This document shows, in pieces, positions 1 to 64,000 of a stretch of DNA of 64,000 nt (position 1 is its first letter; each line of letters opens with the position of its first letter). Made by a program: the position numbers and the translations under genes. The notes beneath the pieces are model-generated. The model did not search any database. It was given only the letters and a program-made list of their open reading frames with translations, and was not told the DNA's origin. Source of the DNA: Nakazawaea peltata. Its lineage: Eukaryota > Ascomycota > Pichiomycetes > Alaninales > Pachysolenaceae. The stretch covers positions 385,554-449,553 of the forward strand of contig BCGQ01000002.1 in the NCBI GenBank assembly GCA_001599355.1, in the 5' to 3' direction.

Positions 1-115
1 AAGTTCACTATAGAAAATGACATTTTTCGCTCGGGTTTTATGCACTGTCATAAGAAAAAGAAACGAGAACGAAGCTTGCTTGATTTCCAAGCCATGGTCA
101 TCGCCTTGCTCCAAC

Positions 116-123
116 TATATAAA
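116..123 (+). promoter_or_regulatory. TATA box of the SFK1-like gene
   Basis: The sequence TATATAAA lies about 95 bases upstream of the ATG at 218, a usual distance for a yeast TATA promoter. The rest of 1-217 shows no coding region. Confidence 0.6.
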
Positions 124-217
124 GTGAGAGCTTGTCGTCCAACCTTTGCTCTGTACGGCTTTGATCAGTATCTAAGTTAGATTATAGACCCTTGAAAGTA
201 TATTTGCGGTTCTAGAA

Positions 218-994
218 ATGAAATTCTCCTCATTGTTCCAATATTGGGAGATTCCACTCGTTGCCTGCTTTGTCTGGTATGGTATGTTAATCCTGATGTT
301 GGCCTGTTGGTCCTTCCAAGGTCATCCTATTTATTGGTTCATGGATGTCGAACAGTTCCCTGTCTACATCAGTGATATCGGTGCCACCAACTTACAACCT
401 TTGTTCATCTCATGTGCCGGTTTCCAAGGTATCTGGTTCTTGTTGAGTCTCATTCTGGACAAATGGTTACGTCACAAGGGTAAATTGCTCCCATACAAGT
501 CGGTGCATGCTAAAAGATTGGGATGGGCTGCAATTGTCTTCTGCATTATTTCAATGTTGGGTATTTTGCTTTGTTCTATCTTCAAGACCAGTAAATATGG
601 TACCGTACATCTCTCAATGGTTGGAATCTTCCTTGTGTTTGCCTTCCTTCTTTCGGTCTGCAACTGTTCACAATATTTCATTCTTTGGAAAGCTTATCCT
701 CAAGAGAATGTTCTTGGTGGAAAAGTTAACAGATTCTTACTTAGTGCTATCATTAAACTTATTTGGATAGCTGTTGCCATCGGTTGTTCCCTTCTGTTTG
801 GTCTCACCATGGACAGTAATGCCAGTATCTCCGCCGCATTCGAATGGACCTTGGCCTTCTGGTACGGTGTCTTACTTTTCTGTTTTGCATTCGACTTATC
901 ACCAATTAGAAAAGATTACGATTTCACCTATGAAGATAAAGACTTAGATGTTCCTACAAACTACGGTGACGAATCTACTGTCCTGAACGTCTGA
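218..994 (+). CDS. SFK1: Frag1/DRAM/Sfk1-family membrane protein
   Basis: A 258-residue polytopic membrane protein with about six hydrophobic segments. The early loop YISDIGATNLQPLFI is the signature of the Frag1/DRAM/Sfk1 family. In S. cerevisiae Sfk1 is a plasma-membrane protein that works with the phosphatidylinositol 4-kinase Stt4 and affects lipid asymmetry. The acidic, hydrophilic C-terminal tail (about residues 225-258) probably faces the cytosol. The ATG at 218 is preceded by a TATA box and the reading frame is uninterrupted. It converges on YAF9, with only 26 bases between the two stop codons. Family assignment is firm; equivalence to Sfk1 rather than another family member is an inference. 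Confidence 0.8.
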   Translation: MKFSSLFQYWEIPLVACFVWYGMLILMLACWSFQGHPIYWFMDVEQFPVYISDIGATNLQPLFISCAGFQGIWFLLSLILDKWLRHKGKLLPYKSVHAKRLGWAAIVFCIISMLGILLCSIFKTSKYGTVHLSMVGIFLVFAFLLSVCNCSQYFILWKAYPQENVLGGKVNRFLLSAIIKLIWIAVAIGCSLLFGLTMDSNASISAAFEWTLAFWYGVLLFCFAFDLSPIRKDYDFTYEDKDLDVPTNYGDESTVLNV

Positions 995-1020
995 TATTTT
1001 TATATATTACATACACATCA

Positions 1021-1728
1021 TTAATCTACATTTCCTATAACAAGTGTATTCTTCTCCAGTTCCAACTCTTTTAAACGAGCCTTCTCCTCTTCCAATTCCT
1101 TCAAAACTTTAGTGGTAGCTAGCTGTAATCTGTCGATCTCATCTTGTTCCAATTGTCTAGAGAATGGATTCGATTTTGTGGATTTCACAGGAAGTAACAG
1201 ACGAGGCACCGATGTCAACACCTCAAACATCTTGTCAGTAGGTTCATTGAATACCAACTCATCATAAAATATACTCTCCACAAGTTTGTTATTATTTAAC
1301 ATCTCATCTTTCATATTTCCATTGCCAGAAATGGCCCCAATACCACTACCAGGGAACAGCTGATAAGGATGTAATCTCAAATGGTGGAATATGCTGATAT
1401 TCTTCTCGCCACTTTCGGTGACAAAGAAGATCTTGATATTGATTTCAAATTCACCCCAACCTGTCTCTGTGACTTCGAATGGAGGAGCCTCGATCGACCT
1501 TGTCAGATTCGGATATGTGTCATGCAACTTGAATACCACTTTTTTAATCATATACGAAAGATCCAGCCCAGTAGGATCCCTCACAAACACGGTCCAATTA
1601 TGAGTATGATCAGGATTCACGTCTGGAGGACGGATAGCGCCGATGGGTGTCAGAGAGTTTCCATAAATGATGGGGCGTGTTATCGAAAGCCCTTTCACTC
1701 TTCTGCTATTTGTTGATGGAGGAGCCAT
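1021..1728 (-). CDS. YAF9: YEATS-domain protein Yaf9
   Basis: This 235-residue protein matches Yaf9, the YEATS subunit shared by the NuA4 acetyltransferase and SWR1 remodelling complexes, which binds acylated histone H3. The YEATS domain spans about residues 14-130 and contains the hallmark stretches VVFKLHDTYPN, APPFEVTETGWGEF and HHLRLHPY. A charged segment rich in E, K and L at about 195-230 forms the expected C-terminal coiled coil. Length is close to that of the S. cerevisiae protein. It is divergent from TFC7 across a 249-base shared promoter; the S. cerevisiae orthologue (YNL107W) likewise neighbours the TFC7 paralogue YNL108C. Confidence 0.95.
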   Translation of the reverse strand: MAPPSTNSRRVKGLSITRPIIYGNSLTPIGAIRPPDVNPDHTHNWTVFVRDPTGLDLSYMIKKVVFKLHDTYPNLTRSIEAPPFEVTETGWGEFEINIKIFFVTESGEKNISIFHHLRLHPYQLFPGSGIGAISGNGNMKDEMLNNNKLVESIFYDELVFNEPTDKMFEVLTSVPRLLLPVKSTKSNPFSRQLEQDEIDRLQLATTKVLKELEEEKARLKELELEKNTLVIGNVD

Positions 1729-1977
1729 GTTTGACTTGTGTTGCAGCTGTGTAGTCCTTTCACCTGAACTGTCTCTATTTGAAGAGAGTTTGAAGGTTTC
1801 GATTTGAGCGGTGCTGAGCCGGTGTGATTGTGTGAATGTGCACGACCTTTACTCCTTTTCCCTTTTTGGACTTTGTGACAATATACACTACCATCAACAT
1901 GTGACGGCCTGGCCAAACTGCATTTGCAAACAAAAGAGTTGGATGGGTTGAGGAACATACAGAGCACCAAACTGATA

Positions 1978-3548
1978 ATGACTTTAAAGACTATTTACAT
2001 TGCTAGACACGGATACAGATCAAATTGGCTTCCTCCTCCACATCCTCCATGTCCTACAGGTATCGATTCCGATCCACCTCTTCTGCCTCATGGAGTAGAT
2101 CAAGCGGTAGATTTGGGCAATTACGTCCTGGGATTTGAGGAGTCTGAACGGCCCCAGATGCTTTTCTCTTCGCCGTTTTATCGTTGTATTGAGACAGTGA
2201 CTCCGATGTCCAAGAAATTGGGTCTTAAGATCCATCTTGAGCGTGGTATTGGTGAGTGGTTCAAAAGAGACCGTGGAGTTCATCCAAGTCCCGCAGACTA
2301 TGACGTGTTGTCCAAGTTTTTCGAGAACTTGAACAGCGAGTACCCTTCCGACCAGCATGTAGTGCCTAGTTCTGTGGGTGAGAATGAAGATGAGATCCAC
2401 GAAAGATGTCGTATCTTCCTTGAGAAATTCATCCCCTTCATCAACAAAGAATACCCTCAAATCGAGAGAATCATTTTGGTCACCCATGCTCTGACTAAGA
2501 TCGCTTTAGGTATGAACTTGTTAGGATACGATTCTCCCCGTGATTTATTAGAGGAAAAGCATATCATTAATGGTGAGAAGAGGCTCAATGCTGCTGCTTG
2601 TTCTATCGACAAGTACGTACTTGAAAATGACAAATGGAATATCGTTATGAATGGTAATGTTGATTTCTTGCCTCAAGGAGGAGAGATGAATTGGAATTTT
2701 GGTAAGTTTATTGTATTGACACTCTATATTTCTCGCATACTAACCCTATTTAGCCTACGGATTTGAAGCCGGTTCAGATGAAGATATCAAACTGAGACTG
2801 CTGGAGCTGCTGCTGAAGCTGGCTGCCAGTGAAGAATTCGACGTAAGTAAGAACAAATTATGATTTGCTTTGACCCTTTGTTTAGCTGTATAGATTTTCA
2901 ATAGATCTTTTTAATGTTACAGAGGCATCCGGCACTATGAGATCTGAATACTAACGGGAACAGGAAATTTATGTCACAGTTGAGATCCCCTCCAACCAAC
3001 AAATGGTGTCTTCCAATTTGTCCAATGCCTCTCAGTACTATAATCGAGTATTAATTGAGGAATTGTCCAAATCGGGAGGATCACATGACGCAGGTGCGGG
3101 GATACTTGAAAAGAAACGAAGAGATTCCATCGATGGGTCAAATGGGAAACCTGGGTCTGGATCTGGATCTGGCAGTTTGGGTTCCAATTTATATAACCAT
3201 AACACTATGCAATTCTCAGGTTTAGAGACAGATAAACCTTTAGTGGCTATAAATCAGCAATTATATCAAGGAGAGTATCGGAAGTTGAATGGTACCGAGT
3301 TGGTGATAGACGATTTCGGTAAAGTAGTCGCTAAAACTAAAGACCGTATTTTCTTATATAAGAGTGAATTGGATAAGTCGGATACCACTGGCCTGGAGCT
3401 GGTTGATTCGAAGCTGGGAATTGGTGAGGATGAGAAACTGAAGAAGGAATTACTCAATGAGCTTCCTGAGTCCATTGCTAAAAGTAGAAACCTGAATTTG
3501 ATCAATAGGTTAATGGAGCTGAAGAAAGCTTCAGAATCTCTTAATTAA
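1978..3548 (+). CDS. TFC7: TFIIIC subunit tau55 (histidine phosphatase fold), three exons
   Basis: Exons 1978-2701, 2754-2842 and 2964-3548 join in frame to 465 codons. Intron 1 (52 nt) runs GTAAGT...TACTAAC (2738-2744)...TAG; intron 2 (121 nt) runs GTAAGT...TACTAAC (2949-2955)...CAG, with only eight bases from branch site to acceptor. The N-terminal half is a histidine phosphatase domain with the RHG motif (His11) and a second His in VTHALTK (His170). Exon 3 holds the conserved C-terminal part (DKPLVAINQQLYQGEYRKLN) that in S. cerevisiae tau55 contacts tau95 in the TFIIIC tauA lobe at tRNA genes. Exon 2 contains eight CTG codons; read as Ala they give an alanine-rich linker rather than a leucine-rich one. 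The first ATG in the frame is 1978; the frame is open further upstream but has no ATG. Confidence 0.93.
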
Positions 3549-3845
3549 TATATATAATATAAGGCTTAAGGAAGTGAGTATTTTGTAGGGATGAAATGTG
3601 AGGAGTTTGCATAGGAATGAGCTCAAGACTGACGTATATGATTACCATGTACATAGAATGAGATAAGTAATGCTCCCCAGATCAGCCTACCTTCACCTCT
3701 CCGACCTCCATCCCCACTACCCACCCCCATTTTCAACATCATAACACCAACACCCCCTTTCCTCACCCCCTCGCGCATTTTCACCTTTTGCGCAACTGAA
3801 AAATTTACTGCCTGACTCACCTTTTGATGAGATGTAGAGCCAGCA

Positions 3846-4576
3846 ATGAGTGAAATTAAACAGTTCAAACATCCATTGTTGGAGTTCTTAAAAGACAAGA
3901 AGTTCGTATTGGCTTCAACTTCGATTAGAAGATTGGAAATTCTCCAACTTTTGAAGATTCCAAACCTTGAAGTGGTGGGTTCCAATTTCGAGGAAGATTT
4001 AGATAAGTCAAAATACACGCCCGATGAATACGTGGTAGAGACAGCTAGAGGTAAAGCCTTAGAGGTGTGGGAAAGACTTGTAAGTATGCATTCAGATTGG
4101 AATATGGATCCAGTTTACTAACTGCAATACAGAAATCTCAAGCCAGCGGAGATTATACCCAGATGCCCCACGTCTTGTTATCGGCAGACACGGTAGTAGA
4201 GTGTAACGGGCGTATTTTCGAGAAACCCAAATCTATACAGGACAATATTCAGAGCATCAAATATATCAGGGATTCCGGCATTGATCAACGTGTCCTCACC
4301 GGAATGATCATCTTAGTACACAATGGAGACGGAACTTATAAAATCACCGAACATTTGGAGGTGGCCGCCATCACTATGGACCCAGATTTAAGCGATGAGT
4401 TGATCGAGTTATACTGTGAGACTGGTGAAGGGATGGGGGTAGCAGGTGGGTACCGGATCCAAGGATACGGGTCATTATTTATGAAAGAAATTCGCGGCGA
4501 TTACTACAATATTGTCGGTTTACCCTTCAGAAACACCTTCATCACCTTGCTGAAACTGCTCGGTATCCCCTTCTAA
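3846..4576 (+). CDS. Maf-family nucleotide pyrophosphatase (YOR111W-like), two exons
   Basis: Exons 3846-4079 and 4133-4576 give 225 residues. The 53-nt intron has donor GTAAGT, branch site TACTAAC and acceptor CAG, in phase 0. Maf motifs are present in order: LASTSIRRLEIL near residue 25, SADTVVECNGRIFEKP after the splice junction, VLTGMIILVH, and YRIQGYGSLFMKEIRGDYYN with NIVGLP near the end. Maf proteins hydrolyse non-canonical or modified nucleoside triphosphates and act as house-cleaning enzymes. The S. cerevisiae orthologue YOR111W lies next to TFC7 (YOR110W), as here. The catalytic role is by family and no substrate can be read from sequence. Confidence 0.9.
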
Positions 4577-4630
4577 CCCTCCACCGACCCGATGACCCCC
4601 TCGATTTGAGTAGTGCACAGTGCTCTAATC

Positions 4631-4697
4631 TGAAAATTTTTAGGGGAAAATTTTTTTACTGTATAAAATTTTTCCCTAAGCGCCAGAGATGAGATGG
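4631..4697 (+). promoter_or_regulatory. RRPE and PAC elements of the NOP15 promoter
   Basis: Three copies of the A4-T4 type RRPE motif (TGAAAATTTTT at 4631, GGAAAATTTTTT at about 4645, AAAATTTTT at about 4665) are followed by a PAC-like GATGAGATGG at 4688-4697, about 50 bases before the ATG. In yeasts these two motifs mark ribosome-biogenesis genes (Stb3 and Dot6/Tod6 sites), which fits NOP15. Confidence 0.65.
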
Positions 4698-4744
4698 ATT
4701 AAGTAGATCTTAAGGGAGTATAGAAGTAATTTATATAGACCGAG

Positions 4745-5596
4745 ATGGCTGTAACGAGACTGAGAAGTAAGACCAGACCTAGCAGTAAGAGTGGGACTCC
4801 ACAAAAGCTGAAAAGATCCACACCTTCTGGAACTCCTGTCAAGCTGAAGGGCACTCCTTCCAAATCACCAAAGCTGAAGGAGACTGTTGAGGAAGTTGAG
4901 GTTGAAGAAGAAGAGGTATTTGAGTTACCAAGTGATTCTGATTCCGAATCTGGTTCTGATGACGAGGCTGATGTACTGGAATTAGAGGACAGTTCTGAGA
5001 GTGAAGATGACGAGGCTAAGAGCGCTAAAGAAGAGTTCAAGTCTAAGAAAGAACAGATCGAAAAGGATATCAAGAAGATAATGAGTCATGAGGTTAAGAC
5101 AAGTTTGGCCAATGCCAAGGGATCCAATAAGAATGATAGCAAAAAGAAGAAGAGCAAGACCGGAATAATCTATATTGGTAGATTACCTAGAGGATTTGAG
5201 GAGTATGAATTGAAGAAGTATTTCGAGCAATTTGGATCTATCTTGAACCTCAGAGTCTCCAGAAACAAGAAGACCGGTAACTCCAAACATTATGCATTCA
5301 TCGAGTTTGAGAACTACGAAGTTGCCAAGATTGCACAAGAGACCATGAATAACTATTTAATCTTTGGTCATATCGTCAAAGTCTCCTTGTTATCCAAGGA
5401 ACAACACCTGCATGTTGAGTTGTTTAAGAATGCCAATGTCAAGTTCAAGAGAATTCCTTGGATGAAGATCAGCAAGACTCAAAATGACAAGCCAAAGAAG
5501 CTCGAAAAATTGCAAGAATTACAGAAGAGAAGTGAGAACAAAAAGGCCAAAAAGTTGCTGAAATTGAAGGAATTGGGAATAAATTACTCTTTATAA
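4745..5596 (+). CDS. NOP15: Nucleolar RRM protein Nop15
   Basis: This 283-residue protein has an acidic/basic low-complexity N-terminus (residues 1-135, with Lys/Ser/Pro and then Glu/Asp/Ser runs), one RNA recognition motif at about 138-217 (IIYIGRLPRGFEEYEL as RNP2, KHYAFIEFENY as RNP1) and a basic tail containing FKRIPWMK. That arrangement is Nop15, a pre-60S factor that binds near ITS2 and is needed for 25S/5.8S rRNA maturation and for cytokinesis. A purine-rich leader and the RRPE/PAC block lie just upstream. In S. cerevisiae NOP15 (YNL110C) also lies beside CYB5. Confidence 0.92.
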   Translation: MAVTRLRSKTRPSSKSGTPQKLKRSTPSGTPVKLKGTPSKSPKLKETVEEVEVEEEEVFELPSDSDSESGSDDEADVLELEDSSESEDDEAKSAKEEFKSKKEQIEKDIKKIMSHEVKTSLANAKGSNKNDSKKKKSKTGIIYIGRLPRGFEEYELKKYFEQFGSILNLRVSRNKKTGNSKHYAFIEFENYEVAKIAQETMNNYLIFGHIVKVSLLSKEQHLHVELFKNANVKFKRIPWMKISKTQNDKPKKLEKLQELQKRSENKKAKKLLKLKELGINYSL

Positions 5597-6132
5597 TCCC
5601 AAGGATGTACATTTATAGTTAAGACATTTAGAATTGAATATTGAATTTGTAGATGGCTGAAGAGCTAGAGGGAGTAGGGTTAGCAAAATACGAATTTGCG
5701 GGATGCACACGATTCACGATTGTATTATGTAAGCATTGACTAAATCGGTTTTTAGCCGACAGATGGCTTATACCGGACGGAAATAGATGATTTCGGGAGG
5801 AATTTTCACGTCAAATCCAGCACCTCCCTGTGTAGTAATCGATGTCATCACGTGATCCTATCTATCTGCCCTCAGTTCACCTCCTACCCCCCTTCCATCC
5901 TCTCTTCGCTTTTCCCGATCCGGAAAAAAGTTCCCACATCTCGTCGTTTAGAAAATTTGTGCAATGAAATCGCTTCTTTTTGTAAGAAATCACCAACATT
6001 TCGTACTCCGCTCAGAACAAGACCCAGATCAGCGGCTCAACAAAAAGAGAAAAATTTTCCATACGAGGAGTTATCAGTCGATATAAACACGGTATTGGCA
6101 AGCACAAGTCTTTATAGAGCAGATATCAAAAC
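5597..6132. other. NOP15-CYB5 intergenic region
   Basis: There are 536 bases between NOP15 and CYB5. A GAAAAATTTTCC motif at 6049-6060 lies 73 bases before the CYB5 ATG. A 162-codon open frame crosses the right half into CYB5 but has no family features, and its end is a shadow of the CYB5 frame. Confidence 0.5.
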
Positions 6133-6504
6133 ATGTCCAAGGTATTCACATTTGAAGAAGTTGAGAAACATAACACCACCGACGATTTGTGGATGGTCAT
6201 CGACGGAAAGGTCTACGATTGTACCAAGTACCTTGACGAGCACCCAGGTGGAGAAGAAGTCATTGTTGATTGTGGTGGAACCGATGCTACTGGTCCATTT
6301 GAAGATATTGGACACTCTGACGATGCCAGAGAAATCTTAGCCGACTTACTTATTGGAGAGATTGATCCATCTTCCAAGCCATCTGGTGCTTCATCCTCTT
6401 CTGCCACTACTTCCGCCGATTCTGAGGGTCTGAGTCAATTGCCATTGATCTTGGCCGGTGTTGTGGTGTTGGCTGCTATTGGTTACTATGTTCTGACCAA
6501 CTAA
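6133..6504 (+). CDS. CYB5: Cytochrome b5
   Basis: A 123-residue protein with the cytochrome b5 heme-binding domain at residues 3-78: the HPGG loop carries axial ligand His37 and DIGHSDDAR carries His61. A Ser/Ala/Thr-rich linker leads to a single C-terminal hydrophobic segment (about 99-120, [15 protein letters not shown]), so it is tail-anchored in the ER membrane. It supplies electrons for sterol and fatty-acid modification. Length and layout match S. cerevisiae Cyb5 (YNL111C). Confidence 0.97.
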
Positions 6505-7204
6505 TTACGAGTATAGACCATCGAATCGATGTGTGGAGCCCTAGCTTTCATATCAACTCAACAACGAGAGAAAATTATATACAAGGGATACTTAACTGTT
6601 ATCTCTAGAAGGATCATTAATCATATCATAATTAGGGACATCATATTGCAGAGTGGTTGATCCACTGATCATTATTGTTTCGTTAGGTTAACCTTTTTGT
6701 CGTTTTGGTGTGTTTGATCTACCATTCATTGATTTAAGCTTAATTATATAACACTTTTATCGGGCAAAGTACCGGTACAATATATTTATTATTATACTAC
6801 GAGCTGTAGATAAGGATTAGTGGAGGGGAGGAGTGATAGGGGAATAATTTTTGGGGCGAACCATGGAAATTCTTTGACAATTGAAGACGTAGTTCCTGAC
6901 TCGTACATCTGACCCGGCCCGACTCTCACTTGACAGTCTGACCGTCTGACAGTCTGACCGTCTGATCCCTCACCCACCATCGTCCACCCCCATTTTCCCT
7001 CTTTTTATCCCCCACCGCGCACCCTCCACCTCACAGGCCAGCGCACCCTGCCAGGCATCCCTATCTTTCCAGAGCAAACTACGAAATTCATTGACGCGCG
7101 CTGTCGCCCTCGCCCTTTAACTTAACCGCTGAAAAATTTTGTGCAGCCTACAGCGACTTTTACCGAGATCTCGAACGGAACAACCTTTCAGTGATCGAGC
7201 AACC
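6505..7204. other. CYB5-UPF0652 intergenic region with a 16-bp tandem repeat and RRPE
   Basis: About 700 bases. GACAGTCTGACCGTCT occurs twice in perfect tandem (6932-6963). A perfect RRPE, TGAAAAATTTT, lies at 7130-7140, 65 bases before the next ATG. The frame upstream of that ATG is open but lacks an earlier ATG. Nothing else recognised. Confidence 0.5.
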
Positions 7205-9034
7205 ATGGCGGAAGAACTGAAAAAAGCTGTTTTGAAGCAGATCTTGGATGGCGCCGATGCCGAATCCCTCGATATCGACATGGGAATCGATAATCCAGCC
7301 GACCAATCTGCTCAACCTGCCACCAACGGAGACGCCGAAGATGATGACATCAATTTCTGTATCGAATGTAGGGATATGCCTACCGAGATTTATTGTCATG
7401 GATGTGTAGAGAATTTCTGCAAGCCGTGTTTCCAGATGATCCACAAGAACGGTAAGAGAAAACAACATAAAACCGAGGATGTCAAGAGCCATTTACTGGC
7501 GGAGGCTGTCAATGAGTCTGAGAGGGGCAAGAGAGGAGCTGAGGAGATGGAAGGAGACGCCGAGAACGATCAAGATCCCGAAGAAGATGACAAACTCACT
7601 TCTAATGGCTCTCAAATGAGCATAGAGCAGCAAATCATGGCCGGTATCAAGAGACAAATCAAGTATATCCCCATGAGATTGACTCATGAAGAAAGAAAGC
7701 TACTTAGATTATTACAAGCACTGTTAAATGTGTCAGAATATACCGATAAAATCGATATTTTGTCGTATACTTCGAAACTGAGAAGAATTGTTCTGCAGTT
7801 GAAGGAGATTTGCTCCATTTTGATCGGGTTGACCATCTCTTCTGACTTCAAAGCAGGTACTCGTTTGATCGATGATAAAAATTTCGAGGATAATGAGGAA
7901 TTTTTCCAGAAAATCTTTGAGATTGGAAGACGTTACAAGATTATGAACCCTGAATCTCTCCGTGACAGTTTCGGTAAGTTAATGTATATGGTGATGGATT
8001 CCCGTTTGCCAGAGATTAAAGATCATATGGGATTCGATCTTTTCTCTCCTATTAAGACAGTTCAAAGTTACATTGAACTGACGGAACCTTCAGCTCTTCT
8101 GATGTTCGATGATATCTTGATCTGTAATGCTACACTGTCTATATCCCCTGAAGGGAAATCCCGTATGCAGATCAATAGAGAAATCAAACTGAAGGAAAGT
8201 CTGGTAAAGAAAATATCCGAGAGATATTCCAATAAGAAGATCTCCAAAGATGATATCTGCCAAATCTTATACTCTGTTGGTGATTTCAATGCCTATGTTA
8301 GTGCCAATAGAAAGCCAATTCTTAGAATGTTAAAGAGATTGGAATTATTTGAGAATGTTGCTGACTCCAGACACAAATTGAATATCCAATTCGGTACTAA
8401 TGGTGCTCGTTTGACCCATGATCATCAAAAACAATTCCAATACGTATACCAATCGTTACAATTATGGTCACTTATCCAGCGTGAGATGATCAGACTCTGG
8501 TCTTTGCTGGATGAAGATTTACTCCTGCCTAGTTTATATAGATTACAAGACACAGGGCAAGGGTTGAATAGAGTCAAACCTTCTCCTCAGGTCTCCAGAT
8601 ACATGTACAAAATCTTGGATGAGTGTCAAAGACAAGCTAAACAGTGGATCGGGTCAAGTGTCGTCCATTTAGGTGACTACACGGTTCCAAATTCGTTGTT
8701 TTTCTTGGATAAATATATCCAAGTTCCAAGAATCTTGATCCCAATTGACTCTGCTTTAAATAAATTAGACGAGTTATACGCCGATCCTAACATGAAGAAC
8801 TACATTGACCTGGAATTTGGATCTCTTGCTGAATTAGAGGTCACTATCTTAAGAGATTTCTTCCGTTACGCCTTCGATGGAAGTGGTACTAACGATTTCT
8901 ACTCAAGTGGATCATGTATAGACGGTAGATTGACTAGTGCATGGAATTGGGCCAACGTCGTTCATAAAAAGAAGTATTATAAGATCTTCCTTCTCACTGG
9001 GTTTATTGGGTTTAATGGTAGTGAAGGATTTTAA
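7205..9034 (+). CDS. UPF0652 family protein with B-box zinc finger
   Basis: A 609-residue soluble protein. After an acidic N-terminus, a B-box-like zinc finger lies at about 49-93 (CIEC, then CHGCVENFCKPC, then HKNGKRKQH), followed by an acidic spacer and a long helical domain that fills the rest. The sequence resembles the UPF0652 family known from fission yeast, filamentous fungi and Dictyostelium; I know of no S. cerevisiae orthologue and no established function. The start is the ATG at 7205 in a good context (ACCATGG); there is no earlier ATG in frame. It is inserted between CYB5 and CEX1 in an otherwise conserved gene row. Domain call is secure; family name is from memory. Confidence 0.75.
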   Translation: MAEELKKAVLKQILDGADAESLDIDMGIDNPADQSAQPATNGDAEDDDINFCIECRDMPTEIYCHGCVENFCKPCFQMIHKNGKRKQHKTEDVKSHLLAEAVNESERGKRGAEEMEGDAENDQDPEEDDKLTSNGSQMSIEQQIMAGIKRQIKYIPMRLTHEERKLLRLLQALLNVSEYTDKIDILSYTSKLRRIVLQLKEICSILIGLTISSDFKAGTRLIDDKNFEDNEEFFQKIFEIGRRYKIMNPESLRDSFGKLMYMVMDSRLPEIKDHMGFDLFSPIKTVQSYIELTEPSALLMFDDILICNATLSISPEGKSRMQINREIKLKESLVKKISERYSNKKISKDDICQILYSVGDFNAYVSANRKPILRMLKRLELFENVADSRHKLNIQFGTNGARLTHDHQKQFQYVYQSLQLWSLIQREMIRLWSLLDEDLLLPSLYRLQDTGQGLNRVKPSPQVSRYMYKILDECQRQAKQWIGSSVVHLGDYTVPNSLFFLDKYIQVPRILIPIDSALNKLDELYADPNMKNYIDLEFGSLAELEVTILRDFFRYAFDGSGTNDFYSSGSCIDGRLTSAWNWANVVHKKKYYKIFLLTGFIGFNGSEGF

Positions 9035-9194
9035 TAAACTGCTCCTCAATATTTTACATCGTAACACCAATCAAATTCTCCCCTTTTTCGCATCGTAACA
9101 CCAACGCAGATCACTAACAAAAAAACACGTCCTCAAGAGGTGACCCAAACGAGCTTGACAGCTAGGAAGGTAGCCAGCCAGAAGTGAAGATAGC

Positions 9195-11375
9195 ATGAAC
9201 TTCTTAACTAAGACGTTGAACACCTTAACGGGTCAACTGATCCCGTACAATAAAGGTGATTTCGTCCTGAAAATTGAGAACCTTTGGGACGTTTATGACG
9301 GGACAGCCAAAAGTGATGGAATAACACCCGTCTCCATCTTCCAATTGGATAAGCAACAACAACCTTCTCAGCAGCTGTACCGTCTCGCATTGAATAACTC
9401 GAAAAAGTTATCCATTATCAAGTACCCGGGGGTATTGAAGGTCGTCGAAGTCATCGACAATGACAGTCTGTTGTATATTATCACCGAAAGAGTTAGACCT
9501 CTTTCTTATCATCCGATTATCAATGACTCCAATGAGGCCAAGATGTTGGGAGTGTACAACATTGCGAAGACGTTGAAGTTTTTGAATCTGGACGCTTCTT
9601 CGGTTCATGGGAAGATCAATTTCGAGTCTGTTTTTGTCACTCAAAGTGGAGAATGGAAGTTGGCCAGTTTTGAAATCTTGACCAACTTGAATGATCCAGA
9701 TCAATCTGTGCTTCAATTAGCTCAGTTAGTGCCTTCGTTCAACCTGTATGTTCATCCACCTGAATTTCAGTCTATAGATCTTTTAACAAGAGGAAAGTCA
9801 GGCTTGAAATTTGATGCCTATAAATTGGGATGTTTCATATTGAATGTGTTCAGTGGAGATGCTCCTTTGGATCATGAGGCCGCTGGTCTGTTGGTGACTA
9901 AAGTTCCTAGATCATTACAAGCTGCTGTCAAAAAGTTACTCAGTGACTCAATTACCACTAGAGCTACCGTAGATTTATTCGTAAGGAAAGGTGAAGATTC
10001 CTTCTTTGATATTCCATATATTAGAGAATTCCAGAACCTTCGAGAAATCAACTTCAAATCTTCCAAAGACAAGTTGCAGACATTCGAGAATTTGTGTAGT
10101 CAGGTTGATAAGTATCCTACCGGGTTTGCTGAGTACTCATTATTACCACTGATCATGCAATTCTATCAATTCAGTCAGCAACCACCAGCTCAACAGCAAC
10201 AACAACAGCAACAAGTACTTAGTCTGAACCCTGAAGAACCCGAGGAAGAGATCCCAGACTTGGCTTCCAAAATCTTGTATCACATCTTACATCTCGATCA
10301 ACTATTACAGTTGGAACAATCGAAATTCAATAAATTGATCAAGCCAGTCATTTTCCAGTCATTCACTAAGGCAGATCGTTCGGTCCGTATGATATTATTG
10401 ACCACTTTACCCCAATATATCACCAAATTGGAGAAGACCGAGATCAATAACACCATCTATGGTCAATTGGTGACCGGATTTAACGATACAAATCTGACCA
10501 TCAGAGAGGAAACCTTGAAATCGATAACTTTAGTACTGGAATTCTTGACTGAAAGACAGTTGAATAATGATTTATTGAGATATTTGGCCAAATTGCAAAA
10601 CGACGAGTCCGAAACGATCCGTACTAATGTCGTTATCTGCTTAAGTAAGATAGGACATCATATGAACAAATCTTCCAGACTGAATATCTTGATTACTGCA
10701 TTCAATAAGTCGATTAAAGACCCATTTATTCCAACTAGATTGTCTACTTTAGTTCTGTTTGGGTCTTGTGTCGAGTTTTTCACCCCAGAGATCATTGCTT
10801 CGAGAATTTTATCGATCATTCTGCCTTCTCTTCTCGACAAATCTACGAAAATCCGTCAAGAACTGTCCAAAATGTTCGATATGTTCTTGGATATCATTAG
10901 GAAGGAACTGGAGAGACTCCCACTGGAAATTGATGACGATGAACTGTCTAAGGATGTGTTTAGTTTGGGATCGAAGTTAGCTGATGCCACATTGGGTGGT
11001 TGGGGACATTTAAATAGGTTTGCTACACCACCTGTCACTGCAAGCAAACAGACAGGACCAACTAATATCGCTCTGGATCCTACTCAACATATTGAAGATG
11101 AAGAAGTCGATGATCTTATTAATGATTTTGATGATCAATGGGGAGAAGATGAGGAAGACGAACCAGAACCAGCACCAGCTCCAGTTCCTACCCGTTTGCT
11201 GTCTACTCAACGAACTAAAATAGTCAGACAACCATCTAAACCAACCTCTAAACCAGAATCCAAACCATTGAGAACTGGAGGATTGAAATTACAACTGAAA
11301 CCTAAAACTTCCAAATTGAAATTGGACCTCAAACTTGACGAAGGTGCCGACAGTTGGGGTGACGGCTGGGATTAA
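9195..11375 (+). CDS. CEX1: SCYL1-type pseudokinase with HEAT repeats, Cex1
   Basis: This 726-residue protein has an N-terminal degenerate protein-kinase domain (about 20-270; no HRD or DFG catalytic motif is apparent, and HPPEFQS replaces the APE region), HEAT-like helical repeats at about 300-560 and an acidic/basic low-complexity tail ending in short repeats of Lys/Leu/Pro and the WGDGWD terminus. This is the SCYL1 family, Cex1 in yeast: a cytoplasmic factor that collects tRNA from nuclear pores and also binds COPI coat components. The WGD-type C-terminus is typical. A short polyglutamine run lies near residue 335. S. cerevisiae CEX1 (YOR112W) lies between YOR111W and AZF1, matching the order here. 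Confidence 0.9.
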   Translation: MNFLTKTLNTLTGQLIPYNKGDFVLKIENLWDVYDGTAKSDGITPVSIFQLDKQQQPSQQLYRLALNNSKKLSIIKYPGVLKVVEVIDNDSLLYIITERVRPLSYHPIINDSNEAKMLGVYNIAKTLKFLNLDASSVHGKINFESVFVTQSGEWKLASFEILTNLNDPDQSVLQLAQLVPSFNLYVHPPEFQSIDLLTRGKSGLKFDAYKLGCFILNVFSGDAPLDHEAAGLLVTKVPRSLQAAVKKLLSDSITTRATVDLFVRKGEDSFFDIPYIREFQNLREINFKSSKDKLQTFENLCSQVDKYPTGFAEYSLLPLIMQFYQFSQQPPAQQQQQQQQVLSLNPEEPEEEIPDLASKILYHILHLDQLLQLEQSKFNKLIKPVIFQSFTKADRSVRMILLTTLPQYITKLEKTEINNTIYGQLVTGFNDTNLTIREETLKSITLVLEFLTERQLNNDLLRYLAKLQNDESETIRTNVVICLSKIGHHMNKSSRLNILITAFNKSIKDPFIPTRLSTLVLFGSCVEFFTPEIIASRILSIILPSLLDKSTKIRQELSKMFDMFLDIIRKELERLPLEIDDDELSKDVFSLGSKLADATLGGWGHLNRFATPPVTASKQTGPTNIALDPTQHIEDEEVDDLINDFDDQWGEDEEDEPEPAPAPVPTRLLSTQRTKIVRQPSKPTSKPESKPLRTGGLKLQLKPKTSKLKLDLKLDEGADSWGDGWD

Positions 11376-11463
11376 CCTACAAAAACATTACTCAAGATCA
11401 ATATTATATGATTAGCACTAACCTACTTACGTTTAATATATATAAATAATTCTATAAACTCAT

Positions 11464-14267
<2,804 letters not shown>

Positions 14268-14681
14268 TCATGGCTCCTCCTTAGAGAAATCATCTGCACT
14301 CAATCTCTCTCCAAATACCTCCTCAACATGATTACACATATCTACCAAATCATCCAACCCTTTATGCAACAGTTGAACCAGTGTAGTTGGTCCATAGGTT
14401 TGAATTCTGATATTCAACTTGGTCTCAGATGGATGAGGAATAGAGTAACCACAGAACTCAACGTCTGGATTCTTCATGATGATGTATCTTAAAGCATTTC
14501 CCAAAGTATGATCCTCTTCGGCAATTTGGAAAGAAGCGGCGGTTCCATCTTCACTAGCTCCAGGTAAGAGCTTGATCTTTTCGGTGTCGACTTCTTCCTC
14601 ATTGGTGTCTTCTACATCCATAGCGTCATCGACAACTCTTTCAGTAGCGGATTCGTGCATCTCTTGGTCTACAGCAGACAT
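14268..14681 (-). CDS. RPC19: RNA polymerase I/III subunit AC19
   Basis: A 137-residue protein matching AC19, the small alpha-like subunit shared by RNA polymerases I and III. An acidic N-terminal tail (1-45) precedes the conserved domain with SFQIAEEDHTLGNALRY, KNPDVEFCGYSIPHPSE and NIRIQTYG. The next block reads TT-x-VQ-x-LHKGL, where both x are CTG codons (14379-14381 and 14370-14372); S. cerevisiae has Ala at both places (TTAVDALQKGL). This is among the best local evidence for CUG-Ala decoding. RRPE-like GAAAATTTTTT and GGAAAAATTTTT lie at about 14730-14760 upstream. Confidence 0.97.
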   Translation of the reverse strand: MSAVDQEMHESATERVVDDAMDVEDTNEEEVDTEKIKLLPGASEDGTAASFQIAEEDHTLGNALRYIIMKNPDVEFCGYSIPHPSETKLNIRIQTYGPTTLVQLLHKGLDDLVDMCNHVEEVFGERLSADDFSKEEP

Positions 14682-14983
14682 CTTTAATCAGGTCCTATCC
14701 TTTAGTAATGAAATCAAAGAGGAATAGGAGAAAATTTTTTTAAGTAGGGAAAAATTTTTAGTTTGAGGGTTGGGTGATGGGTGTAAAGGGGGTAACTGTA
14801 AAGGGGGGTAATCGAGGGGGAGGTACCGAACAAAGTAGATATATCAGAAGAGATAGTATATGAGAAGCAGAATATCTAATTGGATTTGCGAAATTCGGTC
14901 TGGAATATCAAAATACCACCCCTAAGTTACTTTGTGGTCGTGTACAAACACCCAATGAGCGAATTACAAATAATTAGATACTT

Positions 14984-15226
14984 ATGCAAATAAGCAAGAG
15001 ACAAGCGATTGAGGATTATGATTTCCTAGTTAAGAAATTACCAGAACAAATTCGTATTCGGGTTAGTGAATTTTACGCAGAAAATAATCTTAATAGGGAG
15101 GATAAAGCAAAGAAATTTAAAGCATCTCATACAGACAATTTAAGTAGTTTACCAGTAACTTTACCAGTAACGTTCAATAGTGAACTGATCTTCAGATCGA
15201 TCCTTTACTCTCTCTGTCCTGCCTAG
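14984..15226 (+). CDS. Small hypothetical protein, 80 residues
   Basis: An ATG-started frame divergent from RPC19. The product begins with a helical, charged region (RQAIEDYDFLVKKLPEQIRI, then YAENNLNREDKAKKF) that has normal coding-like composition, and ends with a short hydrophobic stretch. A short upstream ATG frame (14955, 12 codons) overlaps its start region. I do not recognise a family. It could be a real small gene, an upstream frame of the long AZF1 leader, or chance. Confidence 0.35.
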   Translation: MQISKRQAIEDYDFLVKKLPEQIRIRVSEFYAENNLNREDKAKKFKASHTDNLSSLPVTLPVTFNSELIFRSILYSLCPA

Positions 15227-15814
15227 AGCTCACATACTCCGACAGCAACATCTCCTACTCAAATACTACCCCCCTGGCATCTCTCCCCTATCATCATCCC
15301 CCTATAGTTTCCCCTCTAAATATCCCCCTATAGTTCATCTTATCTGACACCTTAATTTCTTTTTCCCAATCAAAATCTCAATTTCTTTTGTTTCTTCTTT
15401 TCTTTTTACCTCCACTACACGTCAACAAACGAGTGACACAAGAAACACACCTGTTGACCCCTGAAATCAACACGCGACTTGATCCAACAAGTCCACAGCG
15501 CTTTAATCAACTCAACTCTTCAACATCCTCAACCACCCAATCCCCCTCAATATCCTCCCCTCCACTTACCAATTCTCGCCACCTGAAACAGCAATCCCTC
15601 AGAATTTACAACAGAAATTGCGGCCAATTTCCCCCCCTTTAAGCACCCAACGGAAGCCCAAAAAAAAGAAAGAAAATTTTTTTGTCCTTTCTTTTTAAGA
15701 GCAACAGCTTAACTACGTGAATCAAGAGATCATTAGCGAGCCGGGTACCTGACGGAGAATTCATCGAATCAGACAATCGGATCCTCTTCTACAGATCCCA
15801 AGACAATCGTGACC
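15227..15814. other. AZF1 leader region
   Basis: About 590 bases, C/T-rich and then A-rich, with GAAAATTTTTTT at about 15672. An 84-codon frame (15388-15642) is Ser/Thr/Pro/Gln-rich and looks like translated leader rather than a gene. Confidence 0.4.
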
Positions 15815-17935
15815 ATGTACAATATGTCGCAATCCAACAAAAACCCCCCACCTCCTAACTCCTCAAGCAATCCAAATGACGCCCCTTCTTCTTTTGTGAG
15901 GATGGGTTCGATGTCTGATGAGGCTGGAGCTTTTTCAATTTCAAGACGTGGGTCTTCACTTCTATATCCAATGCTTAGAGAGAATTCTGTCATTGAACAC
16001 CCCAATGGGGCTGCTTCCGGTCCTGGGGCTGCTCATAATAACGGTTCCACTACGCCCGGTTTCAATTATTCAATGGATAATAGAAATAGTATGGGTTTAC
16101 CACGTAATGAATCTATTTCACAATTCTTTACAGGATTCAATTCACGTTCAAATAGTGATGCTTTACAACCGGCAACCAATTTTTCAACAACTCCAAATTC
16201 TCTGCCAACTCTGCAATTTGCTCCACAGCAACAACAACAACAACTGCTGCTGCTGCCTCAATCACTGCAACAATACCATCATCAAAGTTTACCACATCCA
16301 ATGAACCCTCCTGGACATCCAAGTGGTCCTCAGGCTCAACAACTGCCATCGCTGTCCCAACCACTGTCCCAACATCCTCAACAACCACAAGGAAATTTCT
16401 ATCCGGGTACTGCTACCGATTATATGAATCATAGATATCCTCCTGCCGATGGTAATCCTCAATATTATGATTATGGAGCTCAGCCACAACCTCAACAACA
16501 ACCTCCTCCAAATTCACTGATTGCTCAACAACATGCTGGCCATCCTCAAGCTACCGGAGCTAAGGATGGTGCCGTTATTGACCCATTGGCTGCCAATAGA
16601 AGACCCTCTGATCAATTCGATTTCAATCTGCGTTCAAGAGCTAATAGTAACTTCTTTGGAAGACCTCGTCAATTGAGTATTCTTCCTATTCAAGATGGTC
16701 CTAATGATTTCGATTCATTTTTGAAAAGAGATTCGTTCAGAGGTTTAATGAATTATAATGGAGGTGATATTTTAGATCATATTCCAAATTTCCAAGATCA
16801 GGAATTCCAACAATACAGACAACATTCCAGAAGTGGATCCACCAACAACACTGGCTATGTCAATGGAGCTCGTTATTCAGCCGGTAACTTTTTTGATCCT
16901 CAACAGCAACTTCAACAGCAACAACTTCACGGCAAGCAAATACCTCATTCACAACAGCAACCATTGCCTTCGATTCCACAACAATCAGGATCACGTAATG
17001 ATCAAGGATCAAATGATGAACCGGGCAAGAAGAAACAGAAACGTCAAACTAAGAAAGGTAAACAAAGTGGTAATTTGGATACATACTCTTTCCCTAAACA
17101 ACAACCTGGAACTCATCCAGTGAACCGTGGAGATGGAAAATTAGTGCCTCTGCAAGAAGTGATGCATTCTGATGACGGTCGTCCTTTGTTAGGTGCCACT
17201 AAAGTGGATCAATTGATGTTAGTTATCGAGCTGAGAAATAAAGGAATCAATAAACTGATTCCTCGTGCAGAAGATGGATCCATTTTACTGGATCTGGAAG
17301 CTGGTGTGATTCCTCAACCTATTGATTTAGTTGGTGGTGTGGAAAAACATACCTTGGCTCGTAATAAGAACTATCAATGTAATTATTGTATGAAGAAGTT
17401 CACCCAATCGACACATCTCGAAGTTCATGTCCGTTCTCATATCGGTTATAAACCTTATGAATGTAATTATTGTGGGAAGAGATTTACTCAAGGTGGTAAT
17501 CTTCGTACTCATCTTCGATTACATACTGGAGAAAGACCATTCCAATGTGATGTTTGTGATAGGAAATTCTCAAGAAAGGGTAATTTACAACTGCACAAAC
17601 TGACCCATGATAATTATAAACCATTTGAGTGTAGATTAGATGGTTGTTCCAGGTCTTTCACCCAGTTAGGTAACTTGAAGAGTCACCAAAATAGATTCCA
17701 TTTGGAAACATTGAATAAATTGACCGAAAAATTAGCCGATTTGGGTTCGGATGGTTCTGATATCATGTTCAAAATTGAAAATTTGCCGTATGAAGAGCAA
17801 AGTTTATTGAAATATTTCACCTCTACTTACAAGAATTTGAACAGAGGTATTCGTGGACGTGGAAAGGGTGCTGGTACATCCAATATCCTGGATTCAACCG
17901 GTTCAGGAAGTGTTAAGGGACAAGTACAGAAGTGA
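15815..17935 (+). CDS. AZF1: C2H2 zinc-finger transcription factor Azf1
   Basis: A 706-residue protein with a long disordered N-terminus rich in Gln, Pro, Asn and Ser (polyglutamine near 135-150) and four adjacent C2H2 fingers at about 520-630: CNYC...H, CNYCGKRF, CDVCDRKF and the atypical CRLDGCSRSF with HQNRFH. The finger block, the linker TGERPF and the tail ending RGIRGRGKGAGT match Azf1, an activator of carbon-metabolism and cell-wall genes. A CTG at 17591-17593 falls at an Ala position of S. cerevisiae Azf1 (GNLAAH). The first ATG in frame is 15815; a second ATG three codons later is also possible. S. cerevisiae AZF1 is YOR113W, next to CEX1. Confidence 0.92.
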   Translation: MYNMSQSNKNPPPPNSSSNPNDAPSSFVRMGSMSDEAGAFSISRRGSSLLYPMLRENSVIEHPNGAASGPGAAHNNGSTTPGFNYSMDNRNSMGLPRNESISQFFTGFNSRSNSDALQPATNFSTTPNSLPTLQFAPQQQQQQLLLLPQSLQQYHHQSLPHPMNPPGHPSGPQAQQLPSLSQPLSQHPQQPQGNFYPGTATDYMNHRYPPADGNPQYYDYGAQPQPQQQPPPNSLIAQQHAGHPQATGAKDGAVIDPLAANRRPSDQFDFNLRSRANSNFFGRPRQLSILPIQDGPNDFDSFLKRDSFRGLMNYNGGDILDHIPNFQDQEFQQYRQHSRSGSTNNTGYVNGARYSAGNFFDPQQQLQQQQLHGKQIPHSQQQPLPSIPQQSGSRNDQGSNDEPGKKKQKRQTKKGKQSGNLDTYSFPKQQPGTHPVNRGDGKLVPLQEVMHSDDGRPLLGATKVDQLMLVIELRNKGINKLIPRAEDGSILLDLEAGVIPQPIDLVGGVEKHTLARNKNYQCNYCMKKFTQSTHLEVHVRSHIGYKPYECNYCGKRFTQGGNLRTHLRLHTGERPFQCDVCDRKFSRKGNLQLHKLTHDNYKPFECRLDGCSRSFTQLGNLKSHQNRFHLETLNKLTEKLADLGSDGSDIMFKIENLPYEEQSLLKYFTSTYKNLNRGIRGRGKGAGTSNILDSTGSGSVKGQVQK

Positions 17936-18030
17936 GTTGTTCTGTTATTTGATTTTATATTTGCTTTTACATATTATTTGTGACTATTATTTACTTCTAA
18001 TGCACTATGTTTAAAAAAAGATACTAATAT

Positions 18031-20787
18031 TTATTTGTAAGTGTTATCATGAGCCCATTCGTTTAATAATTCGTCAAAGTTGTATAGACCGGAAGGTTCC
18101 GAGAAGGGTTGCGTTTGTTCAGAGCCAGATCCCGGTTCAAGAGGTTGAGAGGGAATTGTCGATCCGGTAGGTGAATAAGAAGATCCGACGGTAGATAATG
18201 GTACGGAACTAGTGGCCGAAGTCTCTGAGAATCCTGGGATTTGGAAATCATCAAATTCTGTCCCGTTTATTTGTAAGTCATCAAGTAAATCAGTAGATGT
18301 CTTGGCGAAGTCCGAATTCATATAAGGAGGAAGGAATTTACCAAAGATTCTTTCATCGAATTTATCGATGATACCTGGGATGTATTTTCCATTCAGGATG
18401 CCGGGCAGTGTCAGGTCCAGCAGTGGAGTGGCCTGCAGTGGGGTGCCTGGCAGTGTCAGATCCAGTGTCACCCCGCGCAGTGTCAGATCAGTCAGTGACG
18501 CAACATTTTCCCGCGGCAATTCGGCAGAAACAGAACCCGAACCCCCATCTTCAGAACCCAACTTCACTTCATTACTGTCAATCTCACTGTTGATCGGTGT
18601 TGGAACTGACATTTTCAACTCAATTCCAGTTCCCTTACCGTTTATATAATTAATTCCATTAACAATTTGATCACCCCCAACTTTCGACTCATCTCCCGTA
18701 GCCTTCTCTTGAGACAGCCTCAGTTTCTGAACAGCCGCAGTCCTAGCGGCAGTATTTCTATTCATTTGCTCAAATACAGAGTTCAAAATATTAAAAGTAC
18801 GTCTAGCCAGCGTAGTACTATTTTTCAAGATTTCTAATACTTTTTTACCCCTCTCCAGATCCAGCTTAATCAGCATATATTCTTCATCTACTACCCCTGG
18901 TCCAAAATGTACATAATAAACAAGACACAGTACACTGAAGAAGATAGTATAGACACTGAACCAGTATGATCCACTTAACATATCCTTCAGCACCATATCT
19001 TCACTCAATTTCACAACTATTCGGGCCACATTTATACTGTTTTTCAGCTTCTCCAACAGTTGCAATTCGTAAATATTAGACGCATCCCGGAAGTCACGTG
19101 ATATGTAATGAATGAAAGGACGATATAAGATGATCTTGATATGTAAATAAGCAAAGTGGAGTAATTTGTTGGCTTTGCAGTACCTTTGATGGGGTTCTAT
19201 TCCTGGTTTCAATTCCAATGGGAGTTCATTGACCCACCCCTGTAATTCCAACTCTAAATTATAGACAATGTCATTCATCGATTGAGGGGGAACATTTGGC
19301 TGCTTCTTATTAATCGGATAGAGTTTATGCACTACCTTTTTCATCACCATAAGTAATTTGGTATGAGCATTCAGAATAGCCGAACTGGAAAGTCCCTTCT
19401 GATTACTGAAATTATATCCTGTTTCTGTGATATTTTCATCATCCAATTCAATTGGGAAATCTTGGTCGAAATCTTCATCGTCTAAAGACATTGGTAATCC
19501 AAGCATGGCATTTACATAGATATCCATTTTATAGACAGTCCAGAAAATACGTTTACGGACTTCGAGTTCGATAGGATTGAAGGGTTGCTTTAATCTACGA
19601 TGGAATCCCTCTCTAAGTAAAGCACGGAGCCCAATTCCAACATATGAATAACATGTAGATAATCTGGCTCCACATTGTAAGAATAAAACAAGCATGACTA
19701 TGGTTTGAATACCGTAGATATCACGAGTATCTGTAATGTCGATCAATTTACGCAGCAGAATGAAATATCTGTACCCCTCATCATCAAAAATATCCAGCTC
19801 TTCTTTGGTTTGACCTATACTATTTTTAGTAACTTGAGAAGATTTGTAGAATAAAGAACCACACAGCATTACCGAATAGACCAAGGGTAAGAATTTCTGT
19901 TGAGTATCCGTATAGTTAACAGGGTCAGTCTCATAAAGAATACTCAACTGTTTAATGAAACTTGGTCTATGATAGAATCTGAAAAGTACACAGGTATTAT
20001 CCCAGGTCAATGAGATCAATTTGACCAGGATTTCTTTAGGAGGAAGTATAATCTTGATCTCCTTACCGACAAGACTCTCAATAGAGCCATCAATTGCCTG
20101 GGCTTGTGAAGTCAGAGGAGTGCTGGAGGAAGATTGAGGAGAGTGGACATCACTGGAGCTTCCTGAAGGATAGATATTACGGATCGCCGATATATTGTAT
20201 AAATGAACTAACTCTTGTAATTTAACGTTCGGTTCCTGTGGTTTTTCAGATCTCCATTGTTGTAAGACACTGTTTAATTTGAAAATATTAGCGTTACGAA
20301 GTTCTGGGAGTAATTTGGCAACAAATTGTTCATATTGAGCAAGAAGTTTATCGGCAGATATTTGTGGTTCCAGTTGTACGATATTGGAAGTTGAGTCTTG
20401 TCTTGAAACATCAGGTCTTTGAAGTTCTGTATCTGTCCGTTTCCTCGTTGAAGGCTGATTGTACGTACATTCATACGAATAAACCGTACAATGAATACAT
20501 GGCTGTTGTCCATCACATTTGACCTTCTTACGACGACACTCATCACACAGTCTGGTGACTCTCTTACGCTTAGGTGCTTGCAGCAGCGAGTCATTCACCG
20601 CAGGTAGAAGTATAGGAGCGGGACTATCAGCTGAATCTAAGCGGGGAGCTGAAGATGGTGCGGGGTCATGCTCACTGATAACGTGGGTCTCTTCAGTATG
20701 AGTGTCTTCATTTGAGTGTTGATGACCTTGATGAGAGAAATACAACTGGGTTGACTCTTCTTCTATCAGATGTTTTCGTTGAGGCAT
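18031..20787 (-). CDS. ASG1: Zn2Cys6 transcription factor Asg1
   Basis: A 918-residue regulator. The zinc cluster at about 77-112 (CDECRRKKVKCDGQQPCIHC) is almost identical to that of S. cerevisiae Asg1, and the central fungal-specific domain (about 240-650) shares GREIKIILPP-type, FYHRPSFI, ARLSTCYSYVG, MLGLP and ILYRPFIHY blocks with it. Asg1 is linked to stress response and fatty-acid utilisation genes. The C-terminal region holds a cluster of CTG codons (18370-18505) in imperfect TLDLTLPGT-like repeats. It converges on AZF1 with 95 bases between stops. Confidence 0.93.
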   Translation of the reverse strand: MPQRKHLIEEESTQLYFSHQGHQHSNEDTHTEETHVISEHDPAPSSAPRLDSADSPAPILLPAVNDSLLQAPKRKRVTRLCDECRRKKVKCDGQQPCIHCTVYSYECTYNQPSTRKRTDTELQRPDVSRQDSTSNIVQLEPQISADKLLAQYEQFVAKLLPELRNANIFKLNSVLQQWRSEKPQEPNVKLQELVHLYNISAIRNIYPSGSSSDVHSPQSSSSTPLTSQAQAIDGSIESLVGKEIKIILPPKEILVKLISLTWDNTCVLFRFYHRPSFIKQLSILYETDPVNYTDTQQKFLPLVYSVMLCGSLFYKSSQVTKNSIGQTKEELDIFDDEGYRYFILLRKLIDITDTRDIYGIQTIVMLVLFLQCGARLSTCYSYVGIGLRALLREGFHRRLKQPFNPIELEVRKRIFWTVYKMDIYVNAMLGLPMSLDDEDFDQDFPIELDDENITETGYNFSNQKGLSSSAILNAHTKLLMVMKKVVHKLYPINKKQPNVPPQSMNDIVYNLELELQGWVNELPLELKPGIEPHQRYCKANKLLHFAYLHIKIILYRPFIHYISRDFRDASNIYELQLLEKLKNSINVARIVVKLSEDMVLKDMLSGSYWFSVYTIFFSVLCLVYYVHFGPGVVDEEYMLIKLDLERGKKVLEILKNSTTLARRTFNILNSVFEQMNRNTAARTAAVQKLRLSQEKATGDESKVGGDQIVNGINYINGKGTGIELKMSVPTPINSEIDSNEVKLGSEDGGSGSVSAELPRENVASLTDLTLRGVTLDLTLPGTPLQATPLLDLTLPGILNGKYIPGIIDKFDERIFGKFLPPYMNSDFAKTSTDLLDDLQINGTEFDDFQIPGFSETSATSSVPLSTVGSSYSPTGSTIPSQPLEPGSGSEQTQPFSEPSGLYNFDELLNEWAHDNTYK

Positions 20788-23128
20788 CTTTCATAATATG
20801 GTTGACTATTTCTTTGAGTGTCTCAAGTGGCTCCAAATGAGGATTCAAGTGTGGGGTTCGAATATAGACAGGGTTGAAAAGTAGCGGCAGAGACTCTCTG
20901 GTATTTGTTAGTGGTAATACTTAGCTATTGAGTATTGTGAATCTCTCAAAATTTATCGAGTTCACCTCCAATGTTCAAATATCCTCTCAATGGCCGTTGA
21001 TGATGATTCGAAATTATCTGATTTGTTCAGCAATCTTTCGTTTTAGGTCGTGCAAAGTTCGAGGATGTCAAACGAGACCAGATGCGGCTACAAAAAGCTT
21101 GATCAAACAACAAGGTGGGGCAAAGATCGAGCACAGTCTAAGTTTAAGTATAGAATGAATGAGTAGAAGAGTAGATTTAGATGTCGGAGATTATATATTT
21201 TTTAAGTATTAATGGAGGGAAGTAAAGTTGTGGTTGAAATTTCTTTTTTCAACTTGCAGGTGTAGGGGGATTGAAAGGGTCTTGGAGGGATTGAGTGGGT
21301 AAATATGAATGTAGAAACAGAATGGGTAATATTAAATGAGTAATACTGTTGGGGAATTGCTGTGGAATGTAAAGCTTAAGAATGAGGTCGAGGTCAAATG
21401 ACACCATGAACTTCATCTCAAGCTCAAGTTTAACTCCATCCTAAACGTTGTCTCATCACTCTATTGAAAAAATAATGTTCGGCGTTAACTTTGTCATTTC
21501 TTACCAATTCCTACATCGGAGGCGATTTTCTGAATCTCGAGCTGCCGATTTAATGTCTGGTCTAACTATTTGTGCATATTTCTTATTGGGTTCTCCAATT
21601 GGGGATGCTGCCTTTTTTTCCCGCATCCCTTTTTCCCTGGGAAAGTGTAGAAAATGACGCGGGAAAGAGAAAAATAGGCAAGGAAAGGGGATGATCAAGT
21701 GATGGGGGAGGGTGATGAGAAGAGATGGCACGGCTTAATTGACCTCGGTGATGGGTGATGGATGGAAGATGAGATGATTACAGTTGATGTAAGGCTTTGC
21801 TGGGAGATAGGGAGAGTGAATGTTAGGGATAGTGAAGTGAAGGTGTTGATGGATTGGGTGATTAGTATGGTGAGAGCCGATTAGAGTAGCGGATCCGATA
21901 CCACAAAAAATAACCTTTGAATCTGATGATGAGAAGATCAAAAACAATAAAAATGCATACAATGTAAAGTTCAATTGAAATGTAGTAGAGTAGGAGATAA
22001 TACTTTGTGTTGATGTGTTCTCTCTTGTTCTTCTCACATGACGCTTCAGTCATTTACTTCCGTTATTTATTGAGTAATTTACTACCTCATCTCTGAATAA
22101 AAGCGCGCGCAAAGAAAAGAACCGAGTTGACGTAACCGCCCCTATTGTTAGTTGAGTGGGAAATAAGTAGGAGATGTGACTGTGGCCGCAGAGAAAGGAG
22201 AGAGAGAAATGCACACAAAGAAAGACAGAGAAACAGGCAGAGAGGCAGGCAGAGAGGCAGGAAGAGAAATACAGACTAGCAGATGGAGTGTAAGAGAATG
22301 ATAAGTATCAAATAAGTTGAAGGCGAGAGCTCGGGGTATGAAGAGGTGAAGAGACAACTCAAAATCTATACGAAGATTTATCAAATTATTCAGATCAGTT
22401 TGAATACTAAACACCAGATCATGTGATCACGCTAACCGCATAGTCTATTCGTTTATTCTTATGCGTTTCACCGTTTAATATTTCGCCTTAATTTTCCGCT
22501 TAAGAGTGCGCGAAAATGAGGTAGCGAGGGGAAGATTGCTAAATAGGGGCTGTATAGTAGTAGGTTTGTAGACTAGATGGAAGAGGATGGAAGGATGGAG
22601 TGTAGGGTGTAGAGTGGATATGAGTAGGTAATGACAGATCATCTTCTGTAGCTACTCCATTCTTCCTGTCTGCTGTCCCTCTCACTCCTGTAACTCCGTA
22701 CCTGGGTTCCCCTATCCCCTCCCCACCACTCCTGCCCTGCCCTACCCCCTCCACTCCCTCGTTCCCTTACGTAATCCCCCGATTGTTTACTATTGCTCCC
22801 TTGTTTACATTTTCATTTCCGCTCTTTTTCCCTTCAACAACATTCCAGCGAAAAACCAAAACAAACAAACAAAAAATTTTCTTAGTGTTGAGTCGGAGAG
22901 AAAGCAGAACGAAGATCAGGCGGTGGAGTTACAGCTTGAATCACATCAAAGATCCTTCTACTTTCCATATTACTGCTCGACATCACTGATTATTGCTCGA
23001 CAGTTGATCGATCCCATTTTACTTCACTTGAATTTGACTCGACTCGCCTTAGTAATTACCCCCTTAATTTCATATCCAGCAATCTACGGCGCTTAATTTA
23101 GTCATCAACCAAGTCGAATCAATCCATC
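20788..23128. other. Long intergenic region between ASG1 and the forkhead gene
   Basis: This is 2.34 kb of shared upstream DNA for two divergent regulator genes. It contains scattered frames of 60-100 codons (for example 21448-21657 plus and 22148-22414 minus) with no family features, a purine-rich patch GGCAGAGAGGCAGGCAGAGAGGCAG near 22230-22260, and CT-rich leader sequence next to the forkhead ATG. I see no RNA gene or mobile element. A long regulated promoter with a long leader is the likely explanation. Confidence 0.5.
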
Positions 23129-24808
23129 ATGTCATCACAACCCATTGCATATGATGATCCCAACGAGTTGATAAACCAGGTCATCGCCACACTAGCCGTC
23201 CCACAGGATGGTGAACCGACCTATGTCAGCAGACAATATCACAACTCTAAGAATGATCAGAATGAGATCCAACTGTATGCGAAGATCGCCGGAAAGGATT
23301 GGACTTATTTCGTCAAGAGCTTGACTATTTATATCGGAAGGAACACAGAGACTGCTTCTTATACTTCGCCGGAGAATAACCCGATTGCCATTGATTTGGG
23401 TCCTTCTAAAGTTGTTAGTCGTAAACATGCCGAGATCACATACAATTTGAACACGAGAAAATGGATGCTTCGTGCTCTTGGTAGAAATGGTTTGAAAGTG
23501 GACGGTGTTCGTCTTAATAATCCGGGTCCTAATAGTGATCCTGTCCCTTTGGAAAGTGGTAATATTGTTGATATTGGTGGGACTCAAATGATGTTCATCC
23601 TTCCCGACACTTCACCAAAGATCCTGAAACAATTCTTGGATAATTTGAAAGATCAGAGATTGACGAAGACTAAGAACGGTGGATATATCGCTGTTCCTCT
23701 CAATAGTTCATCAAATGAAGCTCATATTAACAGTTTATCATTATCATCGATGTCATCTGGATCTCAAATTGGATCCCAACCGGTCAATAATAACCTTAGA
23801 GGATTCCAAATTTTCAATAAAAGTCAAATCAATGACGGTGAATCCCATAGTTCTTCGCCTGGTGCAAAGATCGGTGAACAAGACTTGTCTAAAGACGAAT
23901 CTAAAGATATCAAACCTCCTTTCAGTTATGCCACTATGATTACTCAACTGATCTTGACTAATCCTGAAGGAATACTATCACTTTCGGAGATTTATGATTG
24001 GATATCATCCCATTATGCTTATTATCGTCACTCGAAAACCGGATGGCAGAACTCCATCAGACATAACCTTTCTTTGAACAAACTGTTCGATAAAGTTCCA
24101 AGAAAACCAAATGAACCAGGTAAGGGAATGAAATGGTGTATCGCTCCACTGTATAAGAATGAATTCCTCAAGAAATGGGAGTCTGGAAATATCAAACTGA
24201 GACGTGGTTCAAGTGTCACCAGACAATTGCAATTGCATTTGATGAAAAATAAGAAATTACCTGACACTCAGGATCAACCTTGCACTACATTGAAAGCTAA
24301 TCCTCAACTCCCACAAATCAGAAATGTTGGTTCCATGATGCAACAATCATATCCATCGATGGGGGCTCCAAATCCTCAACAACTTCCTTATATGACACAC
24401 CATCAACGTACAAATTCGAATCCTTATCATTTACAACCGGCTCTGTCATTAGCTCCTGGCCAACCTCCTGTTCAAACTCTGCAAACTCTGCAACAGTATT
24501 CGTTACCAATGTATACCGGTCACAATCCAAATGGAAATGCTAACGGTAATGGATTCCATCATCAATATGGTGCCACTCCACATCTTAATGGTATGGCTAC
24601 TCCTGTATACTCGACGTCTACTGGTGTTAGTGCGTCTACCGATGCCACTTCCAATGGTAACAATGTCAATGGGAAATTGAACGCGGGTCTTTCATCTCCA
24701 CAAGCACCTCTCAGTGCCGAACGTGGGGGAAGAGGATCTACTAATAGAGGATCGGGAGGATTCGGTGATTTCGTTTATTCAAGTCCTACTAAGAATGATA
24801 TGCTTTAA
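23129..24808 (+). CDS. FKH2: Forkhead transcription factor with FHA domain (Fkh1/Fkh2 type)
   Basis: A 559-residue protein with an FHA domain at about 45-155 (IGRNTE, VSRKHAEI, NGLKVDG) and a forkhead DNA-binding domain at about 262-345 (KPPFSYATMITQ, GWQNSIRHNLSLNK, PNEPGKGMKW). The C-terminus is Gln/Asn/Pro-rich and low complexity. Fkh1/Fkh2 activate the G2/M CLB2 cluster with Mcm1 and Ndd1 and influence origin timing. CTG codons at 23273-23275, 23948-23950 and 24083-24085 coincide with Ala in the Fkh proteins I can recall (QAYAKI, MITQAIL, SLNKAF). A single forkhead gene here probably equals the pre-duplication FKH1/FKH2 ancestor; its neighbour ASG1 is next to FKH1 in S. cerevisiae. Confidence 0.93.
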   Translation: MSSQPIAYDDPNELINQVIATLAVPQDGEPTYVSRQYHNSKNDQNEIQLYAKIAGKDWTYFVKSLTIYIGRNTETASYTSPENNPIAIDLGPSKVVSRKHAEITYNLNTRKWMLRALGRNGLKVDGVRLNNPGPNSDPVPLESGNIVDIGGTQMMFILPDTSPKILKQFLDNLKDQRLTKTKNGGYIAVPLNSSSNEAHINSLSLSSMSSGSQIGSQPVNNNLRGFQIFNKSQINDGESHSSSPGAKIGEQDLSKDESKDIKPPFSYATMITQLILTNPEGILSLSEIYDWISSHYAYYRHSKTGWQNSIRHNLSLNKLFDKVPRKPNEPGKGMKWCIAPLYKNEFLKKWESGNIKLRRGSSVTRQLQLHLMKNKKLPDTQDQPCTTLKANPQLPQIRNVGSMMQQSYPSMGAPNPQQLPYMTHHQRTNSNPYHLQPALSLAPGQPPVQTLQTLQQYSLPMYTGHNPNGNANGNGFHHQYGATPHLNGMATPVYSTSTGVSASTDATSNGNNVNGKLNAGLSSPQAPLSAERGGRGSTNRGSGGFGDFVYSSPTKNDML

Positions 24809-24899
24809 TGCAATGTATTTTTATATTTCTAATCATGGTTCTAATAAATGAACATTTACATCTCTTGTCATTAAATACAGTCTAATTTATTCCTACATT

Positions 24900-27815
24900 T
24901 TATCTATGTGATCTAGGCAGTCTCATCCTAGCGAAACGACGACCTGGGACAGGAGTTCCTGATTGGGCTGGAGCTGGAGATCCAGAAGCGAATATGTTGT
25001 TTGGTTGTGGTGCACCTCCGAACATATTCGATCCACTTCCACCAGATCCTGGTACACCAAACATGTTTCCAGATTGAGGAGGTTGATTGAAATTGACTGG
25101 AGTGGCAGTTCCTGAGGATGGTTGGCCCGGTTGCTGCCCAAATATTGATGCTGGGTTCATTGAAGAGACGTTTGAGCCGAAATTGAATCCTGAATTGGTA
25201 GAAGGAGCAGGAGCAGCTCCAGCAGCAGCTCCCGGAGTGACAGATCTAGATGAGTTAAATGCACTGCCATTGAATGCACTACCTCCAAAGACTTTAGATG
25301 GGTCTAATTTCAGGGTTTGGTTATTGGAGGCACCGAGATTGAATTGGAAAGCTGGGGTTTGAGTCAGGCCTGGAGCTGTTTGAGTAGCTCCTGATCCAAA
25401 TAATGGTGTTGGGGTGCCTGAGCCTCCAGAGAATGGAGTGGATGTACCAGAGGCAGGTTTTGCGGCAGCTCCGAAACTGAAAGTTGGCTTTCCAGCAGCC
25501 GATACACCATTAGACGCAGCTCCATTAGTGGCAGCACCGTTGGCAGCATCATTGGCGACAGCAACAAATGAAAACAGAGGTATCGAGTCAGCTTTCGATG
25601 CAGCTCCAGTCCCATTAGTCTCTGAAGTGACAGATGGAGTACCGGAAGCAGCTCCAAATGAGAATCCAGAGCTCAGTTGAGGTGCCGAACCTCCGAAACT
25701 GAAAGCACTAACAGGTTTAGGTGATTCGATTTTGTTATCTTCGGTACCAAAGGATGGTTTTGGAGCTGAACCGAAAGAAAATGTAGGGGTAGCAGTTCCC
25801 AGTGCTGGAACTTTCCGTTTCCTCTCATTCTCCTCCTTGGGTTCTTCAGTGGAAGGAGCCGAAGGAGCCGAAGAGGCACCGAAACTGAAGGCTGGTTTAG
25901 TTTCAGAAGCACCAAATAATGGTTTCAGATTATTATCAGGCTTGGTTTCACCATCCAGTGTAGTGCCCTTACTCAGACCAAATGAAAATGAAGGTTTTGG
26001 AGCTTCAGAGGCTGCCGCAGCTGGCGTGGCTGACGATGCTCCAAATGAGAATGCTGGTTTAGGTGCAGTCTCGGTAGATTCTTGAGCGGAGTCCGAAGGT
26101 TTGGAAGCTCCGAAAGAGAAAGCAGGTTTCGACAGTGCCCCAGTAGATGCACCGAAGCTGAAGGAAGGTTTCAGGTCATTCTTCTCCTCAGTCTTCTCCT
26201 GAGTAGAGGCACCGAAAGTAAGGATTGGTTTCAGATCAGTTTTACTATCAGCAGAGGCTCCGAAACCGAAGGTTGGTTTCAGATCAGTCTTGTTCTCTGT
26301 GGAAGCACCGAAACTGAAGGAAGGTTTCAGGTCAGTTTTCTCTTGAGTAGAGGCACCGAAACTGAAAGCTGGTTTCAGATCTTTCTCCTGAGCTGGAGGT
26401 TTCAGATTTCCATTATCTGATGCACCAAAGGTAAAGGTAGGCTTCAGGGCACTCTTTTCCTGAGTAGAGGCACCGAAACTGAAGGCAGGTTTCAGATCCT
26501 TCTCCAACAGAGAAGTATCTTTAGATCCAAATGAGAACAGAGGTTTCTCTTTAGTCTCCAGACTTGCTCCAAATGAAAACAGAGGTTTAGACACTGGATT
26601 CTCAGAACTCTTAGACGCTACTACAGGCTGAGTGGCCGACGATGACAGTCCAAACGATAATGCAGGTTTGCCTTCCTTCTCAAGAAGAATAACTTGTGGT
26701 TTAGCAATACTCAGCTCGGTAGATCCCGAGAGGAAACTGAAACCCGAACTTGGTCCAATATTAGCGGATTTTTCAGAACTTACAGAAGTTCTAATTGAAA
26801 TCTTAGGCTGTTGTTCCATTGGCTTGATTTCTGGCTCTGATTTCAGAAGGACAACCTTGTTTTGACCAGAAATAACAGACTCCATACCTGGAGCAAGAGC
26901 CTTAGGTCCATATTTCTTCTTAATCTCGGAAGTAGAGTCAATATCCACACCTTTACTACCCTTCTTAGTCCCTACATCTTCATCTTCCTCATCTAAATCA
27001 TACACAAATGACCCATTAAACATCCCCATCGTATTAGTAATCTTTGCAGTCTTCAGTTTCTTATCCACATGCTTATTATTCTTCCTTGTTAACTTTGAAG
27101 TTCTCAACAGACGGTCTTCATGAGGGAGGAACGAAGTGTTCTCCACCGACATCATCGACGTATCCATTAGCACCGTGCTATTAGCACTATTAGTCTGATT
27201 ATAATGATTCATATACTTCATCTTACGACGATAATAGGCATCTAATTTCATCTTTCTCTTTAAATTTATCAAACTTGATCTCTCCTTTGGATTAATTTGT
27301 GATACTTGACGTCTTAAAAGTGGAATCGATGCCTTCCGTTGCAGTAAAGATGGAGGCATCACTAAAGATACTTCTCTAGATTCAGGGAAGGGACGTTTAA
27401 ATCCACGGGCAGTTTCAGATCCAAATCTTTGAACAGTCTCATTGGAATCATCATCTTCACTCTGGTCATTTCCATCCTCATTGATCAATCCAACACCATA
27501 TGGATAACTTTCTCCCAGTAACTGACTTAAAGCCTTATTGTTCTCACGTTGTAAAGAGGCATGGTATAATTTCAAGGCGGTGATATCACTCACTTGACGG
27601 TTTCCGAATTTCTCAGATTTGAATTTGTTGAATTTCGATAATGAAGAGTCATTTGAATCGGATTTGATTGCTCTTCCTTCCTGATGATTGTTGGCATCGT
27701 CGTTTGCCATACCGAAAAATCCCATCAAGTTACTGACAATGCGTGTTTTCTTAGTCGCTGTCCCATACTCTCCCCCTTGAGGAGGAGAATTCAGTCTTTT
27801 CAGCGAATATTCCAT
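24900..27815 (-). CDS. NUP1: FSFG-repeat nucleoporin, Nup1-like
   Basis: A 971-residue protein. The first 320 residues are basic and charged, with KKTR and RRKMK motifs suited to membrane or importin contact. About 15-20 FSFG or related FG repeats follow from about 360 to 930, with spacers of the type DxKPAFSFGAS in which x is CTG. It ends in RRFARMRLPRSHR, resembling the basic terminus of S. cerevisiae Nup1 (KIARMRHSKR). Nup1 is a nuclear-basket nucleoporin that docks importin beta/alpha and mRNA export factors. The spacers read DLKP under the standard code and DAKP under CUG-Ala. Nup60 or Nup2 are less likely because of the tail. Confidence 0.8.
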   Translation of the reverse strand: MEYSLKRLNSPPQGGEYGTATKKTRIVSNLMGFFGMANDDANNHQEGRAIKSDSNDSSLSKFNKFKSEKFGNRQVSDITALKLYHASLQRENNKALSQLLGESYPYGVGLINEDGNDQSEDDDSNETVQRFGSETARGFKRPFPESREVSLVMPPSLLQRKASIPLLRRQVSQINPKERSSLINLKRKMKLDAYYRRKMKYMNHYNQTNSANSTVLMDTSMMSVENTSFLPHEDRLLRTSKLTRKNNKHVDKKLKTAKITNTMGMFNGSFVYDLDEEDEDVGTKKGSKGVDIDSTSEIKKKYGPKALAPGMESVISGQNKVVLLKSEPEIKPMEQQPKISIRTSVSSEKSANIGPSSGFSFLSGSTELSIAKPQVILLEKEGKPALSFGLSSSATQPVVASKSSENPVSKPLFSFGASLETKEKPLFSFGSKDTSLLEKDLKPAFSFGASTQEKSALKPTFTFGASDNGNLKPPAQEKDLKPAFSFGASTQEKTDLKPSFSFGASTENKTDLKPTFGFGASADSKTDLKPILTFGASTQEKTEEKNDLKPSFSFGASTGALSKPAFSFGASKPSDSAQESTETAPKPAFSFGASSATPAAAASEAPKPSFSFGLSKGTTLDGETKPDNNLKPLFGASETKPAFSFGASSAPSAPSTEEPKEENERKRKVPALGTATPTFSFGSAPKPSFGTEDNKIESPKPVSAFSFGGSAPQLSSGFSFGAASGTPSVTSETNGTGAASKADSIPLFSFVAVANDAANGAATNGAASNGVSAAGKPTFSFGAAAKPASGTSTPFSGGSGTPTPLFGSGATQTAPGLTQTPAFQFNLGASNNQTLKLDPSKVFGGSAFNGSAFNSSRSVTPGAAAGAAPAPSTNSGFNFGSNVSSMNPASIFGQQPGQPSSGTATPVNFNQPPQSGNMFGVPGSGGSGSNMFGGAPQPNNIFASGSPAPAQSGTPVPGRRFARMRLPRSHR

Positions 27816-27888
27816 TGAATTAACACGGTTAATTTGTTTGTGACAGATCTCAAACTGTTTTCATTTTTAAAATTCAGTTTTAGTATGA

Positions 27889-27960
27889 GGAAAAATTTTT
27901 AGTTGGGGAGAAGTTGTAAAATGCTGAGGGATGATAATTAGTAGAATGCTCAGATGAGAT
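27889..27960 (-). promoter_or_regulatory. RRPE and PAC-like motifs upstream of NUP1
   Basis: GGAAAAATTTTTA at 27889-27901 and GATGAGAT at 27953-27960 lie 75-145 bases upstream of the NUP1 ATG. They are the same pair as at NOP15. Confidence 0.45.
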
Positions 27961-28075
27961 GGCCAAGGGGAGAAGGGGATGGCAGGGCAGGTGACCTCCT
28001 TGGTCTGGAACAGGATCAACTCAGGTGGATACTGTTGCAGTAATGTAAGGTTTATGGTGAGGTGTGAAAGTCGTA

Positions 28076-28951
28076 CTATCTTTCCCTGAAAGGTTCAATC
28101 TCAATTATTCCCCCCACTTCAATTTCATACAGCTCATCAGATCTCATAAAGTATGGGAAATAATAATGATAAGAAATGATACTGGAACTGATTCCGATGA
28201 TAGATCCCAAAATAACATCCCTAAAGAAATGTCGATTATCACTTATTCGACTGAATGCAACTATCATTGAGCAAGATATAGGAGCCACCAAAGTAAATAA
28301 TCCAAATGGTACTGTTCTTTTTGACTCAAAGACTCTTAATTGAGAGACAGTGTATAGAATCTGAACTGTACTTCCAGCAAATATTGTAGAGCTGTGACCA
28401 CTAGGGAAACTTCTAAACCCCTCATTCAATAATCTTGATCCATAATTAGAACACATACTAGAATTTGCTAGCATCTTCTCTTCAATACCACTCACATTTA
28501 AAACTCCACACCTAGAAAAGAGGTCCGGACGTGGTCTACCACAAATATTCTTCAACATACAAACTAACATCAATTGAATCAGTAATGATGTCAATAATAC
28601 TAATAAACCACAGTGGATGTTCCATATTCTTTTCCTGGTGGACCAAGACTGATGAAGCCACCCGATACTCACAATAACAAATCCAGGTATAACCGCCGAT
28701 AGAAGTATAAGAATAGGAATAGGTACAGCGGTCCTTGCTTCGGGAATATATAAATACATGAGATGTGTATCGGAGATAGAGAATTCAGCAGCTTTTGGCC
28801 TAATGACAACTCCGAATATCATGGAGAATATCAACATTATTCTATACACATTGTTAATATGCGCCTTTGATCGTTCCTCTATACAGATCTTCATACTTAC
28901 ATTGGGATTATCCAATTCACAACCACTTCTACCAATTGACTCACCTTCCAT
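28076..28951 (-). CDS. PAP2-type lipid phosphatase (Dpp1/Lpp1 family)
   Basis: A 291-residue integral membrane protein with about six hydrophobic segments. The three lipid phosphate phosphatase motifs are intact: KNICGRPRP (KX6RP), PSGHS, and SRISDNRHFFRD (SRX5HX3D). Members dephosphorylate diacylglycerol pyrophosphate, phosphatidate and lysophosphatidate in vacuolar or Golgi membranes. Length is close to S. cerevisiae Dpp1 (289) and Lpp1 (274); I cannot tell which is closer. The ATG at 28951 is the first in frame. Confidence 0.9.
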   Translation of the reverse strand: MEGESIGRSGCELDNPNVSMKICIEERSKAHINNVYRIMLIFSMIFGVVIRPKAAEFSISDTHLMYLYIPEARTAVPIPILILLSAVIPGFVIVSIGWLHQSWSTRKRIWNIHCGLLVLLTSLLIQLMLVCMLKNICGRPRPDLFSRCGVLNVSGIEEKMLANSSMCSNYGSRLLNEGFRSFPSGHSSTIFAGSTVQILYTVSQLRVFESKRTVPFGLFTLVAPISCSMIVAFSRISDNRHFFRDVILGSIIGISSSIISYHYYFPYFMRSDELYEIEVGGIIEIEPFRER

Positions 28952-29227
28952 ACACTTCCCCAAATCTCAACTTCCCTATCTCTTAACATACTCATTCTCA
29001 CCATTGAAACTCGTTCTTCTAACCCTCCACTTCTCATTAACCACCTCTTACTAACCCCCACTCATTAACCCCCATTGGTTCACAATCACCCCCAATTTAG
29101 TCGTGCATCTCCAATTTCCATAATAGGAAATACCCTCTCCTCTAAATTTCTCCGCATTTTTGATCGTCTCATTTCAATACAAATTATATTGAAGACAAAC
29201 CATCAATTGGATAGCAACTACTAAATC
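28952..29227. other. Divergent promoter between the PAP2 and complex I-like genes
   Basis: 276 bases rich in C and T on the plus strand, with repeated CCCC-CATT-type tracts (for example TAACCCCCACTCATTAACCCCC). No gene is seen. Confidence 0.4.
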
Positions 29228-29524
29228 ATGGCTGGAGTGTTATCATATCTCGGATGGGCCTCAGTTGGTATGTGAAACATAACTGATCCATCATTGTACA
29301 TCTACTAACTCATTATAGGCTTACTGGTCAGAGCATACCAACAAGGAATCAGACAGATGCCTTACACACTGTACCCACAAGGATTATTATATAGTGCTGG
29401 AATTTGGGTTGGTATTGGATATGCTTTCAATTCATGGGTCGAAAATAATGATAGATTATTGAATGAACAAGTTGAAAAGTTGAAAGAAACCAGAGAAAAG
29501 AGAGCTCTGCTTGCTGAGGAGTAG
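29228..29524 (+). CDS. Small mitochondrial inner-membrane protein, complex I accessory-like, two exons
   Basis: Exons 29228-29267 and 29319-29524 give 81 residues. The 51-nt intron has donor GTATGT, branch site TACTAAC and acceptor TAG, splitting a Gly codon. The product starts MAGVLSYLGWASVG, continues with LVRAYQQGIRQMPY, one hydrophobic segment (GLLYSAGIWVGIGYAF) and a charged coiled helix to the end. This size and order (short N-terminal helix, one membrane span, charged helix) resemble the 10-14 kDa single-span accessory subunits of fungal NADH dehydrogenase such as NUUM/NUO14. That assignment is from memory of the family shape and is uncertain; the gene structure is solid. Confidence 0.7.
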
Positions 29525-29911
29525 ATTAGTTCCCCACTATATTTATTTATTTATTGACCTTGGTCGTTATTTATTATTATTTATTTGAATACAAGAAATG
29601 TATAAATTTGTTATCTTAAGTTCTCCATAATTGTTGTAACCATGACTGCTCCTTCGATCCAGCCAATCCCACCCCTTTAGCTTCTCCTCCCCTTTTAAGT
29701 CTCATATTTTATTAGCCTCATATTTCTCCTACTCCTTCCCAAGACTTTTTCTTAGCCACATACTTTACCCTACTTTTATACAGCCCCAGTTTATTCAAAC
29801 GCGAAATCTATTTCACAACCTCATCAATTCATACAAAGTGTCTACAATACTGATAAGCGCCGAGTTCAATTCACTTCAATAACACTCACCATCCCTATCA
29901 TTCCATTGGAT
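29525..29911. other. Intergenic region upstream of RTT106
   Basis: 387 bases, AT-rich on the left (ATTTATTTATTTATTG after the stop, probably 3'-end signals) and CT-rich on the right. No gene or motif recognised. Confidence 0.4.
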
Positions 29912-31188
29912 ATGTCATTCCTTAGAACTTTACCACCTGGTCTCCATAAACAGGTGAAAGAGATCATGTGTAAGTAGTGTACTCACCCCTCGGAGCAAAG
30001 AACTTGTACTAACGAAATGAACTAGCTCAATTACCTCAAAGTGAGGCTGTATTTCAAGCTTTCTACGACCATTTGACTCAATCTGGTCCTGATTTGAAAA
30101 GGCCAAAGATTGAACCTCAGGAGACAATCGCTTCTCAAGTTCTGAGTCAACCAACTGTCGCGGCTCCTCTGGATTTGACTTTAGAAGGTTATCATATTGC
30201 TTTACAACTCCCTGAACTCTCCATAATGTCACCATTCAGGAAGAAATTGAACTTTGTGATCGCATCTAAAGATGACTCAAAGATTTTAGCCTTAACTAAA
30301 TCAATTGATGACCCTACAGTGGTTCCAGATTTGATCATATCGGATTTATCAGCTAGCAATATTCTCTTTGCGGTGATGTTACCGATCCCTGAGAAATCTA
30401 ATTCGCGTTATATGCTGATATTTTACAATCATAACCGTAATGATTCATTCAAGAATGAACCTTTATTGATTCAGATGAATTTTGACGTGTTGAATGCTCA
30501 ATGGTTACCTATTTTACAACAGTTGAACTACCCTGACTTGATCTCATATTTACAAAGACAATTCCAGATGTGTGGATTCAATTTAGAGAACCCATTCGAA
30601 GGTGCCACTACCTCATTCTATGTCCAGGCTTATAAGGGATCCAAAGAAGGGATCTTGTATTTCTTACCGAATTATATCATCTTTGGGTTTAAGAAACCAA
30701 TATTAGTTTACAGATCAGATGAAATAGACAGTATTACATACACTTCGATTACGAGAATCACTTTCAATGTCACATTACATTTACAGAATGGAGAGAAGAT
30801 GGAATTCTCCATGATTGACCAATCTGAGTATGACAAAATCAATGAGTATGTTCAAACTAAAGAATATAGAGATATTTCTATGGCAGAGGAATATAAACTG
30901 AAGACAAATATGAAGAATAATGAGTCAGAAGGCGTATTAGAGCAAGTTGCTGAAGAGACAGGTGTTAATATTCAGGCCAACGATTCAGATGATGAGGAAG
31001 AGGATCTGAATTATCAATTTGGAGGTGAAGAAAGTGATGGAAGTGGGGGAAGTGGAGGGACCGATGATAGTGAAGATGATAGTGATGACAGCGAAGCTGA
31101 TAGTGAAGAAGATGATGAAGACGATGAAGGAGAGGAATTATTATCTGAAGAAGATTTAGGTGAAATGGACAGTGATATTGAAGAGTAA
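29912..31188 (+). CDS. RTT106: Histone chaperone Rtt106, two exons
   Basis: Exons 29912-29969 and 30026-31188 give 406 residues; the 56-nt intron has GTAAGT, TACTAAC and TAG. After a short N-terminal dimerisation region, two PH domains fill about 65-315 (MSPFRKKLNF, then KEGILYFLPNYIIFGFKKPI and ITRITFNV), and the C-terminus is an Asp/Glu/Ser-rich tail. Rtt106 binds H3-H4 acetylated at H3K56 and deposits it in replication-coupled assembly and silencing. The CTG at 30898-30900 lies in EEYK-x-K, where S. cerevisiae has EELKAK. Without the first exon the product would lack its first 19 residues. Confidence 0.95.
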
Positions 31189-31423
31189 CTAATGTATATT
31201 TAAATGTATCCCCGCAAAAACCGTAACCCACTGTAGTATAGTTAGTACTATATGTATTAGGCGAGGAATGCGCACCATCACAATGCACTTTCTTAATATG
31301 AGCATATTATTAATTTACATATCCCCGCCTTAACCGTACAACAAAAATTCTCATATTAAAATCAAAACTCAACTCAACTCAACGCCAAATCAGTCAACCA
31401 CCTCACCCTCAGAAGTCACTAAG

Positions 31424-32143
31424 ATGGTTGAAACAGATTTAAAGTTCTGCACAGTATGTGCTATGAACCAAAATAGGTACGTTTGATACGATTCAACTCC
31501 GGTCAGTCACTTACTAACACCAATCAGATCCATGCAAGCTCATAAAGTATTACAAGACGCTGGCTATAATGTTCATTCATTTGGAACAGGTTCCCTGATC
31601 AAATTACCTGGGCCTGCTCTTGATAAACCAAATATTTACGAATTCGGAACTCCTTATGAACAAATTTACGAAGAATTGATCAAGCAAGATCCCAAATTAT
31701 ACCAACTGAATGGAGTCCTTCTGATGTTGGAAAGAAATAAATCTATAAAGAAGGCTGCTGAAAGATGGCCATATATCAATGTTGCTGGGAATGAAGAATT
31801 CAACGAGAAACAGTTCGGTTTTGATATCGTATTTACATGTGAAGAAAGATGTTATGATGCAGTGATAGAAGATTTGATTAATAGAAACTACAACCAACCA
31901 GATTCGACTCAAAGAATTGTTCATGTGATAAATTTGGATATTAAAGATGACCATGAAAATGCTAAAGTCGGAGGAGCGGGGATTTTAAAACTTGCTAATA
32001 GTATTAGTGAGAGATATAATACATCTAAGGACAAAACAGATCAATTTTCCGAGCCATTTGAAGATACAATGTTAGACTTAATGAGTGAATGGCAGAAGGA
32101 ACATCCAAGGTTACCATTATTGTATAGCGTTTGCTACTATTAA
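31424..32143 (+). CDS. SSU72: RNA polymerase II CTD phosphatase Ssu72, two exons
   Basis: Exons 31424-31476 and 31528-32143 give 222 residues; the 51-nt intron (GTACGT, TACTAAC 31512-31518, CAG) splits the Arg codon of the active-site loop VCAMNQNRS (CX5R). Further conserved blocks are GYNVHSFGTGS, FGTPYEQIYEEL, FTCEERCYDAV and HVINLDIKDDHENA. Ssu72 removes Ser5/Ser7 phosphates from the Pol II CTD and is part of the cleavage and polyadenylation factor. The CTG at 31595-31597 falls in GTGS-x-IKLPG, where S. cerevisiae has GTGSAVRLPG. In S. cerevisiae SSU72 (YNL222W) adjoins POP1; here GUD1 lies between. Confidence 0.97.
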
Positions 32144-32506
32144 GTTCAGAGATGTCTTGGCACTTTGATATCATTGACTATTTGTACAGAATTTAAGTAA
32201 ATACATGATGATGTAAGTAATCAGACATAGAGTTACTATGGTTACGGATGAGCTATTCGTGAAAAGACACTGATCGGAAATAAGATGCTCAAATTATCTA
32301 TTCAGCCAGCTGATAACAACCGGAGATAATATCCTTAGATTAGCTATTCGTTAAAGATTATCTATGATATAAAGAGGGGTTGATATCCCCTGTTTCCAAT
32401 TTACTCCCATCTACAATTAGTACCCAAAATAATATATTAGCCCAATAAATAGTAAATAGTTGAAATAAAACTAGTAGCCCAAAAAGCTATGATCTGATAT
32501 AGCTTC
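32144..32506. other. SSU72-GUD1 convergent intergenic region
   Basis: 363 bases between two stop codons, unusually long for convergent genes. It includes ATGATGA (32205-32211) and CTGA (32270-32273) in a C/D-box-like spacing, treated only as a weak snoRNA candidate in the findings. Confidence 0.35.
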
Positions 32507-33952
32507 TTATTTAGAAGAAACACATCTTCCGTTAACATAAACGTTACGTACATTTCTATCATCTCCGTTGAATACCCATTTGTCAACGAGATCTTGGAAT
32601 TTACGCTTGGATTCAACAAGGTCTTTTGTTCCCCATTTCGGAGTTTGATGCTCGAAACAGTCGATAGGAGAGTTATCAGCCTTGAGGTCGATCATTTGAG
32701 CATCCCATTTCTTTCCAATTGCAAATGAACCCACCTTATCCTCAATCTTACATACTTTAGCACCTCCCATTGTACCGAAATACAAACACTCATTGACAGT
32801 CAACTTCTCCTTCTCTACCCCACTGTCCATTACAAGATGTCTAGATACCAATAAAGCATGCTTAGCCACAGTTAAGATGGAAGGAGCAAATCCACCTGAA
32901 CAATCAGTACCCAAACTGACATTGATACCAGCTTGTAATAACCATCTGATTCTAGCCTCTCCAGAAGTAATAGATGAATTAGATGTAGGACAATGAGAGA
33001 TACCACATCCAATATCGGCTACAATATCTCTTTCTTCGTCTGTGAAATGAATACCATGAGCCAAAATGGTCTTATCAGATAATAAATTGTGTTTCAAGTA
33101 GACATCTGTGTATGAAGAACATTCAGGGAATTGTTCTAAAGTCCAAGCAACCTCAACTTTAGTCTCGTTAATATGAGTTTGACAGTGGTAATCTTTAGAA
33201 GCTCTGAATTCACCCAACATAGCCAAGGTCTTGGAAGTACAAGATCCAGCAAATCTTGGTGTTATAATTGGAGCGATTAATTCATTAGTTGGATCTCTGT
33301 TCTCAATATGTTTAATAACTTCCAAATTGGATTGTTTACATTCGTCAAATGTCTCGATATAATGATCTGGAGAGTTCTTATCCATACAAACTTTACCGAT
33401 GAAGGCTCTTTGACCTGTTTTCAACAGGATATCAGCAAGTAAATTGGTGGCTGGTGCATGGATAGTAGCAAAATATGAGGCACAAGTAGTACCGTTGGAT
33501 AAGGTTCTGTTAACACAAGTTTGATAATGTTCTTTAGCAACTTCGAGTTCCTTGAATGACGATTCTAATGGGAAAGTGTAAAAATCTAACCATTCCAAAA
33601 GAGTGGTGTTTCCAAATATACCCAAATTCGAAAATTGAGGAGCATGAATATGGGTGTCGATGAACCCTGGGAAGAAGAAGGAGTTCTCATTGGAAGAGTC
33701 TAATTTGACGATGTTAACTTGGTCAGCTGGGATTGAAGCATCGTATTCAGACAAGGCGGCCAAAGGCTCATCGATCAGATTCTCTTTGATAAATACAATT
33801 GTACCCTCTTTATTGACACCAGTGACAGCGTTAGGGATAACTTCAAGTTCCCCAAGGACAGGAGTATGTGCTAATGTACCGCAGTACAAAGTGAATTGAA
33901 TGTTTTCCAAAGCTTTTGGTTGGATGGACTCAGCAAAGAAATCTTTAGTCAT
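32507..33952 (-). CDS. GUD1: Guanine deaminase
   Basis: A 481-residue amidohydrolase. Zinc-binding HxH occurs in PGFIDTHIHAPQFSN (about residue 95), followed by the family motif GNTTLLEWLDFYTFP, the substrate region HINETKVEV, ILAHGIHFTDEE, SHCPTSNSSI and the metal Asp in SLGTDCSGG. It converts guanine to xanthine and ammonia in the cytosol. S. cerevisiae Gud1 (489 residues) is similar in length. A TATATAAAAG box lies upstream (34008-34017). In a species that can oxidise xanthine this step would feed purine catabolism; the NAT permease in this window is a possible partner. Confidence 0.95.
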   Translation of the reverse strand: MTKDFFAESIQPKALENIQFTLYCGTLAHTPVLGELEVIPNAVTGVNKEGTIVFIKENLIDEPLAALSEYDASIPADQVNIVKLDSSNENSFFFPGFIDTHIHAPQFSNLGIFGNTTLLEWLDFYTFPLESSFKELEVAKEHYQTCVNRTLSNGTTCASYFATIHAPATNLLADILLKTGQRAFIGKVCMDKNSPDHYIETFDECKQSNLEVIKHIENRDPTNELIAPIITPRFAGSCTSKTLAMLGEFRASKDYHCQTHINETKVEVAWTLEQFPECSSYTDVYLKHNLLSDKTILAHGIHFTDEERDIVADIGCGISHCPTSNSSITSGEARIRWLLQAGINVSLGTDCSGGFAPSILTVAKHALLVSRHLVMDSGVEKEKLTVNECLYFGTMGGAKVCKIEDKVGSFAIGKKWDAQMIDLKADNSPIDCFEHQTPKWGTKDLVESKRKFQDLVDKWVFNGDDRNVRNVYVNGRCVSSK

Positions 33953-35297
33953 GTTGTGTCAGTTGTTGTCTGGTCTATTCAATGATCTGTTGTCTGGCCA
34001 TCACCCTCTTTTATATAGAGCTCTTCTCTGCGTGCGCTAAACTCGGTCAAAGAAAATCTTATTTTATTACTAGTGTTATTATTTTTGACTCTTCACTCAC
34101 AGATAGACGGTACCGCGGAGATGCGCAGGGTCGTGGCCATATTAAATTAGGGGCTGTACATACTTAAATAATACTTTTTCCGCGGATCATATCTGAAGTT
34201 ATGGGGAATTATTTTCGCTGTACGTCATCGAGATGAGGAGAAGAAGCTGATCCGAGGCTTCTAAGCAATGTTTTGCCGGAGATTGTTAAGGGGCAGAAAA
34301 GCAAGGTGAAATGTTACCGGAAGCAGGGCTGAACGGAGTAGCGGTTGGATATGCACAAAAAAGGAAATCTTAGCGAATGCGGGGAGAACCCTGATCTATT
34401 TAGCAACTTGGTTGTCGAATGCCTCGTGCCAACTAGTAATAACACAGACTAATAAACAAGTAGTAAACGGACTCAGAATAGCAAATTACAACAACTGTGG
34501 CACTCAATTCCTTCTAGCAAAAAACTCCACTCTTGTTGTTATTGCGCAAGCAGTACCGTAACAGGAATGCCAAGCGACATTTTTAGTAGCGAAAATCCTG
34601 AACGGAATTGAGCAAAGAATAGAAAAATTGCGCCGGGAAAAAGAAGACGAAAAGGAAAAACACTTTTTTGGTGTCATGATGTTATAAGATAGATTTTAAA
34701 TAAATCAATAAGAAAGAGCTCCAGACAAGCGATTGATCAGGTTGAGCTATGACTCAAATAACTTCATCTGTAGAATTGACTGTCAATTCTTTCAACCTAA
34801 TATCTACATACTACTCTACAAACTCACAAATACCTAACAACCCCTTGGTGTATCATAAAAAATACACCCTCAATGAATTCTCAATGAATAGGGATTACAA
34901 TCTAACTGATTGTAATTAAACGGAAATCAAAAATTATGAGACCCGCACCAATCACCAAGTGAAAGGCCGGCAACCCCAGAATCAACGGGAAAAGTGCAAT
35001 GTCAAATCCTGGAACTGACCACAAGGACTTCTTGATCTCCTGTGGCTTCTCAAGGTAAGTATGAAGAAAAAAAAAGGGAAAAAATTAAAATTTTATGGGC
35101 GTCGCGCTCTTTTATATGTTTTTCTTAGGTTTGGAGCCGGGTAACTAAAAAGAGGGATACATTTTACAGAGAGGGGTGAGTTAAAGAGAATGATAAAAAT
35201 ACAGATTGGGTTTTGGTCGCACAGAAAATATGAGAGCTAGCTACAGTATTTTATGACATCTGGACTCTATTACATTATATTACTATGGTATCTATAC
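33953..35297. other. GUD1-POP1 intergenic region (1.35 kb)
   Basis: GUD1 starts on the left and POP1 ends on the right, both on the minus strand. The left part carries the GUD1 TATA box (TATATAAAAG on the minus strand, 34008-34017). A GC-richer island at about 34905-35060 has an open, membrane-protein-like minus-strand frame without an ATG (see separate entry), with a TATA-like ATATAAAAG on the minus strand near 35110-35120. The rest shows nothing I recognise. Confidence 0.45.
34902..35084 (-). other. Orphan membrane-like open frame without ATG
   Basis: On the minus strand an open frame of about 60 codons ends with TAG at 34902-34904. About 49 of its codons read like a real protein: EKPQEIKKSLWSVPGFDIA followed by a hydrophobic hairpin-like stretch (FPLI, GLPAFHLVIGAGLIIFDF). 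It lacks an ATG. A pyrimidine-rich tract and CTTCATACTTACCTTGAG, resembling an intron 3' end with a one-off branch site, precede it, so it may be the last exon of a small spliced gene; I could not find a convincing first exon. The plus strand has GGTAAGTATG at the same place, so strand is not certain. Confidence 0.3.
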
Positions 35298-37796
35298 TTA
35301 GATATCTGATATAATACTCATCTCAGCAAGACGCAGCTTGGTATCACCCGGGTTTCTAAATACAACATATTTATGACCTTTGAAGCTCAGATCAATAAAG
35401 CCAACACCAGTGCCTTTTCCTTCTGACAAATTGAAGCTACCAGAAGTGACAAACCCGATCAAATAATTAGCATGAGGACATACTAATTCGTTCTCGGTGT
35501 CAGAATGGCTGACTTTATTATTCATTGTCAATTGTTTGTCTTTAGAAAGCCATTTGGACAATTCTTCATCTGGGATGCTATATATTCTTGCAGTACCTTT
35601 AGGATGACCTCTAGTTATCAGTCTAATGCTAATTGGAGTCACAGGTAATGTGGAATTGTTCGATTGAGATTCAAGAGAAATTGGAATACTCAAAATGTCA
35701 CCAGTTTGAGAAATTCTCGCCAATTTTGCAATCTGGTAATCTTTAATCAACTGATAAACATCATTCAAAGTTAAAATTTGTCTATTCAGAGACAGATCCC
35801 AATTAGAAACAATAAATTTAGAAGGAGCAACATTTGGTACAGATTCCAATTGTTTGATTCCATATCTCAATAAGGCAAGGAATTCCCAATCACAGCAAAA
35901 CGGTGATCCTACTTCCCCTCTACCGTAGAACACATCTTTATTACTCAAGTCCAATTTTTCATAGTTCAATCTTTTCCCTGGATGAATAGACTTCCATTTC
36001 TTAAGCTGCTCATTTGAATTCAACATATTATCAATATACCCGGTCTTGAGGAAATGATAGTCTCGAGGATACAGTAACTTACCTTTCTCGAAACTAAGCT
36101 GTTCATATTGTCTTGTTCCCAGTAACTGTAAATGAGAGACCTTTGAGAATTGTAACCAGAAGGGAAGGATCCAATACCATGGACAAAGTAACGAGTAACG
36201 ATTACCTGATCTTTTATAAATTACTACGGGAATTACTGGGTCCTCAGGAAGCTTAGGTAATTTGTTAGTTCCCAGAGGCAGTTGCGATCTTCTAATACTC
36301 AATTGTTTAATACTTGGCTGATTTTCGTACGATTTAAGACGTCCTTCGAATGACATGAGATCTTGAAGACTGTCTTTATTGATCATTTTACCCTGACTGA
36401 ATTCAATTATGATATCAAGAGGATCAGTATTCTTCATATTACTCTTGATAGGTCTAGTGACAAGTCTTGGATCTTCAGAGTATAAAGATGCAATCACACC
36501 ATCACTTATACTATCCAAATCCAGGATAGTGGATAACTTCATGAAAGAGCTTGATTTAGAATCCAGGACTGGACATATTACGCTAGTTAATGCTGATAAT
36601 GCAAGTGGCCCAGAAATGTCTATAGACCCAATACTATAACGACAATCGTATAATTTGATATCAATTTTACAGTGCTCTTGAAGATATGTGAACAAATCTT
36701 CGTAAAAGGAAGGATGACAACGAATCATTACTGATGAGTCCGATAATAATATCTCGGCTTTGCCCAAAATATTTTTATCAAGACTAATAAAACCCTCCCA
36801 AATTTTATTCTTTCTCTGTTTGAATTTTGAGTCTGTGATCTTCAGTAAAACCTCTCTTAATGAGCTACTCTCTCCGTTTAGTATGCATGTACATATATAT
36901 GAAGTATCGGTCATTAATCCTCCATCATTTTGGGATTTTCTGTGAGTAGATCTATAACATTTTTGAGTAGGTTTAATTGCTATTTGAAAGCCCCATCTTT
37001 TCATTAGATGAGCTCTTTTGGTATGCCATATATGAGTTGGCAACCAAACAAATTTACTTTGACGTTTAAGATATTTACCAGTTACACGAGGTCTCGACAG
37101 TAAGGATTGTAATCCCACATTGTCATAAGAACCAGAAGAATTATTTAACTGGAATTTTGATGTCAAAAGATCTCGTTCTTCTTGAGAAACACACAGGGCC
37201 AATGACAGTTCAAATCTGGATGTTTCCAGTTCTTTGATCTTCTTAGAGATTCTCTTTAACTTTGCCTTTGTATTTTTAGTCGCTTCGAGATACGTTTCTT
37301 GGGAAATACCCACCTGATTTCGCCTCAATCTGGATGAAATATGTAATAATTTTTTGTTCAATTTAAGCTTGAATAAATCACGTCCTCTGACCAGTGAATT
37401 GGTCTTTTTTGGAGCAGAAGAGGAGGCATTTGAATCTGCATTGACTTGAATCTCGTGAATCGCACGTTTACGAAGTCTTTTCGGTACTCTTCTAACATTA
37501 TGTGACGCAGTTCTTCTTCTCAATGTTCTTGGTAAACTTTGGAAACTTCTGCTCAGCAGGGAGTACTGAGAACGGAGTTGAGCCTTTTCCAATTGTTGAA
37601 TTTCAAACTCACGGGCTTTCAAAAAGCTATGAACATCTAATACCCCTTCCTTAAAAGCAGGGTCATTATTTGAAGTTCGAATTTGACGCGAGTTAAAGAG
37701 TTTATTCCTTCTTTGGATCTTATTTGAGGGCAGATCTGCCATTTTGGAGTGGTTCAGCTTAGTTGAAGGGTCCACCTGTGTACCGCTCTTGGACAT
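35298..37796 (-). CDS. POP1: RNase P/MRP protein subunit Pop1
   Basis: An 832-residue basic protein with an N-terminal Arg/Lys-rich region and the Pop1 signature WLPTHIWHTKRAHLMKRWGF at about 255-275 followed by the Tyr/Arg-rich KCYRSTHR, plus a C-terminal block GKGTGVGFIDLSF and VVFRNPGDTKLRLAEM. Pop1 is the largest protein of RNase P (tRNA 5' processing) and RNase MRP (pre-rRNA cleavage). A perfect RRPE (TGAAAAATTTT) lies about 100 bases upstream. S. cerevisiae Pop1 is 875 residues and is encoded beside SSU72 (YNL221C/YNL222W). Confidence 0.93.
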   Translation of the reverse strand: MSKSGTQVDPSTKLNHSKMADLPSNKIQRRNKLFNSRQIRTSNNDPAFKEGVLDVHSFLKAREFEIQQLEKAQLRSQYSLLSRSFQSLPRTLRRRTASHNVRRVPKRLRKRAIHEIQVNADSNASSSAPKKTNSLVRGRDLFKLKLNKKLLHISSRLRRNQVGISQETYLEATKNTKAKLKRISKKIKELETSRFELSLALCVSQEERDLLTSKFQLNNSSGSYDNVGLQSLLSRPRVTGKYLKRQSKFVWLPTHIWHTKRAHLMKRWGFQIAIKPTQKCYRSTHRKSQNDGGLMTDTSYICTCILNGESSSLREVLLKITDSKFKQRKNKIWEGFISLDKNILGKAEILLSDSSVMIRCHPSFYEDLFTYLQEHCKIDIKLYDCRYSIGSIDISGPLALSALTSVICPVLDSKSSSFMKLSTILDLDSISDGVIASLYSEDPRLVTRPIKSNMKNTDPLDIIIEFSQGKMINKDSLQDLMSFEGRLKSYENQPSIKQLSIRRSQLPLGTNKLPKLPEDPVIPVVIYKRSGNRYSLLCPWYWILPFWLQFSKVSHLQLLGTRQYEQLSFEKGKLLYPRDYHFLKTGYIDNMLNSNEQLKKWKSIHPGKRLNYEKLDLSNKDVFYGRGEVGSPFCCDWEFLALLRYGIKQLESVPNVAPSKFIVSNWDLSLNRQILTLNDVYQLIKDYQIAKLARISQTGDILSIPISLESQSNNSTLPVTPISIRLITRGHPKGTARIYSIPDEELSKWLSKDKQLTMNNKVSHSDTENELVCPHANYLIGFVTSGSFNLSEGKGTGVGFIDLSFKGHKYVVFRNPGDTKLRLAEMSIISDI

Positions 37797-38421
37797 AATA
37801 CACTACTGACCGCTAATCAACTGTTTATACAAGTCAAATATCCCCCACCAAGACACCACTGATCAATAAATCCTATTTAAGATCTCTTTAAGCTGAAAAA
37901 TTTTGTTAGCAGAATTTTCCATAGTTAAGCTTTACATAGTTAAGCGAGGGATATAATAATTTGTAGTTTGCTCAGGATGGGATGAAAGTATTTGCCCTAT
38001 TGTCGAATTTGCCTTTTTCCCCTGACTTTTTTTTCATGGTAATTAATACCGGATTAGGAAATAGGGCAGGGATGGTGGGGGTTAGAGGGACATGGTAGGG
38101 TTAGAGGGGAGATGTTGGGGAAGACAGGATAGGAAGTGAGCACTACAGGAGACAAGACAAGACAGAAGCTCTAGAAATAAAACCTCGAGATATAAGCTGA
38201 AGAGAGAGAAACATTCTGCGAGAAACTGCTGTGTACTATATATGCTATCAGCTGATACCTTTCCTACTATTACTACCCTACATAATACTTAACATCTAAT
38301 AATTGATTAATAGTCTAGCTTAATCTAAAATATGCCAAACTTCAGAGAAGTATCTCCTTTTGATTCTGAAATGAACGACAACGAGGGTATAAGAAATTTA
38401 ATTAATGTAAGTTTTAGGTTT
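37797..38421. other. POP1 upstream region
   Basis: 625 bases. TGAAAAATTTT (RRPE) lies at 37894-37904. A 33-codon frame at 38332-38433 with an ATG and an internal GTAAGT runs into the 3' end of the CFEM gene on the other strand; I do not call it a gene. Confidence 0.5.
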
Positions 38422-39264
38422 CTAGATCAATAAAGCAACGGCAGCTCCAACAGCACCTGCAAAGGCAGCAGGGTACAAAGCAGCAGCAGCACCGGAAGAA
38501 GTGGCAGTTGATACTGGGTCAGATGATGAAGTAGCAGCATCGGATGATGATGAAGATGAAGATGTGGCCTTAGAAGAGGATGAAGATGATGAACTTGTAG
38601 TGGAAGATTCAAGGGTGGAGGATGGGATAAGAGATGATGATGAGTGATGAGCAGATGATGAAACAAAAGTGGCATCGATGGAAGAGAAAGCAGAAGAAGA
38701 GATCTCAGATGAAGATGGGACAGCAGAAGAGGATTCTTCAGTAGAAGAAGACTCAACGGTGGAAGATTCTTCGGTAGATGATTCGACTGAGCTGGAGCTG
38801 GAGCTGGAACTGGAGCTGGAACTTGTCGAGCTGGAACTTGTCGAGCTAGAGCTAGAACTGGAACTAGACTTAGTGCTAGAGCTTGAAGTTGAACTAGAAG
38901 ACGAACTAGATGAACTAGAACTAGAACTAGAACTAGATTTAGAACTAGAACTAGAACTAGACTTAGAACTAGAACTAGAAGTAACAGCAGCTTCCTTGAC
39001 ACTACCACCACAAACAGTATTCTTGAAATAAGTATAAGCATCATCAGAAACACCAGATGGACAAATATCCTCCAAACAACTCTTCACAGAACTGGCCTCA
39101 TCATTACAGAAACAATCAATTTGATTAAGAGTATTGCAACTGCTCGAAGAGCTCTTAGCCACTTGAGAGGCACATGCAAGCAAACAGGCTGGAGGGGCTG
39201 AGGCTTGGACACCACTGGCCACTAAAGCACTAACAACAATAGCTAAGGTTGTATGATGGAACAT
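38422..39264 (-). CDS. CFEM-domain GPI-anchored cell-wall protein
   Basis: A 280-residue secreted protein. A signal peptide (about 1-20, MFHHTTLAIVVSALVASG) is followed by a CFEM domain (about 21-90) with the expected eight cysteines (CLLAC, CNT, CFC, CLEDIC, C), then a Ser-rich stalk of about 150 residues and a C-terminal GPI signal (YPAAFAGAVGAAVALLI). Fungal CFEM proteins bind heme or stabilise the wall (Rbt5/Pga7 and Ccw14 types). The Asp two residues after the fifth cysteine that marks heme binders is not obvious, so a wall role is equally possible. The ATG at 39264 is the first in frame. Antisense frames of Glu/Leu repeats over the stalk are shadows. Confidence 0.88.
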   Translation of the reverse strand: MFHHTTLAIVVSALVASGVQASAPPACLLACASQVAKSSSSSCNTLNQIDCFCNDEASSVKSCLEDICPSGVSDDAYTYFKNTVCGGSVKEAAVTSSSSSKSSSSSSSKSSSSSSSSSSSSSSSSTSSSSTKSSSSSSSSSTSSSSTSSSSSSSSSSSSVESSTEESSTVESSSTEESSSAVPSSSEISSSAFSSIDATFVSSSAHHSSSSLIPSSTLESSTTSSSSSSSSKATSSSSSSSDAATSSSDPVSTATSSGAAAALYPAAFAGAVGAAVALLI

Positions 39265-39647
39265 TTTCGCAATATGATATCTCCTATTCAATTATGATCC
39301 CTGGACCTGTTCTCTATATATATTTAGATCAAGGAAGGCAGCAAAAATTTTAGCTTTACAGTTTGAAGTTGTGCCCTTTTTTTTTTCGTCGCTTTGTTTA
39401 CTTTTCGAGGCCAAATCCAGATTTGTTTACAATTTGCCTCTCTAAAATTAGAAGTGCACCGCAATAGGAGAAATCTAGATTTGGGCAGCCCGAACGGGGC
39501 GAAAAAAAAGATTATGACTACTCTATTGGGTATATTCTCAATTAGGTTAATTTGATTCCCAATCGGGAAATTCCACACTTTCACCTATCTACTCATGAAG
39601 GCAAAAAGAGTCGAGGTATCCATAGGTTGGTAGGACAAGGTGAGTAG
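39265..39647. other. Divergent promoter between the CFEM gene and STE23
   Basis: 383 bases with TATATATATTTAG near 39315 (CFEM side) and TATTCTCAATTAGG and ATTCCCAATCGGG-type repeats of an ATTAGGAAAT-like motif near 39535-39570. No gene is seen. Confidence 0.4.
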
Positions 39648-42600
39648 ATGTTGTTGGTGAAACGATTGCTATTCAACCCACAACGAGTAATTCAGCCTGC
39701 ATTTCAAATCCACCGTGCATTTTTATCCACCAAAATGACTCAGCCTTATCGCTTAGTAACAGAGAAGGTTGAAAAACCTGACCTCGACGATAGACAGTAC
39801 CGAATCATTGAGCTTCCAAACAAATTGGAAGCTTTGATCATTCATGACCCTCAGACTGATAAAAGTGCTGCTTCTTTGGATTGTAAAGTTGGTTCTTTCA
39901 ATGATCCAAAGAACTTGCCAGGACTTGCCCATTTCTTAGAGCATCTTCTTTTCATGGGAACAGAGAAGTACCCAAATGAGAACGATTATAGTAGTTACCT
40001 TTCGAGTCATTCAGGTTATTCCAACGCTTATACTTCAAAGTCAGACACCAACTATTACTTTGAGATCAATTATCAGTATTTGGAGGGAGCTCTTGATCGT
40101 TTTGCCCAGTTCTTTATTAACCCTCTTTTCAACGAAAATTGTAAAGATAGGGAGATCAAGGCTGTTGATTCTGAGAATAAAAAGAACTTGCAGAATGATA
40201 TGTGGCGTTTATCTCAATTGGAGAAGTCTCTTTCAAGTCCTCTTCATCCATATAATGGTTTTTCCACCGGAAATATCGAAACTTTGGGTAATTTACCTCT
40301 TCTGGAAGGACTCGATGTTAGAGATGAGTTGATTAAATTCTATAAATCGCATTATTCGGCTAATTTAATGAAGTTGGTAGTATTGGGTCGTGAAGACTTA
40401 GATAATTTAACCCAATTGGTCGTTTCCAACTTCTCAGCTGTCCCAAATACCGATAAACCAAGACCTTTCTATAACGAACCCCCATTCAGTTCATTAGAGC
40501 TTGGAAAATTAGTAAAGGCCAAACCTGTTATGAACACCAAATCATTGGAAATTCTTTTCCCAGTGCCAGATATGAACTCTAAATGGGAATACAAGCCTCA
40601 ACTGTACTTCTCCCACTTAATTGGTCACGAAGGTAAAGGTTCTATTCTTTCTTATTTAAAAGAGAAAGGTTGGGCTAGTGAGTTAAGTGCTGGAAGTATG
40701 AATATTTCCGAAGGTTATTCGGTCTTTTCGATCAACGTTGACTTAACTGATAACGGCTTCCAACATTATGAAGATGTCGTAGTCGCTGTGTTCCTGTACA
40801 TCAAAATGATGAAATCTGAAGGTCCAAAAGAGAGCATTTTTAATGAATTACGAGACGTTGGTGCTATGAATTTTAAATTTAAACAAAAATCGAGCCCTTC
40901 GGGAACCGTATCGAAGTTGTCTAGTATTTTTAATAAGGTTGATACCTCATTACCATCGGAATTTATCTTATCTCACGATAAGTTACACAAATTCGATGCT
41001 CAACTTATTGCCGATTATTCAAAACTGTTCGATTTCAGTAATTGTAAAATGATGTTGGTTTCTTCCACTTTTGAAGATTTACCTCTTCGGGAAAAATGGT
41101 ACGGGACCGAGTATTCTGTAGAAGAGTTCCCTCTGGAGCTCAGTAGAGCCGTTGAAGGAGTCAGCAGTATCTCCGAATTGACTTTACCACTGCCAAATGA
41201 GTTTATCTCGACTGATTTTACTGTAGAAAAGATAGATGTTTCCGAACCCCTGACAGAGCCCGTATTGTTTGAATCTTCCAAGTTACAGAGAGTCTGGTAT
41301 AAGAAAGATGACCAATTTTGGGTTCCTAAAGGTACTATTTCTACGATGTTCCACCTCCCTGTATCACAAGCTACTCCGTTCAATTCTGCCTTGAACATTT
41401 TGTACTTGGAATTAATCGGAGATCATCTTAATGATATTCTGTATGATGCTAGTATTGTGGGATTGCGTTTCAATTTAGTTCCAACTAGAAGTGGTTTCTC
41501 ATTGAAGATTTCCGGATACAATCACAAGTTGCCAGTTTTATTGGAAAAAGTAGTCGATGCTTTGTTAAATTTCGAACCTACAGTTGAAAGATTTGAGCTT
41601 TGTAAAGAAAAGACCTTGAAACAGCACTTGAATTTCGGCTATTCGGTTCCATATGCTCAGATTTCATATTATGCTACCTCTTTGCTCCATGAGAATAGTT
41701 GGCAAGTTGAGGAACATATTGAAGCTTTTGAGAGAATGAGATTCGAAGACATGAAAGAGTTTATCCATGCATTGTATAAACAGGTATTTTTAGAAACATT
41801 TATTCATGGAAATTTCTCCAAGTCGAAGGCATTAGAGATTGGTGAGAGCTTTGAGACCAAATTTGGACATATTCTGAGACTTTCCGACTCTCAATTGACT
41901 ACTGGACGTTCTACATATATTCTGGATGGTAAACAGTTCCGTTATGAGGTTCCATTGAAAGATCTGAAGAACATTAACTCATGTATTTTATACTTGATTC
42001 AATTGGGTGAATTGAAAGATATTACCAAATTGGTCATGCTGGATCTTGTTGCGCAGGTGATTCATGAGCCTTGTTTTAACGAATTGCGTACTAAACAACA
42101 GTTGGGATACGTTGTATTCAGTGGGGTTCAAAAGACCAGAACTACATTTGGATTCCGTGTCTTGATTCAATCCGAACGTACTACTGATTACTTGGAGTAT
42201 AGAATCGATGAGTTCCTTCTGAAGTTTGGTAAGACCTTGTCTTCGTTCACCGAGGATGAGTTCAAAGAGCATGTCGAAAGTTTAATTGCTAAGAAATTAT
42301 TAAAGCTTAAAAATTTAGATGAAGAATATGGTCGGATGTGGGGAAAAATCGGCTCGGGATTCTACGATTTCGATTTGAACAAAAAACAAGTGGAGATTTT
42401 GAAGAAAATTACATTGTCTGAGTTGATCAAGTTTTATGAGACTGAGATTCTTTCTCTGTTGAATGCTAAATTGGTAGTTCATTTGAAGTCCCATGCCCCT
42501 CCACAACAAGCATCCAAGAAATTGATTAACGTTTGTATTGCCAACAAATATGGTGGTATTTCTTCTAATCAATTGGAAGCTGTTGTCAATAATTACGAGT

Positions 42601-42869
42601 TCGAACATTATAATTCTCAAGAAATCGATGAATTCTTGCATAGTGACTCTTTCCAAGAATTACTTACTGAACAATCAGTTGATCTCAACGAATTAAAGGA
42701 ACTCATTTTATCCGACTTGAAAAATCCTGTTCCTTCTAAATACCCAACTGGAGAACTCATTGGTAGTGCCGCTTCCTTCAAATCTTCCAATGCTATGACT
42801 GCTACAGCTCAACCAGTCAAGCCATTTACACATTTCATGGACAAAGATTCCCTGGTTCCTAAATTATAG
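39648..42869 (+). CDS. STE23: Insulin-degrading-enzyme-type metalloprotease Ste23
   Basis: A 1073-residue M16A peptidase. The inverted zinc motif HFLEH (His95, Glu98, His99) has a downstream Glu in the following helix (AVDSENKK). Later blocks GLDVRDELIKFYK, ANLMKLVVLGREDL, SHLIGHEGKGS and the C-terminal IHEPCFNELRTKQQLGYVVFSG match Ste23, which processes the a-factor pheromone N-terminus and degrades small peptides. S. cerevisiae Ste23 has Cys within the HxxEH motif; here it is Leu, encoded by TTA, so the CUG question does not matter. The first 29 residues are basic and amphipathic (LLVKRLLFNPQRVIQ), and a second ATG at 39735 begins the conserved part. Confidence 0.96.
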   Translation: MLLVKRLLFNPQRVIQPAFQIHRAFLSTKMTQPYRLVTEKVEKPDLDDRQYRIIELPNKLEALIIHDPQTDKSAASLDCKVGSFNDPKNLPGLAHFLEHLLFMGTEKYPNENDYSSYLSSHSGYSNAYTSKSDTNYYFEINYQYLEGALDRFAQFFINPLFNENCKDREIKAVDSENKKNLQNDMWRLSQLEKSLSSPLHPYNGFSTGNIETLGNLPLLEGLDVRDELIKFYKSHYSANLMKLVVLGREDLDNLTQLVVSNFSAVPNTDKPRPFYNEPPFSSLELGKLVKAKPVMNTKSLEILFPVPDMNSKWEYKPQLYFSHLIGHEGKGSILSYLKEKGWASELSAGSMNISEGYSVFSINVDLTDNGFQHYEDVVVAVFLYIKMMKSEGPKESIFNELRDVGAMNFKFKQKSSPSGTVSKLSSIFNKVDTSLPSEFILSHDKLHKFDAQLIADYSKLFDFSNCKMMLVSSTFEDLPLREKWYGTEYSVEEFPLELSRAVEGVSSISELTLPLPNEFISTDFTVEKIDVSEPLTEPVLFESSKLQRVWYKKDDQFWVPKGTISTMFHLPVSQATPFNSALNILYLELIGDHLNDILYDASIVGLRFNLVPTRSGFSLKISGYNHKLPVLLEKVVDALLNFEPTVERFELCKEKTLKQHLNFGYSVPYAQISYYATSLLHENSWQVEEHIEAFERMRFEDMKEFIHALYKQVFLETFIHGNFSKSKALEIGESFETKFGHILRLSDSQLTTGRSTYILDGKQFRYEVPLKDLKNINSCILYLIQLGELKDITKLVMLDLVAQVIHEPCFNELRTKQQLGYVVFSGVQKTRTTFGFRVLIQSERTTDYLEYRIDEFLLKFGKTLSSFTEDEFKEHVESLIAKKLLKLKNLDEEYGRMWGKIGSGFYDFDLNKKQVEILKKITLSELIKFYETEILSLLNAKLVVHLKSHAPPQQASKKLINVCIANKYGGISSNQLEAVVNNYEFEHYNSQEIDEFLHSDSFQELLTEQSVDLNELKELILSDLKNPVPSKYPTGELIGSAASFKSSNAMTATAQPVKPFTHFMDKDSLVPKL

Positions 42870-43066
42870 ATCCATAATAGAATATTCACGCAACTAAGAA
42901 TTCCCAATTAGGAAATGTATAGAGTTTAATTACATTTCCGTTTTAAGTAATACTTCTACCGTAATTGTGTTAATTATTAGACTTCCGAATTAGGAAATTC
43001 TCATGTGGTGCCCATTTGGGTAAAATCTCCCCACATAACTCAAACCTTCTTATCAGTTTGTAAGTG

Positions 43067-45826
43067 ATGTCTGACACTCGACGGTTGAAGATGTCTAGTG
43101 GAAATAAGGTCAATGGAAGTCAGAATGGTCATTATAAGGATTCTGACTCGTTGTTAGATGAGCCCTCATCATCAAGTGTCCATGCTGCTGCTGCTGCCGC
43201 TGCTGCCTCTATAAGTGACAGGCCTGCTAATATTAGCGATGCAGATGAGCAAACTCCATTACTTCAGGCAGCATTCAAGGATATCCCAACTGCCCCTCAA
43301 GTCACAAGTAATCCTGCCAATGCTAGTATAACTGAAATTGAACTGCTGGATCGTCAAAGAGCCGAAGAAGAACTAGCCTCCCTCCTATCGCATGAAGCGA
43401 TTCCTACGGTGCCCATCACATCACCTTCAACCATCTCATGGCTTGTGAAAGTTGCAATTGATATGTATAAGGCATACCCTGGAGCTGCCCATTCGATATT
43501 GGCAGCATTTCTGGTTTGCATCACTCTCTTCATATATCTCAGTTATCGTCTTCCATTGATAATAGAGCAAGCCTCTCTTGTGGATCTCGAGGACCTTGCT
43601 ATCACTGGAATATCGGAGTCTGGTCTCGTGGTACACACTCAACTTTCGTTGAAGTTGGATTACTCTAATGTTGCTCATATATTTGATAGGTTCCTCGGAG
43701 TAATTGTAGGTACTCTGATAGGTTCAATTGTGTTGAAACCGACGGGTCCTCTTGATTTGTTTCTGGAGTTAGAAGAAACACAAGAGATTCATCGTGTTAT
43801 TAGGGTTATCTCACCTGAATTACATCTCAGTTTGAGTCCCAACAGTATTTCTGTCATCGATGTAGATATGCCTGTCAGCATAGTTTCTACAAGTGCTGTA
43901 ACACTAGCCAATCGTTTTATTGAGATGTTCGCTGAAGGTACCGGATATGCCAACTTCACCGTGACTGGTCTGTACTCATTTGATGTGTCTACATCTCTTA
44001 AAAACCTGAAGAATGTGGTCTACCATATCGAGCAACCCGTATATATGGATTTCGACCAACTCCTGGATAACAGAAGTCTGTTCATCGACACATTCAAGTT
44101 GACACTTCTTGATCGGTCACGTGATCTGATAACACTGACTCTGTACCTTCTTACGACGACTATCCCGTACACACTTGACTTCCATATTGATATTCTTCGA
44201 TGGAATATGATGTTGCCCTCGTGTGTGCCTCTGAAATTAGTTGATTTTGGAGTTTTGACCTCGAGTGAGATAGTTTTCAAACCTCTTAGTCCAGTTTCTA
44301 TCTCGGCCGAGCTGGAAATGGGTCTGTTTCCGGAGCTGTTATTGGAGGAATGTGCTGATGGGCTCACACCGTTGAATTCATACGTGAAAGAAGTACTCAG
44401 TGGGCCGAAATACCCTAAGAGAACTGTTTATTTGAGAGGAGATGAATCAAACGACCGCAAAGTGCCATTATGGCTTAGTTTCATTCTCGAGAGAGTCAAT
44501 ATCCCATTGCTATATGACTTTGGGCACTTCCTGGGGTTACCTGATTGGTCCAAGGAGGTCCAACTGATGAACTTCACCAACTCTGCCTTGAGATTCAGTG
44601 CTCAGAATGATCAAATCTCCGTCGATACCGACTTCCTTTTATCGATCAGGTATCCTAAGAGTCTTAAAGGTCATCCATATTTCAATGTGACTCAGTTCAA
44701 AGGTTTGTCACAAATAAGGCATGATTCTTATCAAGTTCTGGACGTGGTACTTGACAGCTGGCTGTCCTCATCGTTCACTGAGTCAAAAGACCACTTCTAT
44801 TTGTCAGGAAATGTCCTGGACTTGATCATTGATGTCTCTAATAGCTCTCTAATAGCTGGATTCATTCAGAGCTTCTTAGATGGAGATCTGTTTGGGATAG
44901 AACTCAATTCTGAAATGGACCTTTCATTGGAAACACCTGTCTTCAATACTGATCTCAACCAACTTCCATTCCATAACTCTCTTCTTATCCAGCCAAACTT
45001 ACCAGAGAACTCGACTGGGTCTTTGAACTCCTCAGTGTTGAGTATTTATGTGGTGGAATCGACTGCTGATTCATTGTCTCTTTTGGTCGACTTGGAATTA
45101 GAAAACCCCACCCCAATCTCTGTTGATACTGCCGACATGGTGTTCAATCTCAGGTTTGCAGCCGAAGGGATTGTCCTTGGAGATGTAGAGACCGTTGACC
45201 CCGTAGTCATTCATGGTAATTCCAAGGCCAATGCCTCCTTTTTACTTCAGATAGATCCTACAACTTATAATAAGAAGACACCTGAGCATTCGATCACCAA
45301 ATTAGAGAAATGGTTGAGTGGATATTTGTCTGGGAACGAGACTCAGCTCACTCTTATGGGGCATGAAAAGAGTTTGTCATCTTCGAATGCTCTAGCTGGT
45401 GTAGTTGATGGGGTCTCATTAGATATCGACCTCCCACTAGCAGGATACCAATCAGGAACAGGAACCAATGGATTTGTTCTTAGTTCCACTATGTACATCA
45501 TGTCTTCTGAGATCGATTTCACTATATACAATCCTCTCAACAACAGTGAGGTGGTGGTGGATATCATAAAAGCCCAAGCTTCATTTGAAGGAACTGCGTT
45601 GGGTCATTTAGAGAACCAGGAGTTACTTATAATTCCTCCTGGACTTTACAAGACTCCGCGATTCCCAATTGTCTATTCTGGGGGTATTGGAAGTAATATT
45701 TTGAGGAAGGCATTGAATGGGAAATTAAAGGTTCATTGTGACGCACTTTTTAAATTTGGAGTAGGGCAATTCGAGTTGGATTTAGTATATTCAGGGAATG
45801 GTGTGAGTACGAATATTCGGTTATGA
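43067..45826 (+). CDS. Large type II membrane protein, Tag1/DUF3712-like
   Basis: A 919-residue protein with a 130-residue cytosolic N-terminus (Ala/Ser-rich, with SLLDEP and EQTPLLQ dileucine-like sorting motifs), one membrane span at about 142-165 (ILAAFLVCITLFIYLSY) and a 750-residue luminal region of beta-rich repeats with many N-glycosylation sequons (NFTN, NVTQ, NSTG, NSSL). The luminal repeats resemble the DUF3712/AsmA-like fold, and the topology fits S. cerevisiae Tag1, a glycosylated type II vacuolar membrane protein that ends autophagy under prolonged starvation. Orthology is not certain; other fungal DUF3712 proteins fit too. The start is the ATG at 43067. Confidence 0.65.
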   Translation: MSDTRRLKMSSGNKVNGSQNGHYKDSDSLLDEPSSSSVHAAAAAAAASISDRPANISDADEQTPLLQAAFKDIPTAPQVTSNPANASITEIELLDRQRAEEELASLLSHEAIPTVPITSPSTISWLVKVAIDMYKAYPGAAHSILAAFLVCITLFIYLSYRLPLIIEQASLVDLEDLAITGISESGLVVHTQLSLKLDYSNVAHIFDRFLGVIVGTLIGSIVLKPTGPLDLFLELEETQEIHRVIRVISPELHLSLSPNSISVIDVDMPVSIVSTSAVTLANRFIEMFAEGTGYANFTVTGLYSFDVSTSLKNLKNVVYHIEQPVYMDFDQLLDNRSLFIDTFKLTLLDRSRDLITLTLYLLTTTIPYTLDFHIDILRWNMMLPSCVPLKLVDFGVLTSSEIVFKPLSPVSISAELEMGLFPELLLEECADGLTPLNSYVKEVLSGPKYPKRTVYLRGDESNDRKVPLWLSFILERVNIPLLYDFGHFLGLPDWSKEVQLMNFTNSALRFSAQNDQISVDTDFLLSIRYPKSLKGHPYFNVTQFKGLSQIRHDSYQVLDVVLDSWLSSSFTESKDHFYLSGNVLDLIIDVSNSSLIAGFIQSFLDGDLFGIELNSEMDLSLETPVFNTDLNQLPFHNSLLIQPNLPENSTGSLNSSVLSIYVVESTADSLSLLVDLELENPTPISVDTADMVFNLRFAAEGIVLGDVETVDPVVIHGNSKANASFLLQIDPTTYNKKTPEHSITKLEKWLSGYLSGNETQLTLMGHEKSLSSSNALAGVVDGVSLDIDLPLAGYQSGTGTNGFVLSSTMYIMSSEIDFTIYNPLNNSEVVVDIIKAQASFEGTALGHLENQELLIIPPGLYKTPRFPIVYSGGIGSNILRKALNGKLKVHCDALFKFGVGQFELDLVYSGNGVSTNIRL

Positions 45827-46347
45827 GATCCCATTTCAAGTATTCAGATTATGGTTTAGAGTCGTGGAGTAGTTACATAATAGTTTTATAGGTAATGTGA
45901 TAGTTTAATGATTATAGTAATTAGAGAATGTTTTTTTGAAGAATACATATGCTGAATTGATTGTAGGAGACGAATATATTTTGAATAGTTAATGGAAAAG
46001 GGGGTATTTCTCCCTTTTATACGATTTTCTAATTGAAAGTAAAGGAGGGGAAAACTATAGGGGGGGCGAAAAGGGGGGAGCGTAAAGGGGCTAGCTGCAT
46101 AAAGGGGCTAGATGCATAAAGGGGCTAGATGCATAAAAGGGGGAAGCGCAAACGGGGGAAGCGTAAACGGGGATGTGAAAAGGGGTTAGCTGCATTGCGT
46201 AAAGGGTACATAGCGGGGTAATGCAATCCACATGATCCCCAACAATTCCAAAATTAAGACCATGCATCAACTAACCTACCCCCCTTTACAAATAACTCTC
46301 ATTCATTGCCTTATTACATATTTAATTATCATCCCTTATATAATCTC
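45827..46347. repeat. Intergenic region with 17-bp minisatellite
   Basis: 521 bases between the Tag1-like gene and SAF1, whose stop codons face each other. TAAAGGGGCTAGMTGCA repeats three times (46083-46133), then decays into related AAACGGGG/AGCG units to about 46215. G-rich on the plus strand. Confidence 0.75.
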
Positions 46348-48162
46348 TTAGTTTCCATCATGTACTAAAGCACAACTTTGCCATCCTGCAGCTCCTATTG
46401 CCAATACTTTCCCAGGAACTTCAACGACTGTCGGCTTGAAAATCCTAAACCCGTTACGTCCCACAATCTCACCTTCACCTTTTGCAACATAAGGAGTTGA
46501 GTCACCTAGACCCAAACATCCACAATGTTCAGATTCCAATCCCCAACTTAACAACACACCATCTCTAGTCAATGCTAGGTTATGGTAATCACCAACTGCT
46601 ACTGAAATCAAGTCTCGATTTTGCAATTCCTTGACAATGGCAGGAGTATTGGAATCTTTAGAGCCAATTAACACCAATTGCTCATCACTTATAGCTACAA
46701 ATGACCTGAAGCAACCTCCGGAAAGTCTTACAAACTTTGAAGGAGTTTCTGACAGAGAATTGGAATGTTTCGATAAATAAGACTCGAAACGTGTTAATTC
46801 GTAAGGTACAGCCAGCTCTTCGCTATTGAAATCGATATCTACTCTGTAGATTTTTCCTTTCAGTGTAAGAAATACAATGAAAGAGTCTCCTGCGACAATA
46901 TCAACCACTTTAGATGAGGTCCCTGGGACTATTTTTGCATGTGCAGCGACTGGATTAGACTCCACCAGGTCAATTGGCCCTTTATATGAATCTCTTCCCG
47001 TCCAGTAGACAATTCCTACATTCAATATATAACAACAGCTTAAATTCCATCCAGCCACGATTTTCGTTATAATGTTATCTCTAGTAACGAGACTTGATCC
47101 ATTGGAATCGTAGAATGCCAAACGGACACCTTTGAGGCCTTGTTTATTATGATCCCAAGTCCAAATACTGCCGTTATCATCCAATGCAATGAAATGACTT
47201 CTTCCACTACTTACAGAGACCAAAGTATGGCCACAAGCATCCAGCTGACGAAGAAATCCATCAGATGTGTCGGGAACTGACCTGGAATCGGGCTTTTTAT
47301 CTTGTTGTTGTCTTAAATCTGGAGGAGAAGTATGAATGACTCTATCTGGCATAACGGCAGTAGAGAGATCGGATGAGGCATTCAGTACTGGAGCTGGTGT
47401 AATAGCTGCAGCGATATCGGATGAATTAGGAGGTTCTGATGCGGGAGAGGCAATTGAGCCTGTCGCCGGTGTAGCAGTAGGAGTAGCAGTAGGTCTCAGA
47501 CCTGGCCTTGGTGGAGGTGGAACTCCTCTTGGTCTTGGAATGATTCCTCCTAATCTGAACGTGGAAGCTATATTTGCCAAATCTGCAAGAGCTCCACCCA
47601 TTTCAGGGATTCGAGTTTGAGTCGGGTTAAAAGGGGGGGGAGGTTCTTGTAAAGTGTCTGGTTCTCTTGGAGCAGGTCCAGATGAGAGTCCCCCATTCCA
47701 TGTCATTCCTGTAGTATACAACAGACCAGCTGCTGTTAAAATTTGGAATGAAAAACCTCCAGCAGATACATCTGCAATGACAGTATCCTGTAAATTCAGT
47801 ACTAAAGTAGGTTTAATAACACTAGACAGCAACCCACGTTTAGAGACAGAATCTGGGGGTACGCTGCGGACGGAGTAACCTAAACGACCGCTCGAAGATT
47901 TCCCCCAAGTCATCAATTTAGCGGAACGTCTCATTGAGTACAATTCTGGCCACCTGTATTGTGCAAATGAGAACGGAGTCGGCTTGAATCCAAAAGTCTT
48001 CTGGAATATCTGATGCCATACAGATGAATCATTAGTTATGTCATGTAAAAAGTGGCAAGTTTCACCCAATGATTTGATATCAGCGGCGGATAAGTTTGGA
48101 ATGATCTGGGAAGCAATTAAATCACCTCCCAAATCCAACAATGTCTTCTTTGATTCACTCAT
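46348..48162 (-). CDS. SAF1: F-box protein with RCC1-like repeats, Saf1
   Basis: A 604-residue protein with an N-terminal F-box (about 12-55, LIASQIIPNLSAADIKSLGE) and RCC1-type beta-propeller blades (KLMTWGKSSSGRLG, DNGSIWTWDHN, RDGVLLSWGLESEHCGCLGLGD). A disordered Pro/Ala/Thr-rich insert of about 140 residues lies between the first blades. It matches Saf1, the SCF substrate receptor that targets adenine deaminase Aah1 for degradation on entry to quiescence. The insert also contains a run encoded by repeated CCT/ACT codons near 47480. Confidence 0.87.
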   Translation of the reverse strand: MSESKKTLLDLGGDLIASQIIPNLSAADIKSLGETCHFLHDITNDSSVWHQIFQKTFGFKPTPFSFAQYRWPELYSMRRSAKLMTWGKSSSGRLGYSVRSVPPDSVSKRGLLSSVIKPTLVLNLQDTVIADVSAGGFSFQILTAAGLLYTTGMTWNGGLSSGPAPREPDTLQEPPPPFNPTQTRIPEMGGALADLANIASTFRLGGIIPRPRGVPPPPRPGLRPTATPTATPATGSIASPASEPPNSSDIAAAITPAPVLNASSDLSTAVMPDRVIHTSPPDLRQQQDKKPDSRSVPDTSDGFLRQLDACGHTLVSVSSGRSHFIALDDNGSIWTWDHNKQGLKGVRLAFYDSNGSSLVTRDNIITKIVAGWNLSCCYILNVGIVYWTGRDSYKGPIDLVESNPVAAHAKIVPGTSSKVVDIVAGDSFIVFLTLKGKIYRVDIDFNSEELAVPYELTRFESYLSKHSNSLSETPSKFVRLSGGCFRSFVAISDEQLVLIGSKDSNTPAIVKELQNRDLISVAVGDYHNLALTRDGVLLSWGLESEHCGCLGLGDSTPYVAKGEGEIVGRNGFRIFKPTVVEVPGKVLAIGAAGWQSCALVHDGN

Positions 48163-48659
48163 TGGCAGTTATTAGTTGATTGATCTGAAGGCAAAAAGGG
48201 AGAAGTTATTTATAGTGATGGGTTTCCTTAATAGGCAAATGAGGGGCAAATTTTGTAAATACTTCGATTTTTGCCCTGTCAAAAAAGGGCAAGGGCAGAT
48301 CAGAAGGGGGTTCAAATAATTGGAAATTAATAAAAAGTAGGGGCCCATCGAAGAAGAGAGCCACTAAAAATTAGGGAGTGATTGAATCTAGCCTAAGATA
48401 TGTAATACAATGGTCCCTTTGAATTTCCCTTTGATCTTTACTTTTTATCTTTTACCAAAAATAAGTTATATATTGAATTTTTTGATATCTCATCAAGAAT
48501 TCACATATGATTCTTGGAGGAAACAACGAATATCTAGAAGAGGAAACCAAAGATATTTGAAACTGAAATGGTCCAACATTTACTACATCACAATATATAT
48601 AAACTCAGAGTTAGATAAAATTGAAACTAAAAAACATTAATATATCATAAGTAACGTTA
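48163..48659. other. SAF1 upstream region
   Basis: About 500 bases, AT-rich, between the SAF1 start and the permease stop. A 76-codon ATG frame at 48410-48640 (plus) is rich in Ile, Tyr and Lys and looks like AT-rich chance. Confidence 0.4.
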
Positions 48660-50360
48660 TCAAACGTTAATGGCCTTCTCTTTGGCAGACATCAGATCAG
48701 ATTTGTTGTCGGAACTACCTTCGTGTCCCTCATGCAAGATACTACCCTCAATCAATTGTTCTTCAAGCTCTTCCTCTTCCTCATCGGATTCTTGTGGAAT
48801 AAGCAAGTTCAAGATAACACCAATGAAACCAGCGACGGCGAAACCAGTGTCACAAACCAAGACAATGGCATCGTAGAAACCTTCCAAAGAATGGTTGTCA
48901 CCACTGTAAGTGAAGACGTTGTCGAACCAGGTGTCATAAATAGTAGCACTAAGACCAAGAACCAAAGAACAAGTGTAGATAAATCTGTCTCTTCTGGTGA
49001 ATTCGGTGGTGGAGATAATCTTCAAACCACTGACGGCGACAGAGGTGAACAAGAAAGTGGTCATACCACCCAAGACTGGGTCTGGAATAGCAACCAAAGC
49101 AGCAGCAAACTTGGAAAAAATACCCATGACAATCAAGAAGAAACAACACCAGTAACCAGCGGTTCTGTTAGCACACTTGGTAATGGAGATAACACCGTTG
49201 TTTTGAGCAAAGGTGGACATTGGAGTAACAGTCATAAGACAACTCAACATACCGTTGAAACCATCGGCAAGGACACCACCTTGAATTCTGGACTCATAAA
49301 GTTCACCTTCGACTGGTTCTCTGGAAACATCGGAAGTGGCAGTGATATCACCAATAGCCTCCATCATCAAAACGATGTATAAGGCCAACATAGGCAAGAC
49401 AGCTGGAGCGTAAACCTTCAATTTGAAAGTATGAACCCACATGAAGGTAGCAGCAGGAGCCTCAGCGATAGAAGATGGGTCAAAGTAACCACACAGAGCA
49501 GCAACAATACAACCGACCAACAAACCGACAATAACGGCACAAGATTTCATGATTGGAGAACCCCATTTCTCACTAAAGATAATAGTGACAAAGACCAAGA
49601 AACCCAAACCAATGAATTTAGCAGAACCATAAGGCAGCAGCTGTGGAGCACCTTCGGATGGACAAGTACCATCGACACAACCGGAACCACCCATCCAGTT
49701 CTCAAAACCGGAGGTAACAAGGGAAATACCAATCAACATAACAACTGGACCAGTGACCAAAGGAGGGAAGATCTTTTGCAAGATTTTAGGTGGCATGAAG
49801 GACAAAAGGATTTCTAATAAGGAACAGACGATACCGGTGGCCAAAATAGCACCATAAGCATCAGGACAAGGTAACTGGTTACCATCGGAATCGACAGGAC
49901 ATTCACCATTGGTGTACATCATTGGAATCATACTGGAAACAATAGTGATAGTAGCAAAAGAAGTACCGACGACACTCACCATACCGGTACCGATATAGTA
50001 AGGAGTACCCTTAATATGGAATCTAGTGATTTGAATCAGGGACAAGATACCAGAGACAATCAAGGAACAAGAGACCAAGTATTGCTCGATCTCGGTTCCC
50101 AAATTGGCAGTAGAGGCGATGATGATTGGAGGAGTAACGACACCAGCCAACATAGATAACAGATGCTGTAAACCTAAGAGGAAACCAAGGAATAATGGCA
50201 TCTCAGTGTTCAAACCAAAGAATGGTTGAATCTTGGTCTTCTTAGAGATAAATGGTAACTTTGGGGTGAACAAATACTTGTAGTCATAGTCACCGAACAA
50301 CCCTTCTTTGGTTGTCCATTTATTGAAGGTCTTCTTCAACTTTAATTGAACGTTGCTCAT
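48660..50360 (-). CDS. Xanthine/uric acid permease, NAT family (UapA/UapC/Xut1-like)
   Basis: A 566-residue polytopic transporter of the nucleobase-ascorbate family with about 12-14 spans. The family signature is present as QNNGVISITKCANR, along with the early GLQH-x-LSMLAGVVTPP motif (x is CTG at 50160-50162; Ala in UapA-type proteins as I recall) and RFHIKGTPYYIGTGMVSVVGTSF. Members import xanthine and urate with protons at the plasma membrane. The N- and C-termini are cytosolic; the C-terminus is acidic and ends KEKAINV. S. cerevisiae lacks this gene; Candida albicans XUT1 is comparable. A minus-strand TTATATAAG box (50422-50430) and three GATAA sites lie upstream, as expected for nitrogen control. 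Confidence 0.9.
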   Translation of the reverse strand: MSNVQLKLKKTFNKWTTKEGLFGDYDYKYLFTPKLPFISKKTKIQPFFGLNTEMPLFLGFLLGLQHLLSMLAGVVTPPIIIASTANLGTEIEQYLVSCSLIVSGILSLIQITRFHIKGTPYYIGTGMVSVVGTSFATITIVSSMIPMMYTNGECPVDSDGNQLPCPDAYGAILATGIVCSLLEILLSFMPPKILQKIFPPLVTGPVVMLIGISLVTSGFENWMGGSGCVDGTCPSEGAPQLLPYGSAKFIGLGFLVFVTIIFSEKWGSPIMKSCAVIVGLLVGCIVAALCGYFDPSSIAEAPAATFMWVHTFKLKVYAPAVLPMLALYIVLMMEAIGDITATSDVSREPVEGELYESRIQGGVLADGFNGMLSCLMTVTPMSTFAQNNGVISITKCANRTAGYWCCFFLIVMGIFSKFAAALVAIPDPVLGGMTTFLFTSVAVSGLKIISTTEFTRRDRFIYTCSLVLGLSATIYDTWFDNVFTYSGDNHSLEGFYDAIVLVCDTGFAVAGFIGVILNLLIPQESDEEEEELEEQLIEGSILHEGHEGSSDNKSDLMSAKEKAINV

Positions 50361-50468
50361 TTTAAAACCGTATCAATGATGATGTCCTTCAGTTGAGTTT
50401 CCAAGTCCAGGATTTAACCTTCTTATATAACCCTCCACCTATTGGCTGCAGCTCATCAAAAAGAAAAG

Positions 50469-50533
50469 TTATCTCATCCCTCTCTATTATGCAACCAAAG
50501 CGCAGCAAAAATTTTCTCTTTATCAGTCTTATC
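50469..50533 (-). promoter_or_regulatory. GATAA sites upstream of the purine permease
   Basis: GATAA on the minus strand occurs at 50469-50473, 50520-50524 and 50529-50533, the last two almost adjacent. GATA factors (Gln3/Gat1, AreA) activate purine permease genes in fungi. Confidence 0.5.
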
Positions 50534-50761
50534 AGTGGGCCTTAAAGAGGGAAAAGATGGGGTGAAAAAGTCTTGTGAATTTTTTTTAAGCGGTAGAAGC
50601 CTTCTCGGATATACCCAGTGACGCAAGGTAAGATTGGCAAATGTGCTGGCCTAGACAGAGATTTGGCAGCACTCGGTATATGCATAGACTAAAAGGATGG
50701 GGTCCTTGTCACGATATTATTAAGGGAGAAGTGATGATCTGACTATAGTATTATGGATTAG

Positions 50762-51129
50762 CTAGATAAAGAATTAACCAATTACACTACAAAAGGCTAT
50801 TTACTTCGATTAGTTCCCGGAGTTAATCTTCCTCCCAATCAATCTTACCTAATCCAACAATTATTGGCTTATTCATTCATGCCAATTTTTGACGGTTATC
50901 TTTTAATCGCAAACTTTAAATTTCCATAATTCCCTCCATGTATGCAGCAGCCCTTAGAGAAGAAAAAATATTTTTTTTTTCTTCCAAGCCTAAGTTTTTT
51001 TTAGGTCGTCTTGTGAATAATTTGGCAGATTATGTAGGCGTACGGATATATCCATCGGTGCACCGATACAAGTGGTACGTTAGAGAACTTTTACCTGATG
51101 ATCATGATGTGTTCTGGAAGAATCCGTGA
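50762..51129 (+). pseudogene. Two adjacent orphan frames, possible gene remnant
   Basis: A 55-codon frame (50762-50929) without its own upstream ATG reads like protein (LTNYTTKGYLLRLVPGVNLP, then SYLIQQLLAYSFMPIFDGYL). An ATG two codons before it at 50753 is cut off by TAG. Eight bases after its TAA a 63-codon ATG frame (50938-51129) follows, whose second half also looks protein-like (RLVNNLADYVGVRIYPSVHR, then YKWYVRELLPDDHDVFW) and which contains two homopolymer T runs. They may be parts of one decayed or spliced gene, or chance. No family recognised. Confidence 0.3.
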
Positions 51130-52177
51130 TCTTGATCTATGGATGTTACACTCTATAGATCACACTTTCTATCATTTCTCCGCCTCTTATTTTATACACT
51201 GTTGCATTTGATGTCTGGCTTATCCTGAAAGCCATCCTTAATCAAGACAAGAGTAACTAACTATTTGACCAATCAGTTTCTCGGTAGATTTATTCACCAC
51301 GATAAGATAATAGTCTCGCACTCTTAGATCTGACACTCTCACTCTGTAAAATCTCCCCTTATTAACTGACCCCAATGCCTATTTCTTCTTTATCGCTTTA
51401 ACGATTCTGTCCAATCGCCCTCGCTCCCTTGTAGAGAGCAACTTGCATGGCTATTGTTCTTTTTTTTCGCTAAGCAGCTCAGTATTTGCGCGCCGTTCTC
51501 ATTCCCCGTAAGCGCACCTTCGGCATTTTCCGAGCTATCTTATCCAGTAAAAATAGTCAACAAGCGGAAAGTTCCATTAGGTAATAAAATAGGGGCTTTT
51601 TACAGAAAAATATACGACACCAATGGCCGGAACCGCCCAGTATGTAACCGTCATAGGCACTGTCGCATGACATACAAATTTACATTTGACTCACGTCAAC
51701 TACAGAATGATTCAGCAGAGGAAAAAAAAACACCCAAAATATCAAGGGTGCTGCGAAAGGAGCAATGCCTTTCCGCATAAACATAATCTTTATATTAAGA
51801 TAAACGTATAAATCAATAAAAAAAACACGCCGGGCACGCCGAAATATGTGCCATTTGTAAACGTCTTTCACTAAGTTAGTTGGGCTGAACCCAAACTATC
51901 TATCAATATTTTGATAGACCCTTCTTGAATAATTTTTTTGATTTTTTTCAATTTTTCAATTTTTTTGATTTTTCGGTAATTTGAGGCATGAGCTGGAGTT
52001 ACTCCGCTTAATACCATAGAAGTTGGGCAGTAAGATCTGAATTCTCGCTTAATACCACAGTAACTGGATAATACGATAATTCTGCGCTTAATACCTAAAG
52101 TTAAGTACTGATTCATTCTTTTGATGAAGATAGATCCAATGGAACTAGAAAATTTAAGTGATAGTTAAAAACACTGT
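51130..52177. repeat. Intergenic region with CGCTTAATACC repeats
   Basis: About 1.05 kb downstream of the cyclin gene. The element CGCTTAATACC occurs three times (about 52004, 52046 and 52085), each after a short TTACTC/AATTCT sequence, with spacing 42 and 39. A tract of T-rich repeats (TTTTTTGATTTTTTTCAATTTTTCAA) lies just to the left. A 108-codon frame at 51454 lacks an ATG and family features. Confidence 0.5.
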
Positions 52178-53347
52178 TCAATAACAAGGAACATATTGGT
52201 TGTTTGCTCCATAATAATACCCATCTGGTTGTTGGTACTGCAGTTGAGATTGCTGCATATTCATATAGTAATCAGTGTTGTTGTTATAATAATAATATGG
52301 TTGATTGGCATATGGGTTGGCAATTGGGGATGAATAATAAGCTTGGTAAGCGACATTATTATCAAATTGACCATGGAAATTTTTACCGACACTTGGTGTA
52401 GTGCTAGCAGTAGGTAATTGATTACTTGCATACGACGATGGAGTAGGATAACCACCATGATATGGAGGAGGGGAAGAAGCTGAAGAAGCCAGTAAAAATT
52501 GAGATTGTTCAGCTTCAAGAGGTGATTGGAGTTGCAATGAGATTGGAGTTTGACATTGATAAGAAACAGCAGACGACGATTGAGAAGCACGTTGTTGTTG
52601 TTCTTGCAATTTATTGTTATAACACCAATCATCAAAAGAATTCTCCAACACAGTAAAGGAAGAATCCTCCATAATAGTCTTTAAATCATAGTTCAAACAG
52701 GTCAAGAATTCAATTTCTAATTTCGAGATCAAGGAAATCTCCAAACCAGAGGCATGAGACCAAGATTTATTAGTAAAAGTGGAATCATCATTGAATTTGT
52801 TGGCCAATAATAACGACATGATAACATTTGTATAAATGTCAGTAGTCGATTCACTTGAACAAGATGCAACCTTGTTAGATAAATATAAAACCGACAATAA
52901 AACAGTCGATCTTGGTAATCTAGTAGCGGTGATAACGTTCTTCAACTTTGATTCCAAAGCATTAGGAGTTGTACTATCATGTTGCTTAAAGATATTGATA
53001 CTTAATAAAGTCAAAAATTTAACAATCTCGTCAATGTCATAATCCAAAACAGCAGAGACACCACCAACAACGTTATCTTGCGGCAGAGGTTGTTGAGGTA
53101 ATGGTGGTTGAATTAATGGCAACTGAGAGATCAGCAGAGGTGCATAGGCAACAGGAGGTTGATGCAACAGTTGTTGCAGACCGTAAATATGTTGCAGTAC
53201 CGGAGCTGGGGCCTGAGGATAAAATGAACTTGTGGAATACAGGTGGCCATGATGTGGTTGGAAAGGTTGTGGTTGGGATGGTGGTTGATAGGATGAATAA
53301 TGACGGGAATGTTGAGGTGGTAATTGGTAATATCCGGTCAGTGACAT
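52178..53347 (-). CDS. CLG1: Pho85-type cyclin, Clg1/Pcl-like
   Basis: A 389-residue protein with a Pro/Gln/Tyr/Ser-rich N-terminus, a cyclin box at about 95-235 (VLLSVLYLSNKVAS, LLANKFNDDSTFTNKSW, ISKLEIEFLTCLNYDL) and a Tyr/Asn/Gln-rich C-terminus. NKFNDD-TNKSW followed by LEIEFL is the Pcl/Clg1 form of the box. Pho85 cyclins direct the kinase to nutrient, glycogen and cell-cycle substrates. The long Gln/Tyr flanks point to Clg1 rather than Pcl1/2 or Pho80, but this is an inference. Confidence 0.7.
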   Translation of the reverse strand: MSLTGYYQLPPQHSRHYSSYQPPSQPQPFQPHHGHLYSTSSFYPQAPAPVLQHIYGLQQLLHQPPVAYAPLLISQLPLIQPPLPQQPLPQDNVVGGVSAVLDYDIDEIVKFLTLLSINIFKQHDSTTPNALESKLKNVITATRLPRSTVLLSVLYLSNKVASCSSESTTDIYTNVIMSLLLANKFNDDSTFTNKSWSHASGLEISLISKLEIEFLTCLNYDLKTIMEDSSFTVLENSFDDWCYNNKLQEQQQRASQSSSAVSYQCQTPISLQLQSPLEAEQSQFLLASSASSPPPYHGGYPTPSSYASNQLPTASTTPSVGKNFHGQFDNNVAYQAYYSSPIANPYANQPYYYYNNNTDYYMNMQQSQLQYQQPDGYYYGANNQYVPCY

Positions 53348-54742
53348 GAAGAATATCTTTTTTTTTTGTGATTAAATGGGGGTTTTCAGTGTCGATAACT
53401 TAATGAAAAGCTCGATCCAAGTAAAGTTTTGATGTGACTGGGCGAAAGGACAAATAACTTAATATCTCCTTTCTCGTTTTGTTCACACTTGAAACGCTGA
53501 AACTCTTTCTGATCCAAATATATATATAGTAATCTTTTGATCACTAGTATAAAATTCGTGCTCTTTAATTCGATCAGGGTAACAAATTAATGTTCCGGTT
53601 GAAAATGAAAAAAAGACACCACAGGGGAAACGTGAGAAGAGTTCTGGTGATAAAACTAAAATATATATAAATCGAAATGAATTATATATACTTTGAAATA
53701 TCCAAATAGATTAGTTTAAGATTTAAAAAATCTTCATTTAAACGGCGGTCCAATTTTCTTTTATAGATTTTTTCTCAATTTTCTTCACCAGCTCACGAGC
53801 CTAAAGAATTTGAGTCAGAAGGCAAAGAGCGCAATGAAAAAGAAAGGAAAGGAGGCAAATTAGCAGTAAAAGCAACAGCGAAAACGAAAAATTTTCTTTT
53901 TTACAGCAAAAATTTGCTGTAAAAATTTTTTGCTACGCGAGAAAAATTTTTATTGTTTCTTTTTGGTGGGAGTTATTGCTAGAAGGGGAAGGAGAAAAGA
54001 AAGGAAGGGAGGATAGGAAGGGCAAGCAGAGGGGGGAGGAGAGGAGAAAAGAGAGGAGGAGGAGGAAGAGGGGGAGAGCAAGAGAGGAGGAGAGAAAGTG
54101 ACAAGCTAAAGCCATGGCAACATAACAAACTCACCATAGATAATCTCTAACTTCCATTGCTTGCATGAACTTGTCATTCTTTCCATACTCATGTGCTCTA
54201 ATAACTTCATCTCCACTATCCTGTCATCAACTCATGTTGCTGCTTTTCCCTTCCTGTTTAGGCTGACCCCTCTCATTTGGCTTACGCGCATGCTATTTAA
54301 CTTTTTTTTTCTTTCTTCAATTTCACGCTGGCCTTAATAGTGGAAGGCTCAAGGTGTGGAAATTGGGTCTAGACGTTGAACACTCTCAGACAGCATAGCA
54401 TATGTAAAAGATATTATTTATCAATAGTACACTGGATACTCTAGGTGGAATACACCTTCTTTAGTGTACTACTGTAGATTGGACCCTTATATCTGTACGG
54501 CCCAAAAGAGGCTGGGCTGGTGATTTTACTCAATTTACATAAGTGCCTAATTAGGAAGATTCCACAATAGGAAACAAACCTATGTGTCCACATTTAGGGA
54601 TTTGGAACATTTCACACGACTTTATCAAGGCCCAGTCTATTCGATGCTGGACGATGCCTACATCATGTTTACACCATGTCTACACCTTGTCTCCACCTGT
54701 CTACAATTCTCATCCAGTATATTACATTCTATTTATACAATC
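53348..54742. other. Cyclin upstream region with palindrome and homopurine tract
   Basis: About 1.4 kb. TTTTTACAGCAAA and its complement TTTGCTGTAAAAA (53898-53910 and 53913-53925) form a near-perfect 28-base palindrome. A roughly 115-base tract (about 53980-54100) is almost pure G/A on the plus strand. Short AT repeats (TATATATAT) lie near 53520 and 53665. No gene recognised. Confidence 0.6.
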
Positions 54743-55274
54743 TCATCTTTTGAATCCAGGTGGTGGATTAAATCTCTTTACACCTTGTGATCTAATAGGT
54801 CCTCCCGTTCCACTACTCAACATCTTATTATTAGTAGCAGAAGTAGTGGATAATACCTTAGCAGTACCCTTTGGAACTGTCTTAGTATTCAATAAAACCG
54901 GCTTCCCACTTATTCCTCCTTCAATGCTTAAACTTATCACATGCTCTCCTCTCAAAATTATCAACCCTAAATATCTTTTATCTTCGTCTACTTGAGACTC
55001 ATCTATTGAAGTTGGCTTTTTCTTTGCTTGTTTCAGTAACAACTGTTGAGATCTCTTTGTTATTCTAAACTCTTCACATTCACTCAATACTAAATTCATA
55101 TGCTTATCAAAGGACAACATCTTTCCAACAAATTGCCGCCCATCTAACGTTATCACCTTGATACGGTAGTTAATTAAGTCAGACATTTTAGTCTTTTTCG
55201 ACAATAAAGAAGCCTGGAATGACATGTTAGTACTTAGCGATCTTAAATGGACATTAATCTATATTACTTACCAT
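54743..55274 (-). CDS. SMB1: Core spliceosomal protein SmB, two exons
   Basis: Exon 1 is just the ATG (55274-55272). A 58-nt intron (55271-55214; GTAAGT, TACTAAC at 55226-55232, CAG) separates it from exon 2 (55213-54743), giving 157 residues. The Sm fold shows IKVITLDGRQFVGKMLSFD, HMNLVLSECEEF and LGLIILRGEHVISL, and the tail ends NPPPGFKR, matching S. cerevisiae Smb1. SmB is part of the heptamer on U1, U2, U4 and U5 snRNAs. A second ATG inside exon 2 (residue 11, MSDLINYRIKV) would allow a start without splicing. A single-codon first exon is common in yeast. Confidence 0.93.
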
Positions 55275-55532
55275 TTTAACTATTCTATTCTTCACGTCTC
55301 TCTTCTACTCTTCTACTCTTCTACTCTCCTTAGTTAAGTGTTTTGTATGAAGATTTTTCTATAGGAATTGATATATGCACTACCTTTGTGATTGGGATAT
55401 TTGTATTCAGTGCACGACTGTTTTACAGTTGGAATATTCGTTTTTTATGCACTACTTCAAATTGAGTATTTATAAATTATTTTCTTATGCACTACCTTAT
55501 CTTTCTATAAACGGATATTAGCTAAAAATACA
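55275..55532. repeat. SMB1-SQS1 intergenic region with short repeats
   Basis: TTCTACTC repeats three times in tandem (about 55303-55326). TATGCACTAC recurs at 55374, 55446 and 55486. The SQS1 stop lies to the right. Confidence 0.6.
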
Positions 55533-57785
55533 CTACTTCTCACTAATCTTCAATCCCAACTTTGTAGTTTTGACAGTTGCCTGGATAGGTTCACTTATTC
55601 CAGAATTGTTAATACCCAAACCTTCACCTTTAGCCCAACCCAACTTCTCTAACAATCTTCTTCCTACATTTTCTTGACCGATTTCTGGGGCTGTATGGCC
55701 TACGATTTGACCCTCATGAACGTGAGCCGTATTCTTTGGACCACGACGACCAGTTTCGTCTTCCAGTGGTAATTTGGCAACGTCCCGACGTGGGAAAAAT
55801 GGCCTTTGCTTCAACATCCGGTTGATACGATTATAGTCCGGAAGATGGTTGAAGGTCTTCTTGGTCTTATAACAATAAATATGCTTGGAATTTCCTTGTT
55901 GTAAATGCTTTGATTTCATATTGTACAGATCTGCCATATTGCTGATTACTTTGAGACCATGTGGATCAAGAGGTGGGAATGAGATGGACATTCTTTCTCC
56001 ATCGTGTAAGAAGGATTCGAACTCACTTTTAATCTCACGAATCATGATTTTATGTGGATATTTGGCCCAAAGATCATAAGGTTGATCTTGTAAATGATCT
56101 TGTTTAGCTTTCGATTTCTTGTTTTTGAGTGATGCTTTATGGGAGATATATTGATCTTGTAACAGTTCAGCCAAAGCGATATCGGCGATGTTGTCGACAT
56201 CAAGACGACGTCTACTACCTTTACCTTTAGTTTTGAGAGTTTCAGTGGCGGGAATATCGTCATCGATGAACAGCAGAGAAGAGAAGATACGACCTTTTTG
56301 GGCGTAGTCTAATAAAAGATCTTCACCATTATCTTCCTCTTCTTCTTCCTCTTCTTCCTCTTCCTCTGTATCACTAAATTCAATATCATAATCCTCCTGC
56401 TCATCTTCCTCAGATTCATATGCCCCAAGTTCTTGAAGAACATACTTGAAATACAGATTAGTACGATGCTCTGGCAATCCACTATCCACCAACCTCTCGG
56501 CCAAATCTTCTTGGTCTATCCATATATAATCTTCTGTGTAAAACATATCAGGGGATTGAAGATTGAATTGGAAAGTATCGGCTCCCATACGATAATTCGA
56601 GTATGTAATTTTACTAATATCGAATTGGAAATCTTCTTCTACGAAACCGAATTCTGGCTCGTTGGATTTGGCTTTTGGTAAACAGTTTTTGTCATTCTTT
56701 GGCTTCTGGATTGGAGGCTCTGGGGTATCTTTGATTGATAAGGATTCGATTTGGGGATCTTGGGAGTTGAAATCATCAATTTCATTCTTGTAAGAACGAG
56801 GTTTCAGGATATTAGCATGTAATTCACCGGATTTTGAGAGTTTGGCATTGAGAGACACTTTTCCAATACTGAAATCTTCGTCAAATTCGACTCCAGTAGG
56901 GGAAGATGGGGTATTATGAGAGATTATCTCTGGTATTTCACCTTGGGTGTCAGTGAAGAAGAGGCGTTGACTTGATTGGAGGTCTTGTGTTTGTTCGATC
57001 TCAATAGCAGGCTCGAACTCATCATCTACTTCTTCCTCTTCCTCTTCCTCTTTCTCTATTTCTTCCTCTACTTCTTCCTCTACTTCTTCCTCTACTTCTT
57101 CCTCATCCTCTTCCTGTTCTTCCTCTTCTGGCTGCTCATCTTCCTCTTCCTTCTCCTGTTCTTCCAACTGTTCCTGCTCTCTCGCTACCCGACCCGGAAC
57201 AAGATCCCTAGCAAACACAAGCTCCCCAATCGCCTTATAATCAAATCTCTCCCTCGGTCTAGGTACATATCTACCAACAGCTGGTAACATGACAGCAGTA
57301 TCATGGTCTTCCACTCTCTCTACTTCTCCCCCCTCCTCTCCCCCCTCCTCTTCATGACCTTTCTCACTCAATTTCTTCAGCTCCTTGATCTTCTTATAGA
57401 GCTCAGCAGATGGGTCATATGTCTCGATCGATTTAACAAACAAGATCGGCTGCTTTCTAAGCTCTTTCCTCATCGTATTCTCTCTTGAAGAACTTGTGTA
57501 ATATACTTCATCCATCATTCTACCGGGGCGTCTGCCGCCTTGAGCCATGGAACGAGGAGGCATATAAATGGAGTCATCGGCGTCATTCAATTCGGGGAAT
57601 TCTCTGGAATCGTTGAAACCGCCGCCAAAACCGCCGCCTCTTCCTCCTCTTCCTCTTCCACCGAACCCACCTCGTCCTCGTCCTCTTCCACCTCTTCCTC
57701 CACGTGCGGAACCACCTTGGGTCTTTTTAAGACCACGACCATAACTGTTCCCTTTATGGCCTTTATTGCTGTGTCTTTTTGCCAT
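55533..57785 (-). CDS. SQS1: G-patch protein Sqs1/Pfa1
   Basis: A 750-residue protein: basic Gly/Arg-rich N-terminus (MAKRHSNKGHKGNSYGRGLK, GGRGGRGRGRGG), two acidic runs of Glu/Asp (about 205-260 and 490-510), an R3H-like region (about 600-660, SFPPLDPHGLKVISNMADLY) and a C-terminal G-patch (EKLGWAKGEGLGINNSG, TTKLGLKI). Sqs1 stimulates the helicase Prp43 in pre-40S and pre-60S maturation and splicing. Length matches the 767-residue S. cerevisiae protein. The frame is open 16 codons upstream but the first ATG is 57785. SQS1 (YNL224C) and ATG4 (YNL223W) are divergent neighbours in S. cerevisiae as here. Confidence 0.9.
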   Translation of the reverse strand: MAKRHSNKGHKGNSYGRGLKKTQGGSARGGRGGRGRGRGGFGGRGRGGRGGGFGGGFNDSREFPELNDADDSIYMPPRSMAQGGRRPGRMMDEVYYTSSSRENTMRKELRKQPILFVKSIETYDPSAELYKKIKELKKLSEKGHEEEGGEEGGEVERVEDHDTAVMLPAVGRYVPRPRERFDYKAIGELVFARDLVPGRVAREQEQLEEQEKEEEDEQPEEEEQEEDEEEVEEEVEEEVEEEIEKEEEEEEEVDDEFEPAIEIEQTQDLQSSQRLFFTDTQGEIPEIISHNTPSSPTGVEFDEDFSIGKVSLNAKLSKSGELHANILKPRSYKNEIDDFNSQDPQIESLSIKDTPEPPIQKPKNDKNCLPKAKSNEPEFGFVEEDFQFDISKITYSNYRMGADTFQFNLQSPDMFYTEDYIWIDQEDLAERLVDSGLPEHRTNLYFKYVLQELGAYESEEDEQEDYDIEFSDTEEEEEEEEEEEDNGEDLLLDYAQKGRIFSSLLFIDDDIPATETLKTKGKGSRRRLDVDNIADIALAELLQDQYISHKASLKNKKSKAKQDHLQDQPYDLWAKYPHKIMIREIKSEFESFLHDGERMSISFPPLDPHGLKVISNMADLYNMKSKHLQQGNSKHIYCYKTKKTFNHLPDYNRINRMLKQRPFFPRRDVAKLPLEDETGRRGPKNTAHVHEGQIVGHTAPEIGQENVGRRLLEKLGWAKGEGLGINNSGISEPIQATVKTTKLGLKISEK

Positions 57786-58678
57786 ATTTTGGGGTGGTGT
57801 GAAGGGTAGTAAGTTGGTGTTAGTCAAAGGCAAATAAGAGTTGGCGATGGGTTAATTGATAATTTGCTGAGCTGGCGCGTGGGGACGTTAGTTTGTAGAC
57901 AGCCCTAGTTTAATCAGTGCCCGCTAGTTTTTTTGGACAGGTTTGTATAAAGTTGTATTTTGCTGATCAGTGCCCGCAGTTTCTTTGGACAGCTCTGCTC
58001 TGTGTAAATTAGTATTCTGCTGATCTCTGTGTATTAGTTTGACAGCGCCTCTTGACACTTGCAGTACAGCTGACTGTACTTCAGCTTTCAGTTGGGAGGA
58101 AGAGAGGGTTGCGATGGAGAGGAGAAGACAAAGGTTTAGTTGAGAAGTGTGAGGGAGGTGTAGAGGTCAAGGTTCAGTGGGGCAGTGAGGTTAAAAGTGG
58201 GTTGAGGTGCTGTAGTGGATACTGTAGTGGTGTAGCTCAGTAAGAAGTAGTGGAGTAGACAGCCCCAATGTACTTCGTTACATTTCCTAATTAGGTAACT
58301 AAGGGCATGAATTCATGCCCTTTAACCGATAAGAATACAGAATAAGAGGGGATGAATAAGTTGGATATCGGAGTGACATAGTATTGAAATGATAGTGATA
58401 GTCTGATATCATCCACTAACCTACCCGAACATCTAGTATTCTATGCCTGTATCCTCCGTATGTGTTTATTATGTGTTTATTTCTCTAGGGTTTATGTCTA
58501 GTCTCTGTACTATCTTGCCCTAATTCCTAAATTCTATAATTGCCCTAATTTCCTTCTGTAATTGCCTCTTTATTTCCCTTTTCGCACAATTTGCCCCATC
58601 TCATTTACGTGTATCAAATTACTCACAATCTTTAACACGGTAGTTAACCACACCATTTCTAGAGCAGTTGAGTACCAA
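57786..58678. repeat. SQS1-ATG4 divergent promoter with imperfect tandem duplication
   Basis: About 890 bases. Two copies of a 53-58 base unit (57913-57965 and 57966-58023) share ATCAGTGCCCGC, GTTT-TTTGGACAG and TGTA-A-GT-TATT-TGCTGA, with a degenerate part of a third copy to the right. CCTAATTTC/CCTAATTAGG-like runs lie around 58280 and 58520-58560. No gene is seen. Confidence 0.6.
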
Positions 58679-60562
58679 ATGACCACGATTAAACGTATGA
58701 TTGATCTGTTCTTTACGAATGAACTTCTACATGATGATTTTAAGAATGATTTAGTGATATTGGGGCATAAATATGAGGCGGGTTCAGGCATAGCACCCGG
58801 TACAGCAGGCATAGCGCTGGGTGAAGCGCCAGCAGAAGCGGGCTCCGCAACCAGCTCAACAACCAGCTCAGCACCGGGCACACAGTCACTCAATGACTTT
58901 TCCTTCTATTTCGTCGAAGAAAAGCAACCATGGCCACCAGGATTCATCACCGAGGTCCAGTCCAAAATTTGGCTCACTTATCGTACTGGATTTGCTCCTA
59001 TTGCGGTTTCGGAGGGCGGGCCCTCCCCTTTGACGATGTCGTTTGCCACGTTTTTACGGTCTGGGACTATAAATGAGTTTAATTCTGGGTTTACAAGTGA
59101 TGTTGGATGGGGGTGTATGATTAGAACGTCACAGATGTTGTTGCTGAATACGATAATGATATTGAAGATGGGCACACTGTCTCTGGACTCGTCTCTGGAC
59201 TCGTCTCTGGACTCCCTGCCCTCCTTAGATTCCCGGCCTCTTGAGAACCAGGAGACCCTGACGGATCTCCTGTCTCTGTCAGATCTCCTGTCTATCATCT
59301 CTTCCTTCTTTGATGACCCTTCTGCCCCATTTTCCATCCACAATTTTGTCCGTGAAGGTACTCACAGTGGTAAAAAAGCAGGGGAATGGTTCGGTCCAAC
59401 TGCTGCGTCTCGTAGTATCCAACTCCTATGCAATGAACGTAACTCTAACTCCGACCTCAAAGTCTACTTAACAGAAGATGGAGGTGATCTTTATGAGGAT
59501 GAGTTTTTCAGGATCCTGAAGAATGGAAATGGTCAATTTACCCCAGTTTTAATATTAGCTCCATTGAGATTAGGTGTCAATAATGTCAACCCGTTGTATT
59601 GGGATTCGATCCGTAAAACTTTGGCTATTCCTCAAGCAGTTGGTATTGCTGGAGGAAGACCCAAATCGTCTCATTATTTCTTTGGATACCAAGGGGATTA
59701 TCTCTTTTATTTCGATCCTCATTTACCTCAGGCTAAGAGTGAGGATATCGAGACTTATTTCACTTCCAAGTTCAAGAAATTACATCTCCGTGATATGGAT
59801 CCTTCTATGTTGATTGGATTTTTGATCAAGAGTGAGGAGGAGTTTGAGAGTTGGAAATTGGAGATGGGTCAGAGTAAGATTATTCATTTTAACAAGGAGA
59901 AGAATTTGCAGGTGTTTGTGGATTCGTCAATAATTGAGGTTGAAGATGAGGATGGAGATGAGGGGTTTGTTGATGTTGGGTTTGAGGGGGAGGTTGGTAG
60001 TAGGAGTGAGGGAGAGATTGGCGAGGGAGAGATTGGTGAGGGAGAGTCTGGCAGTAAAAGTGAGTTTGAGAGTAAATTTGAGCTGGATTCTACTCAATAT
60101 GATGAATCACCTGAACCTGTGATGGTTAATAGGAGGTTTAGTGAGCCTGTGTTAGTTGAGGCTGAGGATTTGGAAGAACCGGAAGAGAGTGAAGTGGAGG
60201 AAGAGAGTGTTGTTGAGGTTGGATTTGAGAGTCCGGGGAGTTCGGGGAGTCCGAGGGCAACTTCGAGGGTAAATCCAGGAAGTCCGAGGGTAAATCCGAG
60301 GGTAAATCCGAGGGCAAATCCGGGGGAAACTCCGAGGGCAGCTCCGAAGGCCACCCCATCACCCATTCCACAACTGGATTCCCCTCTCAATTCAAGTCTG
60401 ATCGATTTACAATCAACCGATTTCGAATCAAGTGCAGTTGAACTTCCTTCTCAATTAGACAGCTCAGATATACGATCGTATGCTGACTTGGAGAGGGGAG
60501 TTGAAAGTATTAGGATATACCAAGAGGGAACTGATCAGAGAATGAGAGGAGAGTCGGGCTGA
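58679..60562 (+). CDS. ATG4: Autophagy cysteine protease Atg4
   Basis: A 627-residue C54 peptidase. The catalytic domain runs to about residue 420: GWGCMIRTSQ carries Cys146, and the Asp-x-His pair is in YFDPHLPQ. Conserved GVNNVNPLYWDSI, GIAGGRPKSSHYFFGYQ and DPSMLIGF follow. Atg4 cleaves Atg8 after its C-terminal Gly and releases it from phosphatidylethanolamine. An insert of SLDS repeats (about 162-185) and a C-terminal tail of about 190 residues, acidic (EGEIGEGEIGEGE) then RVNP/RANP-rich, make it longer than S. cerevisiae Atg4 (494). The ATG at 58679 is the first in frame; the frame is open upstream without ATG. Confidence 0.92.
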   Translation: MTTIKRMIDLFFTNELLHDDFKNDLVILGHKYEAGSGIAPGTAGIALGEAPAEAGSATSSTTSSAPGTQSLNDFSFYFVEEKQPWPPGFITEVQSKIWLTYRTGFAPIAVSEGGPSPLTMSFATFLRSGTINEFNSGFTSDVGWGCMIRTSQMLLLNTIMILKMGTLSLDSSLDSSLDSLPSLDSRPLENQETLTDLLSLSDLLSIISSFFDDPSAPFSIHNFVREGTHSGKKAGEWFGPTAASRSIQLLCNERNSNSDLKVYLTEDGGDLYEDEFFRILKNGNGQFTPVLILAPLRLGVNNVNPLYWDSIRKTLAIPQAVGIAGGRPKSSHYFFGYQGDYLFYFDPHLPQAKSEDIETYFTSKFKKLHLRDMDPSMLIGFLIKSEEEFESWKLEMGQSKIIHFNKEKNLQVFVDSSIIEVEDEDGDEGFVDVGFEGEVGSRSEGEIGEGEIGEGESGSKSEFESKFELDSTQYDESPEPVMVNRRFSEPVLVEAEDLEEPEESEVEEESVVEVGFESPGSSGSPRATSRVNPGSPRVNPRVNPRANPGETPRAAPKATPSPIPQLDSPLNSSLIDLQSTDFESSAVELPSQLDSSDIRSYADLERGVESIRIYQEGTDQRMRGESG

Positions 60563-60651
60563 TACCACGAGGGAACTGAAGAGACCAAGGAACACATGAT
60601 TTGAGATCTCGAGACAAGAAACTACACTCACTATCCAATAATATCCATTAA

Positions 60652-63270
60652 TTATAAACTAGAAAGATGCTGAACAATCTTCTCCAAATATCTCACCAAA
60701 CATTCACTTTCAAACTCATCATTTCTCATCCTCAATTGAAGGTATTCCAAGTCGATCAACAACTTATCAGAAAGCAACTTCTTCTCCACCTCAGGTGTCA
60801 CTTCCAGTTGTTTGAGCATGTAATTCAAACTAGGCAAGTAATCTTTATCCATATTGAACAAGACAAGCAAACAGAAGCTTGATAATTCCAAATAGTTTTG
60901 CAAATTGAGATTCTTTTCATCGCTGAACAGGTCGACAGATCTATTTACAAGTTCGCCCAGTTGCTCAATGACAAGTTCAAAGATCGTATAGTAATCGGTG
61001 GTGTAACCGGTGTACATCTCCAAGTTAAGAAGTCTAGTAGTGGAATTGGTTTGTAAAGCTCTTAAATGATCACGGAAATGGACACGGTATGATCTTGTCA
61101 GTGGGGCACGCATTGGAGTTTGTTCGTGAGTCTGTTTGATACGTTGACAAGTCTGTTCGAATTCAGGGTAAGTGAAGTTCATTTCGGTCCAGTGGATTAA
61201 ATCTGGAGTGACATATTTCCAGATCAAATCGAACATCAATTTGGCTTCTCCGGTGACTGGCAAGGTTAAGATTTTGGCACAGATTTTCCAGATAAACTCG
61301 GTACTGCCTTCAAGACTCCATAAGAAATCGTTCAATTTGTAGATAATTGGGATTAAATTGATGATCAAGACGGGTTGCATGAAGAATTCGAACCCATTCA
61401 AAACCAAATCAGCTCCTATCTTACCGGAAGAGTACATAATGAGAGATTGGTTGAAAATGATTGGGATCAATTTGAAACTGGTGACAAGATTGGTCTTTGC
61501 AATCAACTCATCGGAAATCAAACTCTCGTTGTCATTGTAAATCGAATCGTACCATTCCTGAACATTCTTCAATCTCAGAGGATCTGCCATCACCGTCGAA
61601 GCAGAGACATGGAAGTTCTCCAAAATATGCCAGATGACCAGACGATTCTTTGGGATGGTGATTCCGTATCTTCTGGAGATGAATAAGATATGTAAAATAA
61701 TACAACTGAAATCTGTGTACAATTCTTGGTAGTTGTCGTCCTCGTCTCCGTCGTCTCCGAACATGGAGATGTCTTCGTAGTCTCGTTGGTTTGGGGTTTC
61801 GTTCAAGTAGTCGGAGTTGCAACAGATGTCGATTAATTTGGTGAGGATGAGGTTGGGGTCGGCTCCGAACATGCAAGTGTCTAAAGTGGTGGTGTTGGAC
61901 GAGAGACAGAAGAGGAGACGACGGAGACGGGAGGAGTCTTTCTCGTCACAAAGCTGGGAGATCGTGGAGGAGATGATGTGGGCGAATTCGAGTTTCAACT
62001 GGAGATTGTTGAGGTTGAAATTGTGGAGGAAGTTGTAGAGTGGGTTGTCATTGTCGATGATGGAGAAACCTGGGTCGATTTCAAGGAGATGTTTTTGAAT
62101 TGTTTGTTGGATGAAGTTGGAGGAATTGAATTTTGAGAGTTCTCTTTGGGATTCGTTTTGGAATTTGAGGAGGGAGTTTATTTCGATGAGAGAACTGCTC
62201 GAGGGGTTAGCAGCTCCGGAGGGATTGGCACTTCCGGAGAGATTAGTTGAGCCGGTGCCTGAGCCGGTGCCTGACCCAGAGCCTGAGCTACCAGAATCAT
62301 TACTTGAGTTAGTCTCTTCACTCTCACTCTTATCCAAAAATTGATACAATTTCTCCAACTTAATCAACTTCATCCCAACTAAACTCTTCAAAAACTCCAC
62401 CTTAATCTCGAAATTGTTCAATCCTCCCAAACACATCTTCAAACCCACCTCGAAAGTCTCTTGGTTCAACTTCAAAGACCTGCTCAAGATCAATGGGATC
62501 TTGTTCAACAAGAAGAACTCCCAATTCAAGTAGGCGAGATAATCTTTAGACGATTTCTGACCCTCGGCAGCATTCATTCCCTCGAATGAGCTGCTCAAAA
62601 GCTCGGTGAACACATAATTGGGAGTGGTGTTGCCGATCAACTTGATGAACCCCGAGAGAAACTCGTCCAATTTGTCCTGGACAAGATAGTGGGTGATCTG
62701 GTAGTTCATCCAGACGAACTTCTTCACCTTGAGCATCCTCCCGACGTTCAAGTTCTTATTGAGCGAGCCAATACTCAGCTGGGAGATCAGCGAAAGATGG
62801 TGACGCAGAGTCTCGGACGACTCGATGAGCTCAATGTAGCAGTCCTGCGACAAGTTGATCTTGTTCAGCACCACGAACATGGAGATATCGATCTTGAGGT
62901 CTTCCAGCCCGACATTCTCGGATTTCATCTTATCGAAGAGAACATTCCGAAGGTATTTGTTGAATTTGTCGGACAAATCTTGGTCCACCATGATATGAGA
63001 CTGTTCTTGCATGAATAATTTGAATAAATTGGACTGGATTTCGAATGGCTGAGTTTTCATTGCGTCAAAGAGTTTGTCGAACCCAATTTGGTAGTTGTAG
63101 ATCTCGAAAATATAGTAATAAACTAGCACTGATTTGTCGATGAAGTCGAATAAAGTGGATGGATCTTGGGGGGATTTGTGTAGGAGTTGATTGTAGAGGA
63201 TTCTGAATTTTGGGGGAGGCTCATGATTTGATAGGCATTTGTCGATCAATTGGGGGAGGGATATTGTCAT
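60652..63270 (-). CDS. MED5: Mediator subunit Med5 (Nut1)
   Basis: An 872-residue all-helical protein. The N-terminus (LPQLIDKCLSNHEPPPKFRI), the central acidic/Ser/Gly linker (about 310-350), and blocks such as LVLNGFEFFMQPVLIINLIP with YKLNDFLWSL fit fungal Med5/Nut1, a tail-module subunit of Mediator. S. cerevisiae Nut1 is longer (1132). Low sequence conservation across yeasts makes this call weaker than others here. It converges on ATG4 with 89 bases between stops. Confidence 0.7.
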   Translation of the reverse strand: MTISLPQLIDKCLSNHEPPPKFRILYNQLLHKSPQDPSTLFDFIDKSVLVYYYIFEIYNYQIGFDKLFDAMKTQPFEIQSNLFKLFMQEQSHIMVDQDLSDKFNKYLRNVLFDKMKSENVGLEDLKIDISMFVVLNKINLSQDCYIELIESSETLRHHLSLISQLSIGSLNKNLNVGRMLKVKKFVWMNYQITHYLVQDKLDEFLSGFIKLIGNTTPNYVFTELLSSSFEGMNAAEGQKSSKDYLAYLNWEFFLLNKIPLILSRSLKLNQETFEVGLKMCLGGLNNFEIKVEFLKSLVGMKLIKLEKLYQFLDKSESEETNSSNDSGSSGSGSGTGSGTGSTNLSGSANPSGAANPSSSSLIEINSLLKFQNESQRELSKFNSSNFIQQTIQKHLLEIDPGFSIIDNDNPLYNFLHNFNLNNLQLKLEFAHIISSTISQLCDEKDSSRLRRLLFCLSSNTTTLDTCMFGADPNLILTKLIDICCNSDYLNETPNQRDYEDISMFGDDGDEDDNYQELYTDFSCIILHILFISRRYGITIPKNRLVIWHILENFHVSASTVMADPLRLKNVQEWYDSIYNDNESLISDELIAKTNLVTSFKLIPIIFNQSLIMYSSGKIGADLVLNGFEFFMQPVLIINLIPIIYKLNDFLWSLEGSTEFIWKICAKILTLPVTGEAKLMFDLIWKYVTPDLIHWTEMNFTYPEFEQTCQRIKQTHEQTPMRAPLTRSYRVHFRDHLRALQTNSTTRLLNLEMYTGYTTDYYTIFELVIEQLGELVNRSVDLFSDEKNLNLQNYLELSSFCLLVLFNMDKDYLPSLNYMLKQLEVTPEVEKKLLSDKLLIDLEYLQLRMRNDEFESECLVRYLEKIVQHLSSL

Positions 63271-64000
63271 TGTGGGTTTGAGGGGGTGGATTTGGGGTGG
63301 TGGTTGTTTGATGTTTGGAGTGAATTGAAGATTGGGATTTATTTTTCAGGACGTGTCCGGTTAAGGCGGGTGAGCGAGATTGGATTTACGGTTTAGGGGA
63401 GTGAAAGGGATTAAGCTTTACGGGTATGGCGGGGGATGATACGCACTTACGGTTATTGAGGGGATTCCGGTTAGGGGGAGTTTGTAGTTAGGGGTTAGAT
63501 GAGTTAATTATTGGATTGGTGTTATGATGTTAAGGGGTGTGGGTGTTTGGTGTGGGTGTGTGTGTTTGGTGTGGGTGTGTTGGTGTTTGGTGTTATGATG
63601 TTCATGGGGCCGTGTCCTGTTGTGGTGTCTGTGTCTGGGTGTGGGTGTGTTGACCTTATTGGTGTGTTGGTGTTAAGATGTTATCCTGTTGTATTGTGTT
63701 GAGTCTTTTGTGTTGCAATATGTTTTTGATTATGATGTAGTTTGTATCTCTCTCTGCATGTGAGGCGTATGCAGTTTGATTCTCTTGCAGTTTCTATGTC
63801 ACTGTGTCACTGTGTCACTGTGTCATTGTGTCACTTCACTTTCTCTTCCTCGCTTATCTGCAGTATCGCTGTCGTATTTTCTGTCCTATCATTCTCTCCC
63901 ATTTACAAATCTACTCACTTAAATACACTATATATTCATACTATTCCTTACATAAGATTCCTGTCCGCTCCTAAACCTTTCTCGTCTTCTCTCATTGCCT
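63271..64000. repeat. MED5 upstream region with GT-rich and GTCACTGT repeats
   Basis: 730 bases to the window edge. A GT-rich stretch of GGTGTGGGTGTGT and GGTGTTTGGTG units spans about 63536-63665. The 8-bp unit GTCACTGT repeats about five times at 63798-63835 with one variant. Frames over these are not gene-like. Confidence 0.7.

Follow-up and report, generated by a model that had tools for sequence, protein, structure and literature searches.

The codon CUG almost certainly encodes alanine in the nuclear genes of this organism (NCBI table 26), as judged from sequence comparison over a window of 64 kb, the whole stretch of DNA analysed. As the earlier note had proposed, alanine came out as the best of all 20 residues when CTG sites were aligned with homologues of solved structure and as the best of alanine, leucine and serine when Pfam profiles were used. 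The kind of code change is already known from the order Alaninales, to which table 26 applies. The distinction between alanine and serine is the weak joint of the case.

CTG usage in the window

The 30 ORFs taken as genes contained 293 CTG among 14,907 codons (19.7 per 1000), 102 of them within 14268-31597, so that the free use of CTG described earlier was borne out. Counted as alanine, CTG made up 28.7% of the alanine codons and ranked second among them; alanine without CTG accounted for 727 of the 14,907 codons (4.9%). CTG serves in the window as a regular and frequent codon for alanine, with nearly equal shares of the alanine codons inside (27.4%) and outside (29.4%) Pfam domains. In two of the 30 ORFs (1021 and 18031) it encoded half of all alanines, and its share correlated negatively with a codon-bias proxy (Spearman -0.50, 28 of 30 genes). 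The ORFs ended with TAA (17), TAG (4) or TGA (9). The G+C content of the window was 40.3%, to be set beside 42.3% in N. ambrosiae (PMC10106607, Table 2), a comparison that is at most suggestive; the value points weakly to Nakazawaea or Peterozyma.

Residues aligned with CTG in homologues

PDB chains and Pfam profiles served as the comparison material. The homologue test covered 67 of the 293 CTG sites, in 10 proteins, the other 226 lying outside it. Its input was 18 aligned stretches, drawn from 16 of the 38 matches listed. Left out were near-duplicates, two RPB11 chains, two further FOX chains, DDX5, DDX42, two SSU72 chains (the second of human type and the one of fly type), the second POP1 match, the APG4B/ATG4B chains, the PLK4 kinase matches, the weakest ATG4 and DBP2 stretches and, in one RPAC2 alignment, the final residue.

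Opposite the 67 sites we found Ala 21 times, Ser 6, Ile, Thr and Gly 5 times each and Leu 3 times, 46 sites in all facing a residue other than alanine. In the log-likelihood comparison of the 20 residues, alanine was best and serine the runner-up (-8.9 bits), with threonine at -41.7 and leucine at -125.4 bits. The same test recovered the standard meaning of 55 of the 60 other codons, and no second sense codon was clearly reassigned. When a single homologue represented each site, ACG, CGG, CTA and TGC (3-7 sites each) were missed, as was GTG, which came out as Ile by 1.2 bits over 25 sites; when all entered rows were used, the missed codons were ACG, CGG, TGC, CTC (25 sites, Ile by 6.4 bits) and GTA (43 sites, Ile by 7.3 bits). 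We read these as Leu/Val/Ile exchange.

That CUG means serine, as in the CUG-Ser1 or CUG-Ser2 clade (table 12), is extremely unlikely, although serine was the runner-up and four of the 10 genes leaned toward it: POP1 by 7.5 bits, the M16 peptidase by 2.9, the YAF9-like protein by 2.4 and ATG4 by 2.1. With one homologue per site, alanine exceeded serine in 76% of the site bootstraps. Restricting the comparison to the 22 best-aligned sites raised the lead of alanine to 14.1 bits, and when sets of 67 true serine sites matched for local identity were drawn, none of 2000 reached the Ala-minus-Ser score of CTG. Draws of true alanine sites reached it in 83.6% of cases, and so did draws of leucine (97.6%) and valine (100%) sites; this score alone thus leaves leucine and valine possible, and the 20-way test excludes both.

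It is very unlikely that a small, constant share of CUG is read as serine or leucine beside the main meaning, alanine. Sequence comparison displays the dominant meaning only, and the literature discusses mixed CUG decoding in other yeast clades (PMC8629427, PMC5951914), but at CTG sites the facing residues (Ala 31%, Ser 9%, Leu 4%) resembled those facing the undisputed alanine codon GCC (31%, 19% and 3%).

Pfam profiles with CTG translated as alanine, leucine or serine

The profile test compared these three translations only. Proteins of 28 of the 30 ORFs were scanned with CTG as alanine, 20 of them also as leucine and serine; genes 28076, 54743 and 43067, with CTG in a matched domain, were scanned as alanine only and stand outside the sum of 26 domains. 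A single family was counted per region, and WD40_RLD was kept in the count though below its curated cut-off. Alanine outscored serine in 18 of the 26 domains, by 29.1 bits in sum (Wilcoxon p = 0.003; bootstrap 0.999), and serine outscored alanine in the other eight. Overlapping families that were not counted preferred serine in the case of pYEATS, RCC1_2, RCC1, PK_Tyr_Ser-Thr and ResIII, and alanine in the case of PDS5, SCD, Cnd1, RNA_pol_L, zf-C2H2, zf-C2H2_4, zf-C2H2_6 and the BIRD-IDD finger; HEAT_GCN1_C, also uncounted, rose above threshold only with CTG as leucine. The serine correspondence of table 12 was borne out by none of the homologue, Pfam and matched-draw tests, and in all three the window-wide alanine signal at CTG exceeded chance.

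Alanine outscored leucine in 23 of the 26 domains, with a sum of +93.7 bits. The exceptions were Xan_ur_permease and POP1_C, which scored best with leucine, contrary to the alanine reading in the case of the permease, and POP1_N, which scored equally with leucine and serine. These domains and the three aligned leucines speak for CUG keeping the meaning that it has in most yeasts, with the motif matches of the earlier note being coincidental. The probability of this is practically nil: leucine lagged behind alanine in both tests by the margins given, and TTG, TTA and CTT were clearly recovered as leucine by the same homologue test. Among the 396 columns with leucine in the homologue, 215 carried a leucine codon other than CTG and three carried CTG, which upheld the claim that conserved leucines are encoded without it. 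The leucine and serine readings were both rejected on the homologue, Pfam and matched-draw tests.

CTG sites in individual genes

The genes and their CTG sites are collected in Table 1.

Table 1. Genes of the window discussed in the text, with the residues found opposite CTG and, where given, Pfam bit scores with CTG as Ala/Leu/Ser.
Gene or product	Position	Strand	CTG sites and homologues	Pfam bits (Ala/Leu/Ser)
YAF9-like YEATS protein	1021..1728	-	1651-1653 Ala, 1564-1566 Glu, 1504-1506 Pro	
CEX1/SCY1-like protein	9195..11375	+	21 CTG; opposite Ala in homologue 3vwa_A: 10494-10496, 10821-10823, 10863-10865, 10908-10910	
DBP2 first exon	12479..13786	-	closest homologue 8ark_A (697 bits): 13499-13501 Ser, 13490-13492 Ala, 13238-13240 Ala	
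RPC19 (RPAC2) gene	14268..14681	-	closest homologue: 14379-14381 and 14370-14372, Ala/Ala	RNA_pol_L_2 113.2/109.2/109.3
AZF1-like C2H2 zinc-finger protein	15815..17935	+	20 CTG; four consecutive at 16244-16255; in zinc finger 17591-17593 and 17600-17602	zf-H2C2_2 80.8/79.4/78.8
Zn2Cys6 transcription factor	18031..20787	-	34 CTG vs 34 GCN codons	Fungal_trans 139.6/131.7/136.2; Zn_clus 46.9/43.6/45.3
Forkhead/FHA protein	23129..24808	+	chains listed: 23948-23950 Ala in 5/5, 24083-24085 Ala in Fkh1 only, 24149-24151 mixed	Forkhead 125.5/119.6/122.1
FG-repeat nucleoporin-like protein (label presumed from its repeats)	24900..27815	-	31 CTG	
SSU72 main ORF	31532..32143	+	best chain 9syq_I: 31595-31597 Ala, 31706-31708 Ala, 31721-31723 Lys	Ssu72 228.4/224.2/228.2
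POP1	35298..37796	-	21 CTG; 18 aligned	
Insulysin-type M16 peptidase	39648..42869	+	15 CTG; 12 aligned, one opposite Ala	
Xanthine/uric acid permease	48660..50360	-	50160-50162 Ala, 49494-49496 Ala, 50037-50039 Met, 49638-49640 Pro, 49635-49637 Leu	Xan_ur_permease 247.0/250.7/244.5

Several motifs had been named earlier as placing CTG (x) on alanine. This agreed with all chains listed for MITQxIL of the forkhead protein (5/5) and GLQHxLSML of the permease (3/3), and for GNLQxH of the AZF1-like protein the one test applied, the Pfam family zf-H2C2_2, scored highest with alanine. For other motifs the residues differed between chains. Both sites of TTxVQxLHKGL in RPC19 faced alanine in 4c2m_K, while the next two RPAC2 chains had Ala/Val and Ala/Pro and, among the matches listed, two RPB11 chains had Pro/Ala. 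The DBP2 motifs HINxQP and VxEFRK faced alanine in 8ark_A; the former faced His in DDX17 and DDX5 and Asp in DDX42, and the latter Asp in DDX17, Glu in DDX5 and Ile in DDX42. The site in GTGSxIK of SSU72 was alanine in the best chain; the four further chains listed had His or Arg there. SLNKxF of the forkhead protein faced alanine in Fkh1, with Tyr or Cys in each of the four remaining chains listed, and hence the statement that these sites are all alanine in forkhead proteins was too strong. The preference of the aligned POP1 sites for serine runs contrary to the alanine reading.

The FG-repeat protein matched no Pfam family. In the 18 repeat windows tabulated, the repeats FSFG[A/CTG]S and KP[A/CTG]FSFG have either alanine or CTG at the bracketed position, which may be taken as a weak, orthologue-free hint that CTG stands for alanine.

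Discussion

The alanine meaning of CUG, with no other codon clearly reassigned and with TAA, TAG and TGA all in use as stops, is what the CUG-Ala code of the Alaninales (table 26) has in common with the code found here. The CUG-Ser1 and CUG-Ser2 codes (table 12) share the removal of the same codon from leucine; they differ in that both tests gave alanine here, the Ala-Ser margin being the smaller.

The base pair G3:U70 is the alanine identity element of tRNA. Under table 26, CUG would be decoded by a tRNA whose anticodon is CAG and which alanyl-tRNA synthetase charges, and a leucine tRNA(CAG) would be missing; searches of the 64-kb window with ARAGORN, ARAGORN with introns allowed and Rfam at gathering scores found no tRNA genes. 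Such a tRNA may have come from a copy of a tRNA-Ala gene with a mutated anticodon, as published for the Ala clade of Nakazawaea, Peterozyma and Pachysolen, in which tRNA(CAG) derives from tRNA-Ala (PMC5951914). These are the genera to which the earlier note had assigned the table 26 change, and that assignment is supported. The host therefore most probably belongs to the Alaninales.

A 2018 survey described CUG as relatively rare in the code-changed clades and as lying preferentially where alignment is poor (PMC5951914, Discussion). The rarity, stated there for the code-changed clades as a group, contrasts with the frequent CTG found here, and the poor alignment with the near-equal CTG share inside and outside Pfam domains. 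Frequent CTG, also at conserved alanine positions, was less expected. We give an even chance to the proposal that this lineage has fully naturalised CTG, which was repopulated until it ranked second among the alanine codons, in conserved and variable positions alike. No path of a single mutation leads from GCN to CTG. If naturalised, CTG would mark a code transition that has run to completion, in contrast to the serine clades, for which avoidance is reported; what depletion is left would lie mainly in the more codon-biased genes.

The proteins of this genome need translation with table 26. Without it, about 2% of the residues of the window, and half of the alanines in ORFs 1021 and 18031, would be miswritten as leucine, which would carry errors into homology searches, proteomics and the prediction of structures. 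Should the high share of CTG extend genome-wide, the species would suit the study of how a captured codon spreads after its reassignment.

Gene content and use of CTG in the window

The gene-dense 64-kb window has a G+C content of 40.3%; that of Pachysolen tannophilus is about 30%. The value is close to the 42.3% given for Nakazawaea ambrosiae (PMC10106607). Thirty ORFs were accepted as genes and 28 of them were scanned against Pfam, 27 matching at least one family (E up to 0.001), so that the gene set looks like that of a budding yeast. CTG accounted for 293 of the 14,907 codons in the 30 ORFs (19.7 per 1000), in agreement with the free use of this codon claimed in the earlier note. Alanine encoded by GCN only, with CTG left out, made up 4.9% of the residues. 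No tRNA genes were found in the 64-kb window.

Features of the window with their coordinates
Feature	Position (strand)	Observation
Maf-like gene	3831-4576 (+)	Apparently in two frames, 3831-4121 and 4163-4576
Codon-biased ORF	4745-5596	CTG share 0.39
DBP2 stretch with candidate intron	11464-12520 (-)	At helicase motif; donor GTAAGT near 12495; branch-like TACTAAC and acceptor TTTAG near 11823
CTG run	16244-16255	Four consecutive CTG following Gln tract
Intergenic gap, about 2.3 kb	20788-23128	Between two transcription-factor genes; no accepted gene ORF; longest listed open stretch 153 codons
FG-repeat (nucleoporin-like) protein	24900-27815 (-)	18 FxFG windows
FG-repeat array	26188-26381	CTG codons within 48/96-base repeats
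SSU72 stretch with putative short first exon	31334-31532 (+)	MVETDLKFCTVCAMNQNRYV; precedes ORF starting at 31532
Ser-rich cell-wall-like protein, 280 aa	38422-39264 (-)	32 GCN alanine codons, zero CTG; sole ORF without CTG among 30
12-base repeat in ATG4 insert	59179-59214	CTG codons within the repeat tract

The DBP2 gene seems to be interrupted by an intron, and S. cerevisiae DBP2 has one too. The short first exon ahead of the SSU72 ORF makes a small intron likely there, and the split of the Maf-like protein suggests another short one. The gap between the transcription-factor genes is possibly a long control region shared by both.

Alanine as the dominant meaning of CTG

Twenty proteins were scanned against Pfam with CTG read as Ala, Leu or Ser (tables 26, 11 and 12). 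Over the 26 CTG-holding domains, the Ala reading gained 93.7 bits in sum on Leu, being higher in 23, and 29.1 bits on Ser, being higher in 18 and lower in eight (Wilcoxon p = 0.003). The largest gains over Leu were seen in DUF2009 (19.4 bits), Peptidase_C54 (10.2), Peptidase_M16_C (9.4), and Fungal_trans (7.9). On the contrary side, Leu scored highest for Xan_ur_permease and POP1_C, Leu or Ser exceeded Ala by 0.5 bits in POP1_N, and Ser exceeded Ala by 3.4 bits in the kinase domain.

For RPC19, the forkhead protein, SSU72, DBP2, the M16 peptidase, POP1, ATG4, YAF9, the xanthine permease, and a CEX1-like protein, PDB chains served as homologues; the comparison of these ten proteins used 18 aligned stretches, taken from 16 of the 38 hits listed. 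Counting a single homologue at each site, it covered 67 of the 293 CTG codons; opposite these stood Ala 21 times, Ser six, Ile, Thr, and Gly five each, and Leu three, the remaining 22 sites being scattered across eleven other residues. The best of 20 residues was then sought for each codon, with substitution frequencies trained on the other codons and a BLOSUM62 prior. Ala was best for CTG, followed by Ser (-8.9 bits), with Thr at -41.7, Val at -73.9, and Leu at -125.4. Among the other codons, the standard meaning was recovered for 55 of 60, the misses being ACG, CGG, CTA, and TGC (3-7 sites each) and GTG (25 sites), assigned to Ile by 1.2 bits. When all entered rows were used (84 CTG observations), the lead of Ala came to 23.3 bits over Ser and 174.9 over Leu, and 55 of 60 codons were again recovered (misses: ACG, CGG, TGC, and, both going to Ile, CTC by 6.4 bits and GTA by 7.3). 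Of 396 homologue-Leu columns, 215 held a leucine codon other than CTG and three held CTG; the claim that conserved leucines avoid CTG thus held. Altogether, the profiles and homologues bore out the alanine assignment, and the dominant meaning of CUG in the window is shown, at the level of sequence comparison, to be alanine.

Alanine against serine

Since the two residues readily substitute for each other, the choice between Ala and Ser is the weak joint of this assignment. The 8.9-bit lead was positive in only 76% of site-bootstrap replicates, and Ser was favoured in four of the ten genes. For calibration, sets of 67 genuine serine sites with matching local identity were drawn 2000 times: no set reached the Ala-minus-Ser score of CTG, the mean of the sets being -34.6, nor was it attained by true Thr or Gly draws. 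True Ala draws averaged 23.6 (sd 15.5) and 83.6% attained it. Since 97.6% of Leu and 100% of Val draws attained it as well, the calibrated score alone is no argument against these two residues, which were ruled out by the 20-way test. At the 22 best-aligned sites (ungapped flanks, local identity at least 50%) the lead over Ser grew to 14.1 bits. Serine therefore is the less likely meaning, as had been proposed.

In the FG-repeat protein, the position after FxFG held Ala 13 times, Ser three, and Gly and CTG once each, and the position before it Ala six times, Thr four, CTG and Ser three each, and Gly twice. Four places before FxFG, CTG was commonest (seven; Ser and Pro three each), which says little about its meaning.

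Relation to the known code

The CUG-Ala code was described for Pachysolen, Nakazawaea, and Peterozyma in a survey of 52 yeasts, 18 of them analyzed by mass spectrometry (PMC5951914), and these three genera now form the order Alaninales (PMC11540330). The known distribution of CUG meanings fits 453 of 462 yeast species in a screen (PMC8629427), and an earlier study reported that no CUG codon of P. tannophilus lay at the Leu or Ser positions that were most conserved there (PMC4986446). The clade being published, what was correctly recognised here is an already known code, NCBI table 26, as the earlier note had said, and not a new one.

The reader in this clade is a tRNA(CAG) descended from tRNA-Ala (PMC5951914). 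From the literature, a copy of a tRNA-Ala gene would have acquired a CAG anticodon, and tRNA-Leu(CAG) would have been lost as well; the independence of alanyl-tRNA synthetase from the anticodon would have allowed such a change (PMC5951914).

Abundance of CTG

In the 30 ORFs of this one window, CTG made up 28.7% of alanine codons, second to GCT alone (27.4% inside Pfam domains, 29.4% outside). In homologue-Ala columns, CTG and GCN codons together numbered 90, and 21 of these were CTG. CTG formed 43% of the CTN box, which is no longer synonymous, against 5-18% for the G-ending codon in seven other boxes. The CTG share was low in several codon-biased genes, among them DBP2 (0.12), permease (0.14), cytochrome b5 (0.18), and RPC19 (0.18), but not in every such gene (0.39 in the ORF at 4745-5596); over 28 of the 30 genes it fell with a rising codon-bias proxy whose favoured codons were picked from S. 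cerevisiae preferences (Spearman -0.50, p = 0.007). As some CTG codons lie in small repeat tracts, part of the excess may stem from repeat growth.

No statement on CTG abundance in the Alaninales was met in the passages and sections of open-access papers searched. Codon usage of the Alaninales is reported to have been computed with the right code (PMC11540330), and the supplement of that study may hold the figure. In the code-changed clades, the survey describes CUG as relatively rare and tending toward orphan genes or poorly aligned regions (PMC5951914), whereas in the window CTG is frequent and nearly equal inside and outside domains. The high CTG share is the less expected part of the result.
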